Source: Thermosulfurimonas marina
GTDB taxonomy: Bacteria; Desulfobacterota; Thermodesulfobacteria; Thermodesulfobacteriales; Thermodesulfobacteriaceae
Assembly (NCBI RefSeq): GCF_012317585.1
Contig: NZ_CP042909.1
Span: 1,488,001 to 1,552,000 of the forward strand
Reading direction: 5' to 3'
Length of the DNA stretch: 64,000 nt
Position 1 is the first letter of the stretch, and the number at the start of each line of letters is the position of its first letter. This document shows positions 1-64,000 of this stretch, one piece after another. The notes beneath the pieces were generated by a model, which saw only the letters and a program-made list of their open reading frames with translations, had not been told where the DNA came from and ran no database searches. Both the position numbers and the translations under genes were made by a program.

Positions 1-1
1 T

Positions 2-640
2 CTGGCCCTGGATGGGGCCAAAAGACCTTGCCTGGTGCGCACCTCCAATCCCGGCCACCTCCTTTTCGGAGAGGCTCTTTCGGAAAGCGAGGCGGTGGCC
101 CTTTCCCGGGCCCTTTTTTCTCCGGATCTCTTTTCCGGCTGGGGTATTCGGACCCTGGGAAGAGGAGAAGTCCTTTATAACCCGGTCTCTTATCATAACG
201 GTTCCGTCTGGCCTCACGACAATGCCCTTATCGCCCAAGGGTTCGACCGATATGGGCTCAAGGAGGCCGTGGAGAGGGTCTTTCGGGGGCTCTTTGAGGC
301 CAGCCATTATTTTCCGAATCATCGGCTCCCGGAACTCTTTTGTGGCTTTTCTCGAAGGGCGGAGGAGGGGCCGGTCCAATATCCCGTGGCCTGTAGCCCC
401 CAGGCCTGGGCCGCCGGGGCGGTTTTCATGCTGGTGGCCGCGGCCCTGGGCTTGCGTTTTACTTCCCGGGGTCTAGCCTTCGTGAAGCCCCGTCTTCCGG
501 AATTTCTTTCCTGGTTGCGCTTTAAGGGTTTACGGGTAGGGGAGCACAGCGTGGACCTCGAGTTCCTGCGCTACGGACATGATGTGGTGGTCAATGTGTT
601 GCGGAAGCCGAAGGCGGTGGAGATTCTGGTGGTGAAGTAG
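2..640 (+). CDS. Amylo-alpha-1,6-glucosidase (glycogen debranching enzyme), C-terminal part
   Basis: The frame is open from the first bases of the window, so the gene is cut at its 5' end and only about 212 C-terminal residues are visible. They match the (alpha/alpha)6 toroid of the GDE_C family: an NPVSYHNGSVWPHDNAL block that contributes to the active site, then the LPELFCGF block and a QAWAAGAVF helix. The family hydrolyses alpha-1,6 branch points during glycogen or related glucan breakdown in the cytoplasm. The last 50 bases overlap the convergent lpxB gene. The family call is firm; the exact substrate cannot be judged from this fragment. Confidence 0.88.
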   Translation: MALDGAKRPCLVRTSNPGHLLFGEALSESEAVALSRALFSPDLFSGWGIRTLGRGEVLYNPVSYHNGSVWPHDNALIAQGFDRYGLKEAVERVFRGLFEASHYFPNHRLPELFCGFSRRAEEGPVQYPVACSPQAWAAGAVFMLVAAALGLRFTSRGLAFVKPRLPEFLSWLRFKGLRVGEHSVDLEFLRYGHDVVVNVLRKPKAVEILVVK

Positions 641-1754
641 CGCGCAGGAAATCCACCAGGAGTTCGGCTACCCGGCGTGTGGCTCCGGGGCCTCCCAGGA
701 GTTCACGCACCCGGCCCAGCTTGTGACGCACCTCCTCCCGGGCCCGAGTCTCAAAAAGAAAGGGCCGTATCTCTTCGGCCAGTCTTTCCGGGGTGACCTC
801 ATCTTGCAGGACTTCCGGGACCACCCTTTCTCCTAAAATGAGATTGGGCAGCGTGATATAGGGTACGCGCACCAGGAGCCGGGCCAGGAAAAAGGCCCAT
901 CCCGAAAGACGATAAGCGGCCACCATAGGAGTCCCCAGAAGGGCCCCCTCCAGAGTAATGGTCCCGGAGGCCATAAGCGCGGCCTCGGCGTGGCGCAGGA
1001 CCTCGTGCTGGTAGCCGGAAAGGACCCGGATCTCCTTTCGGGCCTCTTCCCAGAGGGAATCCTCGGGCAGGCCCCCGGCCTTGACCGCCACGGCCTGAAG
1101 ATGAGGATGATCCCGCCGCAGGAGGCGGTAAGTCTCAAGGAAGGTGGGAAGAAGCCTCTGGACCTCGCTCGGGCGACTGCCGGGGAAGATTCCCAGGAGA
1201 GGATGATGGGGCGAAAGGCCGACGATTTCGCAGAAGAGGCGTCGGGAGAGGGTAGGACGCAGGAGGTCCAGGAGGGGGTGCCCTACAAAGACCGTCCGAA
1301 CCCCCTCCTTTTCGAAAAACTCCTTTTCAAAGGGCAGGACCACCGCCAGGAGATCCACACACCGGCGTAGGGTCTTTATCCGGCGACGGTGCCAGGCCCA
1401 GACCTGGGGGGCAACATAGTAAAAGACCGGCACCCCCACCCTTCGGCACAGGCGGGCCAGGCGAAGGTTGAATCCCGGAAAATCGATAAGGACCGTGGCC
1501 CGGAGGGGTTGGTCCACCAGGAATTCCCGTATACTTTGCCAGGCTTCACGCAGAAGGCGGAGTTGAGAAAGGCTGGGAAGACCCACTACGGAAAGGGGTT
1601 CGGCCGGAAAGAGGCACTCCAGGCCGGCGGCCCGCATCCGGCGCCCACCTATGCCGTAAAAGATCACCCCCGGATAAATCTCCCGTACCCGGCGGATGAG
1701 CTCGGCCCCGTAAAGATCTCCGGACTCTTCTCCGGCCACGATGAGGACCTTCAC
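591..1754 (-). CDS. lpxB: Lipid-A-disaccharide synthase
   Basis: A 387-residue GT19-family glycosyltransferase that condenses UDP-2,3-diacylglucosamine with lipid X to give the lipid A disaccharide at the inner membrane. The N-terminus has the family signature GEESGDLYGAEL (about residues 8-19), followed by YYVAPQVWAW and GHPLLD blocks and the PGSRPSEVQR loop. Its ATG overlaps the stop of the upstream oxidoreductase gene by four bases, so translation is probably coupled. It is the last gene of the lipid A operon running down from lpxD. The Ser/Pro-rich tail beyond residue 370 is not a conserved part of the family. Length is normal. Confidence 0.96.
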   Translation of the reverse strand: MKVLIVAGEESGDLYGAELIRRVREIYPGVIFYGIGGRRMRAAGLECLFPAEPLSVVGLPSLSQLRLLREAWQSIREFLVDQPLRATVLIDFPGFNLRLARLCRRVGVPVFYYVAPQVWAWHRRRIKTLRRCVDLLAVVLPFEKEFFEKEGVRTVFVGHPLLDLLRPTLSRRLFCEIVGLSPHHPLLGIFPGSRPSEVQRLLPTFLETYRLLRRDHPHLQAVAVKAGGLPEDSLWEEARKEIRVLSGYQHEVLRHAEAALMASGTITLEGALLGTPMVAAYRLSGWAFFLARLLVRVPYITLPNLILGERVVPEVLQDEVTPERLAEEIRPFLFETRAREEVRHKLGRVRELLGGPGATRRVAELLVDFLRATSPPESPPPSASATH

Positions 1755-2716
1755 CTCACCGTTTCCCCGGCGGATTGAGCGAGATAGGTTTGAAGCTGGG
1801 TCTCAATTTCTTTCCGGATGCGGGACGCAAGTTCCAAAGAGACCAGGGCCTCCTCTCCGGGCACCGGGGGCCTTTTGCCGGAAAGGACCGCGGTCACGAA
1901 GCTGGCCAGTTCCTCGTAAAGGGGATCGGCCTCCGGGAATTCTTCCTCGTGAGTTCGGAGTTCTCCATGGGGAAGAAGCTGCACTTCAAAGAGCTTCCGG
2001 TGCAGGGTATCGGCGGAGAAATAGGCCCCGTGTTCGAAGACCCGGAAACGCCGTTGGGGGGTAAGGGAGATACGGCTGGCGGTGAGATTGGCCGAAAGGC
2101 CGTTTTCGAAAAGCAGGCGGACGCTGGCAATATCGATCTTGTCCGAAAGCACCGGAGCCCCGGCGGCCAGAAGTCCTTTAAGGCGGGCCCCCCGGGCCAG
2201 AAAGAGGACCAAATCCAAGTCGTGGATCATGAGATCCAGCACCACATCGATGTCTAAGGACCTTTCCGAGAAGATGGAAAGCCGATCGGCCTCGATAAAT
2301 AGAGGGCGTTTTACCCGAGAAAGGAGGTGCTTTATGGAGGGCTGGAAGCGTTCTATGTGTCCCACCTGGAGGAAAAGGCCCTGCCTCTGAGCCAGTTCTA
2401 CCAGTTCAGCTGCGGTCTCCGGACTTTCGGTAAGGGGTTTTTCCACAAAGAGGTGTTTTCCGGCCAAGAGGGCCTTGCGGGCAATCTCATAATGGGTGAC
2501 CGTGGGGGTTACGATGGAAAGGGCCTCCGCCCGGGAAAGAAGAGCCTGCCATTCCGTAAACCAGGGCACCCCGAGCCTCTGGCCTACCTCCCGGGCCCTT
2601 TCCTCCTCAATGTCCGCCACTCCTACCAGTTCGGCTTCCGGTATACGGGCAAATTTTTCCGCATGGAAGCGCCCGAGATGCCCTACACCTACTACACCTA
2701 CTTTGAGACGCTTCAT
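1751..2716 (-). CDS. Gfo/Idh/MocA-family NAD(P)-dependent oxidoreductase in the lipid A operon
   Basis: A 321-residue dehydrogenase with an N-terminal Rossmann fold (VGVVGVGHLGRFHA, about residues 6-19) and the family motif EKPLT at residues 92-96, whose lysine is catalytic. A C-terminal alpha/beta domain follows. It lies between lpxI and lpxB with four-base overlaps on both sides, so it is co-translated with lipid A synthesis. The best-known lipid-A-linked member of this family is GnnA, which oxidises C3 of UDP-GlcNAc so that GnnB can aminate it. No GnnB-like aminotransferase is visible here. Function is therefore unassigned; a sugar-nucleotide oxidation step is likely. Confidence 0.88.
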   Translation of the reverse strand: MKRLKVGVVGVGHLGRFHAEKFARIPEAELVGVADIEEERAREVGQRLGVPWFTEWQALLSRAEALSIVTPTVTHYEIARKALLAGKHLFVEKPLTESPETAAELVELAQRQGLFLQVGHIERFQPSIKHLLSRVKRPLFIEADRLSIFSERSLDIDVVLDLMIHDLDLVLFLARGARLKGLLAAGAPVLSDKIDIASVRLLFENGLSANLTASRISLTPQRRFRVFEHGAYFSADTLHRKLFEVQLLPHGELRTHEEEFPEADPLYEELASFVTAVLSGKRPPVPGEEALVSLELASRIRKEIETQLQTYLAQSAGETVR

Positions 2717-3516
2717 GATACTCCTACAATGCTGATTTTGGCCTCCTCGGCCAGCCTCAGGGCTTCTTCCCGTTCGAAAAGGAGGCTGCGCCCGGCCTCC
2801 AGGGCCAATACTCGGGCCCCAGCCTCCTGCATTACCCGCACCGTATCCGCCCCCGCGGCCGGAAGATCCAGCCGCGGATCCTGGTTAGGTTTCATGACTT
2901 TAACCACCACCGCCCCCTGGCGCAAACGGCCGGCCCTCCGGATGGTCTCATCGGTGCCCTCCATAGCCTCCACGGCCACCACCATCCGGTCCTTGACCAC
3001 TACGCACTGTCCGATATCCAGACGTCCAATCTCCCGGGCTAGAGAAAGCCCGAAGCGTATGTCTTCCCATTCCTCCTTGGAGGGGGCCTTTCGGGTGAGG
3101 ACCCCTTCCGGGGTCAGAAGTTCGGGAAGGAGGTCCGCCGGGGAGACCACCCGAAGCCCTTCTTTTTCGAACTCCCGACAGACCTCCCGCAGGAGGGCGT
3201 CGTCGTTGCGGCTGGCAAGCCTTTTCCACAAAAGGAGGGCCCGCAGGTCCGGCAGGGCCTCCCGTAGGGCCCGGGGCTTTTCCACTTTACCCAGAAGACA
3301 CACCTCCCGCACCCCGGCGCCCCGGAAGGTCTTAAGGAGTTTTCCGAACTGTCCCAGACGAAGACAGGCCACCCGGGCCCCGGCCTCCTCCAAACGCGCA
3401 GCCTGCTCGTCGGAAAAGGCCACCGCCACCACCTCGCGTCCCTTGGACTTAAGGGCCTTTACCAGGATAAGCGGTCCTTTGCCCTCGCCGGCTACTAGAC
3501 CTACCGGGGCCTCCAT
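2713..3516 (-). CDS. lpxI: UDP-2,3-diacylglucosamine pyrophosphatase, LpxI type
   Basis: A 267-residue protein of the LpxI (DUF1009) family, which hydrolyses UDP-2,3-diacylglucosamine to lipid X and UMP, replacing LpxH in many non-enteric bacteria. The N-terminus begins APVGLVAGEGKGPLIL. Further matches are the RNDDALLR segment and the C-terminal block GQCVVVKDRMVVAVEAMEGTDE, with the family's conserved EAMEGTD. A longer reading upstream from 3804 only reads through lpxA in another frame. The ATG at 3516 gives the expected family length and sits four bases after the lpxA stop. The position between lpxA and lpxB supports the role. Confidence 0.95.
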   Translation of the reverse strand: MEAPVGLVAGEGKGPLILVKALKSKGREVVAVAFSDEQAARLEEAGARVACLRLGQFGKLLKTFRGAGVREVCLLGKVEKPRALREALPDLRALLLWKRLASRNDDALLREVCREFEKEGLRVVSPADLLPELLTPEGVLTRKAPSKEEWEDIRFGLSLAREIGRLDIGQCVVVKDRMVVAVEAMEGTDETIRRAGRLRQGAVVVKVMKPNQDPRLDLPAAGADTVRVMQEAGARVLALEAGRSLLFEREEALRLAEEAKISIVGVS

Positions 3517-3520
3517 GGTC

Positions 3521-4330
3521 TCAGAAGGCCTCCTCTCCCTCAAAGGGTTTGCGCCGCATGATCCCCTGCCGGGAAGGATTCTCGAGAAACCGTACAAACT
3601 CTTCCACATGAGGATCCCCGGGGAAGGCATCCCGTAACTCTTCGATGACCTCGGAAATCCTTCCCGGACCATCGAGGAAGATCCCCAGGGCCTGGGAGAT
3701 GCGGCGGATGGCTTCCTTTTCAAAGCCTGCCCGACGCAGGCCCACCAGATTGACCCCCTGGATCTTGGCCGGAATGCCGAAGACCTTGACAAAGGGGGGC
3801 ACATCCTTGTCCACTCCGCTCATCCCGCTCACAAAGGCATAAGCCCCGATACGGCAGAACTGGTGCACGGCCGAAAGCCCTCCGAAGACCACCCGATCCC
3901 CCACCCGTACATGTCCTCCGAGGGTGGCCCCGTTGGCCATGATGATCTCGTTGCCAAGGAAACAGTCGTGGGCGATGTGGACGTAAGCCATGAGGAGACA
4001 GCGGTTTCCGATGCGGGTAAGCCCCTGGTCCAGGGCCGTCCCCCGGTGAATGGTCACGAACTCCCGGATCACATTTTCGTCCCCGATCTCCACCCAGGTT
4101 TTCTCCCCCTTGTAAGAGAGGTGCTGAGGATCAGCCCCGAGGATGGCGTGATGATTGACCAGGTTGTTCCGCCCGAGGCGCACGTTTTTTTCTATCACTA
4201 CATGAGCTCCGATGCGCGTTCCCCGGCCAATATAGACCTGAGGGCCAATTACGGCATAAGGCCCGATCTCCACTCCTTCTTCGATCTCCGCTGAGGGGTC
4301 CACGATGGCCGTGGGGTGGATCTTAGGCAT
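3521..4330 (-). CDS. lpxA: UDP-N-acetylglucosamine O-acyltransferase
   Basis: A 269-residue left-handed beta-helix acyltransferase, first enzyme of lipid A synthesis, which moves an acyl chain from acyl-ACP to the 3-OH of UDP-GlcNAc. Hexapeptide repeats fill the first two thirds (for example IEEGVEIGPYAVIG and IGRGTRIGAHVVI). The catalytic histidine is in VHIAHDCFLGN. A helical C-terminal domain follows. The ATG at 4330 ([12 protein letters not shown]) is the family start and overlaps the end of fabZ by eight bases. An upstream extension in the same frame has no family similarity. Acyl-chain preference cannot be read reliably from the sequence. Confidence 0.97.
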   Translation of the reverse strand: MPKIHPTAIVDPSAEIEEGVEIGPYAVIGPQVYIGRGTRIGAHVVIEKNVRLGRNNLVNHHAILGADPQHLSYKGEKTWVEIGDENVIREFVTIHRGTALDQGLTRIGNRCLLMAYVHIAHDCFLGNEIIMANGATLGGHVRVGDRVVFGGLSAVHQFCRIGAYAFVSGMSGVDKDVPPFVKVFGIPAKIQGVNLVGLRRAGFEKEAIRRISQALGIFLDGPGRISEVIEELRDAFPGDPHVEEFVRFLENPSRQGIMRRKPFEGEEAF

Positions 4331-4781
4331 GGGTTTCCTCCTCCCGGAGGATGGCCGCGGTGATTTCGGCCTCGGCCACCAGTTTCCCCTCCACACTGGC
4401 CCGAGCAGTGCTCTTGATGATGTGCCCTTTACGCCGGAATCCCTGAGCCTCAATTACTACCCGGTCCCCCGGACGTACCGGATGCCGGAAGCGGGCCTTG
4501 TCAATGGCCGCAAAGACAAAAAGGCTCTCCCGGCAGTCCTCCATGACCACCTTGATATAAAGGCCTCCGGTCTGGGCCATGGCCTCGATGAGAAGAACCC
4601 CGGGCATGAGGGGATTTCCTGGGAAATGGCCCTGGAAAAAGGGCTCATTGTGGGAGACATTCTTGATGGCCCGGATGTAGGCCCGTTCCGGATCGATCTC
4701 CTCCACCACATCCACCAGGAGAAAAGGATAGCGGTGGGGGAGGAGGGCCAAGATTTCCTGGGGTCCGAGGCTCCGTTTCAC
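4323..4781 (-). CDS. fabZ: 3-hydroxyacyl-ACP dehydratase FabZ
   Basis: A 152-residue single hot-dog-fold dehydratase of type II fatty acid synthesis, converting (3R)-hydroxyacyl-ACP to trans-2-enoyl-ACP in the cytoplasm. The diagnostic stretch is HRYPFLLVD near the N-terminus, then [23 protein letters not shown], which carries the catalytic histidine (GHFPG) and glutamate (EAMAQ). It lies in the classical lpxD-fabZ-lpxA order. FabZ and LpxA compete for the same hydroxyacyl-ACP, so the linkage balances phospholipid and lipid A synthesis. It starts at ATG 4781 and overlaps lpxA by eight bases. Confidence 0.97.
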
Positions 4782-4831
4782 CGTGGTCCTCCTTTCTCAA
4801 TATTTTGGGAAATTTCGGCCTTCGAGAGATC

Positions 4832-5878
4832 TTACTCGCGCTTTTGGTTTTCGGAAAGGAGCTTTTTGAGCCTTTGCCAATCTCTAAGCATCTCCGGAAG
4901 GCGGGCAAAGGCCACGGCGGCCTTGCGCCAGAGGCGGGCCGGAATGGCCGGAATACCGGCCACTTCTTCTCCCGGAGCTATGCGCCCGGAGATCCCGCTT
5001 TTGGCCGCAATACGGGCCCCGTCGCCTACTTCAGCCCCGGGGGCCACCCCCACCTGTCCTCCCATCATTACGAAACGCCCCAGCCGGGCATGCCCCCCTA
5101 GGCCGCACTGTGCCACAATAATGGAGCCTTCGCCGATCTCCACGTTGTGCCCGATCTGGACCAGGTTGTCGATCTTGGTCCCGGCCCCGATGCGGGTGGC
5201 CCCGAAGGTCCCCCGGTCCACACAGGTTGCGGCCCCGATCTCCACCTCTTCCCCGATCTCTACCGTACCGAAATGGGGGATCTTGAGGTGTCGTAGCCCT
5301 GCGGGGCCCATCTCCTGGGCATAGCCGAAGCCATCGGCCCCGATTACCGCCCCGGCGTGCACGAGGACCCGGTCGGCCAGTTTTACCCCGGGGTAAAGCA
5401 CTACATAGGGATAGAGTACACACTCCCGGCCTACTTGAGCTCCGGGCCCCACGAAGACCCCGGGGTAGAGGATGCTTCCGGCCCCGATCCGGGCCTTTCG
5501 GCCTACATAGACCCAGGGGCCTATAGAGACGTCCTTTTCGATCTCGGCCCCTTCCTCCACTACTGCCAAGGGACTTATCCCCGGGGCGGGGTGGGGGGGC
5601 CTCCAGAAGAGTTGGGCCACTTTGGCCAGGGCCGCCCGGGGATTTTCCGCAAGAAGGAGGCTTTTTTCTTTGGGGAGTTCCGGGGCCAGGGCCGGAGGAG
5701 CAAGGAGTGCTTTCGCCCGGGTTCGGCGGGCGGCCTCCAGATAAGCCCGGGACTCCACAAAGGAGAGCTCTTCTTCTCCGGCAAGCTCCAGGGAGGAGAC
5801 CCCGCGAATCTCTCGATCCTCTCCCCGAAATTCGGCTCCAATCCTCCGGGCAATCTCCGAAAGGAAATACTCAGGCAT
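4832..5878 (-). CDS. lpxD: UDP-3-O-acylglucosamine N-acyltransferase
   Basis: A 348-residue beta-helix acyltransferase that adds the N-linked acyl chain in the third step of lipid A synthesis. It has the N-terminal uridine-binding domain (residues 1-100), hexapeptide repeats (about 105-300) and a C-terminal helix. The catalytic histidine is in NLVQIGHNVEIGEG, and the ADGFGYAQ motif is conserved in LpxD. It is the first visible gene of the lipid A operon. Only the spacer 5879-6174, with two copies of a palindrome, separates it from divergent alaS, so its promoter should lie there. A 50-base gap separates it from fabZ. Confidence 0.97.
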   Translation of the reverse strand: MPEYFLSEIARRIGAEFRGEDREIRGVSSLELAGEEELSFVESRAYLEAARRTRAKALLAPPALAPELPKEKSLLLAENPRAALAKVAQLFWRPPHPAPGISPLAVVEEGAEIEKDVSIGPWVYVGRKARIGAGSILYPGVFVGPGAQVGRECVLYPYVVLYPGVKLADRVLVHAGAVIGADGFGYAQEMGPAGLRHLKIPHFGTVEIGEEVEIGAATCVDRGTFGATRIGAGTKIDNLVQIGHNVEIGEGSIIVAQCGLGGHARLGRFVMMGGQVGVAPGAEVGDGARIAAKSGISGRIAPGEEVAGIPAIPARLWRKAAVAFARLPEMLRDWQRLKKLLSENQKRE

Positions 5879-5926
5879 AGACCTATCTTAAAAACCCTCT
5901 CCCCAAAAGAAAACCCCCTTAAAAAT

Positions 5927-5941
5927 TAGGATCCGATCCTA
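5927..5941. promoter_or_regulatory. Perfect palindrome TAGGATCCGATCCTA, copy 1 (candidate operator)
   Basis: Seven-base arms TAGGATC/GATCCTA surround a central C, flanked by A and T runs. The centre lies about 56 bases upstream of the lpxD start codon. The surrounding spacer (5879-6174) is far richer in A+T than its neighbours. It also contains an AAAGTT...AACTTT inverted repeat at 5961-5985. Because both flanking genes read away from the spacer, this is better read as a protein-binding site than a terminator. The binding protein is unknown to me. Confidence 0.5.
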
Positions 5942-6051
5942 TTTTATCCCTCTATCCACAAAAGTTATAAAGGATCTAAAACTTTATCCACTCTTCATTT
6001 TGGAAAAGCCTTTTAAAATAACTTCCGATATTAATGTTAAAATTTGAAATA

Positions 6052-6076
6052 AAAAATAGGATCCGATCCTATTTTT
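6052..6076. promoter_or_regulatory. Perfect 25-base palindrome, copy 2 of the same element
   Basis: The core is identical to copy 1 (TAGGATCCGATCCTA), here extended to 12-base arms, AAAAATAGGATC and its complement, around a central C. Its centre is about 110 bases upstream of alaS and 130 bases from copy 1. Directly after it, TCCTATTTTTCAAG occurs twice in tandem (6067-6080 and 6082-6095) with a 15-base period, the first copy sharing the palindrome's right arm. The repeated perfect core in one spacer argues for a dimeric regulator of lpxD, alaS or both. Confidence 0.5.
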
Positions 6077-6174
6077 CAAGGTCCTATTTTTCAAGAAGGT
6101 AAATTGACCGGGGGGAGAGGGCGTTTTAAGTTGGGGAGGTTGATAGAGCGATGAAGTTGAGAACGGAGGAGAAG

Positions 6175-8799
6175 ATGAAGGGCAAGGAGATTCGAAAGGC
6201 CTTTCTGGACTATTTCGCGGAGAAGGGGCACGAGATCGTGCCCTCAAGTTCTCTGGTTCCGGCAGACGATCCCACCCTTCTTTTTACCAACGCCGGGATG
6301 GTGCAGTTCAAGAGGGTCTTTTTAGGGGAGGAGGAGCGTCCCTACAAACGGGCCGCCTCCTGTCAGAAGTGCATGCGGGCCGGGGGCAAGCACAATGATC
6401 TAGAAAATGTGGGTTATACCGCCCGGCATCATACCTTTTTTGAAATGCTGGGCAATTTCTCCTTCGGAGACTATTTCAAGGCCGAAGCCATCGAGTACGC
6501 CTGGGAATTTCTTACTCAACGCTTAGGGCTTCCCAAGGAGAGGCTCTACGTCACTGTCTTCCGCGAAGACGACGAGGCGGCCACGCTCTGGCAAAAGATC
6601 GCCGGAATGCCGGCAGAGCGCATCGTGCGTCTGGGAGAAAAAGATAACTTTTGGGCTATGGGAGATACCGGCCCCTGCGGACCCTGTTCGGAAATCATCT
6701 ACGATCAGGGGCCGGAGGTGGGCTGCGGCCGCCCGGATTGTGGCCCCGGGTGCGACTGTGATCGCTTTCTCGAGGTCTGGAACCTGGTCTTTATGCAATA
6801 TGAGCGGGATGAGACCGGGGCCTTAAGGCCCCTTCCCCGTCCCTCCATCGATACCGGTATGGGCCTGGAACGGATTACCGCGGTGATCCAGGGGGTCTCC
6901 TCCAACTATGACACCGATCTCTTTTCCGGCATTATGGCCGGGATTGCCGAACTCTCCGGCCGCACTTACCAGGAAGGGGGAGAAATTACCACCGCCTTTC
7001 GGGTGATTGCCGACCATCTGCGGGCCTCGATCTTTCTCATCGCCGACGGAGTGGTCCCTTCAAACGAGGGCCGGGGCTATGTATTGCGGCGAATCATTCG
7101 GCGAGCCCAGCGGTTTGGCCGGCTCCTGGGCCTTACGGACCCTTTTCTCTTTCGTCTGGTTCCTCGGGTGGTGGAGGAATATGGAGACTTCTATCCCGAG
7201 CTCCAGCGGGCGGAACGGGCTGCAGAAAAGATTCTGGAGATTGAAGAGAGCCGTTTCTTGGAGACCCTTTCCCGGGGGCTGGAAATCCTGGAAGAGGAGC
7301 TTCGCAAGCTTTCGGAGAAGGGGGAGCGCCGTGTGCCCGGGGAGGTCATCTTTCGGCTCTACGACACTTACGGTTTCCCCCAGGATATTGTGCGGGATGT
7401 GGCCCTTTCCCGGGGCTTTGAGCTGGACCTTGAAGGCTTTGAGCGTCTCATGGCCGAGGCCCGGGCCCGCAGCCGGGAGTCCTGGAAAGGAACCCTTTCC
7501 CGGGCCCCGGAGATCCTGAAGCGCCTCTCGGAAAGCCTCGCCGAAACCCCCTTTGTAGGTTACGAGACCCTTTCCACGGAGGCCGAAATCCTGGCCCTGG
7601 TGGTCGAAGAAAAGGAAGTTTCGGAGATCTCTCAAGGGGAAGAGGCCCTGGTCATCTTTTCCCAGACTCCCTTTTATCCCGAGGGCGGAGGCCAGGTGGC
7701 GGACCAGGGCCTGGTACTTTCCCGCGGGGCCAAGGCCGAGGTGCTGGAGGTACGCCGTTTCGGGAATCTGATCCTCCATCGGCTGCGAGTGCTCGAGGGC
7801 CGGTTTTGTAAGGGGCAGCGGGTCAAGCTGGAGGTCCTTGCCGACCGCAGGCTTTCTACCGCTCGGCACCATACGGCCACGCACCTTCTGCACGCAGCCC
7901 TTAGGCGGGTCCTGGGAGAGCATGTGCGTCAGGCGGGCTCCCTGGTGAGCCCGGATCGGCTGCGCTTCGATTTTACCCATTTTGAGGCCTTGAGCCCGGA
8001 AGAAATACGTTCCGTAGAGGAGTTGGTGAACGCCCGCATCCGGGAGGACCTTCCGGTAGAGGTAAGGGTGGTTTCCTTTCGGGAGGCCCAGGCCATGGGG
8101 GCTCTGGCCCTTTTTGGGGAGAAGTACGGAGAGAGGGTAAGGGTGGTGCGCATCGGAGACTTTTCTCTGGAGCTCTGTGGAGGGACCCACGTGCGGCATA
8201 CCGGAGAACTGGGCCTTTTTAAAATTGTTTCGGAAAGCAGTGTAGCCGCCGGGGTGCGCCGGGTAGAGGCCCTGGCCGGGGAGCCGGCCCTGCGGTGGGT
8301 CTTTGCCCTTGAGGACGAAAGGCGTCACCTGGGGGCGCTCCTTAGTTGTTCTCCGGTGGAAATCGCAAAGCAAGTGGAGCGGCTTTTGGAGAGGGTCCAG
8401 GAACTGGAGGCCGAGGTGCGACGGCTCAAGAGCGGGCAATTGCGCCGCATCCTGGAGGAAAAGCTTTCCGAGGCGCAGGAGATCTCCGGGCTGAAGGTCC
8501 TGTGTACCGAGGTCCCGGCCCGGGATCCGGCAGAGCTGCGGGAGTTGGGTGACTTTTTCCGGGACAAACTGGGCTCCGGGGTGGTCTTTCTTTACGCGGT
8601 AAATGGAAAGAAGGTCCAACTTCTGGCTATGGTGACCAAGGATCTGGCTCAAAAGATTCCGGCCGGAAAGCTCCTTCAGGCCGTAGCCCCGGTGGTGGGA
8701 GGCCGGGGAGGGGGACGGCCGGAGATGGCCCAGGGAGGGGGAAACCGGCCAGAGGCGGTCTCCCAGCTTAAGGAAGCCGTGCTTTCCGAGATCCGGCGT

Positions 8800-8814
<15 letters not shown>
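6175..8814 (+). CDS. alaS: Alanine--tRNA ligase
   Basis: Class II alanyl-tRNA synthetase of normal length (879 residues from this start). The aminoacylation domain begins KGKEIRKAFLDYFAEKGH and includes the motif 2 region. The editing domain has HxxxH at about residues 566-570 and CGGTH at about 668-672, which bind zinc and clear mischarged Ser/Gly. The C-terminal C-Ala domain ends in the glycine-rich GGRGGGRPEMAQGGG. I chose ATG 6175 because GGAGGAG lies just upstream; an in-frame ATG at 6151 would add eight residues. The 3' end overlaps the convergent HU-like gene by 15 bases. Confidence 0.97.
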
Positions 8815-11337
<2,523 letters not shown>

Positions 11338-11338
11338 T

Positions 11339-12364
11339 CTAGGCCTCCTCGGCGGTGGGCTCCCGGGTGGGCAACCCGGCCATTTCCCGGATGCGGGCCT
11401 CGATCTCTGCCGCCAGCTCCGGTTTTTCTTTGAGGAGTCTCCTTACGTTTTCCCGGCCCTGTCCCAGGCGTTCTCCCTGATAGGAAAACCAGGAGCCACT
11501 CTTTTCAATCAATCCCATAGCCAGCCCCAGGTCGATCAACTCTCCCTCCCGGGAGATACCCTCCCCGTAAAGGATCTCGAACTCCGCCTCCCGGAAGGGC
11601 GGGGCCAGTTTGTTCTTGACGATCTTGACCCTGGTGCGGTTTCCGATCTGTTCCTGTCCGTCCTTGACCTGTCCGATACGGCGGATATCCATGCGCAGGG
11701 TGGCGTAAAATTTGAGGGCCATGCCTCCGGTAGTGGTCTCCTGAGGGCCTCCGTAGGAAAATCCGCCGATGCGCATCCGGGTCTGATTAATGAAAATGAC
11801 CGCGGTCTCGGTCTTGGCCACCACGGAGGTGAGTTTGCGCATGGCCTTGGACATGAGTCGGGCCTGAAGCCCTACCTGCTGATCCTCCATGGCCCCTTCA
11901 AGTTCGGCCTGGGGGACCAGGGCGGCCACCGAGTCCACCACGATCACATCCACCCCCCCGCTTCGGGCCAAGACCTCGGCAATTTCCAGGGCCTGCTCTC
12001 CGGTATCGGGTTGACTGATCAGCAGATCCTCTACTTTAACCCCCAATTTTTGGGCATAGTGCACGTCCAGGGCGTGCTCAGCATCGATGAAGGCCGCCAC
12101 CCCTCCGGCCTTCTGGGCCTGGGCCACAATATGGAGGGCCAGAGTGGTCTTTCCCGAAGACTCTGCTCCGAAGATCTCCGTAATCCGGCCTCGAGGCACC
12201 CCTCCAATGCCGGTAGCGATATCCAGCGAAAGGGATCCTGTGGGAATGGCCCGGGCCTCGATGCGCCGGTCGGTCTCCCCCAGGCGCATGATGGCCCCTT
12301 TGCCGAATTGTCTCTCCAGCTGGGCGATAGCCGCCTCTACCGCCTTTTTCTTGTCTAAAGCCAT
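11339..12364 (-). CDS. recA: Recombinase RecA
   Basis: A 341-residue strand-exchange ATPase for homologous recombination and SOS control. The N-terminal [14 protein letters not shown], Walker [14 protein letters not shown], the Walker B region [14 protein letters not shown], and the NQTRMRIG loop are all present. The acidic C-terminal tail seen in many RecA proteins is reduced to a short EPTAEEA end. ATG 12364 is preceded by GGAGGAGGAT; a 13-residue upstream extension in the same frame is not conserved. It heads the minus-strand operon recA-hldA-eno-HU. Confidence 0.98.
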
Positions 12365-12420
12365 ATCCTCCTCCGGTAACTTTTCAGGGAATAATTTTAG
12401 CACAAAGAGGGAAGATTTTT

Positions 12421-12676
12421 CATCTGGATCTTTACCGGCGCAAGAAGCTTGGGACGCACATGATTTACGGTTGGAAGGCGGAAGTTCGGGTGGACCCTTT
12501 GCTTAAGCTCGAAGTGCAGGGGACCTGCGGATAAAGACGGGGAACGCATTTTGCAAGTTATAGGGCAGGGTGGCTCGGCCCTCTATCTTCCCTACGATCG
12601 GGAAGCCCATCCCGATCCCAAAGACGCCGGAGATAAATTTTCCGGGTGGCTCTCTACAGTTTGGGGCCCCGGGTAA
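12421..12676 (+). pseudogene. Possible frameshifted remnant of a small gene in the recA-recN spacer
   Basis: The spacer 12365-12720 (356 bases) holds no intact gene. Two plus-strand frames nevertheless read like protein with G/C-biased third positions. The first runs from about 12421 to TAA 12532-12534 ([12 protein letters not shown]... KLEVQGTCG). The second, shifted by one base near 12529, continues DKDGERILQVIGQGGSALYL... to TAA 12674-12676. One extra base near 12529 would explain the break. I do not recognise the protein and see no clear start codon with a ribosome-binding site. It may be a decayed gene or chance in G+C-rich DNA. Confidence 0.25.
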
Positions 12677-12699
12677 AATTTCCCCTTACGGATTTTCTG

Positions 12700-12705
12700 T
12701 ATACT
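12700..12705 (+). promoter_or_regulatory. -10 element (TATACT) close to recN
   Basis: TATACT ends 15 bases before the recN ATG, and the bases between (CGGTAATAATTAAGT) contain no Shine-Dalgarno sequence. If this -10 is used, transcription starts about eight bases before the ATG, so the recN message would be nearly leaderless. No good -35 hexamer is visible 17 bases upstream. Confidence 0.4.
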
Positions 12706-12720
12706 CGGTAATAATTAAGT

Positions 12721-14322
12721 ATGCTTCTGGAGTTGCGGCTCCAAAATTTTCTTCTTATTGAGGAGGCCCATCTGTCTCTGGGGCCGGGTTTTACGGTGCT
12801 TACCGGGGAGACCGGGGCGGGAAAGTCTTTGCTGATCAAGGCCCTGCGGTTGGTGCTGGGAGAGCGAGGCGGTCCGGAATACCTGCGTCCCGGGGCCAAA
12901 GAGGCCGTAGTGGAGGCCCTCTTAGCTTCTTCGAAGCTTCCGAAAAGACTTTCTTCCCTGGGCCTTGAGCCTGCGGAGGAGATCCTCGTGCGGCGGATAA
13001 TCACCCCGGAGCGCTCCCGCATTTTCGTAAACGGGGCTCCGGTGCCCCTTAAAATGCTTGCCCGTGTTACCCAAGGCCTGGTAGTCCTTACCGGACAGCA
13101 TGAGTTCCGGGCCCTCCTTTCTCCGGAATATCGCCTGCGGCTACTGGACGCCTTTGCCGGGACAGAAGATCTTCGGCGTCGCTATCGGGAGGTCTTCTCC
13201 CATCTGCGCAAGCTGCGGGAGGAACGCCGGCGTCTAGAGGAAGAGTGTTCCCGCCTGGCCCGGGAGCGGGACTTTCTGGAGTTTCAGATCCGGGAAATTG
13301 AGGAGGCCGGCCTTTGTCCCGGGGAAGATGAGGAACTAGAGCGGGAAAGAGAGGTCCTGCGGAACCTGACCCGGCTTAAAGAAGGGCTTTCCGAGGGGGT
13401 GCGGGCCCTTTCTGTGGCCGGAAGGGAGCTTTCCCAGGCCCTCTCCGCCCTCCGGGGGCTGGCGCGTTTCGAGGAGGGACTTTCGGGCCTCCTGGCGCGC
13501 CTTGAGGGGGCCTACTATGAGGTCCTGGAGGGGGAGCGCGAGCTCCAAGGGCGTCTGACCTCCCTCCCGGAGGATGACTCCCGTCTGGAAGAGGTGGAGG
13601 CCCGGCTGGCCCGCTTGCAGAATCTCAAACGCAAGTACGGGAGCACGGTGGAGGAGATCCTGGAGACCCTGGTGGAACTTAAGGCCCGGAGAGAGAGACT
13701 GGAAGGGGGGGAGGATCGCCTGGCGGATCTTGTGGCTGAGGAAGGCCGGCTGGCCGAGGAGGCCTTGGGGCTGGCCCTTGAGCTTTCTTCAGAAAGGATT
13801 CGGGCGGCGGCGGAACTCTCCCGGAGGGTGACCGAAGAGCTTTCTGGCCTGGCCTTTACCGGGGCGGAATTCCGGGTAGAAGTCCAGCGGGAAGAGGTTC
13901 GGCCCGAGGCCCTGGGCCCGGAGGGGCTCGACCGGGTGGAATTTCTGGTGCGCACCAATCCCGGGACCCCGGAGCGGCCTTTGGAAAAAGTGGCCTCCGG
14001 GGGGGAGCTTTCTCGTATCTTCCTGGCCCTCAAAGGGGCCCTTGCCGAAAGGGATCGGGCCGCCTGCCTTATCTTCGACGAGGTGGACTCTGGAGTGGGG
14101 GGAAGGGCCGCAGTCCGGGTAGGGGAAAAACTCCGGGAGCTTTCCCAGAGGGATCAGGTGATTTGCATCACGCACCTTCCTCAGATTGCCCGTCTGGCCG
14201 ATCGGCACTTCGTCGTGGAAAAAGAGGTCCTGGGCGCGCAGGCCTTCACCCGGGTGCGGGAACTCTCTGGGGAAGAAAGGGAGAGGGAGTGGTTACGGAT
14301 GCTGGGGGAAGAGCATGTCTAG
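12721..14322 (+). CDS. recN: DNA repair protein RecN
   Basis: A 533-residue SMC-like ATPase that acts at double-strand breaks. It has the N-terminal MLLELRLQNFLLIEEAHL and Walker A TGETGAGKSLL (about residues 31-41). Long coiled-coil arms rich in Glu/Arg/Leu span about 150-350. The C-terminal ABC signature is ASGGELSR, and Walker B is CLIFDEVDSGVGG. It starts without a Shine-Dalgarno sequence, close behind a TATACT element. The last eight bases overlap the thiolase gene. It opens a plus-strand operon with three nucleotide/RNA-modification genes. Confidence 0.96.
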   Translation: MLLELRLQNFLLIEEAHLSLGPGFTVLTGETGAGKSLLIKALRLVLGERGGPEYLRPGAKEAVVEALLASSKLPKRLSSLGLEPAEEILVRRIITPERSRIFVNGAPVPLKMLARVTQGLVVLTGQHEFRALLSPEYRLRLLDAFAGTEDLRRRYREVFSHLRKLREERRRLEEECSRLARERDFLEFQIREIEEAGLCPGEDEELEREREVLRNLTRLKEGLSEGVRALSVAGRELSQALSALRGLARFEEGLSGLLARLEGAYYEVLEGERELQGRLTSLPEDDSRLEEVEARLARLQNLKRKYGSTVEEILETLVELKARRERLEGGEDRLADLVAEEGRLAEEALGLALELSSERIRAAAELSRRVTEELSGLAFTGAEFRVEVQREEVRPEALGPEGLDRVEFLVRTNPGTPERPLEKVASGGELSRIFLALKGALAERDRAACLIFDEVDSGVGGRAAVRVGEKLRELSQRDQVICITHLPQIARLADRHFVVEKEVLGAQAFTRVRELSGEEREREWLRMLGEEHV

Positions 14323-15253
14323 GGCCCGGGGTCTTCTTCTTTTTTCCGGGGGGCTGGACAGCCTGCTTGCCGGAAAGGTCCTCCAGGCCCAGGGGATTGA
14401 GGTCTGGGCCGTGCGTTTTATTACGCCTTTTTTTCACTGGGGCTGGCGGGGACGGGAAGAAGAATTTGACCGACTGATGCGAGAAAAATACGGTTTTCGG
14501 GGGATTGTCCGGGATATTAGTGAAGAATACCTTGAGATGCTTAAGGCCCCGCCTCACGGCTATGGTTCCGCAGCCAATCCCTGTATCGACTGCAAGATCC
14601 TTATGTTGCGTAAGGCCCGGGAAGTAATGTCCGAAGTGGGGGCGGACTTTCTGGCCACCGGAGAGGTGGTGGGCCAGCGCCCTATGAGTCAGCGTCGCCA
14701 CATTATGCGCCATATTGAAAAGGAGGCCGGGGTAGAGGGGATCCTTTTGCGCCCTCTCTGCGCCAAACATCTTCCGCCCACAGAGCCGGAGAAGAAGGGG
14801 CTGGTGGACCGAGAAAAACTCTACGATTTCCGCGGCCGAGGGCGCAAACCCCAGATGCGGCTGGCTCGGGAGTTCGGGATTACCGACTATCCCACCCCGG
14901 CCGGGGGTTGCATCCTCACCGATCCCACCATTGGAGAGAGGATTCTAAGGTTGCTGGAGCTCCGGGGTGGTCTTTCCGTGCGCGAGGCAGAGCTGGCCCT
15001 CCTCGGAAGACATTTTGTGGAAGAGGGTTTCTGGTTGGTGGTGGGACGCAAGGAGGCGGAAAACCGGCGACTGGCGGAATTGGCCCGGCCGGAGGATCGG
15101 CTTTTCAAGATAAGAGGAGTGCCAGGGCCCACCGGACTCCTGGTGGAGGGTCAGGGGGATCTCGAGAAAGTAAAGGAGATCTTGAAGCGCTACACCCCCA
15201 AGGCCCGGGACCTTTCAGAAGTGGAACTGGAAGAGTTTCGTGAGAGGTCATGA
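14315..15253 (+). CDS. PP-loop ATP pyrophosphatase, MnmA-like tRNA thiolase homologue
   Basis: A 312-residue adenine-nucleotide alpha-hydrolase. The PP-loop SGGLDS is at about residues 11-16. A PCIDCK motif (CxxC) near residue 91 aligns with the MnmA PCxxCN region, and DFLATGEVVGQRP aligns with the MnmA ATGHYAR region. PAGGC supplies a third cysteine near residue 203. This pattern fits enzymes that adenylate a tRNA uridine and insert sulfur; three cysteines could hold a [4Fe-4S] cluster as in TtuA-type enzymes. It is not canonical MnmA, which lacks such a C-terminus. ATG 14315 overlaps recN by eight bases. Confidence 0.75.
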   Translation: MSRARGLLLFSGGLDSLLAGKVLQAQGIEVWAVRFITPFFHWGWRGREEEFDRLMREKYGFRGIVRDISEEYLEMLKAPPHGYGSAANPCIDCKILMLRKAREVMSEVGADFLATGEVVGQRPMSQRRHIMRHIEKEAGVEGILLRPLCAKHLPPTEPEKKGLVDREKLYDFRGRGRKPQMRLAREFGITDYPTPAGGCILTDPTIGERILRLLELRGGLSVREAELALLGRHFVEEGFWLVVGRKEAENRRLAELARPEDRLFKIRGVPGPTGLLVEGQGDLEKVKEILKRYTPKARDLSEVELEEFRERS

Positions 15254-16014
15254 AAGGCCCGGTGGTCCTTCTTACGGATTTCGGGCTGGCGGACCATTAT
15301 GTGGGGGTGATGAAAGGGGTTATCCTTTCCCGGGTCCCGGAGGCGGTCCTGGTGGATCTTACCCACGAGATCCCGCCCCAGGATGTGCGCACTGCGGCCT
15401 ACGAACTTTGGGTCTCCTACCGGTATTTTCCTCAAGGCTCCCTCTTTGTCTGTGTAGTGGATCCCGGGGTAGGAACCGAAAGGCGGGCCCTTCTTCTTGA
15501 GACCGAGGGGTATCTCTTCCTCGGGCCGGACAATGGCCTTTTTACCCCCCTTTTCCTTTCCCACCGCCACTTCAAACTTTACGCGCTGGAGGTAGAGCGG
15601 TTTCTGCTCCCGGAGCCCAGCCGCACCTTTCACGGCCGGGACCTTTTTGCCCCGGCCGCCGCGGCCCTCCTTTCCGGGCTTCCCCCTGAGGAATGCGGTT
15701 CTCGCGTTTCCGATCCGGTCCTCCTTCTCTGGCCCCGTCCGGAGCCTCGGCCCGGAGGGCTTAAGGTCCCGGTCCTGCGGGTAGACCGCTTCGGGAATCT
15801 CATCACCGCCGCCACCCGGGAGCATCTTCCCGAAAGGGGTTTCAGGGTGTTGGTGGCCGGGCGTGAGATCCCCTTCGCAGGGACCTACGCGGAGGTCCCG
15901 GAGGGGCACCCCTTGGCCCTCTGGGGAAGCGATGGCTTTCTGGAGATCGCCGTAAACCGGGGTTCGGCTGCGGAAGTTTTCGGCCCCGAGCCGGAGATTC
16001 TGGTCCTATTCTAG
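15250..16014 (+). CDS. SAM hydrolase / SAM hydroxide adenosyltransferase (DUF62 family)
   Basis: A 254-residue member of the fluorinase/chlorinase-like family. Signature segments are LLTDFGLADHYVGVMKG at the N-terminus, DLTHEIPPQDVR, VVDPGVGTERRA and GPDNGLFTPL. The C-terminal barrel contains DRFGNLITA. Characterised prokaryotic members of this DUF62 class cleave S-adenosylmethionine with water to adenosine and methionine. The start ATG overlaps the upstream thiolase stop (ATGA). Its place beside SAM-using and tRNA-modifying genes suggests a role in SAM pool control, which is inference. Confidence 0.88.
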   Translation: MKGPVVLLTDFGLADHYVGVMKGVILSRVPEAVLVDLTHEIPPQDVRTAAYELWVSYRYFPQGSLFVCVVDPGVGTERRALLLETEGYLFLGPDNGLFTPLFLSHRHFKLYALEVERFLLPEPSRTFHGRDLFAPAAAALLSGLPPEECGSRVSDPVLLLWPRPEPRPGGLKVPVLRVDRFGNLITAATREHLPERGFRVLVAGREIPFAGTYAEVPEGHPLALWGSDGFLEIAVNRGSAAEVFGPEPEILVLF

Positions 16015-16033
16015 TTTTCCTGAGGAGGGCGGT

Positions 16034-16816
16034 TTGCCGGCTTCAACCGACCAATCCGGGGCAAAAACGGGGAATCTTATGGAGAGCTCTCGTCTTTTTG
16101 GGGGGAGGCTGTGCATTGTTCAACCCCGGGAGGGCTATCGGTTTTCCCTGGAAGCCCTCCTTCTTTCCGGATTTGTGCATCTTCGAGGCCGGGAGCGGGT
16201 GCTGGACCTAGGGGCCGGCTGCGGGGTGATTGCTGCGGTACTGGCCTTGCGCTATCCGGGGACAAAGATAGTAGCCCTGGAAATCCAGGAGATCCTATGC
16301 CAGGCCCTGAGGCGTACGGTGCGGGAAAACGCCTTGGAGGGACGAGTCTTCCCGCTACGAGGAGATCTGCGGAGACTGCCTTTGAAAGGCGGAGTCTTTG
16401 AGGTGGTGGTGAGCAACCCTCCTTTTAAACCTCCTCAGAGTGGGCGTCTTCCTCCGGAAGAGTCCCATCTTCTGGCCCGCACCGAGGCCCGGGCCAGTCT
16501 GGGAGATTTTTTACGGGCCGCCCGCCAGGCCCTCAAGACCGGAGGCCGTCTATTTCTGGTCCATACGTCCTTGAGATTGGCGGAAGTCCTTTCGGAAATG
16601 CGACAGAAGGATCTTTCTCCGCGGAGAATACGTCCGGTGTATCCCGCCCCGGGAAAGGAGGCCCGCTTCTTTCTGGCCGAGGCCGTGGCCGGAGGACGCA
16701 CCGAGGCCCGACTGGAGCCTCCCCTCTTTATCCACGAGGTCCCGGGAGGGGAATATTCCGAAGAGCTCAGGCACTTTTTCGCCCGGCCCGAAGAAGGGCT
16801 TGTCCCCAGGCCTTGA
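16034..16816 (+). CDS. TrmN6-like tRNA1(Val) (adenine-N6)-methyltransferase family protein
   Basis: A 260-residue class I SAM methyltransferase. LDLGAGCGVIAAVLALRYP is the SAM-binding motif I (about residues 56-74), and VVVSNPPFKPP is the N6-adenine methyltransferase motif IV (NPPF). The N-terminal QPREGYRFSLEALLLS is typical of the YfiC/TrmN6 group, which methylates A37 of tRNA1(Val). A TTG start at 16034 is supported by GGAGGG five bases upstream. ATG 16079 would remove 15 non-conserved residues. The 3' end overlaps the convergent DUF721 gene by 50 bases. Confidence 0.85.
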   Translation: MPASTDQSGAKTGNLMESSRLFGGRLCIVQPREGYRFSLEALLLSGFVHLRGRERVLDLGAGCGVIAAVLALRYPGTKIVALEIQEILCQALRRTVRENALEGRVFPLRGDLRRLPLKGGVFEVVVSNPPFKPPQSGRLPPEESHLLARTEARASLGDFLRAARQALKTGGRLFLVHTSLRLAEVLSEMRQKDLSPRRIRPVYPAPGKEARFFLAEAVAGGRTEARLEPPLFIHEVPGGEYSEELRHFFARPEEGLVPRP

Positions 16817-17210
16817 AGACCTCCCGCAGTTCAGGGTCCTCGATCACCTGGACCGAGGCCTCGATGCGGGCTTTTTCTTCCGGGGTTAGGGGACGCCGGG
16901 GATTTCGGGGGCGAGACTTGCCCGGGGGTCTAGTGATCTGGAAGCGGATTTCCCGAAAGAGGCGCTCTCCCGCCCGCTGGTTCAAGAGTTCGAGAAGACG
17001 CGGGACTTCAAAGCGCAGGGCACTGGCCCAAGTGGAGTCGGTGACCCCCAGGGTGAGCCTCCCCTGGGCAAAGGAAAGGGGCCAGGTGCGGGAGGCCACT
17101 TCCTCCCCTACGATCTCCTCCCAGTCCCATAGGATCTCCCAGGCCCGCAAACGCTCCCGCCAGCCCGGAAGTAAAAAGAGGCGATGGAGTATCCTCCCCA
17201 GGGTCTCCAA
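16767..17210 (-). CDS. DUF721 (DciA-like) protein
   Basis: A 147-residue protein of the DUF721 family. The core is WDWEEIVGEEVASRTWPLSFAQGRLTLGV followed by STWASALRFEVPRLLELLN, the RNA/DNA-binding KH-like region. Members called DciA help load the replicative helicase DnaB in bacteria lacking DnaC/DnaI; that role here is by homology only. A C-terminal basic linker (about residues 93-110) is probably disordered. The start is TTG 17210, immediately after the phosphomannomutase stop. It belongs to the minus-strand group with recJ. Confidence 0.82.
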   Translation of the reverse strand: METLGRILHRLFLLPGWRERLRAWEILWDWEEIVGEEVASRTWPLSFAQGRLTLGVTDSTWASALRFEVPRLLELLNQRAGERLFREIRFQITRPPGKSRPRNPRRPLTPEEKARIEASVQVIEDPELREVFKAWGQALLRAGRKSA

Positions 17211-18575
17211 TTAGAAGGCCTCCTGAACCTCTTTGAGCCGGGATTCGATAAAATTTTGGATCTCGGTCAGGCGCTCCGGGCTCTTGGCCTCAAAACGCAG
17301 GACCAGGACCGGCTGCGTATTGGAAGCCCGAACCAGACCCCAGCCGTCGGGAAAGACCACCCGGGCTCCGTCCACGTCGATAACCTGAAGACCCTCCTCC
17401 TTGAGCCGGCGGGTGAGGGCCTCCACTACCCGGAACTTGATTTCGTCCGGACACTCCACCCGGATCTCCGGGGTACTGTAAGTTTGAGGAAGGCGGGCCC
17501 GCCAGGCCGAAAGGGGTTCGGAACGCTCGGAAACGATCTCCGCCAGGCGCAAACTGGCGTAAACCCCGTCATCAAAGCCGAACCAGCGATCGGCAAAAAA
17601 GATGTGGCCACTCATCTCTCCGGCAAGAAGGGCCCCGGTCTCTTTCATTTTGCCCTTGATAAGAGAATGGCCGGTCTTCCACATCAGGGGCCGTCCCCCC
17701 AGGCGTTCGATCTCTTCGTACATCACCTGGGAACACTTGACCTCTCCGATAATGAGGCCTCCAGGATGTACGGAAAGCACCTTCTCCGCAAAAAGGATCA
17801 TCAGTTGATCTCCCCAGAGGATCTCCCCCTTCTCGTCCACCACCCCCAGGCGGTCACCGTCTCCGTCGTAGCCCACTCCGAAGTCCGCTCCCGTTTCTAC
17901 CACCTTTTCCCGCAGGGCCTTAAGGTTTTCGGGAACCACGGGGTCGGGATGGTGGTTGGGAAAGGTCCCATCCACTTCGCAGAAAAGACAGGTGACCTCA
18001 CAGCCCAGGCGTTCGAAGACCTCCGGGGCCGTAAGGGCACAGACCCCGTTTCCCGGATCGAGCACCACCTTGAGCGGTCGAGAAAGGCGGATATTTTGCA
18101 CCAGATAATCCTTGTATGGCCCGAGGGCCTCAAGCTCGGTGACCGAGCCCTGCCCGCTCTCGAAGTCCTCCTTCTCGATCAAGGTGTAGAGGGCTCGGAT
18201 CTGGTCTCCGTAGATGGTCTCCTTTCCCACGCAGATCTTGAGCCCGTTCATATCCGGGGGGTTGTGGGAGCCGGTGACCTGGATACCTCCGTCATAGCCT
18301 TCGAAGTAATGCAGAGCGAAATACATGACCGGGGTAGGAGTTAGGCCGATGTTGGCCACCGAGACCCCGGCGGAGGTGATACCTTCTATGAGGGCTTCCT
18401 GGAGTTCCGGGCTGGAGAGGCGACCGTCCCGGCCACAGACCACCCTTCGCCCTCCGCGCCGTTTTATGACCGTGCCGTAGGCCCGACCTATGGCCCTCAC
18501 CACCTCCGGGGTGAAATCTTCCCCTACCTTTCCCCGGATGTCGTATTCCCTAAAGATGTAAGGATTTATTTTCAT
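17211..18575 (-). CDS. Phosphomannomutase/phosphoglucomutase
   Basis: A 454-residue alpha-D-phosphohexomutase. The N-terminus is IFREYDIRGKVGEDF. The active-site serine loop is TGSHNPPDMNG (about residue 100), the Mg2+ loop is GYDGDGDRLGVVD, the sugar-binding loop is GEMSGHIFF, and the phosphate-binding loop near the C-terminus is RASNTQPVLVLRFEA. This is the ManB/AlgC type that interconverts hexose 6- and 1-phosphates for LPS and polysaccharide precursors. Mannose versus glucose preference cannot be fixed from sequence. It is separated from recJ by four bases. Confidence 0.93.
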   Translation of the reverse strand: MKINPYIFREYDIRGKVGEDFTPEVVRAIGRAYGTVIKRRGGRRVVCGRDGRLSSPELQEALIEGITSAGVSVANIGLTPTPVMYFALHYFEGYDGGIQVTGSHNPPDMNGLKICVGKETIYGDQIRALYTLIEKEDFESGQGSVTELEALGPYKDYLVQNIRLSRPLKVVLDPGNGVCALTAPEVFERLGCEVTCLFCEVDGTFPNHHPDPVVPENLKALREKVVETGADFGVGYDGDGDRLGVVDEKGEILWGDQLMILFAEKVLSVHPGGLIIGEVKCSQVMYEEIERLGGRPLMWKTGHSLIKGKMKETGALLAGEMSGHIFFADRWFGFDDGVYASLRLAEIVSERSEPLSAWRARLPQTYSTPEIRVECPDEIKFRVVEALTRRLKEEGLQVIDVDGARVVFPDGWGLVRASNTQPVLVLRFEAKSPERLTEIQNFIESRLKEVQEAF

Positions 18576-18579
18576 GAGC

Positions 18580-20307
18580 TTACCTCCTTTTGAGATCCTT
18601 TATGCGCAGTTCCAGATAGCGCCGGCCCTGAAATTCGGAAAAGACCGGGCTTGCGGCCACCCAGACCCCACCCTCTTCCACTAAAGATAAGGCCTTCTCC
18701 CCCAGATTGAACCCTACGGCGGAAAGCCCGGCCCCTTCCTGCCAGAGGGTAAAACGCAGATGTTTTTCTGCCAGGAGTCGGGCTCCCCGGACTTCAAAAT
18801 TGGAAAGGGCCAGCACCGGCTCCGGATTTCCTGGGCCAAAAGGTCCCAGGCGCTCAAAGGCTTCCAGAAAATCCGGCTCCAGAAGTTCCCCCACCCGGGC
18901 CGTGGCCTCAAGCTCTAACCAGGGAGAAAGATCCGAAAGCCGAAGGCCCTTTTCGGCCAGGATTTCCCTTACCGCAGCTCCCAAGGCCTGGGCAAAGTCC
19001 TTTTTCTTCTCCGGAGAGAGTTTTACCCCTCCGGCTGCCGGATGCCCTCCGAAGGAAAGGAGATGTTTTCCCGCCCGACAGAAGGCTTCATAGAGATCCA
19101 CTTCCGGAATGCTTCTTCCCGAGCCCTTGAGGATCTCTCCCTTGCGGGTAAGGAGGACCACCGGGCGGTAAAGTTCCTCGGCAAGTTTTCCGGCCACCAG
19201 CCCCAGGACTCCCAGGGGCCAGTCTCCAGAAAGGACCACCGCCGGGGGGATCTCCGGGAGAGCGAGCAGTCTCTCCCGGGCCTCGCGGAGCACCTCTTCT
19301 TCCACCCGCTGGCGTTCTCCGTTTAAGCGATTAAGTTCCCGGGCCAGTTCTCGGGCCCGGGTCGGATCTTCCGTCACCAGGAGTTCGAAGGCCGGGGTGG
19401 CCTCTCCCAGGCGTCCGGCGGCGTTGAGACGCGGAGCCAGACGAAAAGAGACCTCCTCCGGCCCCACGGCCCCGTTTAATCCGGCCACCTCTTTTAGGGC
19501 CTTCAGTCCGGGTCGTTCCGTCTGTGAAAGTTCCTGCAGCCCGAAAAAGACGATCAGGCGATTTTCCCCGTAAAGAGGGACCAGGTCGGCCACCGTAGCC
19601 AGGGCCGCAAGATCGAGGTAGCGCCGAAGGTTGGGGATAGGTCTTTGGTTAAAAAAGCCCCTTTCATAAAGGTACTTGCGCAGGGCCCGCACCAGGGCCA
19701 GGGCCATACCCGCTCCAGAGAGATCATAAAAGGGGGAGCCCCTGGGAGTGCGCTTTCCGGTGACCACGGCTTCGGCCGGAGGGAGCCGGGAGGGAAGTTC
19801 GTGATGATCGGTCACGATTACCGAAAGGCCCAGGCGTCGAGCCTCGGCTACGGCTTCCGCCGCGGCAATCCCGCAGTCCACGGTGACCACCAGCCTTACG
19901 CCCTGTTCCCGAAAAAAAGGCAGGAGGTGGGCGTGAAACCCGTAGCCGTCGCGTTCCCGATGAGGAAAGAGGACGGTGGTTCGGGCCCCAATTTCTCGCA
20001 AAAAGGTATGGAGAAGGGCTGTTCCGCAGAGACCGTCGGCATCATAGTCCCCGTAAAGGCCTATGGGACGGCCGGCTTCGATCTCTTGGCTCAAGAGCTT
20101 TACGGCTTCGACCATGTCCGGGATTTCGAAGGGGTCGGCAAAGTCCGTAAGACGAGGATGGAGAAAGGCCCAGGCCTCGGAAGGGTCGGTCAGTCCGCGA
20201 TTGGCCAGAAGGACCGCCAGGAGACGGGGGAACCCTCCCTCCCGCCGCAGAACTTCTACCGCCTCCGGCGGGGGAAGGCGAAAGATCCAGCGCCAGACCT
20301 TCAACAT
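18580..20307 (-). CDS. recJ: Single-stranded-DNA-specific exonuclease RecJ
   Basis: A 575-residue DHH-family 5'-3' exonuclease for recombination and mismatch repair. Metal-binding motifs are present in order: GDYDADGLCGTALL (motif I), VTVDCGIAAAEA (II), and VTDHHELP (III, DHH). The DHHA1 motif is FGGHPAAGGVKL and an OB-fold region follows it. Length is typical of RecJ. ATG 20307 is only 23 bases from the divergent DUF4911 gene, so a compact divergent promoter would have to fit there or within coding sequence. Confidence 0.95.
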   Translation of the reverse strand: MLKVWRWIFRLPPPEAVEVLRREGGFPRLLAVLLANRGLTDPSEAWAFLHPRLTDFADPFEIPDMVEAVKLLSQEIEAGRPIGLYGDYDADGLCGTALLHTFLREIGARTTVLFPHRERDGYGFHAHLLPFFREQGVRLVVTVDCGIAAAEAVAEARRLGLSVIVTDHHELPSRLPPAEAVVTGKRTPRGSPFYDLSGAGMALALVRALRKYLYERGFFNQRPIPNLRRYLDLAALATVADLVPLYGENRLIVFFGLQELSQTERPGLKALKEVAGLNGAVGPEEVSFRLAPRLNAAGRLGEATPAFELLVTEDPTRARELARELNRLNGERQRVEEEVLREARERLLALPEIPPAVVLSGDWPLGVLGLVAGKLAEELYRPVVLLTRKGEILKGSGRSIPEVDLYEAFCRAGKHLLSFGGHPAAGGVKLSPEKKKDFAQALGAAVREILAEKGLRLSDLSPWLELEATARVGELLEPDFLEAFERLGPFGPGNPEPVLALSNFEVRGARLLAEKHLRFTLWQEGAGLSAVGFNLGEKALSLVEEGGVWVAASPVFSEFQGRRYLELRIKDLKRR

Positions 20308-20330
20308 CCCTTCTCAAGCCTGGCAGATCC

Positions 20331-20591
20331 GTGGTAGCCTGTCAAGAGATGGGGCTCCCGCAGGAAAGTAGGCGCATAAGGGTCCGAGTGCGTCCGGAAC
20401 GCTTGGCCTTTTTGAAGTACGTGCTCGAGGGCTGTGGTCATCTGGCCCTTCCGGTCACTCTTTCGGGAAAGGAGGGCTTGGTGGAACTCTTGGTCTCTCC
20501 AGGAGAGGAGGGACGCTGGAAGGCCCTCTGGGAGGACCTTGCTCCTTGGGTCAACGGCCAGCCCGCCGAAACTCAAACTCTACCAGACTGA
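20331..20591 (+). CDS. DUF4911 domain protein
   Basis: A small protein (86 residues from GTG 20331, 80 from ATG 20349) resembling the DUF4911 family: RRIRVRVRPERLAFLKYVLEGCGHLALPV, then a hydrophobic strand ending LLVSPGEEGRWKALWEDL. The family has no known function to me and is frequent in delta-proteobacterial lineages. No strong ribosome-binding site separates the two start choices. The last 41 bases overlap the convergent FliL-like gene. No transmembrane segment or catalytic motif is visible. Confidence 0.6.
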   Translation: MVACQEMGLPQESRRIRVRVRPERLAFLKYVLEGCGHLALPVTLSGKEGLVELLVSPGEEGRWKALWEDLAPWVNGQPAETQTLPD

Positions 20592-21069
20592 CCTCTTTTA
20601 CCTGGGGGCCATAAAAGAATTCTATCTTTTGCACCAGGGCCTCTTTGAAAAGTTTTACCCCGTCCCGGCGCTTAAGCTCCTCATAAGGAAAGGACTGCAG
20701 GGTATCCAAGATCAAAGTGGCCAATTTTCCCCGATGGGCCTCTAAGTAATGAGCGGAATCCATATCTGGGGCCTCCACCACCACGCTTACCCTTACATAT
20801 CTTCCCGGAGGGGCCCCTCGGGGGGAGGCCACAATGTCTTCGATGAGGATCTGGGTAGGGGTGAGCCGTTTACGGAGGTCCTCCAAGGCCTTGCGGGAGG
20901 ATCTTTCTTTAAGCACGTCAAAGGGCAGGGCCCGGATCATGGAGGGGCTCTCTCCAGAAGGCTGGCGAAGGTTTACCAAGAAGTTCTTAACCGCGGTCCA
21001 TTTGAGGATCAAAAGCAGGACCGCGGAGACCAAAAAGAGGAGAAGGAAGGTCTTAAGGTAACGGTTCAT
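20551..21069 (-). CDS. FliL-like single-pass membrane protein
   Basis: A 172-residue protein with one N-terminal transmembrane helix (about residues 7-24, [18 protein letters not shown]) and an external domain. Its C-terminal half ([22 protein letters not shown], then [23 protein letters not shown]) follows the FliL/stomatin-like pattern, with a short helix and a final strand ending in the VxxVxFxxF type of motif. FliL normally associates with the flagellar stator, but no flagellar gene is in view. The gene follows aroC and overlaps it by 17 bases. Family assignment is by pattern only. Confidence 0.5.
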
Positions 21070-22132
21070 GGGTGCGGAAGGCCTTGAGGGCCAGTTGTCT
21101 TAAGAGGAAATCCGTGAGCACCAAGCGGACCATGGCCTCGCAGACCGGAACAATGCGGGGGATGGCCGAGACATCGTGTCGGCCACCGATGCGGATGGTA
21201 ACCGGCTCTCCGCGCTCATTGATGGTCTTTTGCTCTTTGGCGATGCTGGGGATGGGTTTTACCGCCACCCGGCAAATGATCTCTTGGCCGGAGGAGATTC
21301 CCGCCAGCACTCCTCCCGCGTTATTGGAAAGGAACCCCTCGGGGGTGAGAGGATCGTTATTTTCAGAGCCCCTCTTTTCCGCCGCCGCAAAGCCGGCCCC
21401 GATCTCCACCCCTTTTACCGCCCCGATACCCATGAGGGCCTTGGCCAGCTCGGCATCCAGTTTGTCGAAGACCGGCTCTCCCAGTCCGGGAGGGACCCCG
21501 GTGGCCCGTATCTCCACCACCCCTCCTAGGCTATCCCCCTCCCGGCGGGCCTCCTCGATCCGCGCACACATCCTCTCGTAGGCCTCGGGGTCGGGACAAA
21601 AAAGGTGGTTGCGTTCGGCCTCCGCCGGGTCCCACTTTTCTGCCCGGATGCCCCCCAGGGCCACCGTGTAGGCCCGAACCTCTATCCCATAAGTGGCCAG
21701 GACCTTTCGGGCTACCGCTCCGGCAGCCACCCGGGCCACGGTCTCCCGCCCGCTGGCTCGACCTCCTCCCCGCCAGTCCCTCCGGCCATATTTCCAATAG
21801 TAGCTCCAGTCCCCATGGCCGGGACGGAAAACATCTTTTAGGGGCTCGTAGGCCGAAGGTCGGGGATCCTTGTTCCAAATGACCAGCGCGATAGGGGTCC
21901 CTAGGGTGAGCCCTTCGAAGACCCCCGAAAGGATCTCCACCCGATCTGGTTCCTTGCGGGGACTCTCTCCCCGGTGTTTTCCGGGGCGGCGTCTTTCGAG
22001 GTCTTGCTGGATGTCTTCTTCGGAAAGGGGAATGCCCGGAGGACAGCCGTCAATCACCGCTCCCAGGGCCCGCCCGTGGGACTCTCCGAAGGTGGTTACC
22101 CGGAAGAGCCTTCCCCAGGTGTTACCGCTCAT
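21053..22132 (-). CDS. aroC: Chorismate synthase
   Basis: A 359-residue FMN-dependent enzyme giving chorismate from EPSP in aromatic amino acid synthesis. Signatures include [18 protein letters not shown] at the N-terminus, [16 protein letters not shown], the [26 protein letters not shown] active-site region (histidine and arginines; described here by its ends), [17 protein letters not shown] and the C-terminal [17 protein letters not shown]. Length is normal. Its start overlaps the GGDEF gene by 11 bases and its end overlaps the FliL-like gene by 17 bases. Confidence 0.97.
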
Positions 22133-22823
22133 CTTTGAAGCCCCGGAAAAGGAGGGCCCTTTCGGCCTGGGTCAGACCCTCGGGGGCGGGCTCTAGCTCG
22201 GCCTTAAAGGCGATGGCGTTTCGTCCGGCCTCTTTAGCCGAATAAAGCAAGCGGTCCACTTCACGCAAAAACTCCCGGGCTCCCAAACGATAGTAGGGAC
22301 GATAAGTGGCCCCTCCGATACTTACCGTGATTTTGACCCGCCCCTGGGGGCCCTCAAAGGGATAGGATTCAATAGCCCGCTTGAGGCGCCGAGCGGCTCC
22401 GAAACCTCCGTGAGGTCCGGTGCCGGGGAGGATAACTGTGAACTCTTCCCCTCCGTAACGGGCAGGAAAATCTATCTTGCGCAGGGTCTTAAGAAGGATC
22501 TGGCCGATGGTGCGCAGGACCTGATCGCCGAAGTCGTGTCCGTAGGTGTCGTTGATCTTTTTAAAGTGATCGATATCCAGCATTAAGAGAGTAAAGGAAA
22601 TTTCTTCCCTCCGGGCCCTTTCAATGGCCTTCTCTAGGGCCTCTTCAAAACTTCGCCGATTGTAAAGTCCGGTCAAAAAATCCTTGGAATATTCCTGGTA
22701 AAGGACTTCGTAGGCTTGCCTAATGAGATCCAGTTTCTCTCGAAAAGAAGGGTTTTCTACCTTTTGATAGAGTTCTCTAAGGGCAAAAAGGGCCTTTTCA
22801 GGAAGATCGCTGGCTAGATTCAC
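22122..22823 (-). CDS. Diguanylate cyclase (GGDEF domain)
   Basis: A 233-residue protein whose residues 60-220 form a GGDEF domain: [37 protein letters not shown], and [13 protein letters not shown] with the active GGEEF loop. An RxxD motif (RKID) precedes GGEEF by five residues, so product inhibition by c-di-GMP is expected. The first 60 residues are a short helical region with no recognised sensor, so input would have to come from a partner or from this helix. It overlaps murJ by 26 bases and aroC by 11. Confidence 0.93.
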
Positions 22824-24375
22824 GGCTTCGCATCCCTAATCTCCAAAAATATAAAGCTTCTTCCGGACCCATGAGCCGGGCCAGAAGAAGGAAAAAGGCT
22901 CCACACAGTGGGATCAGGATCCAGATCGGCCATCGCTCCCGTAATATAAAAGCAAGTCCACCCATCAAAAGGGTTTTTGTCAAAATTTTGAACAATCCTA
23001 GCAAAAATTTTCGAGGAATCAAGCCCGGAATTTGGGCCCGGAGAAAAATCAGGAGAAAAATGCTCTGGGCGGCCAGAGAAACCGCGGTCCCCAGGGCGAT
23101 GGCCTTAAAGTTGAGAAGGGGGAGGGTGAGGAGGATCACCAGGAGGTTTACCCCTACGGCGAGCACGCTCGAGAGCGCCGGGATTAAGGTGTTGCCCAGG
23201 GCATAGTAGACCGGGACCATGACCTTGGTGGCCCCGTAAAAGGGAAGCCCTAGGGCGAAAAAGGAAAGGGCCTGCGCGGTGTGCAGGGTATCCGAGGGAA
23301 GAAAGCGTCCGTGTTCAAAGATCAGCCGTACAATGGGCTCGGAGAGGATGACCAGTCCCGCGGCCGAGGGCAGGGAAAGGCTGAGGCCTACCAAAAGGGA
23401 GGAAGAGAAGCTTTCCCTCAAGGCCCTCTGATCACCCCGGGCCACCTCTCTGCTGGCGGTGGGAAGGAGGGCCAAGGAAAGGCCCACTCCGAAAAGCCCC
23501 AGAGGCACATACATCAGTCGGAAGGCGTAGGCCAGCCAGGAGACCGCCCCTTCCCCACAGGAGGTGGCAAAATAGGTGTTCAGAAATACATTGATCTGGA
23601 CCGCCGAGAGCCCCAAGACCGAAGGCCCCACCAGGCGTAGGGTCTCTTTCACCGCCGGAGAAGAAAAGGCCGGCCGCAGACGAAAGGAAAAGCCCTTGCG
23701 GGCCAGAAAGAAGCCGTTAAAGCCCATCTGCAGGGCCCCGCCGAGAAGGACCCCGGTGGCGAATCCGGCCACCGGAGGAAGCCCTAAAGAGGGGAAGAAA
23801 AAGTAAAGGACCAGACCTCCGACGATGGCCGAGAGATTGAAAAGGGCGGAGGAGGCCGCCGGCCAGAAGAAGACCCCAAAGGTGTTGAGCATACCCGCCA
23901 GAATGGCCGAAAGACTGATGAAAAAGAGGAAAGGCCACATGATGCGGGTAAGAAGAACGGAAAGGGAGAATTTCTCCGGGAGGTTTTTAAAGTCCGGAGC
24001 GATGAGGCCCACGAGATGGGGGGCCAGGATCTCCCCCAAGAGGACCACCATCAGGACCAGGATCCCGAAGACCGTAAGGGCCTCCCGGGCGGCCTCGAAG
24101 GCCGCGTCTTCTCCCTCCCTTTCCCGGGTGGCGCTGAAGACCCGGGTGAAGGCCATTCCCAGGGCCCCTTCGGCAAAGAGATCCCGCAGGAGGTTGGGGA
24201 TACGGTAGCCCACTACAAAGGCGTCCATCTCCCGACCGGCCCCCAGAAAGGCCGCCAGCACCTGTTCCCGCACCAGCCCCAGAAGACGGCTCAGGATAAC
24301 CGCGGCCGTGACAGATCGGGCCCGACGGGCTATCTTTTGACCGGAATTTTCCGGACGGCGCCTTCGAGACCTCAC
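22798..24375 (-). CDS. murJ: Lipid II flippase MurJ (MviN)
   Basis: A 525-residue MOP-superfamily membrane protein with about 14 hydrophobic segments. The N-terminal part reads [22 protein letters not shown], the classical MurJ start, preceded here by an Arg-rich extension. [25 protein letters not shown] is the conserved block after TM1-2. It flips lipid II across the inner membrane for peptidoglycan synthesis. The start is GTG 24375, just five bases downstream of the start point predicted from a TATTAT element, with no Shine-Dalgarno sequence, so the message may be nearly leaderless. Confidence 0.94.
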
Positions 24376-24385
24376 GCTTGTAGGC

Positions 24386-24392
24386 TATAATA
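24386..24392. promoter_or_regulatory. Overlapping divergent -10 elements between murJ and ribBA
   Basis: On the plus strand TATAAT (24386-24391) stands 27 bases before ribBA. On the minus strand the complementary TATTAT (24392-24387) faces murJ. The two hexamers share five bases, so polymerase cannot occupy both at once. -35 hexamers are poor on both sides. Confidence 0.4.
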
Positions 24393-24418
24393 AAAACACC
24401 TTTTTGGGGAGGAAAGAG

Positions 24419-25624
24419 ATGCCCATCGCCACTATTGAGGAGGCCCTAGAGGATATCCGGGCCGGGCGCATGGTCATTGTAGTGGATGACGAGGACCGGG
24501 AAAACGAGGGTGACCTGGTCATGGCTGCCGAAAAGGTCACCCCGGAGGCCATTAACTTTATGGCCAAGTACGGCCGCGGGCTCATTTGCCTTACGCTTAC
24601 CCCGGAGGATGTGGAGCGCCTTCAGCTTCCCCTTCAGCCCCGGCGGCACGGGACCCGCTTTGACACGGCCTTCACCGTATCCATCGAGGCCCGCTACGGG
24701 GTGACCACCGGGATCTCGGCCCACGATCGGGCCCACACCATTCGGGTGGCCATCGATCCCCAAAGCGGCCCGGAGGACATTGTGACCCCGGGCCATGTCT
24801 TTCCCATCCGGGCCCGGGAGGGCGGGGTCCTGGTGCGGGCCGGGCACACGGAGGCCTCCGTGGATCTGGCCCGCCTGGCCGGTCTGCGTCCGGCAGGGGT
24901 GATCTGTGAGATTATGAAAGACGACGGGACCATGGCCCGTCTCCCGGATCTGGAAAAATTCGCCGAAAGGCACGGCCTCAAGATCATCACCATCCGAGAC
25001 CTCATTGCCTACCGTCTGCGCAACGAATGCCTGGTCCGGCGCGAGGTAGAGACCCGCCTGCCCACCCCCTGGGGGGAATTTCGCCTCTATGCCTATACCA
25101 ACCTGGTGGATCCCTTCACCCATGTAGCGCTGGTGATGGGGGAGGTCAACGAGGACCCCATCCTGGTGCGGGTCCACTCGGAGTGTCTCACCGGGGATGT
25201 TTTCGGGTCCCTGCGCTGTGACTGCGGGCCGCAGCTCATGCGGGCCCTGGAGATGATTGCCGAAGAGGGCCGGGGGGTTCTCCTCTATCTGCGTCAGGAG
25301 GGTCGGGGGATCGGACTGCTCAACAAATTGCGGGCCTATCGGCTCCAGGACGAGGGTAAGGATACGGTGGAGGCCAACCAGGCCTTGGGCTTTAAGGCGG
25401 ATCTCCGGGACTACGGTATCGGGGCCCAGATCCTGCGTGATCTGGGGGTCCGGCGTATGCGGCTCATGACCAATAACCCCAAAAAGATCGTAGGTCTTGA
25501 GGGTTACGGACTCAAGGTGGTGGAACGGGTGCCTATTGAGATCCGGCCCCATCAGGAAAATTACCGCTATCTCAAGTGCAAGAAAGAGAAGATGGGGCAT
25601 CTTTTGAGTTTTTTTGACTACTAG
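24419..25624 (+). CDS. ribBA: Bifunctional DHBP synthase / GTP cyclohydrolase II
   Basis: A 401-residue riboflavin enzyme. The N-terminal DHBP synthase half (1-200) has [16 protein letters not shown] and the [13 protein letters not shown] block. The C-terminal GTP cyclohydrolase II half (about 205-395) has [20 protein letters not shown] with the three zinc cysteines, then [14 protein letters not shown] and [18 protein letters not shown] 24419 is preceded by GGGGAGG at good spacing; a TTG fifteen bases upstream is unlikely. No FMN riboswitch can fit in the 43-base gap to murJ. ribH follows 10 bases downstream. Confidence 0.97.
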
Positions 25625-25634
25625 GAGGCGGCCC

Positions 25635-26096
25635 ATGAAAGAGATCCAAGGGCGTTATCGCGGCGAAGGGGTTAAGGTGGCCATCGTGGTGGGACGGTTC
25701 AATTCTTTTATCAGTAAGGAACTCCTCAAGGGGGCCTTTGATGCCCTCTTTCGTCATGGGGTGCGGGAGGAAGATGTGACCGTGGTCTGGGTCCCGGGGT
25801 CCTTTGAGATACCGCTTGCGGCCAAAAGACTGGCCTCAAGTGGTCAATACCAGGCGGTGATCTGTCTGGGGGCGATCATTCGGGGGGCTACGCCCCATTT
25901 TGAGTATGTGGCCTCCGAATGCGCCAAGGGTGTGGCCCAGGTGGCCCTGGAGACCGGGGTCCCGGTGATCTTCGGCGTTCTCACTACCGATACCATCGAG
26001 CAGGCCGTGGAAAGGGCCGGCACCAAGGCGGGTAACAAAGGCTTTGAGGCCGCCATGGCCGCTCTGGAAATGGCCGATCTCCTGGCCCAGCTTTGA
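25635..26096 (+). CDS. ribH: 6,7-dimethyl-8-ribityllumazine synthase
   Basis: A 153-residue lumazine synthase for the penultimate riboflavin step. The motifs are [55 protein letters not shown] and the [17 protein letters not shown] segment with [14 protein letters not shown] at the end. ATG 25635 has AGGAGG at a spacing of six. An in-frame start 21 bases earlier lies before the ribosome-binding site and is unlikely. ribD and ribE are absent from the window. The stop overlaps the TTG start of the glycosyltransferase. Confidence 0.97.
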
Positions 26097-27115
26097 GTCC
26101 GGCCCTTGTTGCCCCTTCTTTCTTTCGGGAGATAAGCGGAGAAGCGGCCTACGCCCGGCTTCTGGCCCGGGCTCTGGCCGAAATATTCCCGGAGATCCGT
26201 ATCTACACCCTGGTCCCGGAATCCCCGGACGAAGGCTATGTCTTTGCCCGCGCCTTCTCTCGCAAGCGCCTTTTAATGAAAGGGCCGGCCTTTTTTAACC
26301 GTCTTACCCTTTGGCCCCAGGCCCTTTTTCTTCTTCTGCGTAGAGAACCTTATCTCTTTGTGCTCCATGGGGTGGAGGCCTGGCGGAGGTATCCGGCCCT
26401 GGCCCGCTGGGTCTTTCGAAAGGCCCAGGGGTTCTTTTCCGTGAGCCACTATACGGCCCGGCGCTTTCTTGCCGAAAACCGCCTCCAAAACAGGTGGTTT
26501 CACCTGCCTCCGGCCTTGGATCCCGCCTTTGAAGACCAGAGCGAGACCCTGCAGCTTTCGGCCCCCGGACCCTATCTCCTTACCGTGGCCCGTCTTTCGC
26601 GCTCGGCCTCTTACAAGGGAGTGGACCTGGTCCTTGAGGCCTTGGCCCGCCTTAAGGAAGAGTTTCCCACTCTCCAGTATCTGGTGGTGGGGGGAGGGGA
26701 TCTTCTTCCGGAATATCTCGCCCGGAGCGCAAAGCTGGGCCTTTCCTCCGGGGTGCACTTTTTCGGGGAAAGGCGTAAGACGGCTCCCTTTTATCGGGTC
26801 TCTGATATCTTTGTGCTTCCCAGTGGGGGAGAAGGCTTCGGCATCGCCTTTCTAGAGGCCATGGCCTTTAAGAAACCGGTGATCGGGGCCGAGGCCGGAG
26901 GAATTCCGGAGGTGGTCCAACACCAGGTGAACGGGCTTCTCGTGCCTTACGGCAACCCTGAAGCCTTGACGCAGGCCCTGCGAAGATTATTAACGGATAA
27001 GGATCTGGCCCGAAGACTGGGGGAGAAGGGCCGGGAGATTTTGGAGCAGGAATACCTTTTTCCCCGTTTTCGGGAAAGACTCGAGGGATATCTTCGGGAG
27101 CTTTCATGGGTGTGA
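26093..27115 (+). CDS. GT4-family glycosyltransferase
   Basis: A 340-residue GT-B glycosyltransferase. The C-terminal half has the group 1 pattern: [21 protein letters not shown] (about residues 163-183), the strand [36 protein letters not shown], and the nucleotide-sugar-binding [17 protein letters not shown] with its EX7E motif. The sugar and acceptor cannot be told from sequence; LPS or exopolysaccharide synthesis is likely in this genome. It starts at TTG 26093, overlapping the ribH stop, and overlaps nusB by 10 bases, so it is inserted into a rib-nusB arrangement commonly found without it. Confidence 0.88.
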
Positions 27116-27525
27116 GACACAAGGGAAGGCAGATCGCGCTTCAGGTCCTTTATCAGTGGGATGTGGCCGGGGTACCCCTGGCCGAGGCCTTGGCCACCTA
27201 TCGGGAGCACCTCAACCCCTCCCCCGAGGCCTTCGAGTTCGCCCGGGAATTAGTGGAGGGGGTGAAAGAAAAAAAGGACGAACTCGACGCCCTCATTTCC
27301 CGCTATTCCCGGAACTGGCGCCTCGAGCGCATGCTGGCCACAGATCGTAATATCCTGCGTCTGGCCACCTACGAACTCCTCTTCCGGCCGGACATCCCTC
27401 CCAAGGTCAGCCTGAATGAAGCCGTGGAGCTGGCCAAGGAGTTCGGAAGCGAGGACTCTCCGGCCTTTGTGAACGGGATCCTGGACGCCATTTACCGTCA
27501 CGAGGTCCGGCCCCGAGAGACTTAG
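27106..27525 (+). CDS. nusB: Transcription antitermination factor NusB
   Basis: A 139-residue all-helical RNA-binding protein that, with S10 (NusE), binds boxA RNA and supports rRNA antitermination. Conserved points are the N-terminal KGRQIALQVLYQWDVAG, LERMLATDRNILRLATYELLF, IPPKVSLNEAVELAKEFGSEDS and the terminal FVNGILDAI. Length is typical. It follows ribH and a glycosyltransferase, consistent with the common ribH-nusB linkage. A 46-base gap then precedes the ABC exporter genes. Confidence 0.95.
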   Translation: MGVRHKGRQIALQVLYQWDVAGVPLAEALATYREHLNPSPEAFEFARELVEGVKEKKDELDALISRYSRNWRLERMLATDRNILRLATYELLFRPDIPPKVSLNEAVELAKEFGSEDSPAFVNGILDAIYRHEVRPRET

Positions 27526-27571
27526 AGCCCCTTGCTCCCCCTGGGGGCAGGGATTATATGTTTGGGCCGGG

Positions 27572-28477
27572 ATGGCGACCCTGGTCCGAGCCCGAGAGCT
27601 TACCATGTGCTATGGAACGCTCCGGGCGGTGGAAGGGGTCTCTCTGGAGGTGGCCCTGGGGGAGATCCTGGGCCTTCTCGGGCCTAACGGAGCGGGAAAG
27701 ACCACCATTCTGCGCATCCTTTCCACCCAGATCGTCCCCACCCGGGGAGAGGTCTATCTGAACGGGGAGGACGCCAAGGCCCATCCCGAAAAGGTGCGAG
27801 CCTTTTTCGGTTATCTTCCGGAAACCCCACCGCTTTATTTGGACATGGAAGTCCGGGAATATCTCCATTTTGTGGGAGAGGCCCGGGGCCTTTCCGGAAG
27901 GCGCCTTCAGGAAAGGACCTCCTGGGTGGTGGAGGCCTGCGGACTTTCCGGGGTGTGGCGCCAGCCCCTGGGGGAGCTTTCCAAGGGATATCGTCAGAGG
28001 GTAGGGCTGGCCCAGGCCCTGATCCACGATCCCCCCATTCTCATCCTGGACGAGCCCACCACCGGACTTGATCCTTTACAAATCAAGGAAATGCGGAGTC
28101 TGATCCGGGAACTTTCTAGGGAAAAGGCGGTGATCTTTTCCTCGCACATCCTGCAGGAGGTGGAGGCCCTGGCCGATCGGGTCCTTATCCTCAATCAGGG
28201 AAAGGAAGTGGCCTCCGGAACCCGGGAAGAGATCTATCGGCGGGTCTTTCCCCGGCCGGTCTTCCGGGTGGAGGTGGAGGGAGCGGCCCCGGACTGGGGA
28301 AGCATTCCCGGGGTGCTGGAGTCTGAGAGGGTGGGGGAGGAGAGCTATCGAGTGGTCTTTCAGGGAGAGGATCTTTTTCGGACCCTCTGTGAGAAGGGGG
28401 TTGCGGTGCGGGCCCTTTATCCGGAAAGGCTATCTCTCGAGGAACTTTTCCTGCGTCTGGTGGGAGGTGGAGCTTGA
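27572..28477 (+). CDS. ABC transporter ATPase, Gld-type exporter
   Basis: A 301-residue ABC ATPase. It has Walker A GPNGAGKTT (about residues 39-47), the Q-loop region GYLPETPPLY, signature LSKGYRQRVGLAQAL, Walker B ILILDEPTTGLD and the switch histidine in SSHILQEVE. The LSKGYRQR variant and an extra C-terminal domain are typical of CcmA/GldA-like exporters. It forms an operon with the permease-GldG fusion and the DUF4340 gene, overlapping the next start. The cargo is unknown. Homologues have been linked to gliding in Bacteroidetes but are also widespread in non-gliders. Confidence 0.9.
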   Translation: MATLVRARELTMCYGTLRAVEGVSLEVALGEILGLLGPNGAGKTTILRILSTQIVPTRGEVYLNGEDAKAHPEKVRAFFGYLPETPPLYLDMEVREYLHFVGEARGLSGRRLQERTSWVVEACGLSGVWRQPLGELSKGYRQRVGLAQALIHDPPILILDEPTTGLDPLQIKEMRSLIRELSREKAVIFSSHILQEVEALADRVLILNQGKEVASGTREEIYRRVFPRPVFRVEVEGAAPDWGSIPGVLESERVGEESYRVVFQGEDLFRTLCEKGVAVRALYPERLSLEELFLRLVGGGA

Positions 28478-30849
28478 GGCCGCTCTGGGTGGTCTTTAAG
28501 AAGGAGTTTTGGGGATATTTTCGCTCCCCTCTGGCCTACATCTTCGCCGTGGCCTTCCTCCTGGTGGCCAACGGCCTCTATCTTAACACCTTCTTTCTGG
28601 CTCGGGTCTGCGATCTGCGGGCCCTCTTTGAGCTCTTGCCCCTTCTCCTTCTGGTCTTTGTGTCCGCCCTTACCATGCGTCTCTGGGCCGAGGAACGCCG
28701 GGGGGAAACCCTGGGTCTCCTCCTGAGTTTTCCCTTCTCTCCGGCCTATACCGTGCTGGGAAAGTTTCTAGGGGCCTTGGTCTTCGGGACGGTGGTTCTG
28801 GCCGGCACTCTGGTCCTGCCCCTGATGCTTTCCCTTCTGGGGGATCCGGACGGAGGGGCCCTGGTTGCAGGTTATCTGGGGATCCTTCTCCTTCTGGCCT
28901 TCTATGTGGCCCTGGGGCAGTTCGTCTCCGGACTCTTCACCGAACAGATCGCCGCCTTTGTGGTCACAGCGGTGGCTGGCCTTGGGGCCTATCTCCTGGG
29001 AACGGATCTGGTGTCTTCCTCGCTGGAGTCCTGGCTTCCCGGGGTGGGGGGTTTTCTGCGGGAGGCCCTGGGATTGGGTCCCCATCTGGCCCCCTTTTTC
29101 AAAGGGGTGGTCCCCCTTTCCGGAGTCCTCTTTTTCCTGGTCTATGTGGGGATTTTTCTCCTCCTCAACCATTTCACCGTGGCCTATTACCTGCGTTATG
29201 CCCGGCGCCCCCTTCTTGCGCCCACGGTCCTTCTTCTCCTTCTGTGCGGTCTTTTTGCCGGAGCCCTTCTTTCAGAGGTGCGCCTTCCCCGGCTGGATCT
29301 CACCGAAGAAAAGCTCTACACCCTTTCTCCGGTAACCCGTAAAGTGCTGGCCCGGCTTGAGGGCCCCTTACGGATTACCTATTACGTCTCGGCCCGGGAA
29401 AAACTTCCTCCGATGATGCGCAATCTCTCTCAGGAGGTACGGGCCCTGCTTGAGGAATTGCAGGCGGTAAACCCCCGGGTGAGGTACGCCGTGGTGGACC
29501 CGGAGCGCGATCCGGATCTGGCCCGCAAACTCCGGGATCGAGGCATCGAACCCTTTGCGGTGCAGACCGTAGAGCGGGATCGGGTGAGTCTCCGTCGGGT
29601 CTATAGCGCCCTGGCTCTTTCCTATCTCGACCAGCCCGAAGAGGTCATCCCCCAGGTGGTTCCGGACTCCCTTTCCACCCTGGAGTACGATCTGGTCTCC
29701 CGCATTTACAAGCTCACGCTCAAGGAAAAACCGGTGGTCGCCATTTTCGAACCTCCCGGGGCCTTCGGAAGGCCTACCTATGAGACGGCCCGGAGGATCC
29801 TTGAAGAGCTGGGCTTTGAGGTCAAGGGCACTCCCCTCACCCGGGAAAATCCCCTTCCGAAAAAGGCCCGTCTTCTGGTGATCTTCTCTCCGGGAAAGCT
29901 TAATGACCGGCAGCTCTTTGAGATCGGCCGCTTTCTGCATCGGGGAGGGGCGGTGCTTCTTGCGGCCTCGGCGGCCCGTTTTTCCTATCACTCGGCCCCG
30001 GACGGCCGCATCTTGGCCACCCCCCTTGCGGAAGACCTTTCCGTAAACAAGCTCCTTGAGGAGTATGGTTTGGTCCTCAAGAAGGCCATCCTCTGCGACG
30101 AGCAGCGGGTGACCATGGCCGTCTCCCAGGAACGGGAACTGGGAATCTTTCGGGCCCTGGTGCACGTTCCGGTGAACTTTCCCATGCAGGTCCAGGTCCT
30201 CTCTTCCCAGATGAATCGTCGGCTCCCGGTGACCCACGGTCTGGATGCTCTGCTTTTCCTCTGGGGGAGCCCCTTGAAGGTGGAAAGGGCGCGTCTGAAA
30301 GAGGAAGGACTCCGACTCCTCCCCCTCTTTTATTCTTCTCCTAAGGCCTGGACGGAGAAGGTGGAGCTCGGGGCCTTCTCCGAGGAGGACTTTCGCCCTC
30401 CGGCCAAGCGTCAGAGGTATCTCCTGGCCGCCCTGGTCGAAGGGAAGTTTCCGCTACCTTTTGGGGGAAAGGCCCCGCCCTGGCCGGGCAAAAAGTCTTC
30501 TAAAGGGAAGGGGGATCCTTCCCGGCAAAAGTCCGGGGAAGTCGCCAAACCGGGAAAGCTGGTAGTGGTGGGCTCCGGGGCCATGTTTGCCGACGGCCTT
30601 ATTGAGATCTTCGACAACGCCCTCTTCCTGGCCAATCTTTCGGAGGCCCTGGGGCTTTCCGGAGATCTTTTGGCCCTCAGAGCCCGCCTGCGGCCGGTGC
30701 GCTATATTCGGGAGGTGGCGACCGGGGAGAAGCTCTTCTGGCGTCTTTTCTCTTTAGGAGTTCCGTCCCTTTTCTGGGCCCTTTGGGGAGGGGTCTTTTT
30801 CTGGTACCGGCGTCGGAGTCGGGAAAGATCTATGGGAGGCCGGACATGA
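28474..30849 (+). CDS. Fusion of ABC-2 permease and GldG-like auxiliary domain
   Basis: A 791-residue membrane protein. Residues 1-245 form an ABC-2 permease with about six helices, including the conserved EERRGETLGLLLSFP after the second helix. A further helix near 248-265 leads into a GldG-like periplasmic or external domain (about 270-730; LDLTEEKLYTLSPVTRKVL is its characteristic start). A final helix near 760-780 ends in an Arg-rich tail. In Bacteroidetes the two parts are separate GldF and GldG proteins. It starts at TTG 28474, overlapping the ATPase stop. A basic, Lys/Pro-rich insertion lies near 665-690. Confidence 0.85.
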   Translation: MRPLWVVFKKEFWGYFRSPLAYIFAVAFLLVANGLYLNTFFLARVCDLRALFELLPLLLLVFVSALTMRLWAEERRGETLGLLLSFPFSPAYTVLGKFLGALVFGTVVLAGTLVLPLMLSLLGDPDGGALVAGYLGILLLLAFYVALGQFVSGLFTEQIAAFVVTAVAGLGAYLLGTDLVSSSLESWLPGVGGFLREALGLGPHLAPFFKGVVPLSGVLFFLVYVGIFLLLNHFTVAYYLRYARRPLLAPTVLLLLLCGLFAGALLSEVRLPRLDLTEEKLYTLSPVTRKVLARLEGPLRITYYVSAREKLPPMMRNLSQEVRALLEELQAVNPRVRYAVVDPERDPDLARKLRDRGIEPFAVQTVERDRVSLRRVYSALALSYLDQPEEVIPQVVPDSLSTLEYDLVSRIYKLTLKEKPVVAIFEPPGAFGRPTYETARRILEELGFEVKGTPLTRENPLPKKARLLVIFSPGKLNDRQLFEIGRFLHRGGAVLLAASAARFSYHSAPDGRILATPLAEDLSVNKLLEEYGLVLKKAILCDEQRVTMAVSQERELGIFRALVHVPVNFPMQVQVLSSQMNRRLPVTHGLDALLFLWGSPLKVERARLKEEGLRLLPLFYSSPKAWTEKVELGAFSEEDFRPPAKRQRYLLAALVEGKFPLPFGGKAPPWPGKKSSKGKGDPSRQKSGEVAKPGKLVVVGSGAMFADGLIEIFDNALFLANLSEALGLSGDLLALRARLRPVRYIREVATGEKLFWRLFSLGVPSLFWALWGGVFFWYRRRSRERSMGGRT

Positions 30850-31769
30850 GTCCGCGAAATCTATTTTTCCTCTCCGGCCTCCTTCTCCTCCTGGTCCTCA
30901 TGTACGTGATCGCTCAGCGGGCCGAGCGCCCGGAGGCCCTCAAAGGGAGGGTTTTTGTGCGGGTGGGGCAGCCGGACTGGTCCCGGGCCGACGAGGTACG
31001 GGTCTGGTTCGGGAAGGAGAGGAGGCAAGGCTTTCGGCTGATCTTTGGAGACGGACGCTGGGAGGTTCTCCCTCTTGAAGGAAAGGGGTTTCCGCGGCCG
31101 GCCAAGGAGGGACTGGTCCGGGACCTCCTTAAGGATCTCGCCGAACTTTCCGGGGAAAGACGCATGGAGGGGAGGGATTATTTTGCGCGGGTGGCTCTTA
31201 CCCCGGAAACAGCCCTCCATCTCGAAGGCCTACGGGAAGGACGAAAACTTTTTTCCCTTCTGCTCGGCAAACGCGGACCTTACTGGGAAAGCACCTTTTT
31301 CCGTCTGGAGGGCTCCGAGGTCATCTATCTCTCCCCGGAAAACCTTCTGGCTCGCTTTGAGATTTGGAAGGAGGCCCCGCAGCCCCCTAAGCTTGACCCT
31401 TGGGTGGACCTTACCGTGCTTTCCCCGGCGCCTTCAGGGCTGGAGTCCCTGGTCCTTTACCGGGAAGGGAAGGAGGTCTTTCGTCTCCAGCGCGAAGAAG
31501 AAGGGTTTGTCTGGCAAAGAGGAAAAGAGACCCGCAAACTCGCCGCCAAGGAGGTGGAAAAACGGCTGCGCGAGGTCTTTCCTCTTTTCGCGGAGGAGGT
31601 GGTGCCCCCAAAGAAGATCCCTCCACGCTTTCGCCTGGTGGTAAAAACCTCTCTGCGGGAAGAGGAATTGCAGGTGGCCCCTTCCGGAAAAGTGGTTTTT
31701 GTGCGCCGGGGGCCTTATCTTTTCCGGGTAAAGGCTGAGGACTGGAAAAAAATCGAAACGCTCTTTTAG
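30846..31769 (+). CDS. DUF4340 domain protein
   Basis: A 307-residue protein with one N-terminal transmembrane helix (NLFFLSGLLLLLVLMYVIA, about residues 5-23) and a large outward domain of the DUF4340 type, built of repeated beta-rich units (LFSLLLGKRGPYWESTFFRLEGSEVIYL). Members usually follow the GldG gene and are thought to belong to the same exporter; the molecular role is unknown. ATG 30846 overlaps the fusion-gene stop (ATGA). Its last four bases overlap the convergent pilB-like gene. Confidence 0.75.
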   Translation: MSPRNLFFLSGLLLLLVLMYVIAQRAERPEALKGRVFVRVGQPDWSRADEVRVWFGKERRQGFRLIFGDGRWEVLPLEGKGFPRPAKEGLVRDLLKDLAELSGERRMEGRDYFARVALTPETALHLEGLREGRKLFSLLLGKRGPYWESTFFRLEGSEVIYLSPENLLARFEIWKEAPQPPKLDPWVDLTVLSPAPSGLESLVLYREGKEVFRLQREEEGFVWQRGKETRKLAAKEVEKRLREVFPLFAEEVVPPKKIPPRFRLVVKTSLREEELQVAPSGKVVFVRRGPYLFRVKAEDWKKIETLF

Positions 31770-34072
31770 CGTACGCAGACGGCCCGGACCTGCTTGAGGT
31801 CCGTCTCTCCGGTAAGGACCTTAAGGATCCCGTCCTGTTTCAGGGTGAACATTCCGTTGCGCAGGGCCGCCTCCCGAATTTCGTGCACCGGGGCGGCCTT
31901 GACGATAAGTTCCCGCAGTTCGTCATTGGGGGTGAGGAGTTCGTGTATGGCCACCCGTCCTCGGTAACCGGTCTGGTTGCAACGGTGGCAACCTACCGGC
32001 CGATAGAGAGTGGCCTGACGGATGTCCTCTTCGGTTAAAGGCCGGAGGGGATGGTTCCCGTATTCGAAAATGAGCTCTTCAATCTCCTTTTCGGTAGGGG
32101 TAAAGGGCTCTTTGCAGTCCGGACAAAGACGCTTGGCCAGGCGTTGGGCCAGGATGCCCAGTAAGGCGTCAGCAAAGTTGTAAGGGTCAATACCCATACC
32201 CAGGAGTCGGGTTACGGTCTCCGGGGCGCTATTGGTGTGTAGGGTGGAAAAGACCAGGTGTCCGGTAAGGGAGGCTTCGATAAGGGCGTGGGCCGTCTCT
32301 TCGTCTCGGGTCTCTCCGATCATGATCACGTCCGGGTCGGCCCGCAGAAAGGCCCGTAAGACCCGGGCGAAGGTCAGGCCGATCTTGTGGTGGACCTGAA
32401 CCTGACGCAGGCCCTCCTGGACAATTTCCACCGGGTCTTCTGCGGTCCAGATCTTCTTGCTGGGCCGATTGATGTAATGCAGGGCCGCGTGCAGAGTAGT
32501 GGTTTTACCGGAGCCGGTAGGCCCTACGACCAGGATGAGCCCGTAGGGCATCTCCAGGATACGCCGAAACTGCTCCAGGACTTCAGGGCGCAGGCCGATC
32601 TCTTCCAGGGTTCGGGCCTGGACCCCGCCCAGGATACGCATGACTACATCCTCATTGTTTTCGATGGTGGGAATGGTGGCCACCCGGACCTCAAAGACCT
32701 TGCCGGTGCGGGTGCGAAACTTGATCTTTCCGTCTTGGGGGAGGCGCTTTTCCGCAATATCCAGACCGGCCATGATCTTGTAACGGGAGATCAAGGGGCG
32801 CTTCATGTGGTAGGGTACAGTCTGAAAGGGGATGCATTCCCCGTCGATACGGAAGCGGATCTGGGCCCCACGTTTTCCGGTGAGGCTCTCAATATGGATA
32901 TCCGAGGCCCCCCGGTTGTAGGCCTCCTCCAGCACATAGTTGGCAAACTGGACCACAACGCTTTCCTGGTCTTCGGGAAGCTCTTCCTCCTCTTCCACCG
33001 GTTCTTCTTCAGGAAGAATTTCTAGCTCCGGGGCCTCGAAGTATTCGAGCTTTCCGTAGTAGTAATCTAACAGCTTCAGGATATCTTCCCGGATAGCCAC
33101 CATAATCTCAAATTCTTTGACCTGGAGGATCTTTTTAGCCTGCTCTATGGCCCCTAGATCGAAGGGATTGGCCATTACCAGGGCCAGACGCCCGTCATCT
33201 TTGGCCAGGGGAGCCACGAGAAGTTGTCGCAGAAAACTTTCTTTTACACCCTCCAGACACTGGGGCTTTCCCAAAAGAAGGTCTTCTTTAAACTCCCAGA
33301 ACGGACAATTGTAGAAGCGCGAAAGGGCCTGACCGATGAGATCCTTGGAAATCCCGAATTTTTCGATAAGGACGCTTTCTACACTGCTTCCGGTCTCCCG
33401 GGCAATCTCCAGGGCTTCTTTACCGATGGAGGGGGTAAGGATCTTTTCCTTAAAAAGGAATTTGAGTTGGGCCGCTCCCTGGACCAGTTCCTGAAGGAAG
33501 GCGATCTTTTCTTCTGCCTGAACCTTTTCTTCTCCCAGGAGTTCTTCCTTCAATTTTTGATAGACCAGCAAGGCCTGCTCGAATTCATAGGCCTTTTCCA
33601 GCTCTTCAGCCAGTTTTTTCTGAAGTTCCACGAATTCCAGGCGATTTTCAGGGCTCAAGGGGAAGTGCCGTAGAGCCTGTTTTAGACAATTGGCCGCCTT
33701 TTCGTGTTGTCCCAAGGCCGCAAGACACTCTGCCAGATGCCGATAGACTTCCGGGTTAGGATTTTCCTGAGCCAGGTCCTCAAGGAGCCTTATGGCCTGT
33801 TGATAAAAGGCTCCTTCTTTGAGGATGAGGGCCTTTTTGAGTCTCTCTTCAAAGGAGTCTTGCGGGGTTTCTTCTTCCGAGACCACCCCCTTAAAGGCCT
33901 CCAGTTCGAAGATCCTTTTCTGAATCTCCTGTTTAAGGCCGTTTTCTTCCTCGGAGACCAGGTTACGCAGATCCCGATAGACTTCTAGGGCCTCGTCCAC
34001 CAGACCCTGCTTGGCGTAAAGTTCCGCCTCTTTGAGACGGTTCTCAATGTAACTACGCAGATCCTCGTTCAT
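31766..34072 (-). CDS. PilB/GspE-type secretion ATPase with N-terminal TPR extension
   Basis: A 768-residue hexameric ATPase of the type IV pilus or type II secretion kind. Residues 1-200 are TPR-like helical hairpins (EALEVYRDLRN and HEKAANCLKQALRHFP are clear units), not usual for PilB. A GspE N-terminal (MshEN) domain covers about 205-345. The catalytic domain has Walker A GPTGSGKTTT, the Asp box, GETRDEETA (Walker B region) and the CPDC...CHRC zinc site. Its ATG follows the coiled-coil gene stop with no gap. Linkage to mglBA suggests pilus extension at a chosen pole; a secretion ATPase is the alternative. Confidence 0.85.
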   Translation of the reverse strand: MNEDLRSYIENRLKEAELYAKQGLVDEALEVYRDLRNLVSEEENGLKQEIQKRIFELEAFKGVVSEEETPQDSFEERLKKALILKEGAFYQQAIRLLEDLAQENPNPEVYRHLAECLAALGQHEKAANCLKQALRHFPLSPENRLEFVELQKKLAEELEKAYEFEQALLVYQKLKEELLGEEKVQAEEKIAFLQELVQGAAQLKFLFKEKILTPSIGKEALEIARETGSSVESVLIEKFGISKDLIGQALSRFYNCPFWEFKEDLLLGKPQCLEGVKESFLRQLLVAPLAKDDGRLALVMANPFDLGAIEQAKKILQVKEFEIMVAIREDILKLLDYYYGKLEYFEAPELEILPEEEPVEEEEELPEDQESVVVQFANYVLEEAYNRGASDIHIESLTGKRGAQIRFRIDGECIPFQTVPYHMKRPLISRYKIMAGLDIAEKRLPQDGKIKFRTRTGKVFEVRVATIPTIENNEDVVMRILGGVQARTLEEIGLRPEVLEQFRRILEMPYGLILVVGPTGSGKTTTLHAALHYINRPSKKIWTAEDPVEIVQEGLRQVQVHHKIGLTFARVLRAFLRADPDVIMIGETRDEETAHALIEASLTGHLVFSTLHTNSAPETVTRLLGMGIDPYNFADALLGILAQRLAKRLCPDCKEPFTPTEKEIEELIFEYGNHPLRPLTEEDIRQATLYRPVGCHRCNQTGYRGRVAIHELLTPNDELRELIVKAAPVHEIREAALRNGMFTLKQDGILKVLTGETDLKQVRAVCVR

Positions 34073-35380
34073 TTATAGGCGCGTTACCGAAAAGATATAA
34101 ATCTCCGTCCCATTCATTAAGGCCCTTCCCAAAAAGGGCGGATTGGCCGGCAACCATTCTATGTTGGGATCTACTTGAATAATTTTATAATCGTTTGCCA
34201 GAAGAGCCAAGCCCTGGCCCTCCTTCCAGAGAAGGACCAGCTTGGTCTCGGTGGTGAGGAGTTTGTTGGTCTTGAAGGTAAGCCCCTCGAGTTCTTTTTC
34301 CGGCTTTTGGGCCAGTTCTCCTTGGAGCTTGGGACGGATCTTTCCGAACCAACGGCTGAAAAGCCCCCGCCCTTTAAGAAGTTTTAAAGGAAAAAGGCCT
34401 TCACTCAGGGATTTGCGCCAGTGATCCTGAATTTCCCCGTAAAAAGCCACCTCCTCAAGAGGAATGAGGAGTTCCCGAGAAAGGGTCCGGCACCAAAGGG
34501 CCCTTTCCAGGGCCGGGACCTTTTCTTTTTCCTGTTTCTCAAGAAAGGCCAAGATTTCCCTTTCCCGACGCTCTAGTTCTTCCTGATATTTCTCCCCTAG
34601 AATTTCCCGAATTTCTTTTTGGGCCTTGAGAAGGAGTTTGCGCGAGCCCTTAAGCGCTCCCTGTTTTAGGAGGGCCTCTATGGCTACCAGCCTTTCATAG
34701 GTGCGTAGAAGTTGCTGGAGAAGATGATCCTCCGGCATCTCTTTTCTTTTAGGGGGCGGAGCTGAAGGTCGAGGAGGTTCAGGGATGGGTTCGACCTCCG
34801 GACTAAGAGGGGGATGGTCTTCCACGTGAAGGACCTCTTGCGGAGTCTCCGAGATTTCTGGAAGCGGTTTTTCTTCGGTTTCCACTTCTAGTTCGAGTTT
34901 CAATTCTTCTTTTTCTTTTTCCAGGGTTTTTTCCAATTCTTTGAGCTCATGAAGGACTTTTTCTTGGGCCAGGCCTTCAAAGTTGTACTGATAAAGAAGG
35001 CTTCCGGTCTTCTTGAGGAGATCCAGATGAAGAGCCTCTATCTTTTCCGGAGAGCGGATTTCTTCCAGGATTTTTTCCAGAAATTCTAGGAGCTTTTGGT
35101 TGGTACGATCCAGTTCAGCCGCACGCAGTTTTTGACACTTTTGGTAGGCCTTTTCCGTAATCTCCGGAATGATTTCCCATTCGATGGTGAGGATTTCTCC
35201 TATCAGCTCTTCGAATTCTTTTTTGAGGGCCTCCTCTCCTTCTACTATGGGTTCCAAGAGGGAATAACCTTCAATTTCTTCCTCTTTTAGCTCGGTCTTT
35301 TTGGCGGCGCTAAAAATGCTCTCTAGGGCCTTTTCCACCTCTTGTTCCAGTTCTTCAGTTATTTTGTCTTTTTCGGCCAT
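34073..35380 (-). CDS. Glu-rich coiled-coil protein linked to MglA
   Basis: I do not recognise this 435-residue protein. Residues 1-175 are strongly acidic helix and coiled coil. About 176-235 is a Pro-rich acidic linker (PLSPEVEPIPEPPRPSAPPP). Residues 236-330 are another charged helix. The C-terminal 90 residues are strand-rich (TKLVLLWKEGQGLALLANDY, then GTEIYIFSVTRL) and faintly recall a CheW-type fold, which is a weak impression. It has no signal peptide or membrane helix. It sits between mglA and the PilB-like gene with almost no spacing, so a cytoplasmic adaptor or MglA effector is a reasonable guess. Confidence 0.7.
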   Translation of the reverse strand: MAEKDKITEELEQEVEKALESIFSAAKKTELKEEEIEGYSLLEPIVEGEEALKKEFEELIGEILTIEWEIIPEITEKAYQKCQKLRAAELDRTNQKLLEFLEKILEEIRSPEKIEALHLDLLKKTGSLLYQYNFEGLAQEKVLHELKELEKTLEKEKEELKLELEVETEEKPLPEISETPQEVLHVEDHPPLSPEVEPIPEPPRPSAPPPKRKEMPEDHLLQQLLRTYERLVAIEALLKQGALKGSRKLLLKAQKEIREILGEKYQEELERREREILAFLEKQEKEKVPALERALWCRTLSRELLIPLEEVAFYGEIQDHWRKSLSEGLFPLKLLKGRGLFSRWFGKIRPKLQGELAQKPEKELEGLTFKTNKLLTTETKLVLLWKEGQGLALLANDYKIIQVDPNIEWLPANPPFLGRALMNGTEIYIFSVTRL

Positions 35381-35383
35381 AGA

Positions 35384-35998
35384 TTACCCCTGTTTGAGGT
35401 ATTTTTCGGCGATGTACCTTACACTCATTTTACTGATGGTTTTTAGGGTCTCAAAAACCCCTACCCCTTTGGGAGCTATAGCCTCGAAGTAAGGGGCCTG
35501 AAGCTCGGCGTTAAGGTCTGCTTGAAGCTCGTCAATAGAAAGGATAGGGATACCCATCTCTCCCAGATCCCGTTTGTTATATTGAAAGACCAGCGGAATC
35601 TCGTGAATATCCATATTCCATTCCATAAGGTGTTCCTTGAGGTCTTGGAGGCTTTCTTTGTTTTTTTCCCGTCGGATACGGAGACTATCAGCCACAAAAA
35701 CTACACCATCGGCTCCCTTGAGGACCACCTTGCGGGCCGGCTTATAGATGGCCTGGCCGGGCACGGTGTAAAGTTGGAGGCGAATATCTAGGTCTTTGAT
35801 TTTCCCGAGGCTTAGAGGCAAAAGATCAAAGAAAAGCGTTCTTTCTCCCTTGGTCTCAATGGTCAGGAGCTTACCTTTGAACTTGTCGGGCAGGGCATTA
35901 TAAATGTAGAGAAGGTTGGTGGTCTTCCCGGACCTTCCCGGACCATAGTAGACGATCTTACAGTAAATTTCTCGCTTTTTGAGGTCTATAAGGGCCAT
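35384..35998 (-). CDS. mglA: Small Ras-like GTPase MglA
   Basis: A 204-residue GTPase that sets cell polarity and pilus or gliding switching. The P-loop GPGRSGKTTN is at residues 19-28. TVPGQ ends with the glutamine at position 82, NKRD is at 141-144, and an arginine at 53 (KGERTLFF) fits the intrinsic arginine finger described for Myxococcus MglA. The usual DxxG motif is replaced by VPGQ, as in the MglA family. The ATG follows the mglB stop directly, and the coiled-coil gene starts three bases after the mglA stop. Confidence 0.95.
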   Translation of the reverse strand: MALIDLKKREIYCKIVYYGPGRSGKTTNLLYIYNALPDKFKGKLLTIETKGERTLFFDLLPLSLGKIKDLDIRLQLYTVPGQAIYKPARKVVLKGADGVVFVADSLRIRREKNKESLQDLKEHLMEWNMDIHEIPLVFQYNKRDLGEMGIPILSIDELQADLNAELQAPYFEAIAPKGVGVFETLKTISKMSVRYIAEKYLKQG

Positions 35999-36382
35999 TT
36001 AGACCTTCTCCAGCTCCTTGGCCAACTGGCTTACCTTAAGCCTCACCAAGCCCAGGGGGACCTCGTCGGTAAAGACCGTCACCAGGATAAGGTCCTCCCG
36101 GATCTTACTTAGATGGATATTGTCTTTCTTCCCCTTGTGGTAAAGGATGGAGAAGTCCTCCTCTCCTAAGATTTTGGCAATCTGGTTGGTGGCCCCAAAG
36201 TTGGCCGCGGCCAGGGCCGCCAAGGCCGTGGTATCCACCTCTCGGCTACTTCCCTGAGAGACCAGAATGTTTCCTGCCTCATCGATGAGGAGGGCCAGAC
36301 TTACCCCTGCGGAAATAAGATAATCTTCCAAAAGTTTTTCTAGGCGGGTTACCTTTTCGGGCGTTAAAATTAGAGCGCCCAT
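35999..36382 (-). CDS. mglB: Roadblock/LC7 protein MglB (MglA GTPase-activating partner)
   Basis: A 127-residue roadblock/LC7 protein. The fold is visible as TRLEKLLEDYLISAGVSLALLIDEAGNIL, then ALAALAAANFGATNQIAKIL and the final strand ILVTVFTDEVPLGLVRLK. MglB dimers stimulate MglA GTP hydrolysis and mark the lagging pole. ATG 36382 has AAGGAGG upstream. The next gene is mglA with no gap, the standard mglBA order. Its promoter lies in the short spacer shared with the divergent receiver gene. Confidence 0.92.
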   Translation of the reverse strand: MGALILTPEKVTRLEKLLEDYLISAGVSLALLIDEAGNILVSQGSSREVDTTALAALAAANFGATNQIAKILGEEDFSILYHKGKKDNIHLSKIREDLILVTVFTDEVPLGLVRLKVSQLAKELEKV

Positions 36383-36399
36383 CTTTAAGCCTCCTTAGT

Positions 36400-36428
36400 T
36401 TGACAAGGACTAGGATAATATGCATAAT
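36400..36428 (+). promoter_or_regulatory. Promoter of the receiver-cheA operon, overlapping the mglBA promoter
   Basis: TTGACA (36400-36405) and CATAAT (36423-36428) are 17 bases apart, an almost ideal sigma-70 promoter facing the receiver genes. In the same spacer the minus strand offers TTGATT (36441-36436) with TATTAT or TATCCT about 14 or 18 bases on, facing mglBA. The two promoters occupy the same DNA, so pilus polarity and chemosensory genes may be expressed in competition or under joint control. Confidence 0.65.
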
Positions 36429-36456
36429 GGGAAAAAATCAAGATTCAAAATGGAAG

Positions 36457-37521
36457 ATGAAAAAGGTTTTGATCATAGATGATTCTCCTCTTATCTGTCG
36501 GATCCTTGAAAAGGCCATTATTTCCTTCCCGGATTTTCTTCCGGTTGGCAAAGCGGCCAACGGGGTGGAGGCCCTGAACCTTATAGAAAAGCTGGAGCCA
36601 GACCTTTGTACTTTGGACGTGAATATGCCGGCCATGGACGGTCTTAGTTTGCTCAAGAAGCTCATGGTAAGGAGGCCCATGCCGGTCCTGATGGTAAGTG
36701 CCCTTACCAAGGAGGGTTCCAAAACCGCCTTCGAGGCTTTGCGTTACGGAGCTTTAGACTTTCTAACCAAGCCGGGAGGGCTTTGGGAAGCCGGAGGAAC
36801 CTTTGAAAAGGTGCTCCAGGACAAGCTCCGTCGGGTCTCGGCGGTGGATCTATCGGCCATTCGTTTTATCACCCGGAAAAGCCTTAAGAAGAGGCCCCTG
36901 GCCGAGGCTCGTCCCGCTCGAAGTTTAATCGTCGGGCTGGGCAAAGAGGGGATGTACACCCTTCTTCTGCGTCTTTTGAGTTTTGTGGAGGAGGTCCGGG
37001 CCCCTCAGGTGTGGTATCTGGATCTCCCTGAGGCTCTGGTGGAGGCCTTTGCCGAATACCTGGCTGCCGAGTGTGCCCTTCCGGTCAAGGCCTTGGTTTC
37101 TGGAGAGGTTCTTCGGGAAGGGTTTCTTTATCTTACAAGCACCGATAAATGGTTGAAATTGGAAGAAGATCATGAGGGGCGCTTGATAGTCAAAAAGAGT
37201 GAAAGGCCTCGGAATGTTTCGGGAGAAGAGGCTCTGGATGCTTTTATTCTGGAGGCGGTTACCCTTCTGGGCCCCAGAGTAATGGTTATTGTGGGTTCCG
37301 GGCGCTTGGAGAAGGGGAAACTAGGGGTAGCGGAGGTGCAGGCTGCGGGAGGGAAAGTGATCGTCCTCCATCGAAAGATATGTCTTTACCCGGAAGGACC
37401 TATCTTTTTTGCGGAGGGTGGAAGATATCCCGAGGTCTCTCTGGAGACCGCGGGTCAGCTCCTTTCTAAGTGGCCGGAGAGGGGGGAAAGGGATGTCTCA
37501 GCACTTAAAGGGCAGGCTTGA
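36457..37521 (+). CDS. Response regulator with degenerate CheB-like C-terminus
   Basis: A 354-residue protein. Residues 1-120 form a receiver with D8/D9, phospho-acceptor D54 (CTLDVNMPAMDG), S81 and K105 (FLTKPGG). Residues 145-350 follow the CheB methylesterase layout (VIVGSGRLEKG, AEVQAAGGKVIVLHR). However, the catalytic serine motif GASTGG is replaced by GLGKEG, the QHMP histidine site by LDLP, and the GMGNDG aspartate by GRLEKG. Methylesterase activity is therefore unlikely. A start at ATG 36457 follows from the promoter position; ATG 36427 is within the -10. It overlaps the next gene by 29 bases. Confidence 0.8.
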   Translation: MKKVLIIDDSPLICRILEKAIISFPDFLPVGKAANGVEALNLIEKLEPDLCTLDVNMPAMDGLSLLKKLMVRRPMPVLMVSALTKEGSKTAFEALRYGALDFLTKPGGLWEAGGTFEKVLQDKLRRVSAVDLSAIRFITRKSLKKRPLAEARPARSLIVGLGKEGMYTLLLRLLSFVEEVRAPQVWYLDLPEALVEAFAEYLAAECALPVKALVSGEVLREGFLYLTSTDKWLKLEEDHEGRLIVKKSERPRNVSGEEALDAFILEAVTLLGPRVMVIVGSGRLEKGKLGVAEVQAAGGKVIVLHRKICLYPEGPIFFAEGGRYPEVSLETAGQLLSKWPERGERDVSALKGQA

Positions 37522-38710
37522 GACCCTGGGGGTGGAGGCCCTCCTTCAGGCTTTAGGGCTTTCCGGACAAACGGGGGTCCTGCGGGTTGTTGGACCCCAA
37601 GGAGAGGGGCAAATCTCTCTTTATCAAGGGCGTATTGTAGAGGCCCGGGCCCCTCAAGGAGAGGGTAAAGAGGCCGTCTTTGAGCTCCTCTCTTGGAAAG
37701 AGGGAGAGATGGAATTTTCTCCCCAACCCGTTGATCCTGGACCTTCGGAATATACGGTTGAGGCCCTCCTTATGGAGGCGGCCACCTATCACAGCGAAAA
37801 GGGCCGAGAGGGGGCCCTCTCGGTGCTCTTGGTGGAAGATTCGCCGCTTGCGGCCCGGACTCTGGCTGAAATTATCGAGACCTCCCCGGATCTCCACCTC
37901 TTAGAAGTGCTTTCCAATGGGGAGGAGGCCCTCTGGGCGGCCGCGGAATATCACCCGGATGTAATTTTACTCGATCTTCACCTTCCGGGCCTTTCGGGCT
38001 CTAAGGCCTTCAAATATCTCATGGTCAAGAGCCCGGCCCCGGTGGTTTTGACCAGCTCCACCCTGGGGGAGGAAGCCCTCTCTCTTTTGGCCCTGGGGGC
38101 TGCGGCCTTCTGTCTCAAAGGTCCCGGACAAAGGGAACATTTGGCCTCTCTCCTTAAGGAGGCTAGCCGGGTGAAGGTGGAACGCCTTCGGAGATATCTC
38201 TGGAAAGAGAGGCCTCTGGAGAGGGCTTCGCAGGAAAGGCCCAGCCGTTTGACCGTGATTCTAAGTGGTCTGGGAGGCATGGGGGAGGTCCTAGAGTATC
38301 TTTCCCATCGCCCCTTCTTGGCCGAAGAGGCCCTGATCTGGGTGCTGGATGGCTGTCCTGAGGCCCTGGAGGGGTTGGCCAGGGTGCTTCAGGGACGAGT
38401 CCCTTGGCCGGTCCACTTTCCCCGAGCGACCACCATTCTTTTGGCCGGAGGACTTTACCTCTCTCGCCCCTTTCCGGCCCTGCGTCGGGGACCAGTCCTT
38501 GACCCGGTAGAGGCTTCTCCAGAGGCCCTCTGGTCGGCAGATCTTCCGCTAGAGGTAGAAGTCTTTTCCGGCACCCGGAGGCTGGAATTGGAGGAGGTTC
38601 CTTCTTTCAGGGTAAAAATTCGCGATCCCCGGACGGCCCCCGCCCCCGATCTTCCGGCCTCTTTTGAGGCCCTGGAAAGTGTGGAATCTTTTAAGGACGC
38701 TCGAGGATAG
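37493..38710 (+). CDS. DUF4388 (PATAN-like) - receiver - degenerate CheB-like protein
   Basis: A 405-residue protein in three parts. Residues 5-80 form a DUF4388 domain (LKGRLETLGVEALLQALGL, then the repeat SLYQGRIVEARAP and LLSWKEGEMEF). Residues 108-230 form a receiver with D161 as phospho-acceptor (VILLDLHLPGLSG) and K209. Residues 245-350 resemble the start of a CheB methylesterase domain (VILSGLGGMGEVLEYL) without its catalytic serine and histidine, and the part with the aspartate is missing. It overlaps the preceding gene, so the two proteins are made together. DUF4388 proteins occur in gliding and pilus-linked signalling; function here is inferred. Confidence 0.78.
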   Translation: MSQHLKGRLETLGVEALLQALGLSGQTGVLRVVGPQGEGQISLYQGRIVEARAPQGEGKEAVFELLSWKEGEMEFSPQPVDPGPSEYTVEALLMEAATYHSEKGREGALSVLLVEDSPLAARTLAEIIETSPDLHLLEVLSNGEEALWAAAEYHPDVILLDLHLPGLSGSKAFKYLMVKSPAPVVLTSSTLGEEALSLLALGAAAFCLKGPGQREHLASLLKEASRVKVERLRRYLWKERPLERASQERPSRLTVILSGLGGMGEVLEYLSHRPFLAEEALIWVLDGCPEALEGLARVLQGRVPWPVHFPRATTILLAGGLYLSRPFPALRRGPVLDPVEASPEALWSADLPLEVEVFSGTRRLELEEVPSFRVKIRDPRTAPAPDLPASFEALESVESFKDARG

Positions 38711-38725
38711 CAGAGAAGACGAGCC

Positions 38726-40741
38726 ATGTCGGAATACCTTAAAGAATATCTGGCTGAGGCCTTCCAATATCTCAACGAACTGGAGAAGCTCCTTTTGGAA
38801 CTGGAAAAGACTCCAGAGGAAGAGGCCGCTCGGCAGGAGGCCCTGCGGGCCGCCCACAACCTCAAAGGCATTTCGGCCTATATGGGCTATCAAGTGATTG
38901 CGGATCTGGCCCATCAGATAGAAGAAAAACTGGAAAAGCCCGGAGAGGAGGGCCGGGAAGATCTTTTCTCTCACTTAGACAAGATCAAGGCCCTTCTTCT
39001 GGAGCTTGAGGAAAGGGGAGAGCTTCCGGGAGAAGAGGAAATCCATTTTGAAAGCCTTCAAAAGGCTCTTGAGGAACTTCGGAAGGAAGACGAAGATCTC
39101 TACCGGGCCTTTATGGAACTTTTAGAAGAAAAGCTCCCTTCTATCAGATTCTTCGTGGAAAATCCTGAGCCCTCTCAGCTTCCGAAACTCAAGGAGGATC
39201 TCGAAAGGATCCGGAACTCGGCCCGCTACCTCAATCTGGAAGATTGGGTGGAGTTTCTGGAGGTCCTGGAAAAAGAGGCCGAACTTTCCGTAGAAGGAAA
39301 AGAAACACAGCTTAGAAAATATGGTAAAATATTGGAAAAATTCTCCCCTCAAAAGGAAATTCCTTCAGAAATTGAAGAATTTTTAGGGGAACTCTCTTCA
39401 GAGATCGAGGCCCTTTCTCAGGTAACCGAAAGCTATGCCCCTAAGGAGGGCCTTTTCGAGGAGGAAGAAAAGGCGGAGGAGCCCTCGAGGGAGGAACCTT
39501 CTTTCCCGGAGGAAAGACCGGCGCCCCCTCCAGAGCCCCGGTTAGAGGAACGTCTTCCGGAACCACTCTTGCGGGTAGAGGTTGAGAGGGTCTCTCGGGT
39601 TTCTTCTTTGGTGGATGAGCTGCGCATGGTGGGGTATCGCCTGCAGGAGGTCCTCCAAGAGGCCCAGGATTATCTCCCCCGGGATTTGCGTCTGCAGATG
39701 GAAGATGCCCTTTTGGGTTTTTCGTCCGTTTCCCGAAGCCTCGAGGAGGAAGTAAGGGGGCTCAAGCTGGTTCCGGTAGATATTCTTTCCCCTCGGGTGG
39801 AAAGACTCTTTCGGGACCTGGTGAAATCTACCGGAAAAGAGGCCGAACTTCTCTTTGAAGGACACGATCTCCGGGTGGATCGGGTGCTTTTGCAGGAAAT
39901 CTGGCCGGTCCTGGTGCATCTTCTGCGAAACGCCTTTGACCACGGCCTGGAGACGCCGCAAGAAAGGGAGGCCGTGGGAAAATCCCGTAAAGGGCGCCTG
40001 CGGGTAGCCTTTGAAAGCGAGGAGGGCTGGCTCAAGATTGTGGTGGCCGATGACGGACGAGGTATAGCCTGGGAAGAAGTAGAAAGCCGGGCCCGGGAGA
40101 AGGGCCTTTCTTGGGAGCGTTTGGAAGAAGTCCTCTTTCAGCCCGGATTTTCCACCAAAGGGGAGGCCGACGCCCTTTCCGGACGGGGTTTCGGACTGGA
40201 CATCGTTAAGAAGAAGGTGGAAGCCCTGCGGGGCTTTGTAGAGTTGGTCTCCGAAAGGGGACAGGGGACGCAGGTAATTCTACATTTACCCCTTTCGGCA
40301 GCGGTTAACCGCGTGCTTCTCCTGAGGGTAGGGCAGAATCTCTGGGCTATTCCTTTTTATGCCCTCTCCGAAGTCAAACGCGTCTCTCCAGCCCTTCTTT
40401 CCCAAACTGAAGGAGGCGTCATCTACAATCATAGGGGAGAATCCGTAAGGGTTCTTCTTCTAGAGGAGAGGCTCCTTGAGCGTCCCCTTTTTTATCTCCT
40501 TCTTATGGCCGGTCGTCCGCTTTGGGCCCTGGCCGTCCCCCAGATTCTGGGGCAACAGGAGGCCTCTCTCCGTCCCTTTCCAGAGAGTCTCCGAGCTATG
40601 GGGCCCTTTTTCGGGTTGGCCCTTCTTGCAGGAGGTGGGGTAGCCTATGCTTTAGATCATCGAAGTCAAGAGGCTTTAGAGGTTTTTTTAAAGCGCGGGA
40701 TTAAGATCTCTTCTTCCGGCTTTCACGAGGCCAATAATTAA
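38726..40741 (+). CDS. cheA: CheA-type chemosensory histidine kinase
   Basis: A 671-residue kinase. The N-terminal Hpt domain has the phospho-acceptor H44 (AAHNLKGISAYMG). A long acidic, Pro-rich linker (about 200-285) replaces a recognisable P2 domain. A dimerisation segment lies near 290-345. The HATPase domain has HLLRNAFDHGLE (N box), DDGRGI (G1) and GRGFGLDIVKKKVE (G2). The C-terminal CheW-like domain (about 520-660) begins VLLLRVGQNLWAIPF. It probably phosphorylates the two receiver proteins encoded just upstream. No CheW, receptor, CheR or active CheB is visible here. Confidence 0.92.
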   Translation: MSEYLKEYLAEAFQYLNELEKLLLELEKTPEEEAARQEALRAAHNLKGISAYMGYQVIADLAHQIEEKLEKPGEEGREDLFSHLDKIKALLLELEERGELPGEEEIHFESLQKALEELRKEDEDLYRAFMELLEEKLPSIRFFVENPEPSQLPKLKEDLERIRNSARYLNLEDWVEFLEVLEKEAELSVEGKETQLRKYGKILEKFSPQKEIPSEIEEFLGELSSEIEALSQVTESYAPKEGLFEEEEKAEEPSREEPSFPEERPAPPPEPRLEERLPEPLLRVEVERVSRVSSLVDELRMVGYRLQEVLQEAQDYLPRDLRLQMEDALLGFSSVSRSLEEEVRGLKLVPVDILSPRVERLFRDLVKSTGKEAELLFEGHDLRVDRVLLQEIWPVLVHLLRNAFDHGLETPQEREAVGKSRKGRLRVAFESEEGWLKIVVADDGRGIAWEEVESRAREKGLSWERLEEVLFQPGFSTKGEADALSGRGFGLDIVKKKVEALRGFVELVSERGQGTQVILHLPLSAAVNRVLLLRVGQNLWAIPFYALSEVKRVSPALLSQTEGGVIYNHRGESVRVLLLEERLLERPLFYLLLMAGRPLWALAVPQILGQQEASLRPFPESLRAMGPFFGLALLAGGGVAYALDHRSQEALEVFLKRGIKISSSGFHEANN

Positions 40742-40803
40742 GGGAAGGCTATCCTTTAATAGGTTTTTTTCCTTTAATGCCCTCTAACCTCCCAAAATTT
40801 TCC

Positions 40804-40835
40804 TTGACATTTGAGGGGATAATCGATAGCCTCAA
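40804..40835 (+). promoter_or_regulatory. dsrAB promoter with overlapping inverted repeat
   Basis: TTGACA (40804-40809) is followed after 17 bases by TAGCCT (40827-40832), about 50 bases upstream of dsrA. An inverted repeat TTGAGG (40811-40816) and CCTCAA (40830-40835) with a 13-base spacer lies across the promoter, its right arm overlapping the -10. This position suits a repressor. The regulator is unknown, and the repeat is short enough to occur by chance. Confidence 0.5.
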
Positions 40836-40882
40836 GCTACCCTAGAAGTGTTAAAAAATCTGTTCATAGGAAGGAGGGAATG

Positions 40883-42181
40883 ATGGCCGACATTAAGAAA
40901 CATGACACACCTATGGTGGATGAATTAAAGAGTGGTCCGTGGCCGAGTTTCGTAGATGACATTTATAGCTATGCGGAGAAGCACCAGAAACAGGCCTGCT
41001 TTGACCTGATGGGCCAGCTCGAGCTCTCCTACAAGCACAAGGAGACCCACTGGAAGCACGGCGGTATCGTGGGGGTTTTCGGCTATGGCGGAGGAGTGAT
41101 CGGACGCTATTCCGACCAGCAGGACAAATTTCCGGCTATCTGGGCCTTTCACACCATTCGTGTGAATCAGCCGGCCTCTAAGTGGTACCATTCCTCGGCC
41201 CTGCGCAAGCTTTGCGACATGTGGGATCATCGGGGAAGCGGGATGCTTAACACCCACGGTTCCACGGGGGACCTGGTTCTTCTCGGTACGGTGACCGAGC
41301 AACTGGAGCCCATCTTCTACGATCTTACCCATCAGATGAACATGGACCTGGGAGGGTCCGGATCCAACCTGCGGACGCCTTCTTGCTGCGTGGGGAAGGC
41401 CCGCTGTGAGTGGAGCTGTATCGATACCCAGGCCCTGACCTACGATCTCACCATGACTTATCAGGACGAGCTGCACCGGCCGGCCTTTCCTTACAAGTTC
41501 AAGTTCAAGATCTCCGGTTGTCCCAACGACTGTGTGGCGGCCATCGCCCGGGCCGACCTTTCCATCATCGGGACCTGGATCGACGACATCCGCATTGATC
41601 AGGAGGCCGTAAGGGCCTATGTGGGTGGAGAACTTAAGCCCAATGCCGGGGCCCACTCCGATCGCGACTGGGGTCCCTTTGACATTCAGAAGGAGGTCAT
41701 CGACCTCTGTCCCACCCAGTGCATGTACTGGGACGAGAAGGAAAAGAAGCTTTACATCAATAACAAGGAGTGCAACCGCTGCATGCACTGCATCAACGTA
41801 ATGCCCGAGGCCCTGCGTCCGGGGACGGATACCGGGGCTACCATTCTTATGGGGGCTAAGGCTCCAATTCTGGAGGGGGCTCAGCTTTCCACAGTGATTG
41901 TGCCTTTCATGCGGCTTGAGCCTCCTTACGACAATCTCAAGGAGCTCATCGAGAAGACCTGGGATTTCTGGATGGAAAATGGTAAGAACCGGGAGCGTCT
42001 GGGCGAGCTCATCCAGCGGGTGGGGCTCAACCGCTTTATCGTGGATGTCCTGGGGCTTAAGCCCATTCCGCAGCACGTCCGTGAGCCGCGCTCCAACCCT
42101 TATGTCTTCTGGAAGGAAGAAGAGGTGGAAGGCGGCTGGCAGCGCGATGTGGCCGAGTTCCGTAAGCGTCACCCGGCCTAA
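40883..42181 (+). CDS. dsrA: Dissimilatory sulfite reductase, alpha subunit
   Basis: A 432-residue siroheme and [4Fe-4S] enzyme subunit. With DsrB it reduces sulfite in the cytoplasm (or works in the disproportionation pathway). Siroheme-cluster cysteines lie in CCVGKARCE and SGCPNDCVAAIA, giving the CX5C...CX3C pattern. An inserted ferredoxin domain has LCPTQCMYW and CNRCMHCINVMPE. ATG 40883 is chosen because AGGAGG ends five bases before it; ATG 40880 is too close. Sequence type (reductive versus oxidative) should be tested by phylogeny, but linkage to dsrD favours reductive. Confidence 0.98.
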   Translation: MADIKKHDTPMVDELKSGPWPSFVDDIYSYAEKHQKQACFDLMGQLELSYKHKETHWKHGGIVGVFGYGGGVIGRYSDQQDKFPAIWAFHTIRVNQPASKWYHSSALRKLCDMWDHRGSGMLNTHGSTGDLVLLGTVTEQLEPIFYDLTHQMNMDLGGSGSNLRTPSCCVGKARCEWSCIDTQALTYDLTMTYQDELHRPAFPYKFKFKISGCPNDCVAAIARADLSIIGTWIDDIRIDQEAVRAYVGGELKPNAGAHSDRDWGPFDIQKEVIDLCPTQCMYWDEKEKKLYINNKECNRCMHCINVMPEALRPGTDTGATILMGAKAPILEGAQLSTVIVPFMRLEPPYDNLKELIEKTWDFWMENGKNRERLGELIQRVGLNRFIVDVLGLKPIPQHVREPRSNPYVFWKEEEVEGGWQRDVAEFRKRHPA

Positions 42182-42228
42182 GCGGGTGTCTAGCAAGTTT
42201 TAAAAAATTAGAATGAAGGAGGTTGGAG

Positions 42229-43461
42229 ATGTCTGATAAGATTTATGAGGAAATTCAAAACACGCAGCTGGATGAGATTTACAGCAAGCCTTACGATCCG
42301 GAGCTTGCGGAAAAGCTTTTTAACCCCCAGAAGCCCATGGAAAACCGGATTACGGATATTGGTCCCCCGCACTATGCCCAGTTCTTCCCTCCGGTAATTA
42401 AGAAGAACTACGGGAAGTGGAAAAGCCACGAGATTGTCCAGCCCGGGGTTATCAAATACACCAGCGAGACCGGGGATGTGGTCTATGCGGTGCGCGTGGG
42501 CTGTGCCCGACTTATCACCACGGATCTGGTGCGGGAGGTCTGCGAGATCGCGGACAAGTACTGTGACGGTTATGTACGCTGGACCACCCGAAACAACATC
42601 GAGTTCCACGTAACCGATGAGGAAAAGCTCCGGGCCCTTCTGGACGACCTCAAGGGCCGGAAGTTCCCCAACGGTTCTTATAAGTTCCCGGTGGGTGGCA
42701 CCGGGGCTTCGGTAACCAACATCGTGCACACCCAGGGTTGGGTGCACTGCCATACTCCGGCCATTGACGCCTCCGGGGTGGTCAAGGCGGTGATGGACGA
42801 GCTTTTCGACTACTTCGGAAGCCACAAGCTTCCGGCTCAGGTGCGGATCGCTCTGGCCTGCTGTCTGAACATGTGCGGGGCGGTGCACTGTTCGGACATC
42901 GCCATCCTGGGCATTCACCGGAAGCCCCCGCTAGTAGAAGACGATCGTCTGGAGCATGTGTGCGAGATTCCTTTGGTGGTGGCGGCCTGTCCCTTGGGGG
43001 CTATTAAGCCCGCCACGGTGGAGATCGAAGGCAAGAAGAAGAAGACGGTGCGGGTCAATGTGGACCGCTGCATGTTCTGCGGGAACTGCTATACTATGTG
43101 CCCGGCCATGCCCCTGGCCGATGGTGAGGGCGACGGGATCGCCATCCTGGTGGGCGGAAAGATCTCCAACCGGATCTCCCCGCCCAAGTTCTCCAAGCTG
43201 GTGATCCCCTACATCCCCAATGAGCCTCCGCGCTGGCCCACTACCGTGAAGTGGGTCAAGAAGATCCTGGAGACCTATGCGCAGCACGCCCGGAAGTACG
43301 AGCGGCTGGGTGAGTGGGCCGAACGGATTGGCTGGGAGCGCTTCTTTGAACTCTGCGAGATTCCCTTCACCGAAAAGAGCATTGACGACTACCGTCTGGC
43401 CTACGACACCTATCGCACCTCGCTCCACTTTAAGTTCACCAGCCACGTGGAGCCCATGTAA
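42229..43461 (+). CDS. dsrB: Dissimilatory sulfite reductase, beta subunit
   Basis: A 410-residue partner of DsrA. Typical parts are [20 protein letters not shown] near residue 75, a [23 protein letters not shown] block, the [13 protein letters not shown] cysteines that bind the siroheme-coupled cluster, and a ferredoxin insert with [18 protein letters not shown] 42229 has GAAGGAGG at a spacing of six; a TTG six bases earlier is less likely. The 47-base gap after dsrA has no terminator. A strong hairpin follows the stop. DsrA2B2 is the core of the enzyme. Confidence 0.98.
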
Positions 43462-43469
43462 GGAGAAAA

Positions 43470-43498
43470 GGGGAGGGGCTCAGCCCCTCCCCAATTTT
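43470..43498 (+). terminator. Hairpin between dsrB and dsrD (attenuator or processing signal)
   Basis: A ten-base perfect stem, GGGGAGGGGC (43470-43479) and GCCCCTCCCC (43483-43492), encloses a TCA loop. It is followed only by AATTTT, a weak U-tract, and then by the dsrD ribosome-binding site. It probably lets part of transcription through, or it protects the 3' end of a processed dsrAB message. Confidence 0.7.
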
Positions 43499-43518
43499 GA
43501 GAAAGGAGGGACTACGAG

Positions 43519-43761
43519 ATGGCTATGGATAAAGAGGAACTCAAAAAGAAGATTATGGAATTTATGGAAAAGAAGTCCGGGGCCAAATCCAAGATTTATC
43601 TCAAGGACCTTCAGCGGGCCATTCCTGAGGCCTCTCCCCGGGAGATCAAAAATGCGGCCAACGAGCTGGTAAGAGAAGGAAAGCTGGAGTACTTCTCCAC
43701 CGGCTCTACGGTAATGTTCGGTATCCCTGGAAAAGGCCAGCCGGTAGAACAGAAGGACTAA
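43519..43761 (+). CDS. dsrD: Dissimilatory sulfite reductase-associated protein DsrD
   Basis: An 80-residue winged-helix protein matching DsrD: ELKKKIMEFMEKKSGAKSKIYLKDLQRAI, then REIKNAANELVREGKLEYFSTGSTVMFGIPG. DsrD is reported to act as an allosteric activator of DsrAB in sulfate reducers. GGAGGG lies eight bases before ATG 43519. The hairpin upstream separates its expression from dsrAB, and a strong terminator follows its stop. Presence next to dsrAB supports a reductive-type Dsr system. The Gln/Glu/Lys-rich tail is not conserved. Confidence 0.96.
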   Translation: MAMDKEELKKKIMEFMEKKSGAKSKIYLKDLQRAIPEASPREIKNAANELVREGKLEYFSTGSTVMFGIPGKGQPVEQKD

Positions 43762-43792
43762 ACCCTGCCATTTTTCGTGCTTTTTATTTTGA

Positions 43793-43822
43793 GGGGGGAA
43801 TGGTCCCCCCTTTTGTGTTTTT
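43793..43822 (+). terminator. Rho-independent terminator of the dsr operon
   Basis: Stem GGGGGGA (43793-43799) and TCCCCCC (43804-43810) with an ATGG loop, followed by TTTTGTGTTTTT. It lies 31 bases after the dsrD stop and just before the convergent amgK-like gene, whose message it may also end on the other strand through the upstream T-rich run read in reverse. Confidence 0.85.
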
Positions 43823-43830
43823 AGGCTATC

Positions 43831-44754
43831 CTAAGGGAGGGTTTCTTTCAGGTCCTCGGAGAGGACTTTCCAGAGCCTTTTTTCCGCCCGAGGAATATAT
43901 TCTTTAAAGCCCGGTTTCCCGGAGCAGCTGAGTTTTACAAAGGCTCCCAAGGCCTGCAGGAGTCGAAAGACGCGCGTGTAGTGCATTTCCGAAAAAAGGG
44001 TCTCTCGGTCGCGGCCGCTTAGTCGGAGATATATCTCGAGAAGCCTTTTCCGGGGAAGGTCTTCTACATAAGGGTCGTAAAGGAGAGAGGCCAGATCGTA
44101 GGAAGGAGGGCCGAGGCGGGCAGCCTGAAAGTCGATTAGATAAAGCCGTCCCCCTTTGATCATAAGGTTGCGGGACTGAAAGTCCCGGTGAAGAACCACG
44201 GTATCGGTGAAATGAAAAAGGGCCTCATTAAGGAAGGCTTGCCAGCGGGCCCTCTCTTCCGGAAGCCACCTGCGGCCTCGATATCTCTGAAGATACCAGG
44301 TCTCAAAGTAGAGGATCTCTCTTTCCCAAATAAGTCGGGCATCGTAAAAGGGGGTTTCGAGGATCGCCTCCTTGGGGAACCAAGGGGCCAGCTCCTGCAA
44401 AGCAACCAGGATCTCTAGGGCCTGCGGATAAAAGTGGTTTCTTTCCGGGTGTTCCCAGAGGCGCACCTTTCCCAGGTCTTCCACCAGGAGGACCCCTTCT
44501 GGCTCTTGATAGGCCAAAATTTCCGGGACCGGGATTCCGTGGCTCCAGAGGAAGCGCCCTAGAAGAAAATAGCTCCGGGCCTCGCGGAGGCCAAAGTCTC
44601 CAGGCTGAGGAAGGATGAGGATGAGGCTTTCGCGGTCTTGAAGATGGAGGCGCAAAAAGGTCCTCGCGGAGCCGTCCCCGGGCAGAGGCTCGATCCTCTG
44701 GACGACAAGCCCCCACCAGGAACGGAGCCTTTCCCGAAGGGCTTCTAAATTCAT
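43831..44754 (-). CDS. amgK: AmgK-like sugar kinase (MurNAc/GlcNAc anomeric kinase family)
   Basis: A 307-residue aminoglycoside-phosphotransferase-fold kinase. The catalytic loop is VVLHRDFQSRNLMI (Brenner-type HxDxxxxN) and the metal-binding loop is LYLIDFQAARLGP. The N-lobe is recognisable as GDGSARTFLRLHL. The gene overlaps the nucleotidyltransferase gene by four bases; this pairing matches AmgK-MurU, which phosphorylates and then uridylylates MurNAc for peptidoglycan recycling. The ATG at 44754 is chosen because the upstream extension in this frame lies within the neighbouring gene. The role rests on the gene pair. Confidence 0.82.
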   Translation of the reverse strand: MNLEALRERLRSWWGLVVQRIEPLPGDGSARTFLRLHLQDRESLILILPQPGDFGLREARSYFLLGRFLWSHGIPVPEILAYQEPEGVLLVEDLGKVRLWEHPERNHFYPQALEILVALQELAPWFPKEAILETPFYDARLIWEREILYFETWYLQRYRGRRWLPEERARWQAFLNEALFHFTDTVVLHRDFQSRNLMIKGGRLYLIDFQAARLGPPSYDLASLLYDPYVEDLPRKRLLEIYLRLSGRDRETLFSEMHYTRVFRLLQALGAFVKLSCSGKPGFKEYIPRAEKRLWKVLSEDLKETLP

Positions 44755-45443
44755 AGGAAGGGGTGTTTTCCTTTCCGGATCTCCGAGAGCAATTCCCGGA
44801 AACTTTCCGGGGTACCGAGGTCTCGCCAGTAAAAACCTGTGGCCACTAGCGCCTGAGGGAGAAGCCCTTTCTGGATGAGTTTTTGGTAGGCCGGCACTAA
44901 GTCCCTTTCTTCCGGGAGCGCAGCAACCCATTCTGGGGAGACCACCTGGATGCCGGTATAGGCAAAACCCTCCGGGTGATCCTCTCCAAAACCTACCACC
45001 CTTTCCTCCTGGATTCTTATCCGGTTCAACCCTGGCCGGCGGTGACAGAACATAAGGCAAGGGCCCCCGCGGCGCAAGAAGGCCTCGTAGACCACCCGCA
45101 GGGGAAAGTTGGTGAGGATGTCGCCGTTTATAACTAAAGTGGGTTCGGTAAAAAAGGCGGCGGCATAGCGCAGGGCCCCGCAGGTCCCCAAGAGTTCAGG
45201 TTCCTCAAAGACTTCCAGGGTGATTTCCGGATGAGTGGCCGAAAATCCCTCGGCAAAGGCTAGGATTTCGTTTCGGAGATGCCAGGTATTGAGTCCTACA
45301 GTAGTGAACCCTTCCTCAAGGAGGCGCGCTAGGGTGATCTCCAGAAAAGGACGGCCTTTCAGGTGCAAGAGGGGTTTGGGAAGGTGATCCGTAAGGGGGC
45401 GCAGGCGCTCGCCACGTCCGGCACAGAGCACAAAGGCCCGCAT
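44751..45443 (-). CDS. murU: MurU-like nucleotidyltransferase (MurNAc-1-phosphate uridylyltransferase family)
   Basis: A 230-residue sugar-phosphate nucleotidyltransferase. The N-terminal motif AFVLCAGRGERLRPLTDHLPKP carries the GxGxRxxPxT loop and the lysine. LVINGDILTNFPL carries the metal-binding aspartate. Near the C-terminus are FAYTGIQVVSP and YWRDLGTPESF. Its ATG overlaps the tatA stop and its end overlaps the kinase gene, so the three are co-translated. MurU activates MurNAc-1-phosphate to UDP-MurNAc, bypassing fosfomycin-sensitive MurA. A mannose-1-phosphate guanylyltransferase-like role is the alternative. Confidence 0.82.
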   Translation of the reverse strand: MRAFVLCAGRGERLRPLTDHLPKPLLHLKGRPFLEITLARLLEEGFTTVGLNTWHLRNEILAFAEGFSATHPEITLEVFEEPELLGTCGALRYAAAFFTEPTLVINGDILTNFPLRVVYEAFLRRGGPCLMFCHRRPGLNRIRIQEERVVGFGEDHPEGFAYTGIQVVSPEWVAALPEERDLVPAYQKLIQKGLLPQALVATGFYWRDLGTPESFRELLSEIRKGKHPFL

Positions 45444-45646
45444 CAGGCGCTCTGCGCCCGAGTCTCCTCTTGAGGGGTTTCCAGTTTTTCTACGGTTTCC
45501 TTTACATCGGCCTCATGCAAGGCCTGCTTGAAGGAACGAATGCCCTTGCCTAGGCCGGCCCCGATCTCGGGAAGGCGCTTAGCCCCGAAGAGAAGAAAGG
45601 CGATGAAAAGAATGATTAGGAGTTCCTGCGTGCCGAGTCCAAACAT
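45443..45646 (-). CDS. tatA: Sec-independent translocase protein TatA
   Basis: A 67-residue TatA/TatE-type protein. One N-terminal helix (FGLGTQELLIILFIAFLLFG) is followed by the conserved FGAKRLPEIGAGLGKGIRSFK amphipathic helix and an acidic tail. It forms the pore-like component of twin-arginine export. The frame is open for 12 more codons upstream, but GGAGGT lies just before the ATG at 45646. tatC lies 11 bases upstream. No separate tatB is seen, so this may be a two-component TatAC system. Confidence 0.93.
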   Translation of the reverse strand: MFGLGTQELLIILFIAFLLFGAKRLPEIGAGLGKGIRSFKQALHEADVKETVEKLETPQEETRAQSA

Positions 45647-45657
45647 GGCGACCTCCT

Positions 45658-46398
45658 TTACGCTCTGGGCTCCAATAACCATACCACAAGGATGCTGGCC
45701 TCGTAAAGGAAGACCAGGGGCAGGGCCAGGAAGAGCTGGTTGACCACATCCGGGGTGGGGGTAAGGATGGCGGCCACCACAAAGGCCCCTACGATGGCGT
45801 AGGGTCTGGCCCGAGATAGGGTCCGGGCCTTTACCACCCCGAGTTTTCCGGCCACGGCTAGGGCCACCGGGACTTCAAAACAGAGCCCGAAGACCACGAG
45901 CATCCTCAAAGCAAAACTTACATAGTCCCGGAACACCGGTTTAAACTCCAGGAGCTCCCCCCCGAAACGGGCCAGGAAGGGAAAGGCCCGGGGAAAGACC
46001 AGAAAATAGGCAAAGGCGGCCCCTCCCAGAAAGGCCACACAGGAGGCCAGGATCAAGGGGCGGGCGAAGCGTTTTTCGTGGGGGTAAAGCCCTGGGGCCA
46101 CGAAGGCCCAAGCCTGATAGAGGATATAAGGGCTGGCCCAGAGGGCCCCGAAGACCAGCGCGATCTTGAGATAGGTAAAAAAGGCCTCCTGATAAGCGAT
46201 GAACATGATCTTGCCTTCGGGAGGAAGAGCGGCCCGGAGGGGCTTAAGAAGAAAGCGCAAAAGAGGTTCAAGCTTCCAATAGGAAAGGGCCGAGGCCGCC
46301 ATCCAGGCCACCAGGCTCTTTAGAAGCCTCTCCCGGAGTTCAACCAGATGGGCGGTTAAGGGAAGGTTCTGGTCTTCTTCCGGGCTCTTCTGGATCAC
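45658..46398 (-). CDS. tatC: Sec-independent translocase protein TatC
   Basis: A 246-residue membrane protein with six hydrophobic segments, the twin-arginine signal receptor. The first cytoplasmic part has LTAHLVELRERLLKSL, the TatC signature, and the first periplasmic loop leads to FIAYQEAFFTYLKIALVFG. The conserved YHEK-like motif appears as YPHEKRFARP, and the last helices end LTPTPDVVNQLFLALPLVFLYE. The start overlaps the transketolase stop by four bases. It exports folded cofactor enzymes needed in anaerobic respiration. Confidence 0.95.
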   Translation of the reverse strand: MIQKSPEEDQNLPLTAHLVELRERLLKSLVAWMAASALSYWKLEPLLRFLLKPLRAALPPEGKIMFIAYQEAFFTYLKIALVFGALWASPYILYQAWAFVAPGLYPHEKRFARPLILASCVAFLGGAAFAYFLVFPRAFPFLARFGGELLEFKPVFRDYVSFALRMLVVFGLCFEVPVALAVAGKLGVVKARTLSRARPYAIVGAFVVAAILTPTPDVVNQLFLALPLVFLYEASILVVWLLEPRA

Positions 46399-48344
46399 GC
46401 GCTCCGTATCAAAGCCTCCATTTCTCGGGCTAGGCTTTCCGGGTCCAATCCGGCCCGGGCGAAAAGTTCATCGGGTTTTCCCGAAGAGGGATATTCTTCC
46501 CAACCCCGGAGGCGCAAGCGGACCGCCTTTCCCGCCAAGGCCAACTCCTGAGCACATCGGGCCCCAAGACCGGTCTCCACCAGGTGATCCTCGGCTATTA
46601 GGATGGGCCCGATCTCCGCGGCCCGCAAGAGATCTTCGCGCGGGAAGGGTCTGACCGAGGCCAGGTTGAGGACCCCTACCGAAAGACCTCTCTGGGAAAG
46701 GATCTCCCGGGCGGCCAGACATCGGGAGACCATGGTCCCGTAAGTCACAAAGGTCCCGTGTTCTCCCTGGCGAATCCAGTCGCCCTGACCGGGTTCAAAA
46801 CGGTAATCGGGGCCGAAAAAGGGGCGCCCCTCTTCGTCCAGGATCACCGGAACCTTGGAACGCCCCATGCCCACAAAGACATTTCCCGGACGGGTAGCCG
46901 CGAAACGGACGATCCGATCGGTTTGGTTGGGATCTGCCGGAAGATAGATTTCAAAATCCTTGAGACTCAAAAGAAGCCCCAGATAATCCACACATTGGTG
47001 GGTGGGACCGTCCTCCCCTACATCCGCTCCCAGATGGGTGCTCACGATCTTGAGGGCCGTGCGGTTGAGGACGTTAAGACGCAACTGGTTGTAGACTTCG
47101 TCCACGGCGAAGACCCCGAAGGTAGAAAAGAAGACTAGAAAGCCCTCCCGGGAAAGGGCCCCGGAGACCGCCGCGGTGTGATGCTCTTGGATGCCGGATT
47201 CGTGAAAGGCCGCCGGAGAATGTTTCCGGAAGGCGGTCATTTTGACCGAGCCCTCAAGATCACAGGTGAGCCCTAAGATCTTTGGAGGACGACCGGGGAG
47301 GTTGTTCCTTTCGGCCAGAGAAAGAAGGGCCTTACCGTAGGCCGAGCGGCAGTCGGTCTTAACCTCCGGCCCGTAGAGAAGGGGTTCTCCGGGATCGATT
47401 TCCACCGGCTCCGGATCGTGAGATTGATGAGGAAAGGAGACCGGGTGATTTTTCCGCCTTTCCTGCCACTGATCCAGTTCCTCGGGGTCAAACCCCAGTT
47501 CTGCCAGGGCTTGACGACAGAGGTCCGGCGGAAGAGGCATGCCGTGCCAGCGGGCGTCGTTCTCCATGAAGGAGACCCCGTGCCCCATGACCGTGCGGGC
47601 CAAGATGGCCGTGGGCCGATCCGACCGGGGGACCTCCCCCGTGAGAAAATTCCGCAGGGACCGATAGAGGGCCTCGAAATCGTGACCGTTGACCTCGAGC
47701 ACATTCCAGCCGGTGGCCTCGATCTCCGCGGCCAGATCCTGGGGCATGACCTGATAGGTGTCTCCGCCGATCTGGAGACCGTTCACATCTACGATCACAC
47801 AGAGATTGTTAAGCCCGAACTTTACGGCCCAACGTCGGGCTTCAATCACCTGACCCTTCTGTTGCTCGCCATCGCCCATGAGGCAGAAGACCCGAAAGGC
47901 TTTCCCCTTGAGCTTGGCGGCCCGGGCCATGCCGCAGGCCGCAGAAAGCCCCTGCCCTAGGTTTCCGGTGTTCCATTCCACTCCGGGAACGGCTTGCTCC
48001 ACGTGTCCGGCAAAGGCCGAGCCCGCCCGCCGGAATTCCAGAAGAAAGGGTTCCTCAGGGAAAAACCCGTATTCGGCCAGCACACTGTAGACCCCGGGGC
48101 TGATATGCCCGTGGCTTATCACTACCCGGTCGCGCTCCGGATCCCGCGGATTCTCCGGATTCACCCGGGCCAGGGCATAGACCATGAGAAGAGAAGGCAG
48201 GGTCGAAAGGGAGCCTCCCGGGTGTCCGGAGCCAGCCAGGGTGGTGGCCAGTAACACCCGCCGGGCACAACGCCGAAAGGCCTCCTCAAACCATTGCCGT
48301 TCCTCGGCCGAAAGTTCCAGGACTTCGGGATTCAGTTTGCGCAT
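46395..48344 (-). CDS. tkt: Transketolase
   Basis: A 649-residue thiamine-diphosphate enzyme of the pentose phosphate pathway with both halves on one chain. The TPP-binding region is LMGDGEQQKGQVIEARRWA followed by [30 protein letters not shown] contains the catalytic-region histidine and glycine motif. The pyrimidine domain has ESGIQEHHTAAVSGAL, and a C-terminal domain begins TFVTYGTMVSRCL. Its architecture is nearer to the shorter bacterial/archaeal-like transketolases than to E. coli TktA. It overlaps tatC by four bases. Confidence 0.92.
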   Translation of the reverse strand: MRKLNPEVLELSAEERQWFEEAFRRCARRVLLATTLAGSGHPGGSLSTLPSLLMVYALARVNPENPRDPERDRVVISHGHISPGVYSVLAEYGFFPEEPFLLEFRRAGSAFAGHVEQAVPGVEWNTGNLGQGLSAACGMARAAKLKGKAFRVFCLMGDGEQQKGQVIEARRWAVKFGLNNLCVIVDVNGLQIGGDTYQVMPQDLAAEIEATGWNVLEVNGHDFEALYRSLRNFLTGEVPRSDRPTAILARTVMGHGVSFMENDARWHGMPLPPDLCRQALAELGFDPEELDQWQERRKNHPVSFPHQSHDPEPVEIDPGEPLLYGPEVKTDCRSAYGKALLSLAERNNLPGRPPKILGLTCDLEGSVKMTAFRKHSPAAFHESGIQEHHTAAVSGALSREGFLVFFSTFGVFAVDEVYNQLRLNVLNRTALKIVSTHLGADVGEDGPTHQCVDYLGLLLSLKDFEIYLPADPNQTDRIVRFAATRPGNVFVGMGRSKVPVILDEEGRPFFGPDYRFEPGQGDWIRQGEHGTFVTYGTMVSRCLAAREILSQRGLSVGVLNLASVRPFPREDLLRAAEIGPILIAEDHLVETGLGARCAQELALAGKAVRLRLRGWEEYPSSGKPDELFARAGLDPESLAREMEALIRSA

Positions 48345-48382
48345 CAGGGGCCCTCCCGTTGGAATCGACTAGAGACCTATAA

Positions 48383-48407
48383 CCTCTTGGTGGAAGTTTG
48401 CAAGAGG
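48383..48407 (-). terminator. Possible ilvN terminator hairpin
   Basis: Seven-base arms CCTCTTG (48383-48389) and CAAGAGG (48401-48407) enclose an 11-base loop, 15 bases past the ilvN stop on the minus strand. Only a short T-containing run follows (TTATAGG), so it is a weak intrinsic terminator. It lies in the 77-base spacer before transketolase. Confidence 0.35.
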
Positions 48408-48421
48408 AGGAGCCCCTGGAT

Positions 48422-48919
48422 TTAAGGGTTTTTCTTTTCCCGGCGCATAGCGATTACGCCGGTGCGTACGATTTCTTTGATGCCGATGGGTTTGAGGAGC
48501 TCGATGACCGCCTGGAGTTTGCTCTGAGGTCCGGTAACCTCGATGGTGTAAGTACGAGGACTCACATCTACCACCTTGCACCGGAAGATATCGCACATAC
48601 GGAGCACTTCAGCCCGGGTCTCCTTTTCGGCCCGCACCTTGATAAGGGCCATCTCCCGCTCCACGAATTCCCCCTCCTCGGTGACGTCCACCACTTTGTA
48701 GACATCGACTAGCCGGCGCAGCTGCTTGATGATCTGTTCAATAATGAGGTCGTCCCCGGTGGTCACCAGGGTGAGATGGGAGAGGGTGGGATCCAGGGTC
48801 TCGGCCACGCAGAGGCTGTCGATATTGAAGCCGCGCCCACTGAAAAGGCCGGCGATACGCGCCAGAGCCCCGGGAGTATTTTCCACCAGCACCGAAAGGG
48901 TGTGTTTTCTCTCAGACAT
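48422..48919 (-). CDS. ilvN: Acetolactate synthase small (regulatory) subunit
   Basis: A 165-residue regulatory subunit. An N-terminal ACT domain begins TLSVLVENTPGALARIAGLFSGRGFNIDSL, which binds valine for feedback inhibition in related enzymes. TLVTTGDDLIIEQIIKQL follows, and the C-terminal domain (about residues 80-160) ends IGIKEIVRTGVIAMRR. It follows ilvB by nine bases in the standard order. The name ilvH is used for the same family; I keep ilvN. Confidence 0.96.
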   Translation of the reverse strand: MSERKHTLSVLVENTPGALARIAGLFSGRGFNIDSLCVAETLDPTLSHLTLVTTGDDLIIEQIIKQLRRLVDVYKVVDVTEEGEFVEREMALIKVRAEKETRAEVLRMCDIFRCKVVDVSPRTYTIEVTGPQSKLQAVIELLKPIGIKEIVRTGVIAMRREKKNP

Positions 48920-48928
48920 CGCCGCCTC

Positions 48929-50647
48929 CTAAACCAAAATCATTTCCGTGGTAGCCCTTCCGGCGGGCACCATGGGGAAGACCCCTTCCTCAGGGGCAAT
49001 ATGGATATCCACCAGGGTGAGACGGTCGCTTTCCAAGGCCTGTTTTAAAACGGGTTCCACCTCTTCCGGCCGGGTGGCCCGCAGACCCAGGGCCCCGTAA
49101 GCCTCGGCCAATTTCACGAAGTCGGGGATGACCTGGAATTTGACCGCCGAATATCTCCTTTCGTAAAAAAGTTCCTGCCACTGGCGGACCATGCCCAGAT
49201 AGCCGTTGTTGAGGATGATTACCTTAACCGGAAGGCCCTGCTCCATAGCTGTGGCCATCTCCTGGATGTTCATCTGGATGGAGCCGTCTCCAGCGATGTC
49301 TACCACCAGTTTTCCGGGATGGCCCATCTGGGCCCCGATGGCTGCCGGAAAGCCAAAACCCATGGTCCCCAGTCCCCCGGAGGTGATGAGGGTTCGGGGG
49401 CGGTCAAATTTGTAAAATTGGGCCGTCCACATCTGATTCTGACCTACCTCGGTGGAGATAATGATCTCCCCGCTCTGGGCCTTGTCCCGGGTAAGCTCAT
49501 AGAGCTTTTCGATCACGAATTGCGGTTTGATGTACTCGCCCTCCTGTTTGTAAGAGAGGGGATAACGCTTTTTCCAGATCTCGATCTGTTCCCACCACTC
49601 CTTGAACTGTTCGCGCCAGATCTTTTCCGGGCGGGCCACCTCTTTTACGATCTCAAGGAGTTTTTCTAGAGACCGTTTGCAGTCTCCCACGATGGGTACA
49701 TCCACCCGGACATTTTTCTGGATAGAGGTGGGATCGATGTCGATATGGATGATCTTGGCCATAGGGGCAAAGGCGTCCACCTTACCGGTGACCCGATCGT
49801 CAAAACGGGCTCCCACGGCCAGGATGAGGTCGCTGTTGGCCACGGCCATGTTGGCGTAGTAGGTACCGTGCATGCCGAGCATTCCTAGGGACTGGGGATG
49901 ACTTCCCGGAAAACCCCCAAGCCCCATAAGGGTCATGGTCACCGGAAGGTGGAGGCGTTCGGCTAGCTCCCGCACCTCTTCGTGGGCCCCGGAGGAGATT
50001 ACCCCCCCTCCTACCAGGACCACCGGTCGGGTACAACTTTCAAGCAGCCGGTAAGCCTTTTCCACCTGACGGGGATGAGGGTCATAGACCGGCTGGTAGC
50101 TTCGGAGCCGGATCTCCTCCGGCCAGTAGAACTCCGCTTTGCCCTGCTGGACATCCTTAGGAAGGTCCACCAGGACCGGACCGGGGCGCCCGGTGCGGGC
50201 GATGTGAAAGGCCGCCCGCAAGATACGGGGAAGGTCCTCGGTGCGCTTGACTAGAAAATTATGCTTGGTGCAGGGACGGGTGATTCCGGTGATATCCACC
50301 TCTTGAAAGGCGTCGTTTCCGATAAGCTTGGTAGGCACCTGACCGGTGAGGATGACCACCGGGATGGAGTCCATATAGGCCGTGGCGATGCCGGTTACGG
50401 TGTTGGTGGCCCCGGGGCCGGAGGTCACCAGGCACACCCCCACTTTCCCGGTGGAACGGGCGTAGCCATCGGCGGCATGCGCCGCACCCTGTTCGTGGCG
50501 GACCAGGACGTGCTTGATCTCCGGGGTGCGGTAGAGCTCATCGTAGATATCGATCACCGCCCCTCCGGGATAACCAAAGATCACCTCTACCCCTTCGCGT
50601 TTCAGGGCCTCCACGATCATCTGCGCCCCGGTCATCTCTTTGCCCAC
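48929..50647 (-). CDS. ilvB: Acetolactate synthase large (catalytic) subunit
   Basis: A 572-residue TPP enzyme for branched-chain amino acid synthesis. The N-terminal domain has [19 protein letters not shown] with the catalytic-region glutamate in [17 protein letters not shown]. The FAD-binding middle part includes [22 protein letters not shown]. The TPP-binding motif is [17 protein letters not shown] with [17 protein letters not shown]. It starts at GTG 50647, preceded by AAGGGGG; ATG 50635 is an alternative four codons in. It lies just after the DUF465 gene with three bases between. Confidence 0.97.
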
Positions 50648-50650
50648 TGC

Positions 50651-50863
50651 TTAACCCCCTTCGCGTTTTATTAATTCGTAAATCCGGTCTTTAAGAGCCA
50701 GCTTTTCCTTCTGAATCTGCTTCTTGCGCACTTCCTCTTCCGCAGTGAGGTAGGCCTTGCGCACCAGCTCGTCGAGCTCCCGCTCCAAGGCCTGATGCCG
50801 CTCAAAAAGTTCCCGAATCTCCGGATGCCTTTCCGCATACTGTTTCACAAGTTCCTTGTCCAT
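50651..50863 (-). CDS. DUF465 (YdcH-like) small protein
   Basis: A 70-residue, all-helical charged protein of the DUF465 family: RHPEIRELFERHQALERELDEL followed by EEEVRKKQIQKEKLALKDRIYELI. These form an antiparallel coiled-coil hairpin. The function is unknown to me; the family is common in proteobacteria. AGGAGAGG lies upstream of ATG 50863, and ilvB starts three bases after its stop, so the three genes are probably one operon. Confidence 0.85.
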   Translation of the reverse strand: MDKELVKQYAERHPEIRELFERHQALERELDELVRKAYLTAEEEVRKKQIQKEKLALKDRIYELIKREGG

Positions 50864-50980
50864 AGGCCTCTCCTTTTATTGGGATTTGAGGGGGTTGTCA
50901 AGGATTGTGAAAAAAATCTCAAAGGAGGGATCTTTAAATCTCTCCACGCTAACTATGCTAGCTAACCGAAAAGGGGCTCG

Positions 50981-51175
50981 TCAAGACTCTTCTTCCCAGG
51001 AGATGGCTCCTACCGGACAACTGTCAATGGCCTCCTGACAGTCACAGGACTGGCATCCTTCCTGATTCTTGACATAGGACTTTTCATTTTCGTCCAGTTC
51101 GAAGACTTCCGGGCATATCTCCACACAGGTTCCGCAACCGATACATTCTTCTTGGTTGACCACCAAGCGAGCCAT
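50981..51175 (-). CDS. Small [4Fe-4S] ferredoxin
   Basis: A 64-residue ferredoxin. The first cluster ligands are in CIGCGTCVEICP (CxxCxxC), and the fourth is in the C-terminal SCPVGAISW. The second-site cysteines of 2[4Fe-4S] ferredoxins do not fit fully; the additional CQSCDC segment may form a disulfide or bind a partial second site. It is an electron carrier for anaerobic metabolism. ATG 51175 has AAGGAGG upstream; the longer upstream frame is outside it. An FNR/CRP-like palindrome stands at -41.5 of its proposed promoter. Confidence 0.92.
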   Translation of the reverse strand: MARLVVNQEECIGCGTCVEICPEVFELDENEKSYVKNQEGCQSCDCQEAIDSCPVGAISWEEES

Positions 51176-51214
51176 GGCTGACCTCCTTTTTTGGATTTTT
51201 TGACCTTCATTTCT

Positions 51215-51258
51215 AGAATAAATCCGGACTCCGGAGACGACCTTGATCAAAGTCAAGG
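51215..51258 (-). promoter_or_regulatory. Ferredoxin promoter with FNR/CRP-like site at -41.5
   Basis: On the minus strand TATTCT (51220-51215) is a -10 element, giving a start point near 51208. No -35 consensus is present 17 bases upstream. Instead the perfect inverted repeat CCTTGA-N6-TCAAGG lies at 51241-51258, with its TTGA...TCAA halves like FNR/CRP-family sites. Its centre (51249.5) falls at -41.5, the class II activator position. Confidence 0.5.
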
Positions 51259-51261
51259 AGA

Positions 51262-51882
51262 TTATCTTTGGTCTGGGAAGTACTTTTTAAGCAAGGGATT
51301 TTGGGGAGCCAAGATAGATAAATCTCTAAAGGCCCTTCGAGCCTCTTCTTTTTTCCCCAAGTAGTAGAGATTTAGGGCCAATTCGGCCAGGAAATTTATA
51401 TCGGTAGGATAAAGAGCCAACATCTTCCGGCACACAGCCTCCGCTTGGGCATACTTCCCCTGTTGCCTTAAGGCGAAGCTTAAGCGTAAACGGCCATAAT
51501 AATTGAAGGGGTCGATTTTGAGGACCCGATACATGAGTTTTTCCACTTGAGACCAATCTCTTTGGGCTAAATAAGGCAAACTCAATCCTAAAAGAGGCTC
51601 TACAGCCTCCGGTTGGGCCGAAAGGGCTCTTTCGTAATGTTTGATGGCTTCGCGATAGCGCCCGGCCCGATAAAAAAGCCAGCCCAGCCTCAAATTTACC
51701 GTATAATCCTGGGGATAAGCTCGAAATACGACTTGTAAGGCCCGGATGGCCTCGCTGAACCTTCCTTCTCTTTCATATCGGTAGGAGTCGTAATAGGCCT
51801 GACGGACCGTTTCATAAGAAAGACCCCAGGTCGTGCCGCTAAAAACTATCCCCAGCCAGAGGAAAAGGGTGATTTTTCGCAT
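51262..51882 (-). CDS. TPR-repeat exported protein, last gene of the PqqD/ATP-grasp operon
   Basis: A 206-residue protein with a signal peptide (RKITLFLWLGIVFSGTTWG, about residues 2-20) and roughly four TPR units: YEREGRFSEAIRALQVVFRA, RAGRYREAIKHYERAL, RQQGKYAQAEAVCRKML and YLGKKEEARRAFRDL. It is probably periplasmic; there is no lipobox cysteine. One base separates it from the beta-barrel gene. As the last gene of the six-gene operon it may scaffold the outer-membrane or peptidoglycan side of the system. Confidence 0.8.
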   Translation of the reverse strand: MRKITLFLWLGIVFSGTTWGLSYETVRQAYYDSYRYEREGRFSEAIRALQVVFRAYPQDYTVNLRLGWLFYRAGRYREAIKHYERALSAQPEAVEPLLGLSLPYLAQRDWSQVEKLMYRVLKIDPFNYYGRLRLSFALRQQGKYAQAEAVCRKMLALYPTDINFLAELALNLYYLGKKEEARRAFRDLSILAPQNPLLKKYFPDQR

Positions 51883-51883
51883 C

Positions 51884-52753
51884 TCAGAAGTTGAACCCCA
51901 CAGAGGCGGTAACCACTGTCTGATTTACGTTCTTTCCCGTAGAAATTTCTTCATAGGTGTTCCAGTGCGTCTGTAATCCGAGCAGGTACTTATTTTCCCA
52001 ACGATAGGTGAGCTCGGCTCCCGCTCCCCCCCGATATTTTTCGGTGAGATTATAGACCACGAATCCCCCGGTTTTTACGGCGAACACCTGCTGCCCCGCC
52101 CATCCCAAGATCTTAAAACTCACAGGCCCTCGGGTCCAGGTGGCCGAAAGTTCAAGGGAATAGTAATTCTTTAAAGAGAGGCCTATGCTTTTGCTTTCAT
52201 CCACATGAATGTAATAGGCCCGGGTTTCTAGGTATAGACTGTCCGCTCCCAGGCGGCGGAAGTAGCCCGCATGAGGGGAAAATTGAAAGACCTCTAGATT
52301 TACCCATTGATCATAATTGGAGTAGTCCACTTCTAGCCCTATATTCCAGCGATAAGGTACAAAATAGGTGAGGTCTCCCAGAAGAATCCAGCCCTCGTCG
52401 GTAAGTTTATCGTCGCTAGAGATATAGTGGCCTCCCAGACGTAAGGAAAGATTAGGATGAAGCCCCGCAGTATAGGTATAGACCAAGGTGTAATCTGTTT
52501 GATCCAAGTCGGAATATGGAGACTCGTAATTGAGATGTAATTGAGAAAGGGCCGCCTCTAGCCCTTGCTTTTTCCCGTCTCCTATACTGCCATAAACCGT
52601 TATTGCATAACCGTCTTCCTTAATAGCCGAGTTGCCATAATTGAGATAAGTGCCGTAAAGAGCTAAATATTTCTTCAGGCCCTCCGCCTGGACCTCTGCA
52701 GTAAAAAGACAGAAAAGCCCTACTATTATCCAGAATTTAAACCCCCTTTTCAT
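51884..52753 (-). CDS. Outer-membrane beta-barrel protein
   Basis: A 289-residue protein with a cleavable signal peptide (residues 1-23, ending AEVQA) and a mature chain of alternating aromatic/hydrophobic strands, for example TLVYTYTAGLHPNLSLRLGG and NKYLLGLQTHWNTYEE. It ends in ...SVGFNF, with the C-terminal phenylalanine recognised by the BAM complex. Strand pattern suggests roughly a dozen or more strands. No plug or TonB box is visible. It overlaps the transporter-peptidase gene by 17 bases. It may provide an outer-membrane exit or entry route for the operon's product. Confidence 0.78.
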   Translation of the reverse strand: MKRGFKFWIIVGLFCLFTAEVQAEGLKKYLALYGTYLNYGNSAIKEDGYAITVYGSIGDGKKQGLEAALSQLHLNYESPYSDLDQTDYTLVYTYTAGLHPNLSLRLGGHYISSDDKLTDEGWILLGDLTYFVPYRWNIGLEVDYSNYDQWVNLEVFQFSPHAGYFRRLGADSLYLETRAYYIHVDESKSIGLSLKNYYSLELSATWTRGPVSFKILGWAGQQVFAVKTGGFVVYNLTEKYRGGAGAELTYRWENKYLLGLQTHWNTYEEISTGKNVNQTVVTASVGFNF

Positions 52754-54824
52754 AGCCTAACCTCCTTATACAAAGATAACCTTGGGAAAGGCGCATTTCT
52801 ATCTTTTCAAACCCCCGATCCTCAGCCAATCGCACCCGAGTATAAATTGTTTTTTCATTACACCGGAGATGTCCTTCGAAGTCAAGACGAGAAAGGGCTT
52901 GGTAACGAAGAATGGGGCGCCATCTTTGGGGCCACAGGGAAAGCAGAAAAAGTTCTAAATTTTTGCGCCAGGCGGGGAAGAAGATCTCCAGAGGAAGACG
53001 GTCCTCCCAGGAAAGCCCCGGGCGCAACCCCAGAGGGATTTTGGGGGCGGCCATTAAAAAATAGTAGAGGGGGGATTTTCGAGAGCCTTCAAAATTCAGG
53101 AAATAGAAGGCCCCGGTTTTCAGGGCGAAGTAAAGCCTGGCCCGTCCATCTGTAAGGTAGAAAGTGCCGTCCGGGGCCATTTCTACCCGAATTTCCACTT
53201 CATCTAGCCGTTGGTTGTCTCCCAGAAGCTCATAGATCAGCTTTTCTCCCAAAAGAAAATTCATGGTGTGTCGGATACGCTTGTCCGGAGGGAGGCCCTC
53301 CAGGGTTTCTCCCTCCTTCGGAAGAGAAAAGTCCCGAAACTTCCCGTCCGAAAGATAAGCGCGGAAGACGAAGGGTAGGCTCTGGGCCCCTATTTCCGGT
53401 TGTAGCTGGACATGAAGATGCAGGTGGGGCTCGGGGGCGTAGCCCGAACTTCCGCAAAGCCCCAAAAGAGCCCCTTTAACTACCCAGTCTCCTTCTTTTA
53501 CGCGGAAGGTTCCGGGGCTGAAGTGGGCCAACACCACATAAAAACCTCGAGGATCATAAAGTATCAGGTGATTGCCCCAGGGCTGATCGGTGTTGGCCGA
53601 TCCCGGAGGCTCATCTGGAAGGCCATCCACCAGGGTTATCACCCGTCCCGTAATCGGGGAGAATATGGGCTTACGATAGGCATAATAATCTTCTAGGACC
53701 ATCCCCTCCCCTCGATAGGTGCGACCCCTTTCATCGGTGATAGCCAGATCCAAGGCCTGGCGCCAGGGGCCCTTGTGGGTAAACTGCCCCTCCGGACCTT
53801 GCCAAACCGTCCACCGGCCACTTACCGGAAGTTCGAGATCCCAAACTCCTGTGGGGAATCTTTTTCCCAGACTGAGGTGATAGTCCAAGGTCTTTTCCGG
53901 AGTTCCGCGGTAATAGGAGACCAGATCCCGGGATCCAGAAAGCCTCAAGGTATAAAGAAAAAGAACGGTGGTGAGGTTAAAAGGCAGGGCAAAGGCCGGC
54001 AGACCGAACTTTCTCCAGAAGACCTGTGAGGCGGCCGTAAGGGGAAAAGCTACCGCCGAGCCCAGGAGGGCCAGAAGATAGCTTCGGCGAGAGGGCAAAA
54101 GAAAGACTCCCCCGAGGGCCAGGGCCACCAGAATAAAATTAAAATGACCAGGGTCTGCAAAGGCCTGAGAGGCTGATCCGGTAAAGAAAATGGCCAACGC
54201 CGTACCGGAAAAATACCCTAAAAAGGCCAACAGGGAGAGGATGGGAGAAAAGGAAAGAAGCATGAGGAAGAGGGCCAAACCTATCAAAGGATAGGGCAAA
54301 AAGAAAATGGCTCCTAGGGCCCGAAAAAATCCCATAAGGGGGGGCGGAAAGGCTGGAGCAGGCAGAGAGATCCGAGGATAAAGACCTTCTACGAAGAGCC
54401 CGGAATACTGATAAGCCGCCAAGGCAGCCAGAAGACTTCCCAGGACAAAAGGTAAGCTGAGGATGGGCAGTCGCAAATAATAAGAAAAGAGGCTGTAGAG
54501 GGTGTAAGTGAGCACAAAGGTGAAAATACCCATTAAGACGAGAAAAACAAGACTAAGCAAACATAATTTGAAATAATATCCGATAGAAAGTCCTACCAAG
54601 AGAGGATTGTAAATATAGAAATCCAATCGCAGAAATTCTTCTTTTAGACCCAGTATTCGGGCAAAGCCGTAAGCGGCCAGCGCGCACGCCAGGGCTGAAA
54701 ACCCTAGATTGGGATAGATTAAAGTAAGGAGAAGGATTAACAGTCCGGCTCCGGGATGAGAGAGAAAGAGGACCCCGGCATAGCTGTTGAGGATCGATCG
54801 GGGAATGTGACGGAAGTCTCTCAT
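52737..54824 (-). CDS. Urea-transporter-like membrane domain fused to M23 peptidase
   Basis: A 695-residue fusion. Residues 10-300 resemble the urea transporter (UT) family, with about ten helices and the NPLLVGLSIG signature at 73-82. Residues 320-490 form an M23/LytM peptidase domain with a full zinc set: H350 and D359 (HxnD), H434 and HLHLH at 467-471. An unrecognised strand-rich C-terminal domain (500-695) follows. M23 enzymes cut peptidoglycan cross-links or other glycine-containing peptides. Coupling to a small-amide channel suggests transport with an extracytoplasmic peptidase step. It overlaps both neighbours. Confidence 0.8.
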   Translation of the reverse strand: MRDFRHIPRSILNSYAGVLFLSHPGAGLLILLLTLIYPNLGFSALACALAAYGFARILGLKEEFLRLDFYIYNPLLVGLSIGYYFKLCLLSLVFLVLMGIFTFVLTYTLYSLFSYYLRLPILSLPFVLGSLLAALAAYQYSGLFVEGLYPRISLPAPAFPPPLMGFFRALGAIFFLPYPLIGLALFLMLLSFSPILSLLAFLGYFSGTALAIFFTGSASQAFADPGHFNFILVALALGGVFLLPSRRSYLLALLGSAVAFPLTAASQVFWRKFGLPAFALPFNLTTVLFLYTLRLSGSRDLVSYYRGTPEKTLDYHLSLGKRFPTGVWDLELPVSGRWTVWQGPEGQFTHKGPWRQALDLAITDERGRTYRGEGMVLEDYYAYRKPIFSPITGRVITLVDGLPDEPPGSANTDQPWGNHLILYDPRGFYVVLAHFSPGTFRVKEGDWVVKGALLGLCGSSGYAPEPHLHLHVQLQPEIGAQSLPFVFRAYLSDGKFRDFSLPKEGETLEGLPPDKRIRHTMNFLLGEKLIYELLGDNQRLDEVEIRVEMAPDGTFYLTDGRARLYFALKTGAFYFLNFEGSRKSPLYYFLMAAPKIPLGLRPGLSWEDRLPLEIFFPAWRKNLELFLLSLWPQRWRPILRYQALSRLDFEGHLRCNEKTIYTRVRLAEDRGFEKIEMRLSQGYLCIRRLGYEKGV

Positions 54825-56164
54825 CGGAGATGTTCAGGGAGGTTTTCTAGACGCACAATGTCTTCCAGGGTTTCGGCTTTCCGGATAATTTCTGGATGCC
54901 CTTCTTCGGTGATAAGGACTACCGGGGGACGGTAGGTAATAAACTGCATCCATTGGGTTATGTTGTAAGCGCCCACCGGAGAAATCACTAGAGGGGTTTC
55001 CCGGGGTAGAGGGGGAAGGAGGATTGATTCCTCTACCACATCGATATTCATGCAGAGGGGGCCGTAAAGCACGCAGGGTTCCGGCGGCCCCAGAATTTCG
55101 TCCCCTAGCTCTACTTTGAGGCTGTACCAGAAGGCCGTAAAAAGGAGATTTACCCCGGCATCCAGTACGTAGGCCCGCTGACCGGTGGGCAGACGCTTTA
55201 TAGCCCGCACGGTGGTCAAGAGGAACCCGGCTTCATCTACCAGGGCCCGACCGGACTCTAAAATAAGCAGGGGGTACTCGCCCGGTTGGAGACGGGAAAG
55301 AAGGACCCGCCCTATGCGTTCAGCATAGTCTGCCAAAGGGGGGACGGCCACCTCTGGAGGAAGATAGACTCCCTTTAGGCGATTGCGGGAAGGGAAGCCC
55401 CCACCCAGGTCGAGATATTCTATGTTCCAGCCAAATTTTTCTTCCAGTTGCCGGGCCAAGGTCAAAAGCTTTTCCGTAGCCCTAGCGTAAGCCTCCGGCT
55501 CGAGGATAAAGGTCCCTTGGTGGCAGTGGAGCCCCACCACTTCTAGTTTCCCTCCCGCAGCAATTCTTTGGGCCACCTGCAGGACCTCTCCACTTTCTAG
55601 ATTGAAGCCGAACCGATCCCAGCGAGGATAAATTCCCGTATCCATATTGATCCGCAGGCCTATGGAGAGTTTACGCCCCTGTTCCGAGGCGATTTCTTCC
55701 AGGTCCAGGATCTCGTCTAGAGAATCCGCATTAATGCGGGCGCCTTCTTCTACCGCCCGGCGCAGGATGTTTTTGGGCTTGTAAGGGCCGTTGAAAATGA
55801 TCTTCTCTCCCGGTACTCCCAGGCGTCGAGCCTTTTCGTATTCAAAATCCGAGACCACTTCCGCCGTGGCCCCTTCCTGATGAAAGATGCGGCAGATGGC
55901 ATCCAGATAGTTGGTTTTGTAAGACCAGCTGAATTCCACCCGAGGATACTGGCTTTCAAAGATCCGGCGGGCATAGCGTATTTGTTCTCGCAGTCTTTTT
56001 TCGGAAAAGACAAAAAGAGGCGAACCATAGCGGCGCAGGAGGTCCTTTACCGGAACTCCGTCTATTTCCTTGCGCACCAAACTGGAGAGGGTGCTGCTCT
56101 TGTCGCGTAAAAACCCGACCTGGAGCTTGGTGATGGCGGGTTTTTGGTAGGCTTTTTTCTTCAT
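54821..56164 (-). CDS. Fold-III PLP-dependent decarboxylase (LysA/ODC superfamily)
   Basis: A 447-residue protein of the diaminopimelate/ornithine decarboxylase superfamily. The PLP lysine is in FSWSYKTNYLDA (residue about 83). GLHCHQGT, LDLGGGFPS and ESGRALVDEAG are the usual PLP-phosphate and substrate blocks, and GPLCMNIDVVEES carries the active-site cysteine across the dimer interface. Substrate determinants differ from LysA and no lysA neighbours are present. With an ATP-grasp and PqqD gene beside it, it may decarboxylate an unusual amino acid or a carrier-linked product. It overlaps both neighbours by four bases. Confidence 0.85.
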   Translation of the reverse strand: MKKKAYQKPAITKLQVGFLRDKSSTLSSLVRKEIDGVPVKDLLRRYGSPLFVFSEKRLREQIRYARRIFESQYPRVEFSWSYKTNYLDAICRIFHQEGATAEVVSDFEYEKARRLGVPGEKIIFNGPYKPKNILRRAVEEGARINADSLDEILDLEEIASEQGRKLSIGLRINMDTGIYPRWDRFGFNLESGEVLQVAQRIAAGGKLEVVGLHCHQGTFILEPEAYARATEKLLTLARQLEEKFGWNIEYLDLGGGFPSRNRLKGVYLPPEVAVPPLADYAERIGRVLLSRLQPGEYPLLILESGRALVDEAGFLLTTVRAIKRLPTGQRAYVLDAGVNLLFTAFWYSLKVELGDEILGPPEPCVLYGPLCMNIDVVEESILLPPLPRETPLVISPVGAYNITQWMQFITYRPPVVLITEEGHPEIIRKAETLEDIVRLENLPEHLR

Positions 56165-57189
56165 CTTTCTCCTCGGGTCACCATGTACTGAAAGACCTCA
56201 AGGTCGGTGACCAAATCGTCGGTGAAACGGATGTAGAGTTTGCCAGCAGGATAGTTCCAGTCTCTCTCGGGCTCTTCCCCTAGGGCTGCGGCCAGGAGTC
56301 TTTCTGGAAGATTGACCCCTACTCCTACGGCAAAGTATATCCAGGCCGGGAACCGAGGGTTGATTTCAATGAGATAAAGTTCGTCTTCGTGGGAGATAAC
56401 CTCCAATTCAAAAGCCCCTCGCCACCGATATTTCTGAACAAAGGTCTCCGCGGCCTCTAGCAGCCGGGGAAGGGTAATGGTTACTCCGGTCCAGATTTTT
56501 CCCAGGGCCGTAATCCAGAGCTTTTTGATGGCCAGGAGTCCGAAATGTCCCCCTTCTCCATCACCCAACCCTACTACATTTACCTCTTCTCCCTCCACTA
56601 CTTCCTGAACGATCACCGGATAACCCCATTCGGCGGCGATGGTCTGAAAGTGGTGGAAGGCTTCTGCCTCAGTGTAGGCCCGCAGAGCCTTGTAAAATAG
56701 ACCTTTGATCATTACCGGGAATCGGAGCTGAGTGAGGGCCCGCAGGAGTTCTTCCTGCGAAGAGACGGCGAAACTTACCGGACTCTTGAGACCGATGTTT
56801 TCGGCTACCACCGGCAGGCGGTCCTTGGCCCTTAGACGGAATTGTTCTCTGGTGGGCAAAAAGCTGGCTAGGCCATAAGCCGAAAGCTTTGCCTGAAGAT
56901 CGATAAAAAGGGGAAGCTCGGCATCTAAGGACGGAATCACGACCTCTAGTCCTTCTTTTTCCTTGATATAAAGCAGGCGATTCAAAAAAGGGGCCTCCCC
57001 CTCAGAGGGATAAGGCATTAGGTAGGCCCGGTCTACCAAGTGAGGGAGATAGATCCCGGGTTCCATGGCATCGTAGGCCAGGCCTACTACGGAAACCGGC
57101 CTTGGCCCCTCTTTAAGGCCCTTAATGATCCCCAGCCCCGGTCCGGGATTGTCTACCGCGTTGATCCCCGAGACGGCCACCTTAACCAT
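56161..57189 (-). CDS. ATP-grasp ligase
   Basis: A 342-residue ATP-grasp protein. The pre-ATP-grasp domain (1-120) starts VAVSGINAVDNPGPG. The nucleotide-binding part has PVMIKGLFYKALRAYTEAEA and VIVQEVVEGEEVNVVGLGDG. The metal-binding loop is LIEINPRFPAWIYFAVGVGVNLP (about residues 272-294). This fold forms amide or peptide bonds through an acyl-phosphate; it is closest in general style to carbamoyl-phosphate synthase or carboxylase-like ATP-grasp enzymes. No specific substrate can be named. Its start overlaps the pqqD-like gene by eight bases. Confidence 0.85.
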   Translation of the reverse strand: MVKVAVSGINAVDNPGPGLGIIKGLKEGPRPVSVVGLAYDAMEPGIYLPHLVDRAYLMPYPSEGEAPFLNRLLYIKEKEGLEVVIPSLDAELPLFIDLQAKLSAYGLASFLPTREQFRLRAKDRLPVVAENIGLKSPVSFAVSSQEELLRALTQLRFPVMIKGLFYKALRAYTEAEAFHHFQTIAAEWGYPVIVQEVVEGEEVNVVGLGDGEGGHFGLLAIKKLWITALGKIWTGVTITLPRLLEAAETFVQKYRWRGAFELEVISHEDELYLIEINPRFPAWIYFAVGVGVNLPERLLAAALGEEPERDWNYPAGKLYIRFTDDLVTDLEVFQYMVTRGER

Positions 57190-57433
57190 CGGTTTTCCCT
57201 TCCCAAAGATGGTATCGCCTCAATATCTCCAAAAACTCCTCTATATCTCTGAGCGCAGCTCCCGGGGAAATTTCATATTTTTCACTGAGGGCTTGGGCAA
57301 TCTCCGGTGGACTTTTCCCCTCCCGTAAGGCCTTGAGGACCAGAAGTCCGGTTTCGTTCACGGTGTAAGCGTTTCCAGTCTCAGGGTCAAAGACGAATCC
57401 CTCGTCGCTTATGGCCAGTCGAGAAAGCTTCAT
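57182..57433 (-). CDS. PqqD-family (RiPP-recognition-like) protein
   Basis: An 83-residue PqqD-like protein. The fold signature is SDEGFVFDPETGNAYTVNETGLLVLKALREG, ending in a helix and RRYHLWEG. PqqD domains bind leader peptides in RiPP systems (the RRE domain), but this architecture also occurs alone in other polysaccharide or amino-acid ligation clusters. It is the first gene of the operon. The start at ATG 57433 is chosen from the family N-terminus; no clear Shine-Dalgarno sequence stands before it. No precursor peptide gene is visible next to it. Confidence 0.82.
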   Translation of the reverse strand: MKLSRLAISDEGFVFDPETGNAYTVNETGLLVLKALREGKSPPEIAQALSEKYEISPGAALRDIEEFLEILRRYHLWEGKTDG

Positions 57434-57521
57434 GGCTAAAAGGTAGTTTAAAATGTAGTTTAGCAGATATATTTTGAATAGTGAATAGCCCAAGTTACTT
57501 TTCACTTTAAGGAGAGCTTCC
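57434..57521. promoter_or_regulatory. Divergent spacer between the PqqD operon and DUF1566 gene
   Basis: This A+T-rich 88-base spacer must hold both promoters. On the minus strand TTGGGC followed by TATATC at 16 bases is a weak candidate. On the plus strand a TATATT sits near 57468-57473. GTAGTTTA occurs twice in direct repeat at 57443-57450 and 57455-57462 (12-base period), a possible regulator site. AAGGAG at 57509-57514 serves the DUF1566 gene. Confidence 0.35.
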
Positions 57522-58556
57522 ATGATTCTGGCCACCGGACAGGACCGTTGCTATGACACCCGGGGTCGAGAGATCCCTTGCCAGGGAACCGGCCAGGATG
57601 GGCAGTGGCGTTTCGGGCTTTCGGGTTTTCCCCGGTTTAAGGTCCAGGGGGAGTTGGTGGAAGATCTCCTTACCGGGCTTTTCTGGCCCAAGAATGCCGC
57701 GCTTTTTGAATTCCCCATGTCTTGGGAAGAGGCTTTGCGGGCGGTGGCCAGGCTCAATCGCGAAAATTTTCTGGGTTTTTCTGACTGGCGACTTCCCAAT
57801 CGGCGGGAGCTGCGCAGTTTAGTCTTTTATCAGGCCAAAAATCCGGTTCTTCCCCCGGGGCACCCCTTTGAAAACCTCTTTCATGGCTGGTATTGGACCT
57901 CCACCACGGCCGTCATCAACCCCCGTTATGCCTGGAATGTACATTTCGGGGGAGGACGCATGTTTTACAGTCACAAAGAGGACGAAAGAATGGTTTGGCC
58001 GGTGCGCGGAAGGTTCCGTCTTCCCGCCACCGGACAGCACACCTGCTACAACACTTTGGGGAACCCTGTGTCCTGCTCTGGGACCGGACAGGACGGTGAG
58101 ATCCGTTCCGGGCTGCCCTGGCCAGAGCCCCGATTTGAACTCCGTGCTGAAGCGGTCTTTGACCGTTTGACCGGTCTTTTCTGGACCCGTTTGGCGGATC
58201 TCGCCCCGGGGAGGGTCACCTGGGAAGAGGCCTTTCAGGTGGTGGTGGAGCTTAACCGACGCAAGTTTTCCGGATTTTCCGACTGGCGCCTTCCCAACAT
58301 CAACGAATTGGAAAGCCTGGTGGATGCGCAGTATCACTCTCCGGCCCTGCCCAGGGATCATCCCTTCCAGGAGGTGCGAGAATATTACTGGTCCTCCACC
58401 ACCAGCTTTTACGATCCCCTCTGGGCCTGGGCCCTTTATCTGGCCAAGGGGGCGGTGGGGATAGGACTCAAACACGGCCCCCACTTTTATGTCTGGGCCG
58501 TGCGGGGAAGACCCTGGCGCCCCCGGGAGGACTCGAACCCCCAACCTGCGGATTAG
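57522..58556 (+). CDS. DUF1566 (Lcl-domain) protein with two tandem repeats, running into tRNA-Arg
   Basis: A 344-residue protein of two DUF1566 units, each starting with an ATGQxxCY motif (about residues 4 and 168) and containing FSDWRLPN (R/I)xxEL and a VWxVRG end. The fold is lectin-like; function is unknown. AAGGAG lies seven bases before ATG 57522. No signal peptide is visible. Its own stop is missing: after VWAVRG the frame continues into the antisense of the tRNA gene (58515-58591) and stops in its anticodon region, adding about 14 residues (RPREDSNPQPAD type). The upstream gene pair is divergent. Confidence 0.82.
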   Translation: MILATGQDRCYDTRGREIPCQGTGQDGQWRFGLSGFPRFKVQGELVEDLLTGLFWPKNAALFEFPMSWEEALRAVARLNRENFLGFSDWRLPNRRELRSLVFYQAKNPVLPPGHPFENLFHGWYWTSTTAVINPRYAWNVHFGGGRMFYSHKEDERMVWPVRGRFRLPATGQHTCYNTLGNPVSCSGTGQDGEIRSGLPWPEPRFELRAEAVFDRLTGLFWTRLADLAPGRVTWEEAFQVVVELNRRKFSGFSDWRLPNINELESLVDAQYHSPALPRDHPFQEVREYYWSSTTSFYDPLWAWALYLAKGAVGIGLKHGPHFYVWAVRGRPWRPREDSNPQPAD

Positions 58557-58591
58557 AAGTCCGCTGCTCTATCCAGTTGAGCTACGGGGGC
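58515..58591 (-). tRNA. tRNA-Arg (TCT)
   Basis: Read on the minus strand it starts GCCCCCGTAGCTCAACTGG and ends CGGGGGC-G-CCA, with a seven-pair acceptor stem. The D-loop, the anticodon stem CGGAC-TTCTAAT-CCGC giving anticodon TCT, and the T-arm GGGGGTTCGAGTCCTCC are all normal. CCA is encoded (58515-58517). The DUF1566 frame ends inside it, in antisense (58515-58556). Confidence 0.97.
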
Positions 58592-58619
58592 TTCAATTAA
58601 TTTTGACACAAGCCGGCCT

Positions 58620-58862
58620 TCAGGCAAGGGCCTCTTCTTCCCATTCCTCCGAAGAACTTTCCCCTTGAGGGATGACCTCCGGGGCCCGGATGAATTCCCG
58701 GATCTTTTCCACCTCCTGCGGGAGATCCGGGTCCCGCTGACAGGTCTCACATTGGCGGATGTGGCGATGGATAAATTCCATCATCCGGGCCGGAGCCAGG
58801 GCGTCCTCCCGCACCTTGAGGAACCATTCCCGGGCCAAGCTCCTTAGCCTTTGACACTGCAT
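58620..58862 (-). CDS. Small hypothetical protein with His/Cys cluster
   Basis: An 80-residue protein I do not recognise. It is helical with basic N-terminal half (CQRLRSLAREWFLKVREDALAPARMMEF), a possible metal site in FIHRHIRQCETCQRDPDL (two His, two Cys), and an acidic tail (SSSEEWEEEALA). AGGGGCGGG lies before ATG 58862. It reads away from the DUF6800-like gene. Composition and codon use resemble the genome, so I take it as real. Confidence 0.6.
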   Translation of the reverse strand: MQCQRLRSLAREWFLKVREDALAPARMMEFIHRHIRQCETCQRDPDLPQEVEKIREFIRAPEVIPQGESSSEEWEEEALA

Positions 58863-58897
58863 ATCCCGCCCCTCGGTGGTCTTAAATATAAGCTTCC

Positions 58898-58926
58898 TTG
58901 ACGAGATCGGAAGCAGCCTTTATATA
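58898..58926 (+). promoter_or_regulatory. Promoter of the small Arg-rich gene
   Basis: TTGACG (58898-58903) and TATATA (58921-58926) are 17 bases apart, giving a start point near 58933 and a leader of about 29 bases that contains AAGGGG-type ribosome-binding sequence before ATG 58962. It lies in the 99-base spacer to the divergent gene at 58862. Confidence 0.65.
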
Positions 58927-58961
58927 AAGGAGCGATCAACGAAAATCAAGGGGTGGACCTT

Positions 58962-59189
58962 ATGGCCAGACATAAAAAGATCGAACGCCAGCGGGAGATC
59001 GAACGCCGGAGACGTCGCCGGGCCAAACTGGCCAAACTGCGGGCCAAGGGACTCTTCCCGCGCCCGGAAGGTTATGACCCCCGGGTCTATCCTTATGTGG
59101 CCTACGCCGTGGCCAAGGGTCTGATGAGCCTGGAAGAGGCCCTCAAGCGCCTGGAAGAGGCCAAGCTTACCGAGGGGCAGACCCAGTAG
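58962..59189 (+). CDS. Small Arg-rich protein (DUF6800-like)
   Basis: A 75-residue very basic protein. The N-terminus (ARHKKIERQREIERRRRRRAK) is almost all Arg/Lys/Glu helix; the C-terminal half (YDPRVYPYVAYAVAKGLMSLEEALKRLEEAK) is a compact helical hairpin. It resembles small basic proteins annotated as DUF6800, which is a guess by pattern. An RNA- or ribosome-associated role is plausible given the Arg run. An in-frame GTG nine bases upstream is unlikely since the ribosome-binding site lies between. A strong promoter stands upstream. Confidence 0.6.
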   Translation: MARHKKIERQREIERRRRRRAKLAKLRAKGLFPRPEGYDPRVYPYVAYAVAKGLMSLEEALKRLEEAKLTEGQTQ

Positions 59190-59194
59190 ATCCT

Positions 59195-59926
59195 TTACCG
59201 GCGGGCCTTCTCGATCAGTCTCAACATCTCGCGTACCGCCTCCACCATACCCACAAAGATGGCCCGGCCCACGATGGCGTGGCCAATACTGAATTCTTCC
59301 ACCTCCGGGATGGCCGCTACCGGCTCAATATTTTCGTAAGAAAGGCCGTGGCCGGCATGCACCTCAAAGCCTAGATCCCGAGCCACCCGGGCCGCCTCTT
59401 CCAACCGGGCGAGCTCCCTTTCCCTTTCCTCCCCGGCCGGGGCCTCAGCGTAGTTTCCGGTGTGAAGTTCCACCACATCCGCCCCGGTGCGAGCGGCGGC
59501 CTTGAGCTCTGCGGGATCGGGATTGATAAAAAGACTTACCTTGAAAATCCCCCCTTCTTTGAGCCGCTCCACCACTTGACGCACCTTTTTGGTGCGTCCC
59601 TTGACCGCGAGTCCTCCTTCAGTGGTGATCTCTGTCCTTCTTTCCGGAACCAGGGTCACCTGGTCCGGCCTGACCTCCAAGGCGAACTGAATCATCTCCT
59701 CCGTGGCCGCCATCTCCAGAATAAGCTTGGTCTTTACGATTTCCCGCAGAAGGCGGACGTCGCGCTCCTGGATGTGTCGGCGATCACCCCGGAGGTGAAC
59801 CACAATCCCGTGGGCCCCTCCGAGTTCGGCCAGCACCGCGGCCTGCACCGGATCGGGATAGTGCACCTTGCGGGCCTCTCTCACCGTAGCCACATGATCC
59901 ACATTTACCGCAAGCTTGGCCGGCAT
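59195..59926 (-). CDS. pdxJ: Pyridoxine 5'-phosphate synthase PdxJ from internal start
   Basis: The C-terminal 243 residues of the fused frame form a complete TIM-barrel PdxJ, which makes pyridoxine 5'-phosphate in the DXP-dependent vitamin B6 pathway. Signatures are [47 protein letters not shown] and the C-terminal [26 protein letters not shown] stands just before ATG 59926, with MPAKLAVN the usual PdxJ N-terminus. This start gives normal family length, so independent translation is likely. Confidence 0.93.
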
Positions 59927-60361
59927 GAATTCCCTCCTTTTTAAGAATTCTACCACCTTTTTATGCCCTTTTGGGGCCAATTTTTCAAGGAGCTGGGCCT
60001 CAAGGGCGGCCATACGGGCTGCAGCTAGCCCGCCTCCCTCGTGTTCATGACCTAAGAGATGGAGGAGGCCGTGGAGGGCCAGGGCCAAAAGATAAGCCTG
60101 ATAAGGTAGTCCATAAATCTCGGCCTCCCTCCGGGCGGTTTCCTGAGAAAGAAAAATCTCCCCTAAAAAGGGGGCTTGCGGGGGGCGCTTCCCTTCCCAG
60201 TAAGAAAAGGAGATAACGTTGGTGGGGCCGGAACGGCCCAGATACCGCCGGTTGATCTCGGCGATGGCCTCATCGTTTACCAGATGAATTTCTAGACTCT
60301 TTTCCGGAAGCCCCAGGATCTCTAAAGCCCGGGCCAGTTTTTTCTGGAGATAGTCTTTCAC
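59195..60361 (-). CDS. ybeY: Continuous YbeY-PdxJ reading frame (possible gene fusion)
   Basis: A 388-residue frame whose first 140 residues are YbeY, a metal-dependent RNase for 16S rRNA maturation, with [13 protein letters not shown] (the HxxxHxxxxxH zinc motif) near residues 97-109. It continues without a stop into a full PdxJ from residue 146. YbeY alone ends around here, and a stop codon would be expected. A strong internal ribosome-binding site lies before PdxJ, so the fused and separate products may both be made. It starts with GTG 60361, overlapping trmI. Confidence 0.8.
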
Positions 60362-61128
60362 CTTTCTTGCACCTTGCGCGCAAAGATGAGGTAGCCGGTA
60401 TGGGCCACCATGCGGTCTTCCGGACGCAGTCTTTCGGGATTTACCTTATAAAACCGCTCCAGGATCTCCTGGACCTCGAGGGCTACAAAGGGAAGACCCT
60501 CCAGGGCCTCTAGCAGGCGGGAGACCTGGTTGACCGTGGGGACCAGGGCCCCAAAGGGCGCGCCCCCCTTGAGGGCCTTCCAGGCCGCAGGTAAAAGCTC
60601 CCAGGGTTCGCGCACATCCAAGAAAAGGGCGTCGGCCTCCTTTTCGCCGAAGTCCTCTCGCACCCCTTCCCGGAAGATGACCCGTTCCAGCAACCCGGCC
60701 CGGGCCAAGTTCTCCCGGGCCACCTTACGGAACCGGGCCTCTTTTTCGTAAGTGATCACCCGTCCTTCGGGGCCTACGGCGGCGGCCAGGGCTAGGGTGA
60801 GGGCCCCGGAGCCCGTGCCACATTCCAGTATGGTTTTGCCAGGGCGTACGTCGAGTTTCAGGAGGATAAGACCGATCTCTTTGGGATAGATGATCTGGGT
60901 AGCCCGACGGACCTTCATCAGGTGGTCGTAGAGGGTGGGGCGCAGGGCGTAAAAGGGAAGGCCCTTCCGGCCTAGAATCCTGCTTCCCCAAGGTCTTCCC
61001 AGAAAGGCCCCCAGATCTACCGCATCGCGGTGGGTGTGAAACTCGCGCGCTTCCGCGGGGAGAAGATAGGTATGCCCTCCGGGAGCCAGGAGAAGCAGAA
61101 GATCCCCTTCCCGGATGATCCCGTCCAT
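60358..61128 (-). CDS. trmI: tRNA (adenine-N1)-methyltransferase TrmI
   Basis: A 256-residue class I SAM methyltransferase of the TrmI family, which makes m1A58 in the tRNA T-loop, important in thermophiles. The N-terminal domain ends [25 protein letters not shown]. The SAM-binding motif is [19 protein letters not shown], then [32 protein letters not shown] is the catalytic acidic region. ATG 61128 overlaps the M18 stop as TGATG; a TTG one codon upstream is less likely. Its stop overlaps the ybeY start. Confidence 0.92.
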
Positions 61129-62540
61129 CAATCCCCGGCGGAAAGAAAGGCCTTATAGGCCCGATAGGTCATATAGAGATCGGCCTTATGGGCTACTTCA
61201 AAGGGAGAATGCATACCGAGAAGCGGTGGGCCCAGGTCCACGATGTCCATCCCGTAGGCCGCCAGATACTTGGCCACCGTGCCTCCTCCCCCTTCATCCA
61301 CCTTGCCCATGGAGGCAGCCTGATAGATCACTCCAGCCTCCGAAAAGATACGCCTCAGCCAGGCTACATATTCCGCATGGGCATCATTGGCCATATACTT
61401 TCCTCCGTGGCCGGTATATTTAGTGAGGACCACCCCGTAGCCCATGCGGGCGTCGTTTAACTTCTCATGAACTTCCAGGTAGTGAGGATCCATGCCTGCG
61501 GTGACGTCTCCGGAGACCGCCCGAGTGCGCAGCAGGGTCTCCAGCACCGTGTCTCCTTGAGGGGTGACCCCCCAAAGTTTGAGATAGTCGTAGATGAGCT
61601 TTTCGAGGAACCGACTCTTGGCTCCGGTATTTCCGTCAGAGCCAATTTCCTCCTTGTCCAAAAAGAGGACCAGGGTGGAATATTCCGGTTCTTGGAGCTC
61701 GAGGAGGGCCGCCAGGGCCGCAAAGGCGCAAATGCGGTCGTCCTGTCCGTAGCCCCCGATAAAGGCCCGGTCAAGCCCCACCTCTACCGCGGGGCCGGCG
61801 GGGACCACCTCCAATTCCGCGCTCACGAAATCCTCCTCGGTGATCCCGTACTTTTCATGAAGGAGCTTCAAAATGGCCAGCTTTACCCGCTCTTTTTCTT
61901 CGGCCTCCCCGGGAAGAGGCAGTCCGCCTACGAGCACGTTGAGTTTCTCTCCGGGGATGGCCTCAGAGAGCTTCTTTTCTCCCTGAACCTTACGGGCCAG
62001 ATGGGGCAGAAGATCGCAGACCGTAAGTACCGGATCACCCGGGGCCTCTCCGAGGACCACTTTTACCCGGGTCCCGTCCGGCTTGACCACTACCCCGTGG
62101 AGGGCCAGCGGCCGGGCCACCCAGTGATACTTCTTGATCCCTCCGTAATAGTGGGTCTTGAAAAAGGCCATTTCCAGATCTTCATAGAGGGGGTGGAGCT
62201 TGAGATCCAGACGGGGGCTGTCGATATGGGTGGCGATGAGGCGCACCCCATAATAAGGGGGCTTTTTTCCGGCCACCATGGCCGCCAAAGTCTTTTCCCG
62301 AAAGACAGTAAAATAGCGGGCCGAGGGTTTTTCGGTGAAGCCCGCTTTCTTGAGGAGGGCGGCCATGGCCTCCACGCATTCCCTCTCGGTCTTGGCCAAA
62401 GAGAGGAATTTGCGGTAGTCCTCCGCCAGCCTCTCGAGGGCCTTTTTATCCTTTTCCGCAAGCTGATCCCAGACCGGACGGGGGCGATAGGCTAACTTTT
62501 CTTTCAGAGTCTTGAGTTCGTCCTTTTTGCGCCGGGCCAT
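61128..62540 (-). CDS. M18-family aspartyl/leucyl aminopeptidase
   Basis: A 470-residue metallo-aminopeptidase of the M18 family. Zinc-binding and catalytic residues can be seen in IATHIDSPRLDLK (H and D), GGYGQDDRICAFAA (D), LFLDKEEIGSDGN (E, E) and the C-terminal PPLLGMHSPFEVAHKAD (H). A VVLTKYTGHGGKYMANDAHAEY segment is characteristic of the family. It releases N-terminal acidic or neutral residues from peptides in the cytoplasm. ATG 62540 follows AAGGAGG; the frame is open two more codons. It overlaps trmI by one base. Confidence 0.9.
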   Translation of the reverse strand: MARRKKDELKTLKEKLAYRPRPVWDQLAEKDKKALERLAEDYRKFLSLAKTERECVEAMAALLKKAGFTEKPSARYFTVFREKTLAAMVAGKKPPYYGVRLIATHIDSPRLDLKLHPLYEDLEMAFFKTHYYGGIKKYHWVARPLALHGVVVKPDGTRVKVVLGEAPGDPVLTVCDLLPHLARKVQGEKKLSEAIPGEKLNVLVGGLPLPGEAEEKERVKLAILKLLHEKYGITEEDFVSAELEVVPAGPAVEVGLDRAFIGGYGQDDRICAFAALAALLELQEPEYSTLVLFLDKEEIGSDGNTGAKSRFLEKLIYDYLKLWGVTPQGDTVLETLLRTRAVSGDVTAGMDPHYLEVHEKLNDARMGYGVVLTKYTGHGGKYMANDAHAEYVAWLRRIFSEAGVIYQAASMGKVDEGGGGTVAKYLAAYGMDIVDLGPPLLGMHSPFEVAHKADLYMTYRAYKAFLSAGD

Positions 62541-62601
62541 GAGCACCTCCTTCGCCAGAATCCCTGCGGCAAAGTTAGCCCGGAGGTCCGTCTAGGTCAA
62601 C

Positions 62602-63468
62602 TCAAAAAAGATGCCGCAAAAGATGGCTCATAGAGGCCCCATTTTGAGAGCCGGCCGGGGCCCTCCGCGGTGCCGGAGTGAACTCTACCGAAGGGGCTTG
62701 ACGCACGGGTTGCGGAAAGAGACTCATTAATTGATAGATCTCGTGGGGCATGTCCGTGCGTACGGGAAGGCCCAGTTTGCGGGCCTCCTCAAAGGTGAGG
62801 GGATAGTCGTGAGTCCAATGGCCCTGGGTGAGGAGTTCCGCCAGTTCGTCCACCTTTTCCGGAGGATACTTTCCGGAAAGAAGGTCTCGAAGGTTTTCTT
62901 TCATTTGACGCAGGGCCTTTTCGGCCACATCGGCCAGAATCAGGGTCTGGTCCTCCACGTGCTCCCGGGGCTTTTCCCTTACGGCCCGCAGGATGGAGGC
63001 CGCAGGAAATTGTCCCAGCTGGGGGTCCACCGGCCCCAGGACCGCGTGCTCGTCCATGACGATCTCGTCGGCGGCCAGGGCAATGAGGGTCCCTCCGCTC
63101 ATGGCGTAATGGGGAATGAAGGCCGTGACCTTGGCCGGGTGTTTCTTTACCGCCCGGGCAATCTGGAGCGCCGCCAGCACCAGCCCCCCGGGGGTGTGGA
63201 GAATGAGATCGATGGGGACCTCGGGGTCTGTGAGATGAATGGCCCGGATCACCTGTTCGGAGTCGTTGATGTCGATGAAACGCATGATGGGAAAGCCGAG
63301 AAGACTCATGGTTTCCTGCCGATGGACCAGAAGGATGACCCGCGAGCCCCGGGCCTTCTCGATCCGGGAGATCATGCGCTGCCGGGCAGCCTCGAGCAAC
63401 CTCTGGCGGAGGACCGGCTGAAGGGCCGCCAGCATGAAAAAGAAGAAAAAAAGGTCAAATCCGCTCAT
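62602..63468 (-). CDS. SDH/ClpP-class membrane-anchored serine protease
   Basis: A 288-residue protein of the SDH proteinase (ClpP/SppA-fold) family. An N-terminal hydrophobic helix (LFFFFFMLAALQPVLR) anchors it. The catalytic region has DLILHTPGGLVLAALQIA, with the oxyanion and nucleophile zone in YAMSGGTLIALAADEIVMDEHAVLGPVDPQLGQF, where SGG is the likely serine. The C-terminal tail (residues 255-288) is Pro/Ala-rich. It may degrade membrane or signal-peptide fragments. It is nine bases from the rhomboid gene. Confidence 0.85.
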   Translation of the reverse strand: MSGFDLFFFFFMLAALQPVLRQRLLEAARQRMISRIEKARGSRVILLVHRQETMSLLGFPIMRFIDINDSEQVIRAIHLTDPEVPIDLILHTPGGLVLAALQIARAVKKHPAKVTAFIPHYAMSGGTLIALAADEIVMDEHAVLGPVDPQLGQFPAASILRAVREKPREHVEDQTLILADVAEKALRQMKENLRDLLSGKYPPEKVDELAELLTQGHWTHDYPLTFEEARKLGLPVRTDMPHEIYQLMSLFPQPVRQAPSVEFTPAPRRAPAGSQNGASMSHLLRHLF

Positions 63469-63477
63469 AGAGGCCTC

Positions 63478-63999
63478 CTAACGGTTTAACCGATCAAAAT
63501 AGGAAACCACCGGTCCCCAGGGGACCTCTTCGTCTTTGAAATATCCACAGGAAGCCCTACAGAAGAGGCGATGGGTGAGGACTCCGGCCAGAAACCCTCC
63601 GGCATGAGCCCACCAGGCCACACCCCCTATCTCTCCTGGAAGGGCCAGAGAGAGGGTGCCGGAGAAGACCTGCAAGAGGTACCAGTAGCCCAGATAAAGG
63701 AGGGCCGGGACTTCAAAGAAGAAGGGAAAGAAAAAGACGGGGACCATGACAATGACCCGGGCGAAAGGGAACATGACGAAGTAGGCCCCCAGCACTCCAG
63801 AGATGGCCCCCGAGGCCCCAATGGTGGGGACGGTGGAGTCGGGGTGCATAAAAAGGTGGGTGAGAGCCGCCGCCAGCCCGCAGAGGAGATAAAAGAGGAG
63901 AAAACGCAGGTGGCCCATGCGGTCCTCCACGTTATCCCCGAAGATCCAGAGGGTCCACATGTTTCCTAGAAAATGTACCCAGCCTCCGTGAAGAAAGAG
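63478..63999 (-). CDS. Rhomboid-family intramembrane serine protease (5' end missing)
   Basis: About 174 C-terminal residues are visible; the gene runs off the end of the window. HGGWVHFLGNMWTLWIFGDNVED is the typical first conserved block. The catalytic serine is in TIGASGAISGVLGAYF and the histidine in WWAHAGGFLAGVLT. Six hydrophobic segments can be counted. Rhomboids cut transmembrane segments of membrane proteins. A Cys-containing cytosolic tail (FCRASCGYF) ends the protein. It is paired with the SDH/ClpP-class protease gene downstream. Confidence 0.93.
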   Translation of the reverse strand, partial: LFLHGGWVHFLGNMWTLWIFGDNVEDRMGHLRFLLFYLLCGLAAALTHLFMHPDSTVPTIGASGAISGVLGAYFVMFPFARVIVMVPVFFFPFFFEVPALLYLGYWYLLQVFSGTLSLALPGEIGGVAWWAHAGGFLAGVLTHRLFCRASCGYFKDEEVPWGPVVSYFDRLNR

Positions 64000-64000
64000 A

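Follow-up and report, generated by a model that had tools for sequence, protein, structure and literature searches.

We propose that six overlapping genes of Thermosulfurimonas marina form an operon of two modules, one biosynthetic and one for the envelope, in which a PqqD-type RiPP recognition element (RRE) would dock a tagged decarboxylase to an ATP-grasp ligase. We give this reading a probability of roughly 0.45. The broader idea, that RiPP recognition operates here without a precursor and that the RRE binds a leader borne by an enzyme, stands at about even odds; such binding could provide a dock for the ligase and decarboxylase, or an amino acid could be loaded on the tag. What sets the operon apart is that an enzyme bears the leader-like tag. 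PqqD-type RREs serve as beacons for ribosomal peptide pathways; should it prove possible for an RRE to serve an enzyme-borne leader motif, many precursor-less "orphan" RREs may act as docking modules in small-molecule pathways.

Layout and composition of the operon

The window, i.e., the whole stretch of 64,000 nucleotides that was analyzed, covers 1,488,001–1,552,000 of a 1.76-Mb genome. Six minus-strand genes at 51262–57433 of the window are joined by overlaps of 8, 4, 4, and 17 bases and then a 1-base gap. The features are as follows.

57182..57433, minus strand: pqqD, a discrete PqqD-type RRE of 83 aa (PF05402, E 2e-15)
56161..57189, minus strand: ATP-grasp ligase of 342 aa, carbamoyl-phosphate-synthase-like (PRK12767 type; Pfam E 9e-9), 8-base overlap with pqqD
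54821..56164, minus strand: fold III (alanine-racemase-fold, AR-fold) PLP decarboxylase of 447 aa (Orn/DAP/Arg decarboxylase, E 2e-33), 4-base overlap
56114..56149, minus strand: leader-like tag YQKPAITKLQVG, decarboxylase residues 6–17, a conserved motif
52737..54824, minus strand: UT-M23 fusion of a urea-transporter-fold channel, an M23 domain, and a C-terminal domain (UT E 1e-57, M23 E 1e-8), 4-base overlap
51884..52753, minus strand: predicted 14-stranded outer-membrane beta-barrel (AF2), 17-base overlap with UT-M23
51262..51882, minus strand: TPR protein with an N-terminal hydrophobic segment (several TPR Pfam families), 1-base gap after the barrel

The longest ORF of pqqD starts at 57535; however, the Pfam match and the relatives favor the ATG at 57433. 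The first-pass annotation had treated the six genes as one unit, and the junctions, the ORFs, and the conserved order all agree with a unit that looks co-transcribed. The run is not a product of chance, as its order recurs in other genomes. The earlier domain calls of PqqD, ATP-grasp, decarboxylase, urea channel with M23, and TPR were confirmed by the Pfam E values above. PADLOC models matched 0/6 proteins, and a defense system was rejected on this basis.

The operon is A+T-richer than its surroundings, an earlier impression by eye that the numbers bear out: its GC content was 51.6% compared with 57.7% for the window (the minimum over all 6.2-kb stretches was 51.2%), and GC3 was 0.51–0.59 in the operon genes compared with 0.66–0.73 in the neighbors. 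A further low-GC stretch (about 49%) lies at 33001–37000 of the window and is possibly a second acquired region. A divergent gene with Lcl_C domains (57522–58556) adjoins the operon and was absent beside the other clusters inspected.

A leader-like tag at the decarboxylase N-terminus

Every decarboxylase with an intact 5' end begins with a few residues followed by Y-[E/Q]-K-P-x-[I/L], except the one on a phage-type contig, and all of these except that of genome G019 carry a Gly at the same later position. The tag was kept in the very divergent G019 cluster. Y6, K8, P9, and G17 were invariant in 17/17 aligned decarboxylases, and K13 was nearly so. Mean column identity was about 0.65–0.72 at residues 1–15 compared with 0.40–0.48 at residues 21–30, the linker after the tag being the least conserved part of the N-terminal region. 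The cluster loci, with some loci of one genome counted twice, contain 363 non-overlapping ORFs of 100 codons or more. Y-x-K-P-x-[I/L] occurred within the first 25 residues of 21 of these, all of them decarboxylases (21/21), and a looser motif added only 6 further ORFs. At locus L044, the ORF caller chose start codons that lie downstream of the motif, which is in frame with them. The LysA of the same genome has neither the tag nor such an N-terminal extension.

The tag, within the first 17 residues of the decarboxylase, fits [Y/W]xxPx[L/V/I/F/A], the motif bound by discrete lasso-peptide RREs; as judged from this fit, a precursor-type recognition signal sits at the N-terminus of the enzyme. The likeness to lasso leaders is confined to YxxPx[LI], and none of the lasso family models scored on the tag was significant. 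The spacing of the conserved Gly also differs from that of lasso leaders. PF19397 (DUF5972) matched the tag weakly (E 0.02), and it was given no weight because a genome-wide search with it gave chance-level scores. The phage decarboxylase is without the tag while its RRE is kept, indicating that some systems can do without the tag; this absence is the chief argument against the tag being indispensable.

The first-pass annotation had seen no precursor gene and suggested looking nearby for short ORFs with conserved leaders. Near the clusters, no conserved short ORF carrying the motif was found, and across 395 genomes, a search with degenerate codons for Y[EQ]KPxIxK returned only decarboxylases, chance ORFs, and proteins resembling ribosomal protein bS21. 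Hence, the earlier statement holds for a separate gene, whereas a precursor-type motif is present on the decarboxylase itself. These searches also count against an ordinary RiPP pathway, in which the precursor peptide would be encoded elsewhere in the genome and the tag would be a docking copy of its leader. RREs normally serve a peptide precursor, and the phage RRE, lacking a tagged decarboxylase, presumably has another partner; nevertheless, we consider this explanation unlikely.

The tag might instead be the substrate. The ligase would load an amino acid on the decarboxylase N-terminus (e.g., on K8), the same protein would decarboxylate it, and the product would be released. In lasso YxxP, the two middle positions are free, yet in the tag K8 never varies and K13 hardly does; moreover, the ligase and decarboxylase always occur together with the RRE. 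However, each product would cost an enzyme molecule or oblige it to be reset, no dedicated release enzyme is evident on the cytoplasmic side, and the phage enzyme has no tag; we regard self-loading as rather improbable.

The RRE as a putative reader of the tag

The nearest solved structures to the operon PqqD were the lasso RREs TbiB1 (9e-7) and TfuB1 (1e-6). Discrete lasso RREs bind the motif given above, and in LppB, N33 fixes the Pro, D70 fixes the Tyr, and F74 lines the pockets (PMC13381572). By a gapless offset of 7, the LppB-to-PqqD mapping assigned in this analysis, these residues correspond to N26, D63, and F67 of the operon RRE, which were conserved in 18/19, 19/19, and 19/19 sequences, respectively; the position of LppB Y60 was Y or F in all 19. 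The operon RRE scored 48.2 bits against a cut-off of 70 for NF033530. In a structure-based RRE survey (PMC12710340), YxxP is listed as the recognition sequence of lasso pathways; the word decarboxylase is absent from that paper. The contact residues and the motif, both read from sequence, suggest that PqqD docks the decarboxylase via its tag.

TbiB1, TfuB1/FusB1, and LppB (linear polyphosphorylated peptides) share with the operon a discrete PqqD-type RRE, YxxPx[L/I], and the N/D/F contact positions. However, the motif lies on the precursor peptide in lasso systems and on an enzyme in the operon. Family scans of the six genes found neither the lasso asparagine-synthetase-like cyclase nor the transglutaminase-like leader peptidase (B2). 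No short lasso precursor gene with a leader motif was found in or near the clusters or by a strict motif search of 395 genomes. Similarly, the operon does not resemble a graspetide cluster; its ATP-grasp is PRK12767/CarB-like, and no core peptide gene lies near the clusters.

Ligase and decarboxylase chemistry

The decarboxylase best matched N-citrylornithine decarboxylase (7kh2, E 4e-52), LysA (1e-42), and BtrK (3e-26). It scored 216.2 bits against the LysA equivalog TIGR01048 and 199.3 bits against the N-citrylornithine decarboxylase (FslC) model NF041039, below the respective cut-offs of 297.9 and 500. It carries GPLCM where the LysA of the same genome carries GPICE (LysA pattern GPxCE), and this second LysA-like gene ruled out that the decarboxylase is the organism's only LysA. 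PMC7857480 and PMC8503589 place FigC, SbnH, AcsE, MccE, and BtrK in one group, comprising AR-fold decarboxylases that are not part of polyamine synthesis and whose substrates are conjugated amino acids. The ATP-grasp is CarB-like, with conserved N-terminal GxNAxDxPGPG and C-terminal EINPRFPAW. Since the ligase is CarB-like and the decarboxylase is nearest to conjugate decarboxylases, conjugation followed by decarboxylation would be the most economical pathway.

Two known systems combine a ligase with an AR-fold decarboxylase in this manner. FigA/FigC (FslA/FslC) also decarboxylates a conjugated amino acid and shares the GPxCM and GAYN motifs; however, its ligase is an NIS synthetase, whereas the operon has an ATP-grasp, an RRE, and other transport genes. 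In butirosin side-chain synthesis, BtrJ, an ATP-grasp ligase, and BtrK act on an amino acid bound to the acyl carrier protein BtrI; the operon contains an RRE instead of an acyl carrier protein. The nearness of the decarboxylase to FigC raises the possibility of a product like a polycarboxylate siderophore, with the ATP-grasp replacing the NIS synthetase and the barrel and channel handling traffic. We consider this very unlikely, as the operon contains neither a TonB-dependent receptor nor an MFS exporter, the barrel resembles the open channels CymA and OmpG, and RREs have no known role in such pathways.

Under the docking reading, the ATP-grasp would spend ATP in the cytoplasm to couple an amino-acid side chain to a partner carboxylate or amine, and the decarboxylase, which like FigC, BtrK, and MccE is of a kind that takes conjugated substrates, would strip the alpha-carboxylate from the conjugate to yield an amine. 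The PqqD-like RRE would serve as the organizer, gripping the Y-x-K-P-x-[I/L] tag as lasso RREs grip leader peptides, and tag docking would keep the decarboxylase close to the ligase or to an RRE-associated substrate. The envelope module, i.e., the UT-fold protein with its M23 site, the barrel, and the TPR protein, may let the small product exit or act in the envelope. In this reading, the conserved gene order, the tag, the RRE relationship with its contact residues, the enzyme families, and the fold predictions are observations, whereas RRE–tag binding, the reaction sequence, the substrate, and export are inferred.

The first-pass annotation had suggested an amide or peptide product exported across two membranes, and cytoplasmic ligase and decarboxylase genes beside inner- and outer-membrane parts agree with this, although export would still be a matter of inference. 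It had also found no known pathway that fits, in agreement with our search of the open-access literature, where no described pathway with this gene combination was found. Within the literature searched, the operon looks like an undescribed pathway for producing and handling a small amine or amide.

Two separable modules

The divergent cluster of G019 (L121, 1413–4769) consists of TPR, PqqD, two tandem ligases, and decarboxylase genes, at which point the contig stops; G019 is absent from the list of UT-M23-positive genomes. Its PqqD is longer, with an N-terminal extension containing Cys/His. A 65.7-kb IMG/VR contig (IMGVR_UViG_3300047160_011268; L125/L126) bears phage-type DNA polymerase, exonuclease, and DNA methyltransferase genes, as well as overlapping RRE, ligase, and decarboxylase genes at 3444–5922. 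Identity to the operon was 34% for the ligase and about 45% for the decarboxylase, and no UT-M23 lies beside the trio. A ligase search of 50,697 phage records gave no match. Conversely, two Aquificales MAG contigs (L035 and L036) carry a lone UT-M23 beside a phosphoribosyltransferase-like gene, with the RRE, ligase, and decarboxylase absent. The operon is therefore composed of two separable modules: the occurrence of RRE, ligase, and decarboxylase without UT-M23 in G019 and the phage-type contig suggests that the minimal unit consists of these three, and the lone UT-M23 in Aquificales indicates that the channel is a separable part.

This separation also bears on a role in modifying peptidoglycan or the envelope, in which the decarboxylase would act on a diaminopimelate-containing peptide and M23 would cut cross-links. 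A LysA-like fold and an M23 domain with invariant metal ligands in one operon would suit such a role. However, the first module occurs without UT-M23 in G019 and the phage-type contig, UT-M23 occurs alone in Aquificales, a methionine (GPLCM) stands where LysA has glutamate, as in FigC, and the genome owns a separate LysA; this role appears quite unlikely.

Envelope components

The UT-M23 fusion comprises a UT fold (about residues 10–292), an M23 domain (about 338–475), and a beta-rich C-terminal domain without a family match. Its AlphaFold2 model (pLDDT 88, pTM 0.81) matches LytM/M23 enzymes as well as the Desulfovibrio vulgaris urea channel dvUT (3me1), the latter with a TM-score of 0.82 by target length. 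The M23 zinc ligands are complete (H350, D359, H434, and H467xH469) and were invariant in 20/20 sequences. The UT domain scored 195.8 bits for PF03253, above the cut-off of 25 for the Pfam UT fold, and 84.4 bits for the urea transporter model TIGR03441 (yut), below its cut-off of 274.6. Compared with dvUT, with which it shares the predicted fold, the operon channel adds the M23 and C-terminal beta domains, and its pore segments are altered (cgQvmF to yaGvlF, gEvmF to gAifF, and LTWPF to FALPF). Urea-binding residues of dvUT lie in these segments. As the aligned residues differ in the operon channel, the solute need not be urea.

The side of the membrane on which the M23 domain lies is pointed to in both directions. 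In the UT fold, both ends are on one side, as established for UT-B. With loop sides assigned in this analysis from the DSSP string, K+R averages were 15 on the termini side and 4 on the other, or 5.4 and 4.1 when the termini were excluded; together with the fold, these counts would point the M23 domain to the cytoplasm. In contrast, stand-alone M23 relatives carry a signal peptide, a lipoprotein signal, or a membrane helix at the N-terminus, and the export of these relatives would indicate the periplasm. The earlier placement of M23 outside the inner membrane thus agrees with the relatives and not with the K/R counts, and the cytoplasmic side that the counts suggest would fit poorly with an envelope role for the M23 domain.

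The barrel matched nothing in Pfam or NCBIfam; nevertheless, the earlier barrel call agrees with the AF2 prediction of 14 strands (pLDDT 85, pTM 0.78), and CymA and OmpG were among the best nearest folds. Its N-terminal helix is consistent with a signal peptide. The TPR protein is probably periplasmic.

Distribution and history

UT-M23 was searched in 297 genomes of the phylum (Desulfobacterota), and a true fusion or the contig-cut start of one was found in 12 genomes besides its own. The ligase was present in 16/395 genomes searched and accompanied full-length or contig-cut UT-M23 in 12/12 of the other genomes. Distribution outside the phylum rests on one scan of GTDB-representative contigs. 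Of the 11 loci it yielded, nine hold the operon or what remains of it, and the other two are the Aquificales contigs. The search of other genomes for the gene order, as proposed earlier, showed that it recurs in several families of the phylum, with UT-M23 identity down to about 31%. Many thermophilic bacteria and bacteria related to them keep the six genes together. At loci other than those with a lone UT-M23, the kept order is pqqD, ligase, decarboxylase, and UT-M23, usually followed by barrel and TPR genes. The latter two are more variable than the first four: the TPR gene is upstream in L044, as is the barrel in L047, and L044–L046 have no recognized barrel. The contig at L031 belongs to Thermosulfurimonas dismutans S95, making the operon directly testable as a new pathway in a named strain.

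Same-family relatives were often without the operon in both the UT-M23 and ligase searches. The IlvB of the window was 94% identical to that of G364 and 87% identical to that of G155, whereas the decarboxylase was 79% and 80% identical, respectively. These identities, together with the low GC and GC3, favor horizontal transfer or frequent loss, without amounting to proof. The earlier hint of transfer therefore agrees with the composition and the patchy distribution, but frequent loss would also fit. Plasmid relatives were only LysA-type decarboxylases of about 30% identity.

Two loci show irregularities. In G074, a near-identical second cluster start (L122, G074:C9) lies at a contig end in addition to L043 (G074:C14), representing a duplication or an assembly variant. 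In the single-contig genome G269, a frame break and a TAA interrupt the ATP-grasp gene (L041, 12460–13498), and the pathway may be decaying there.
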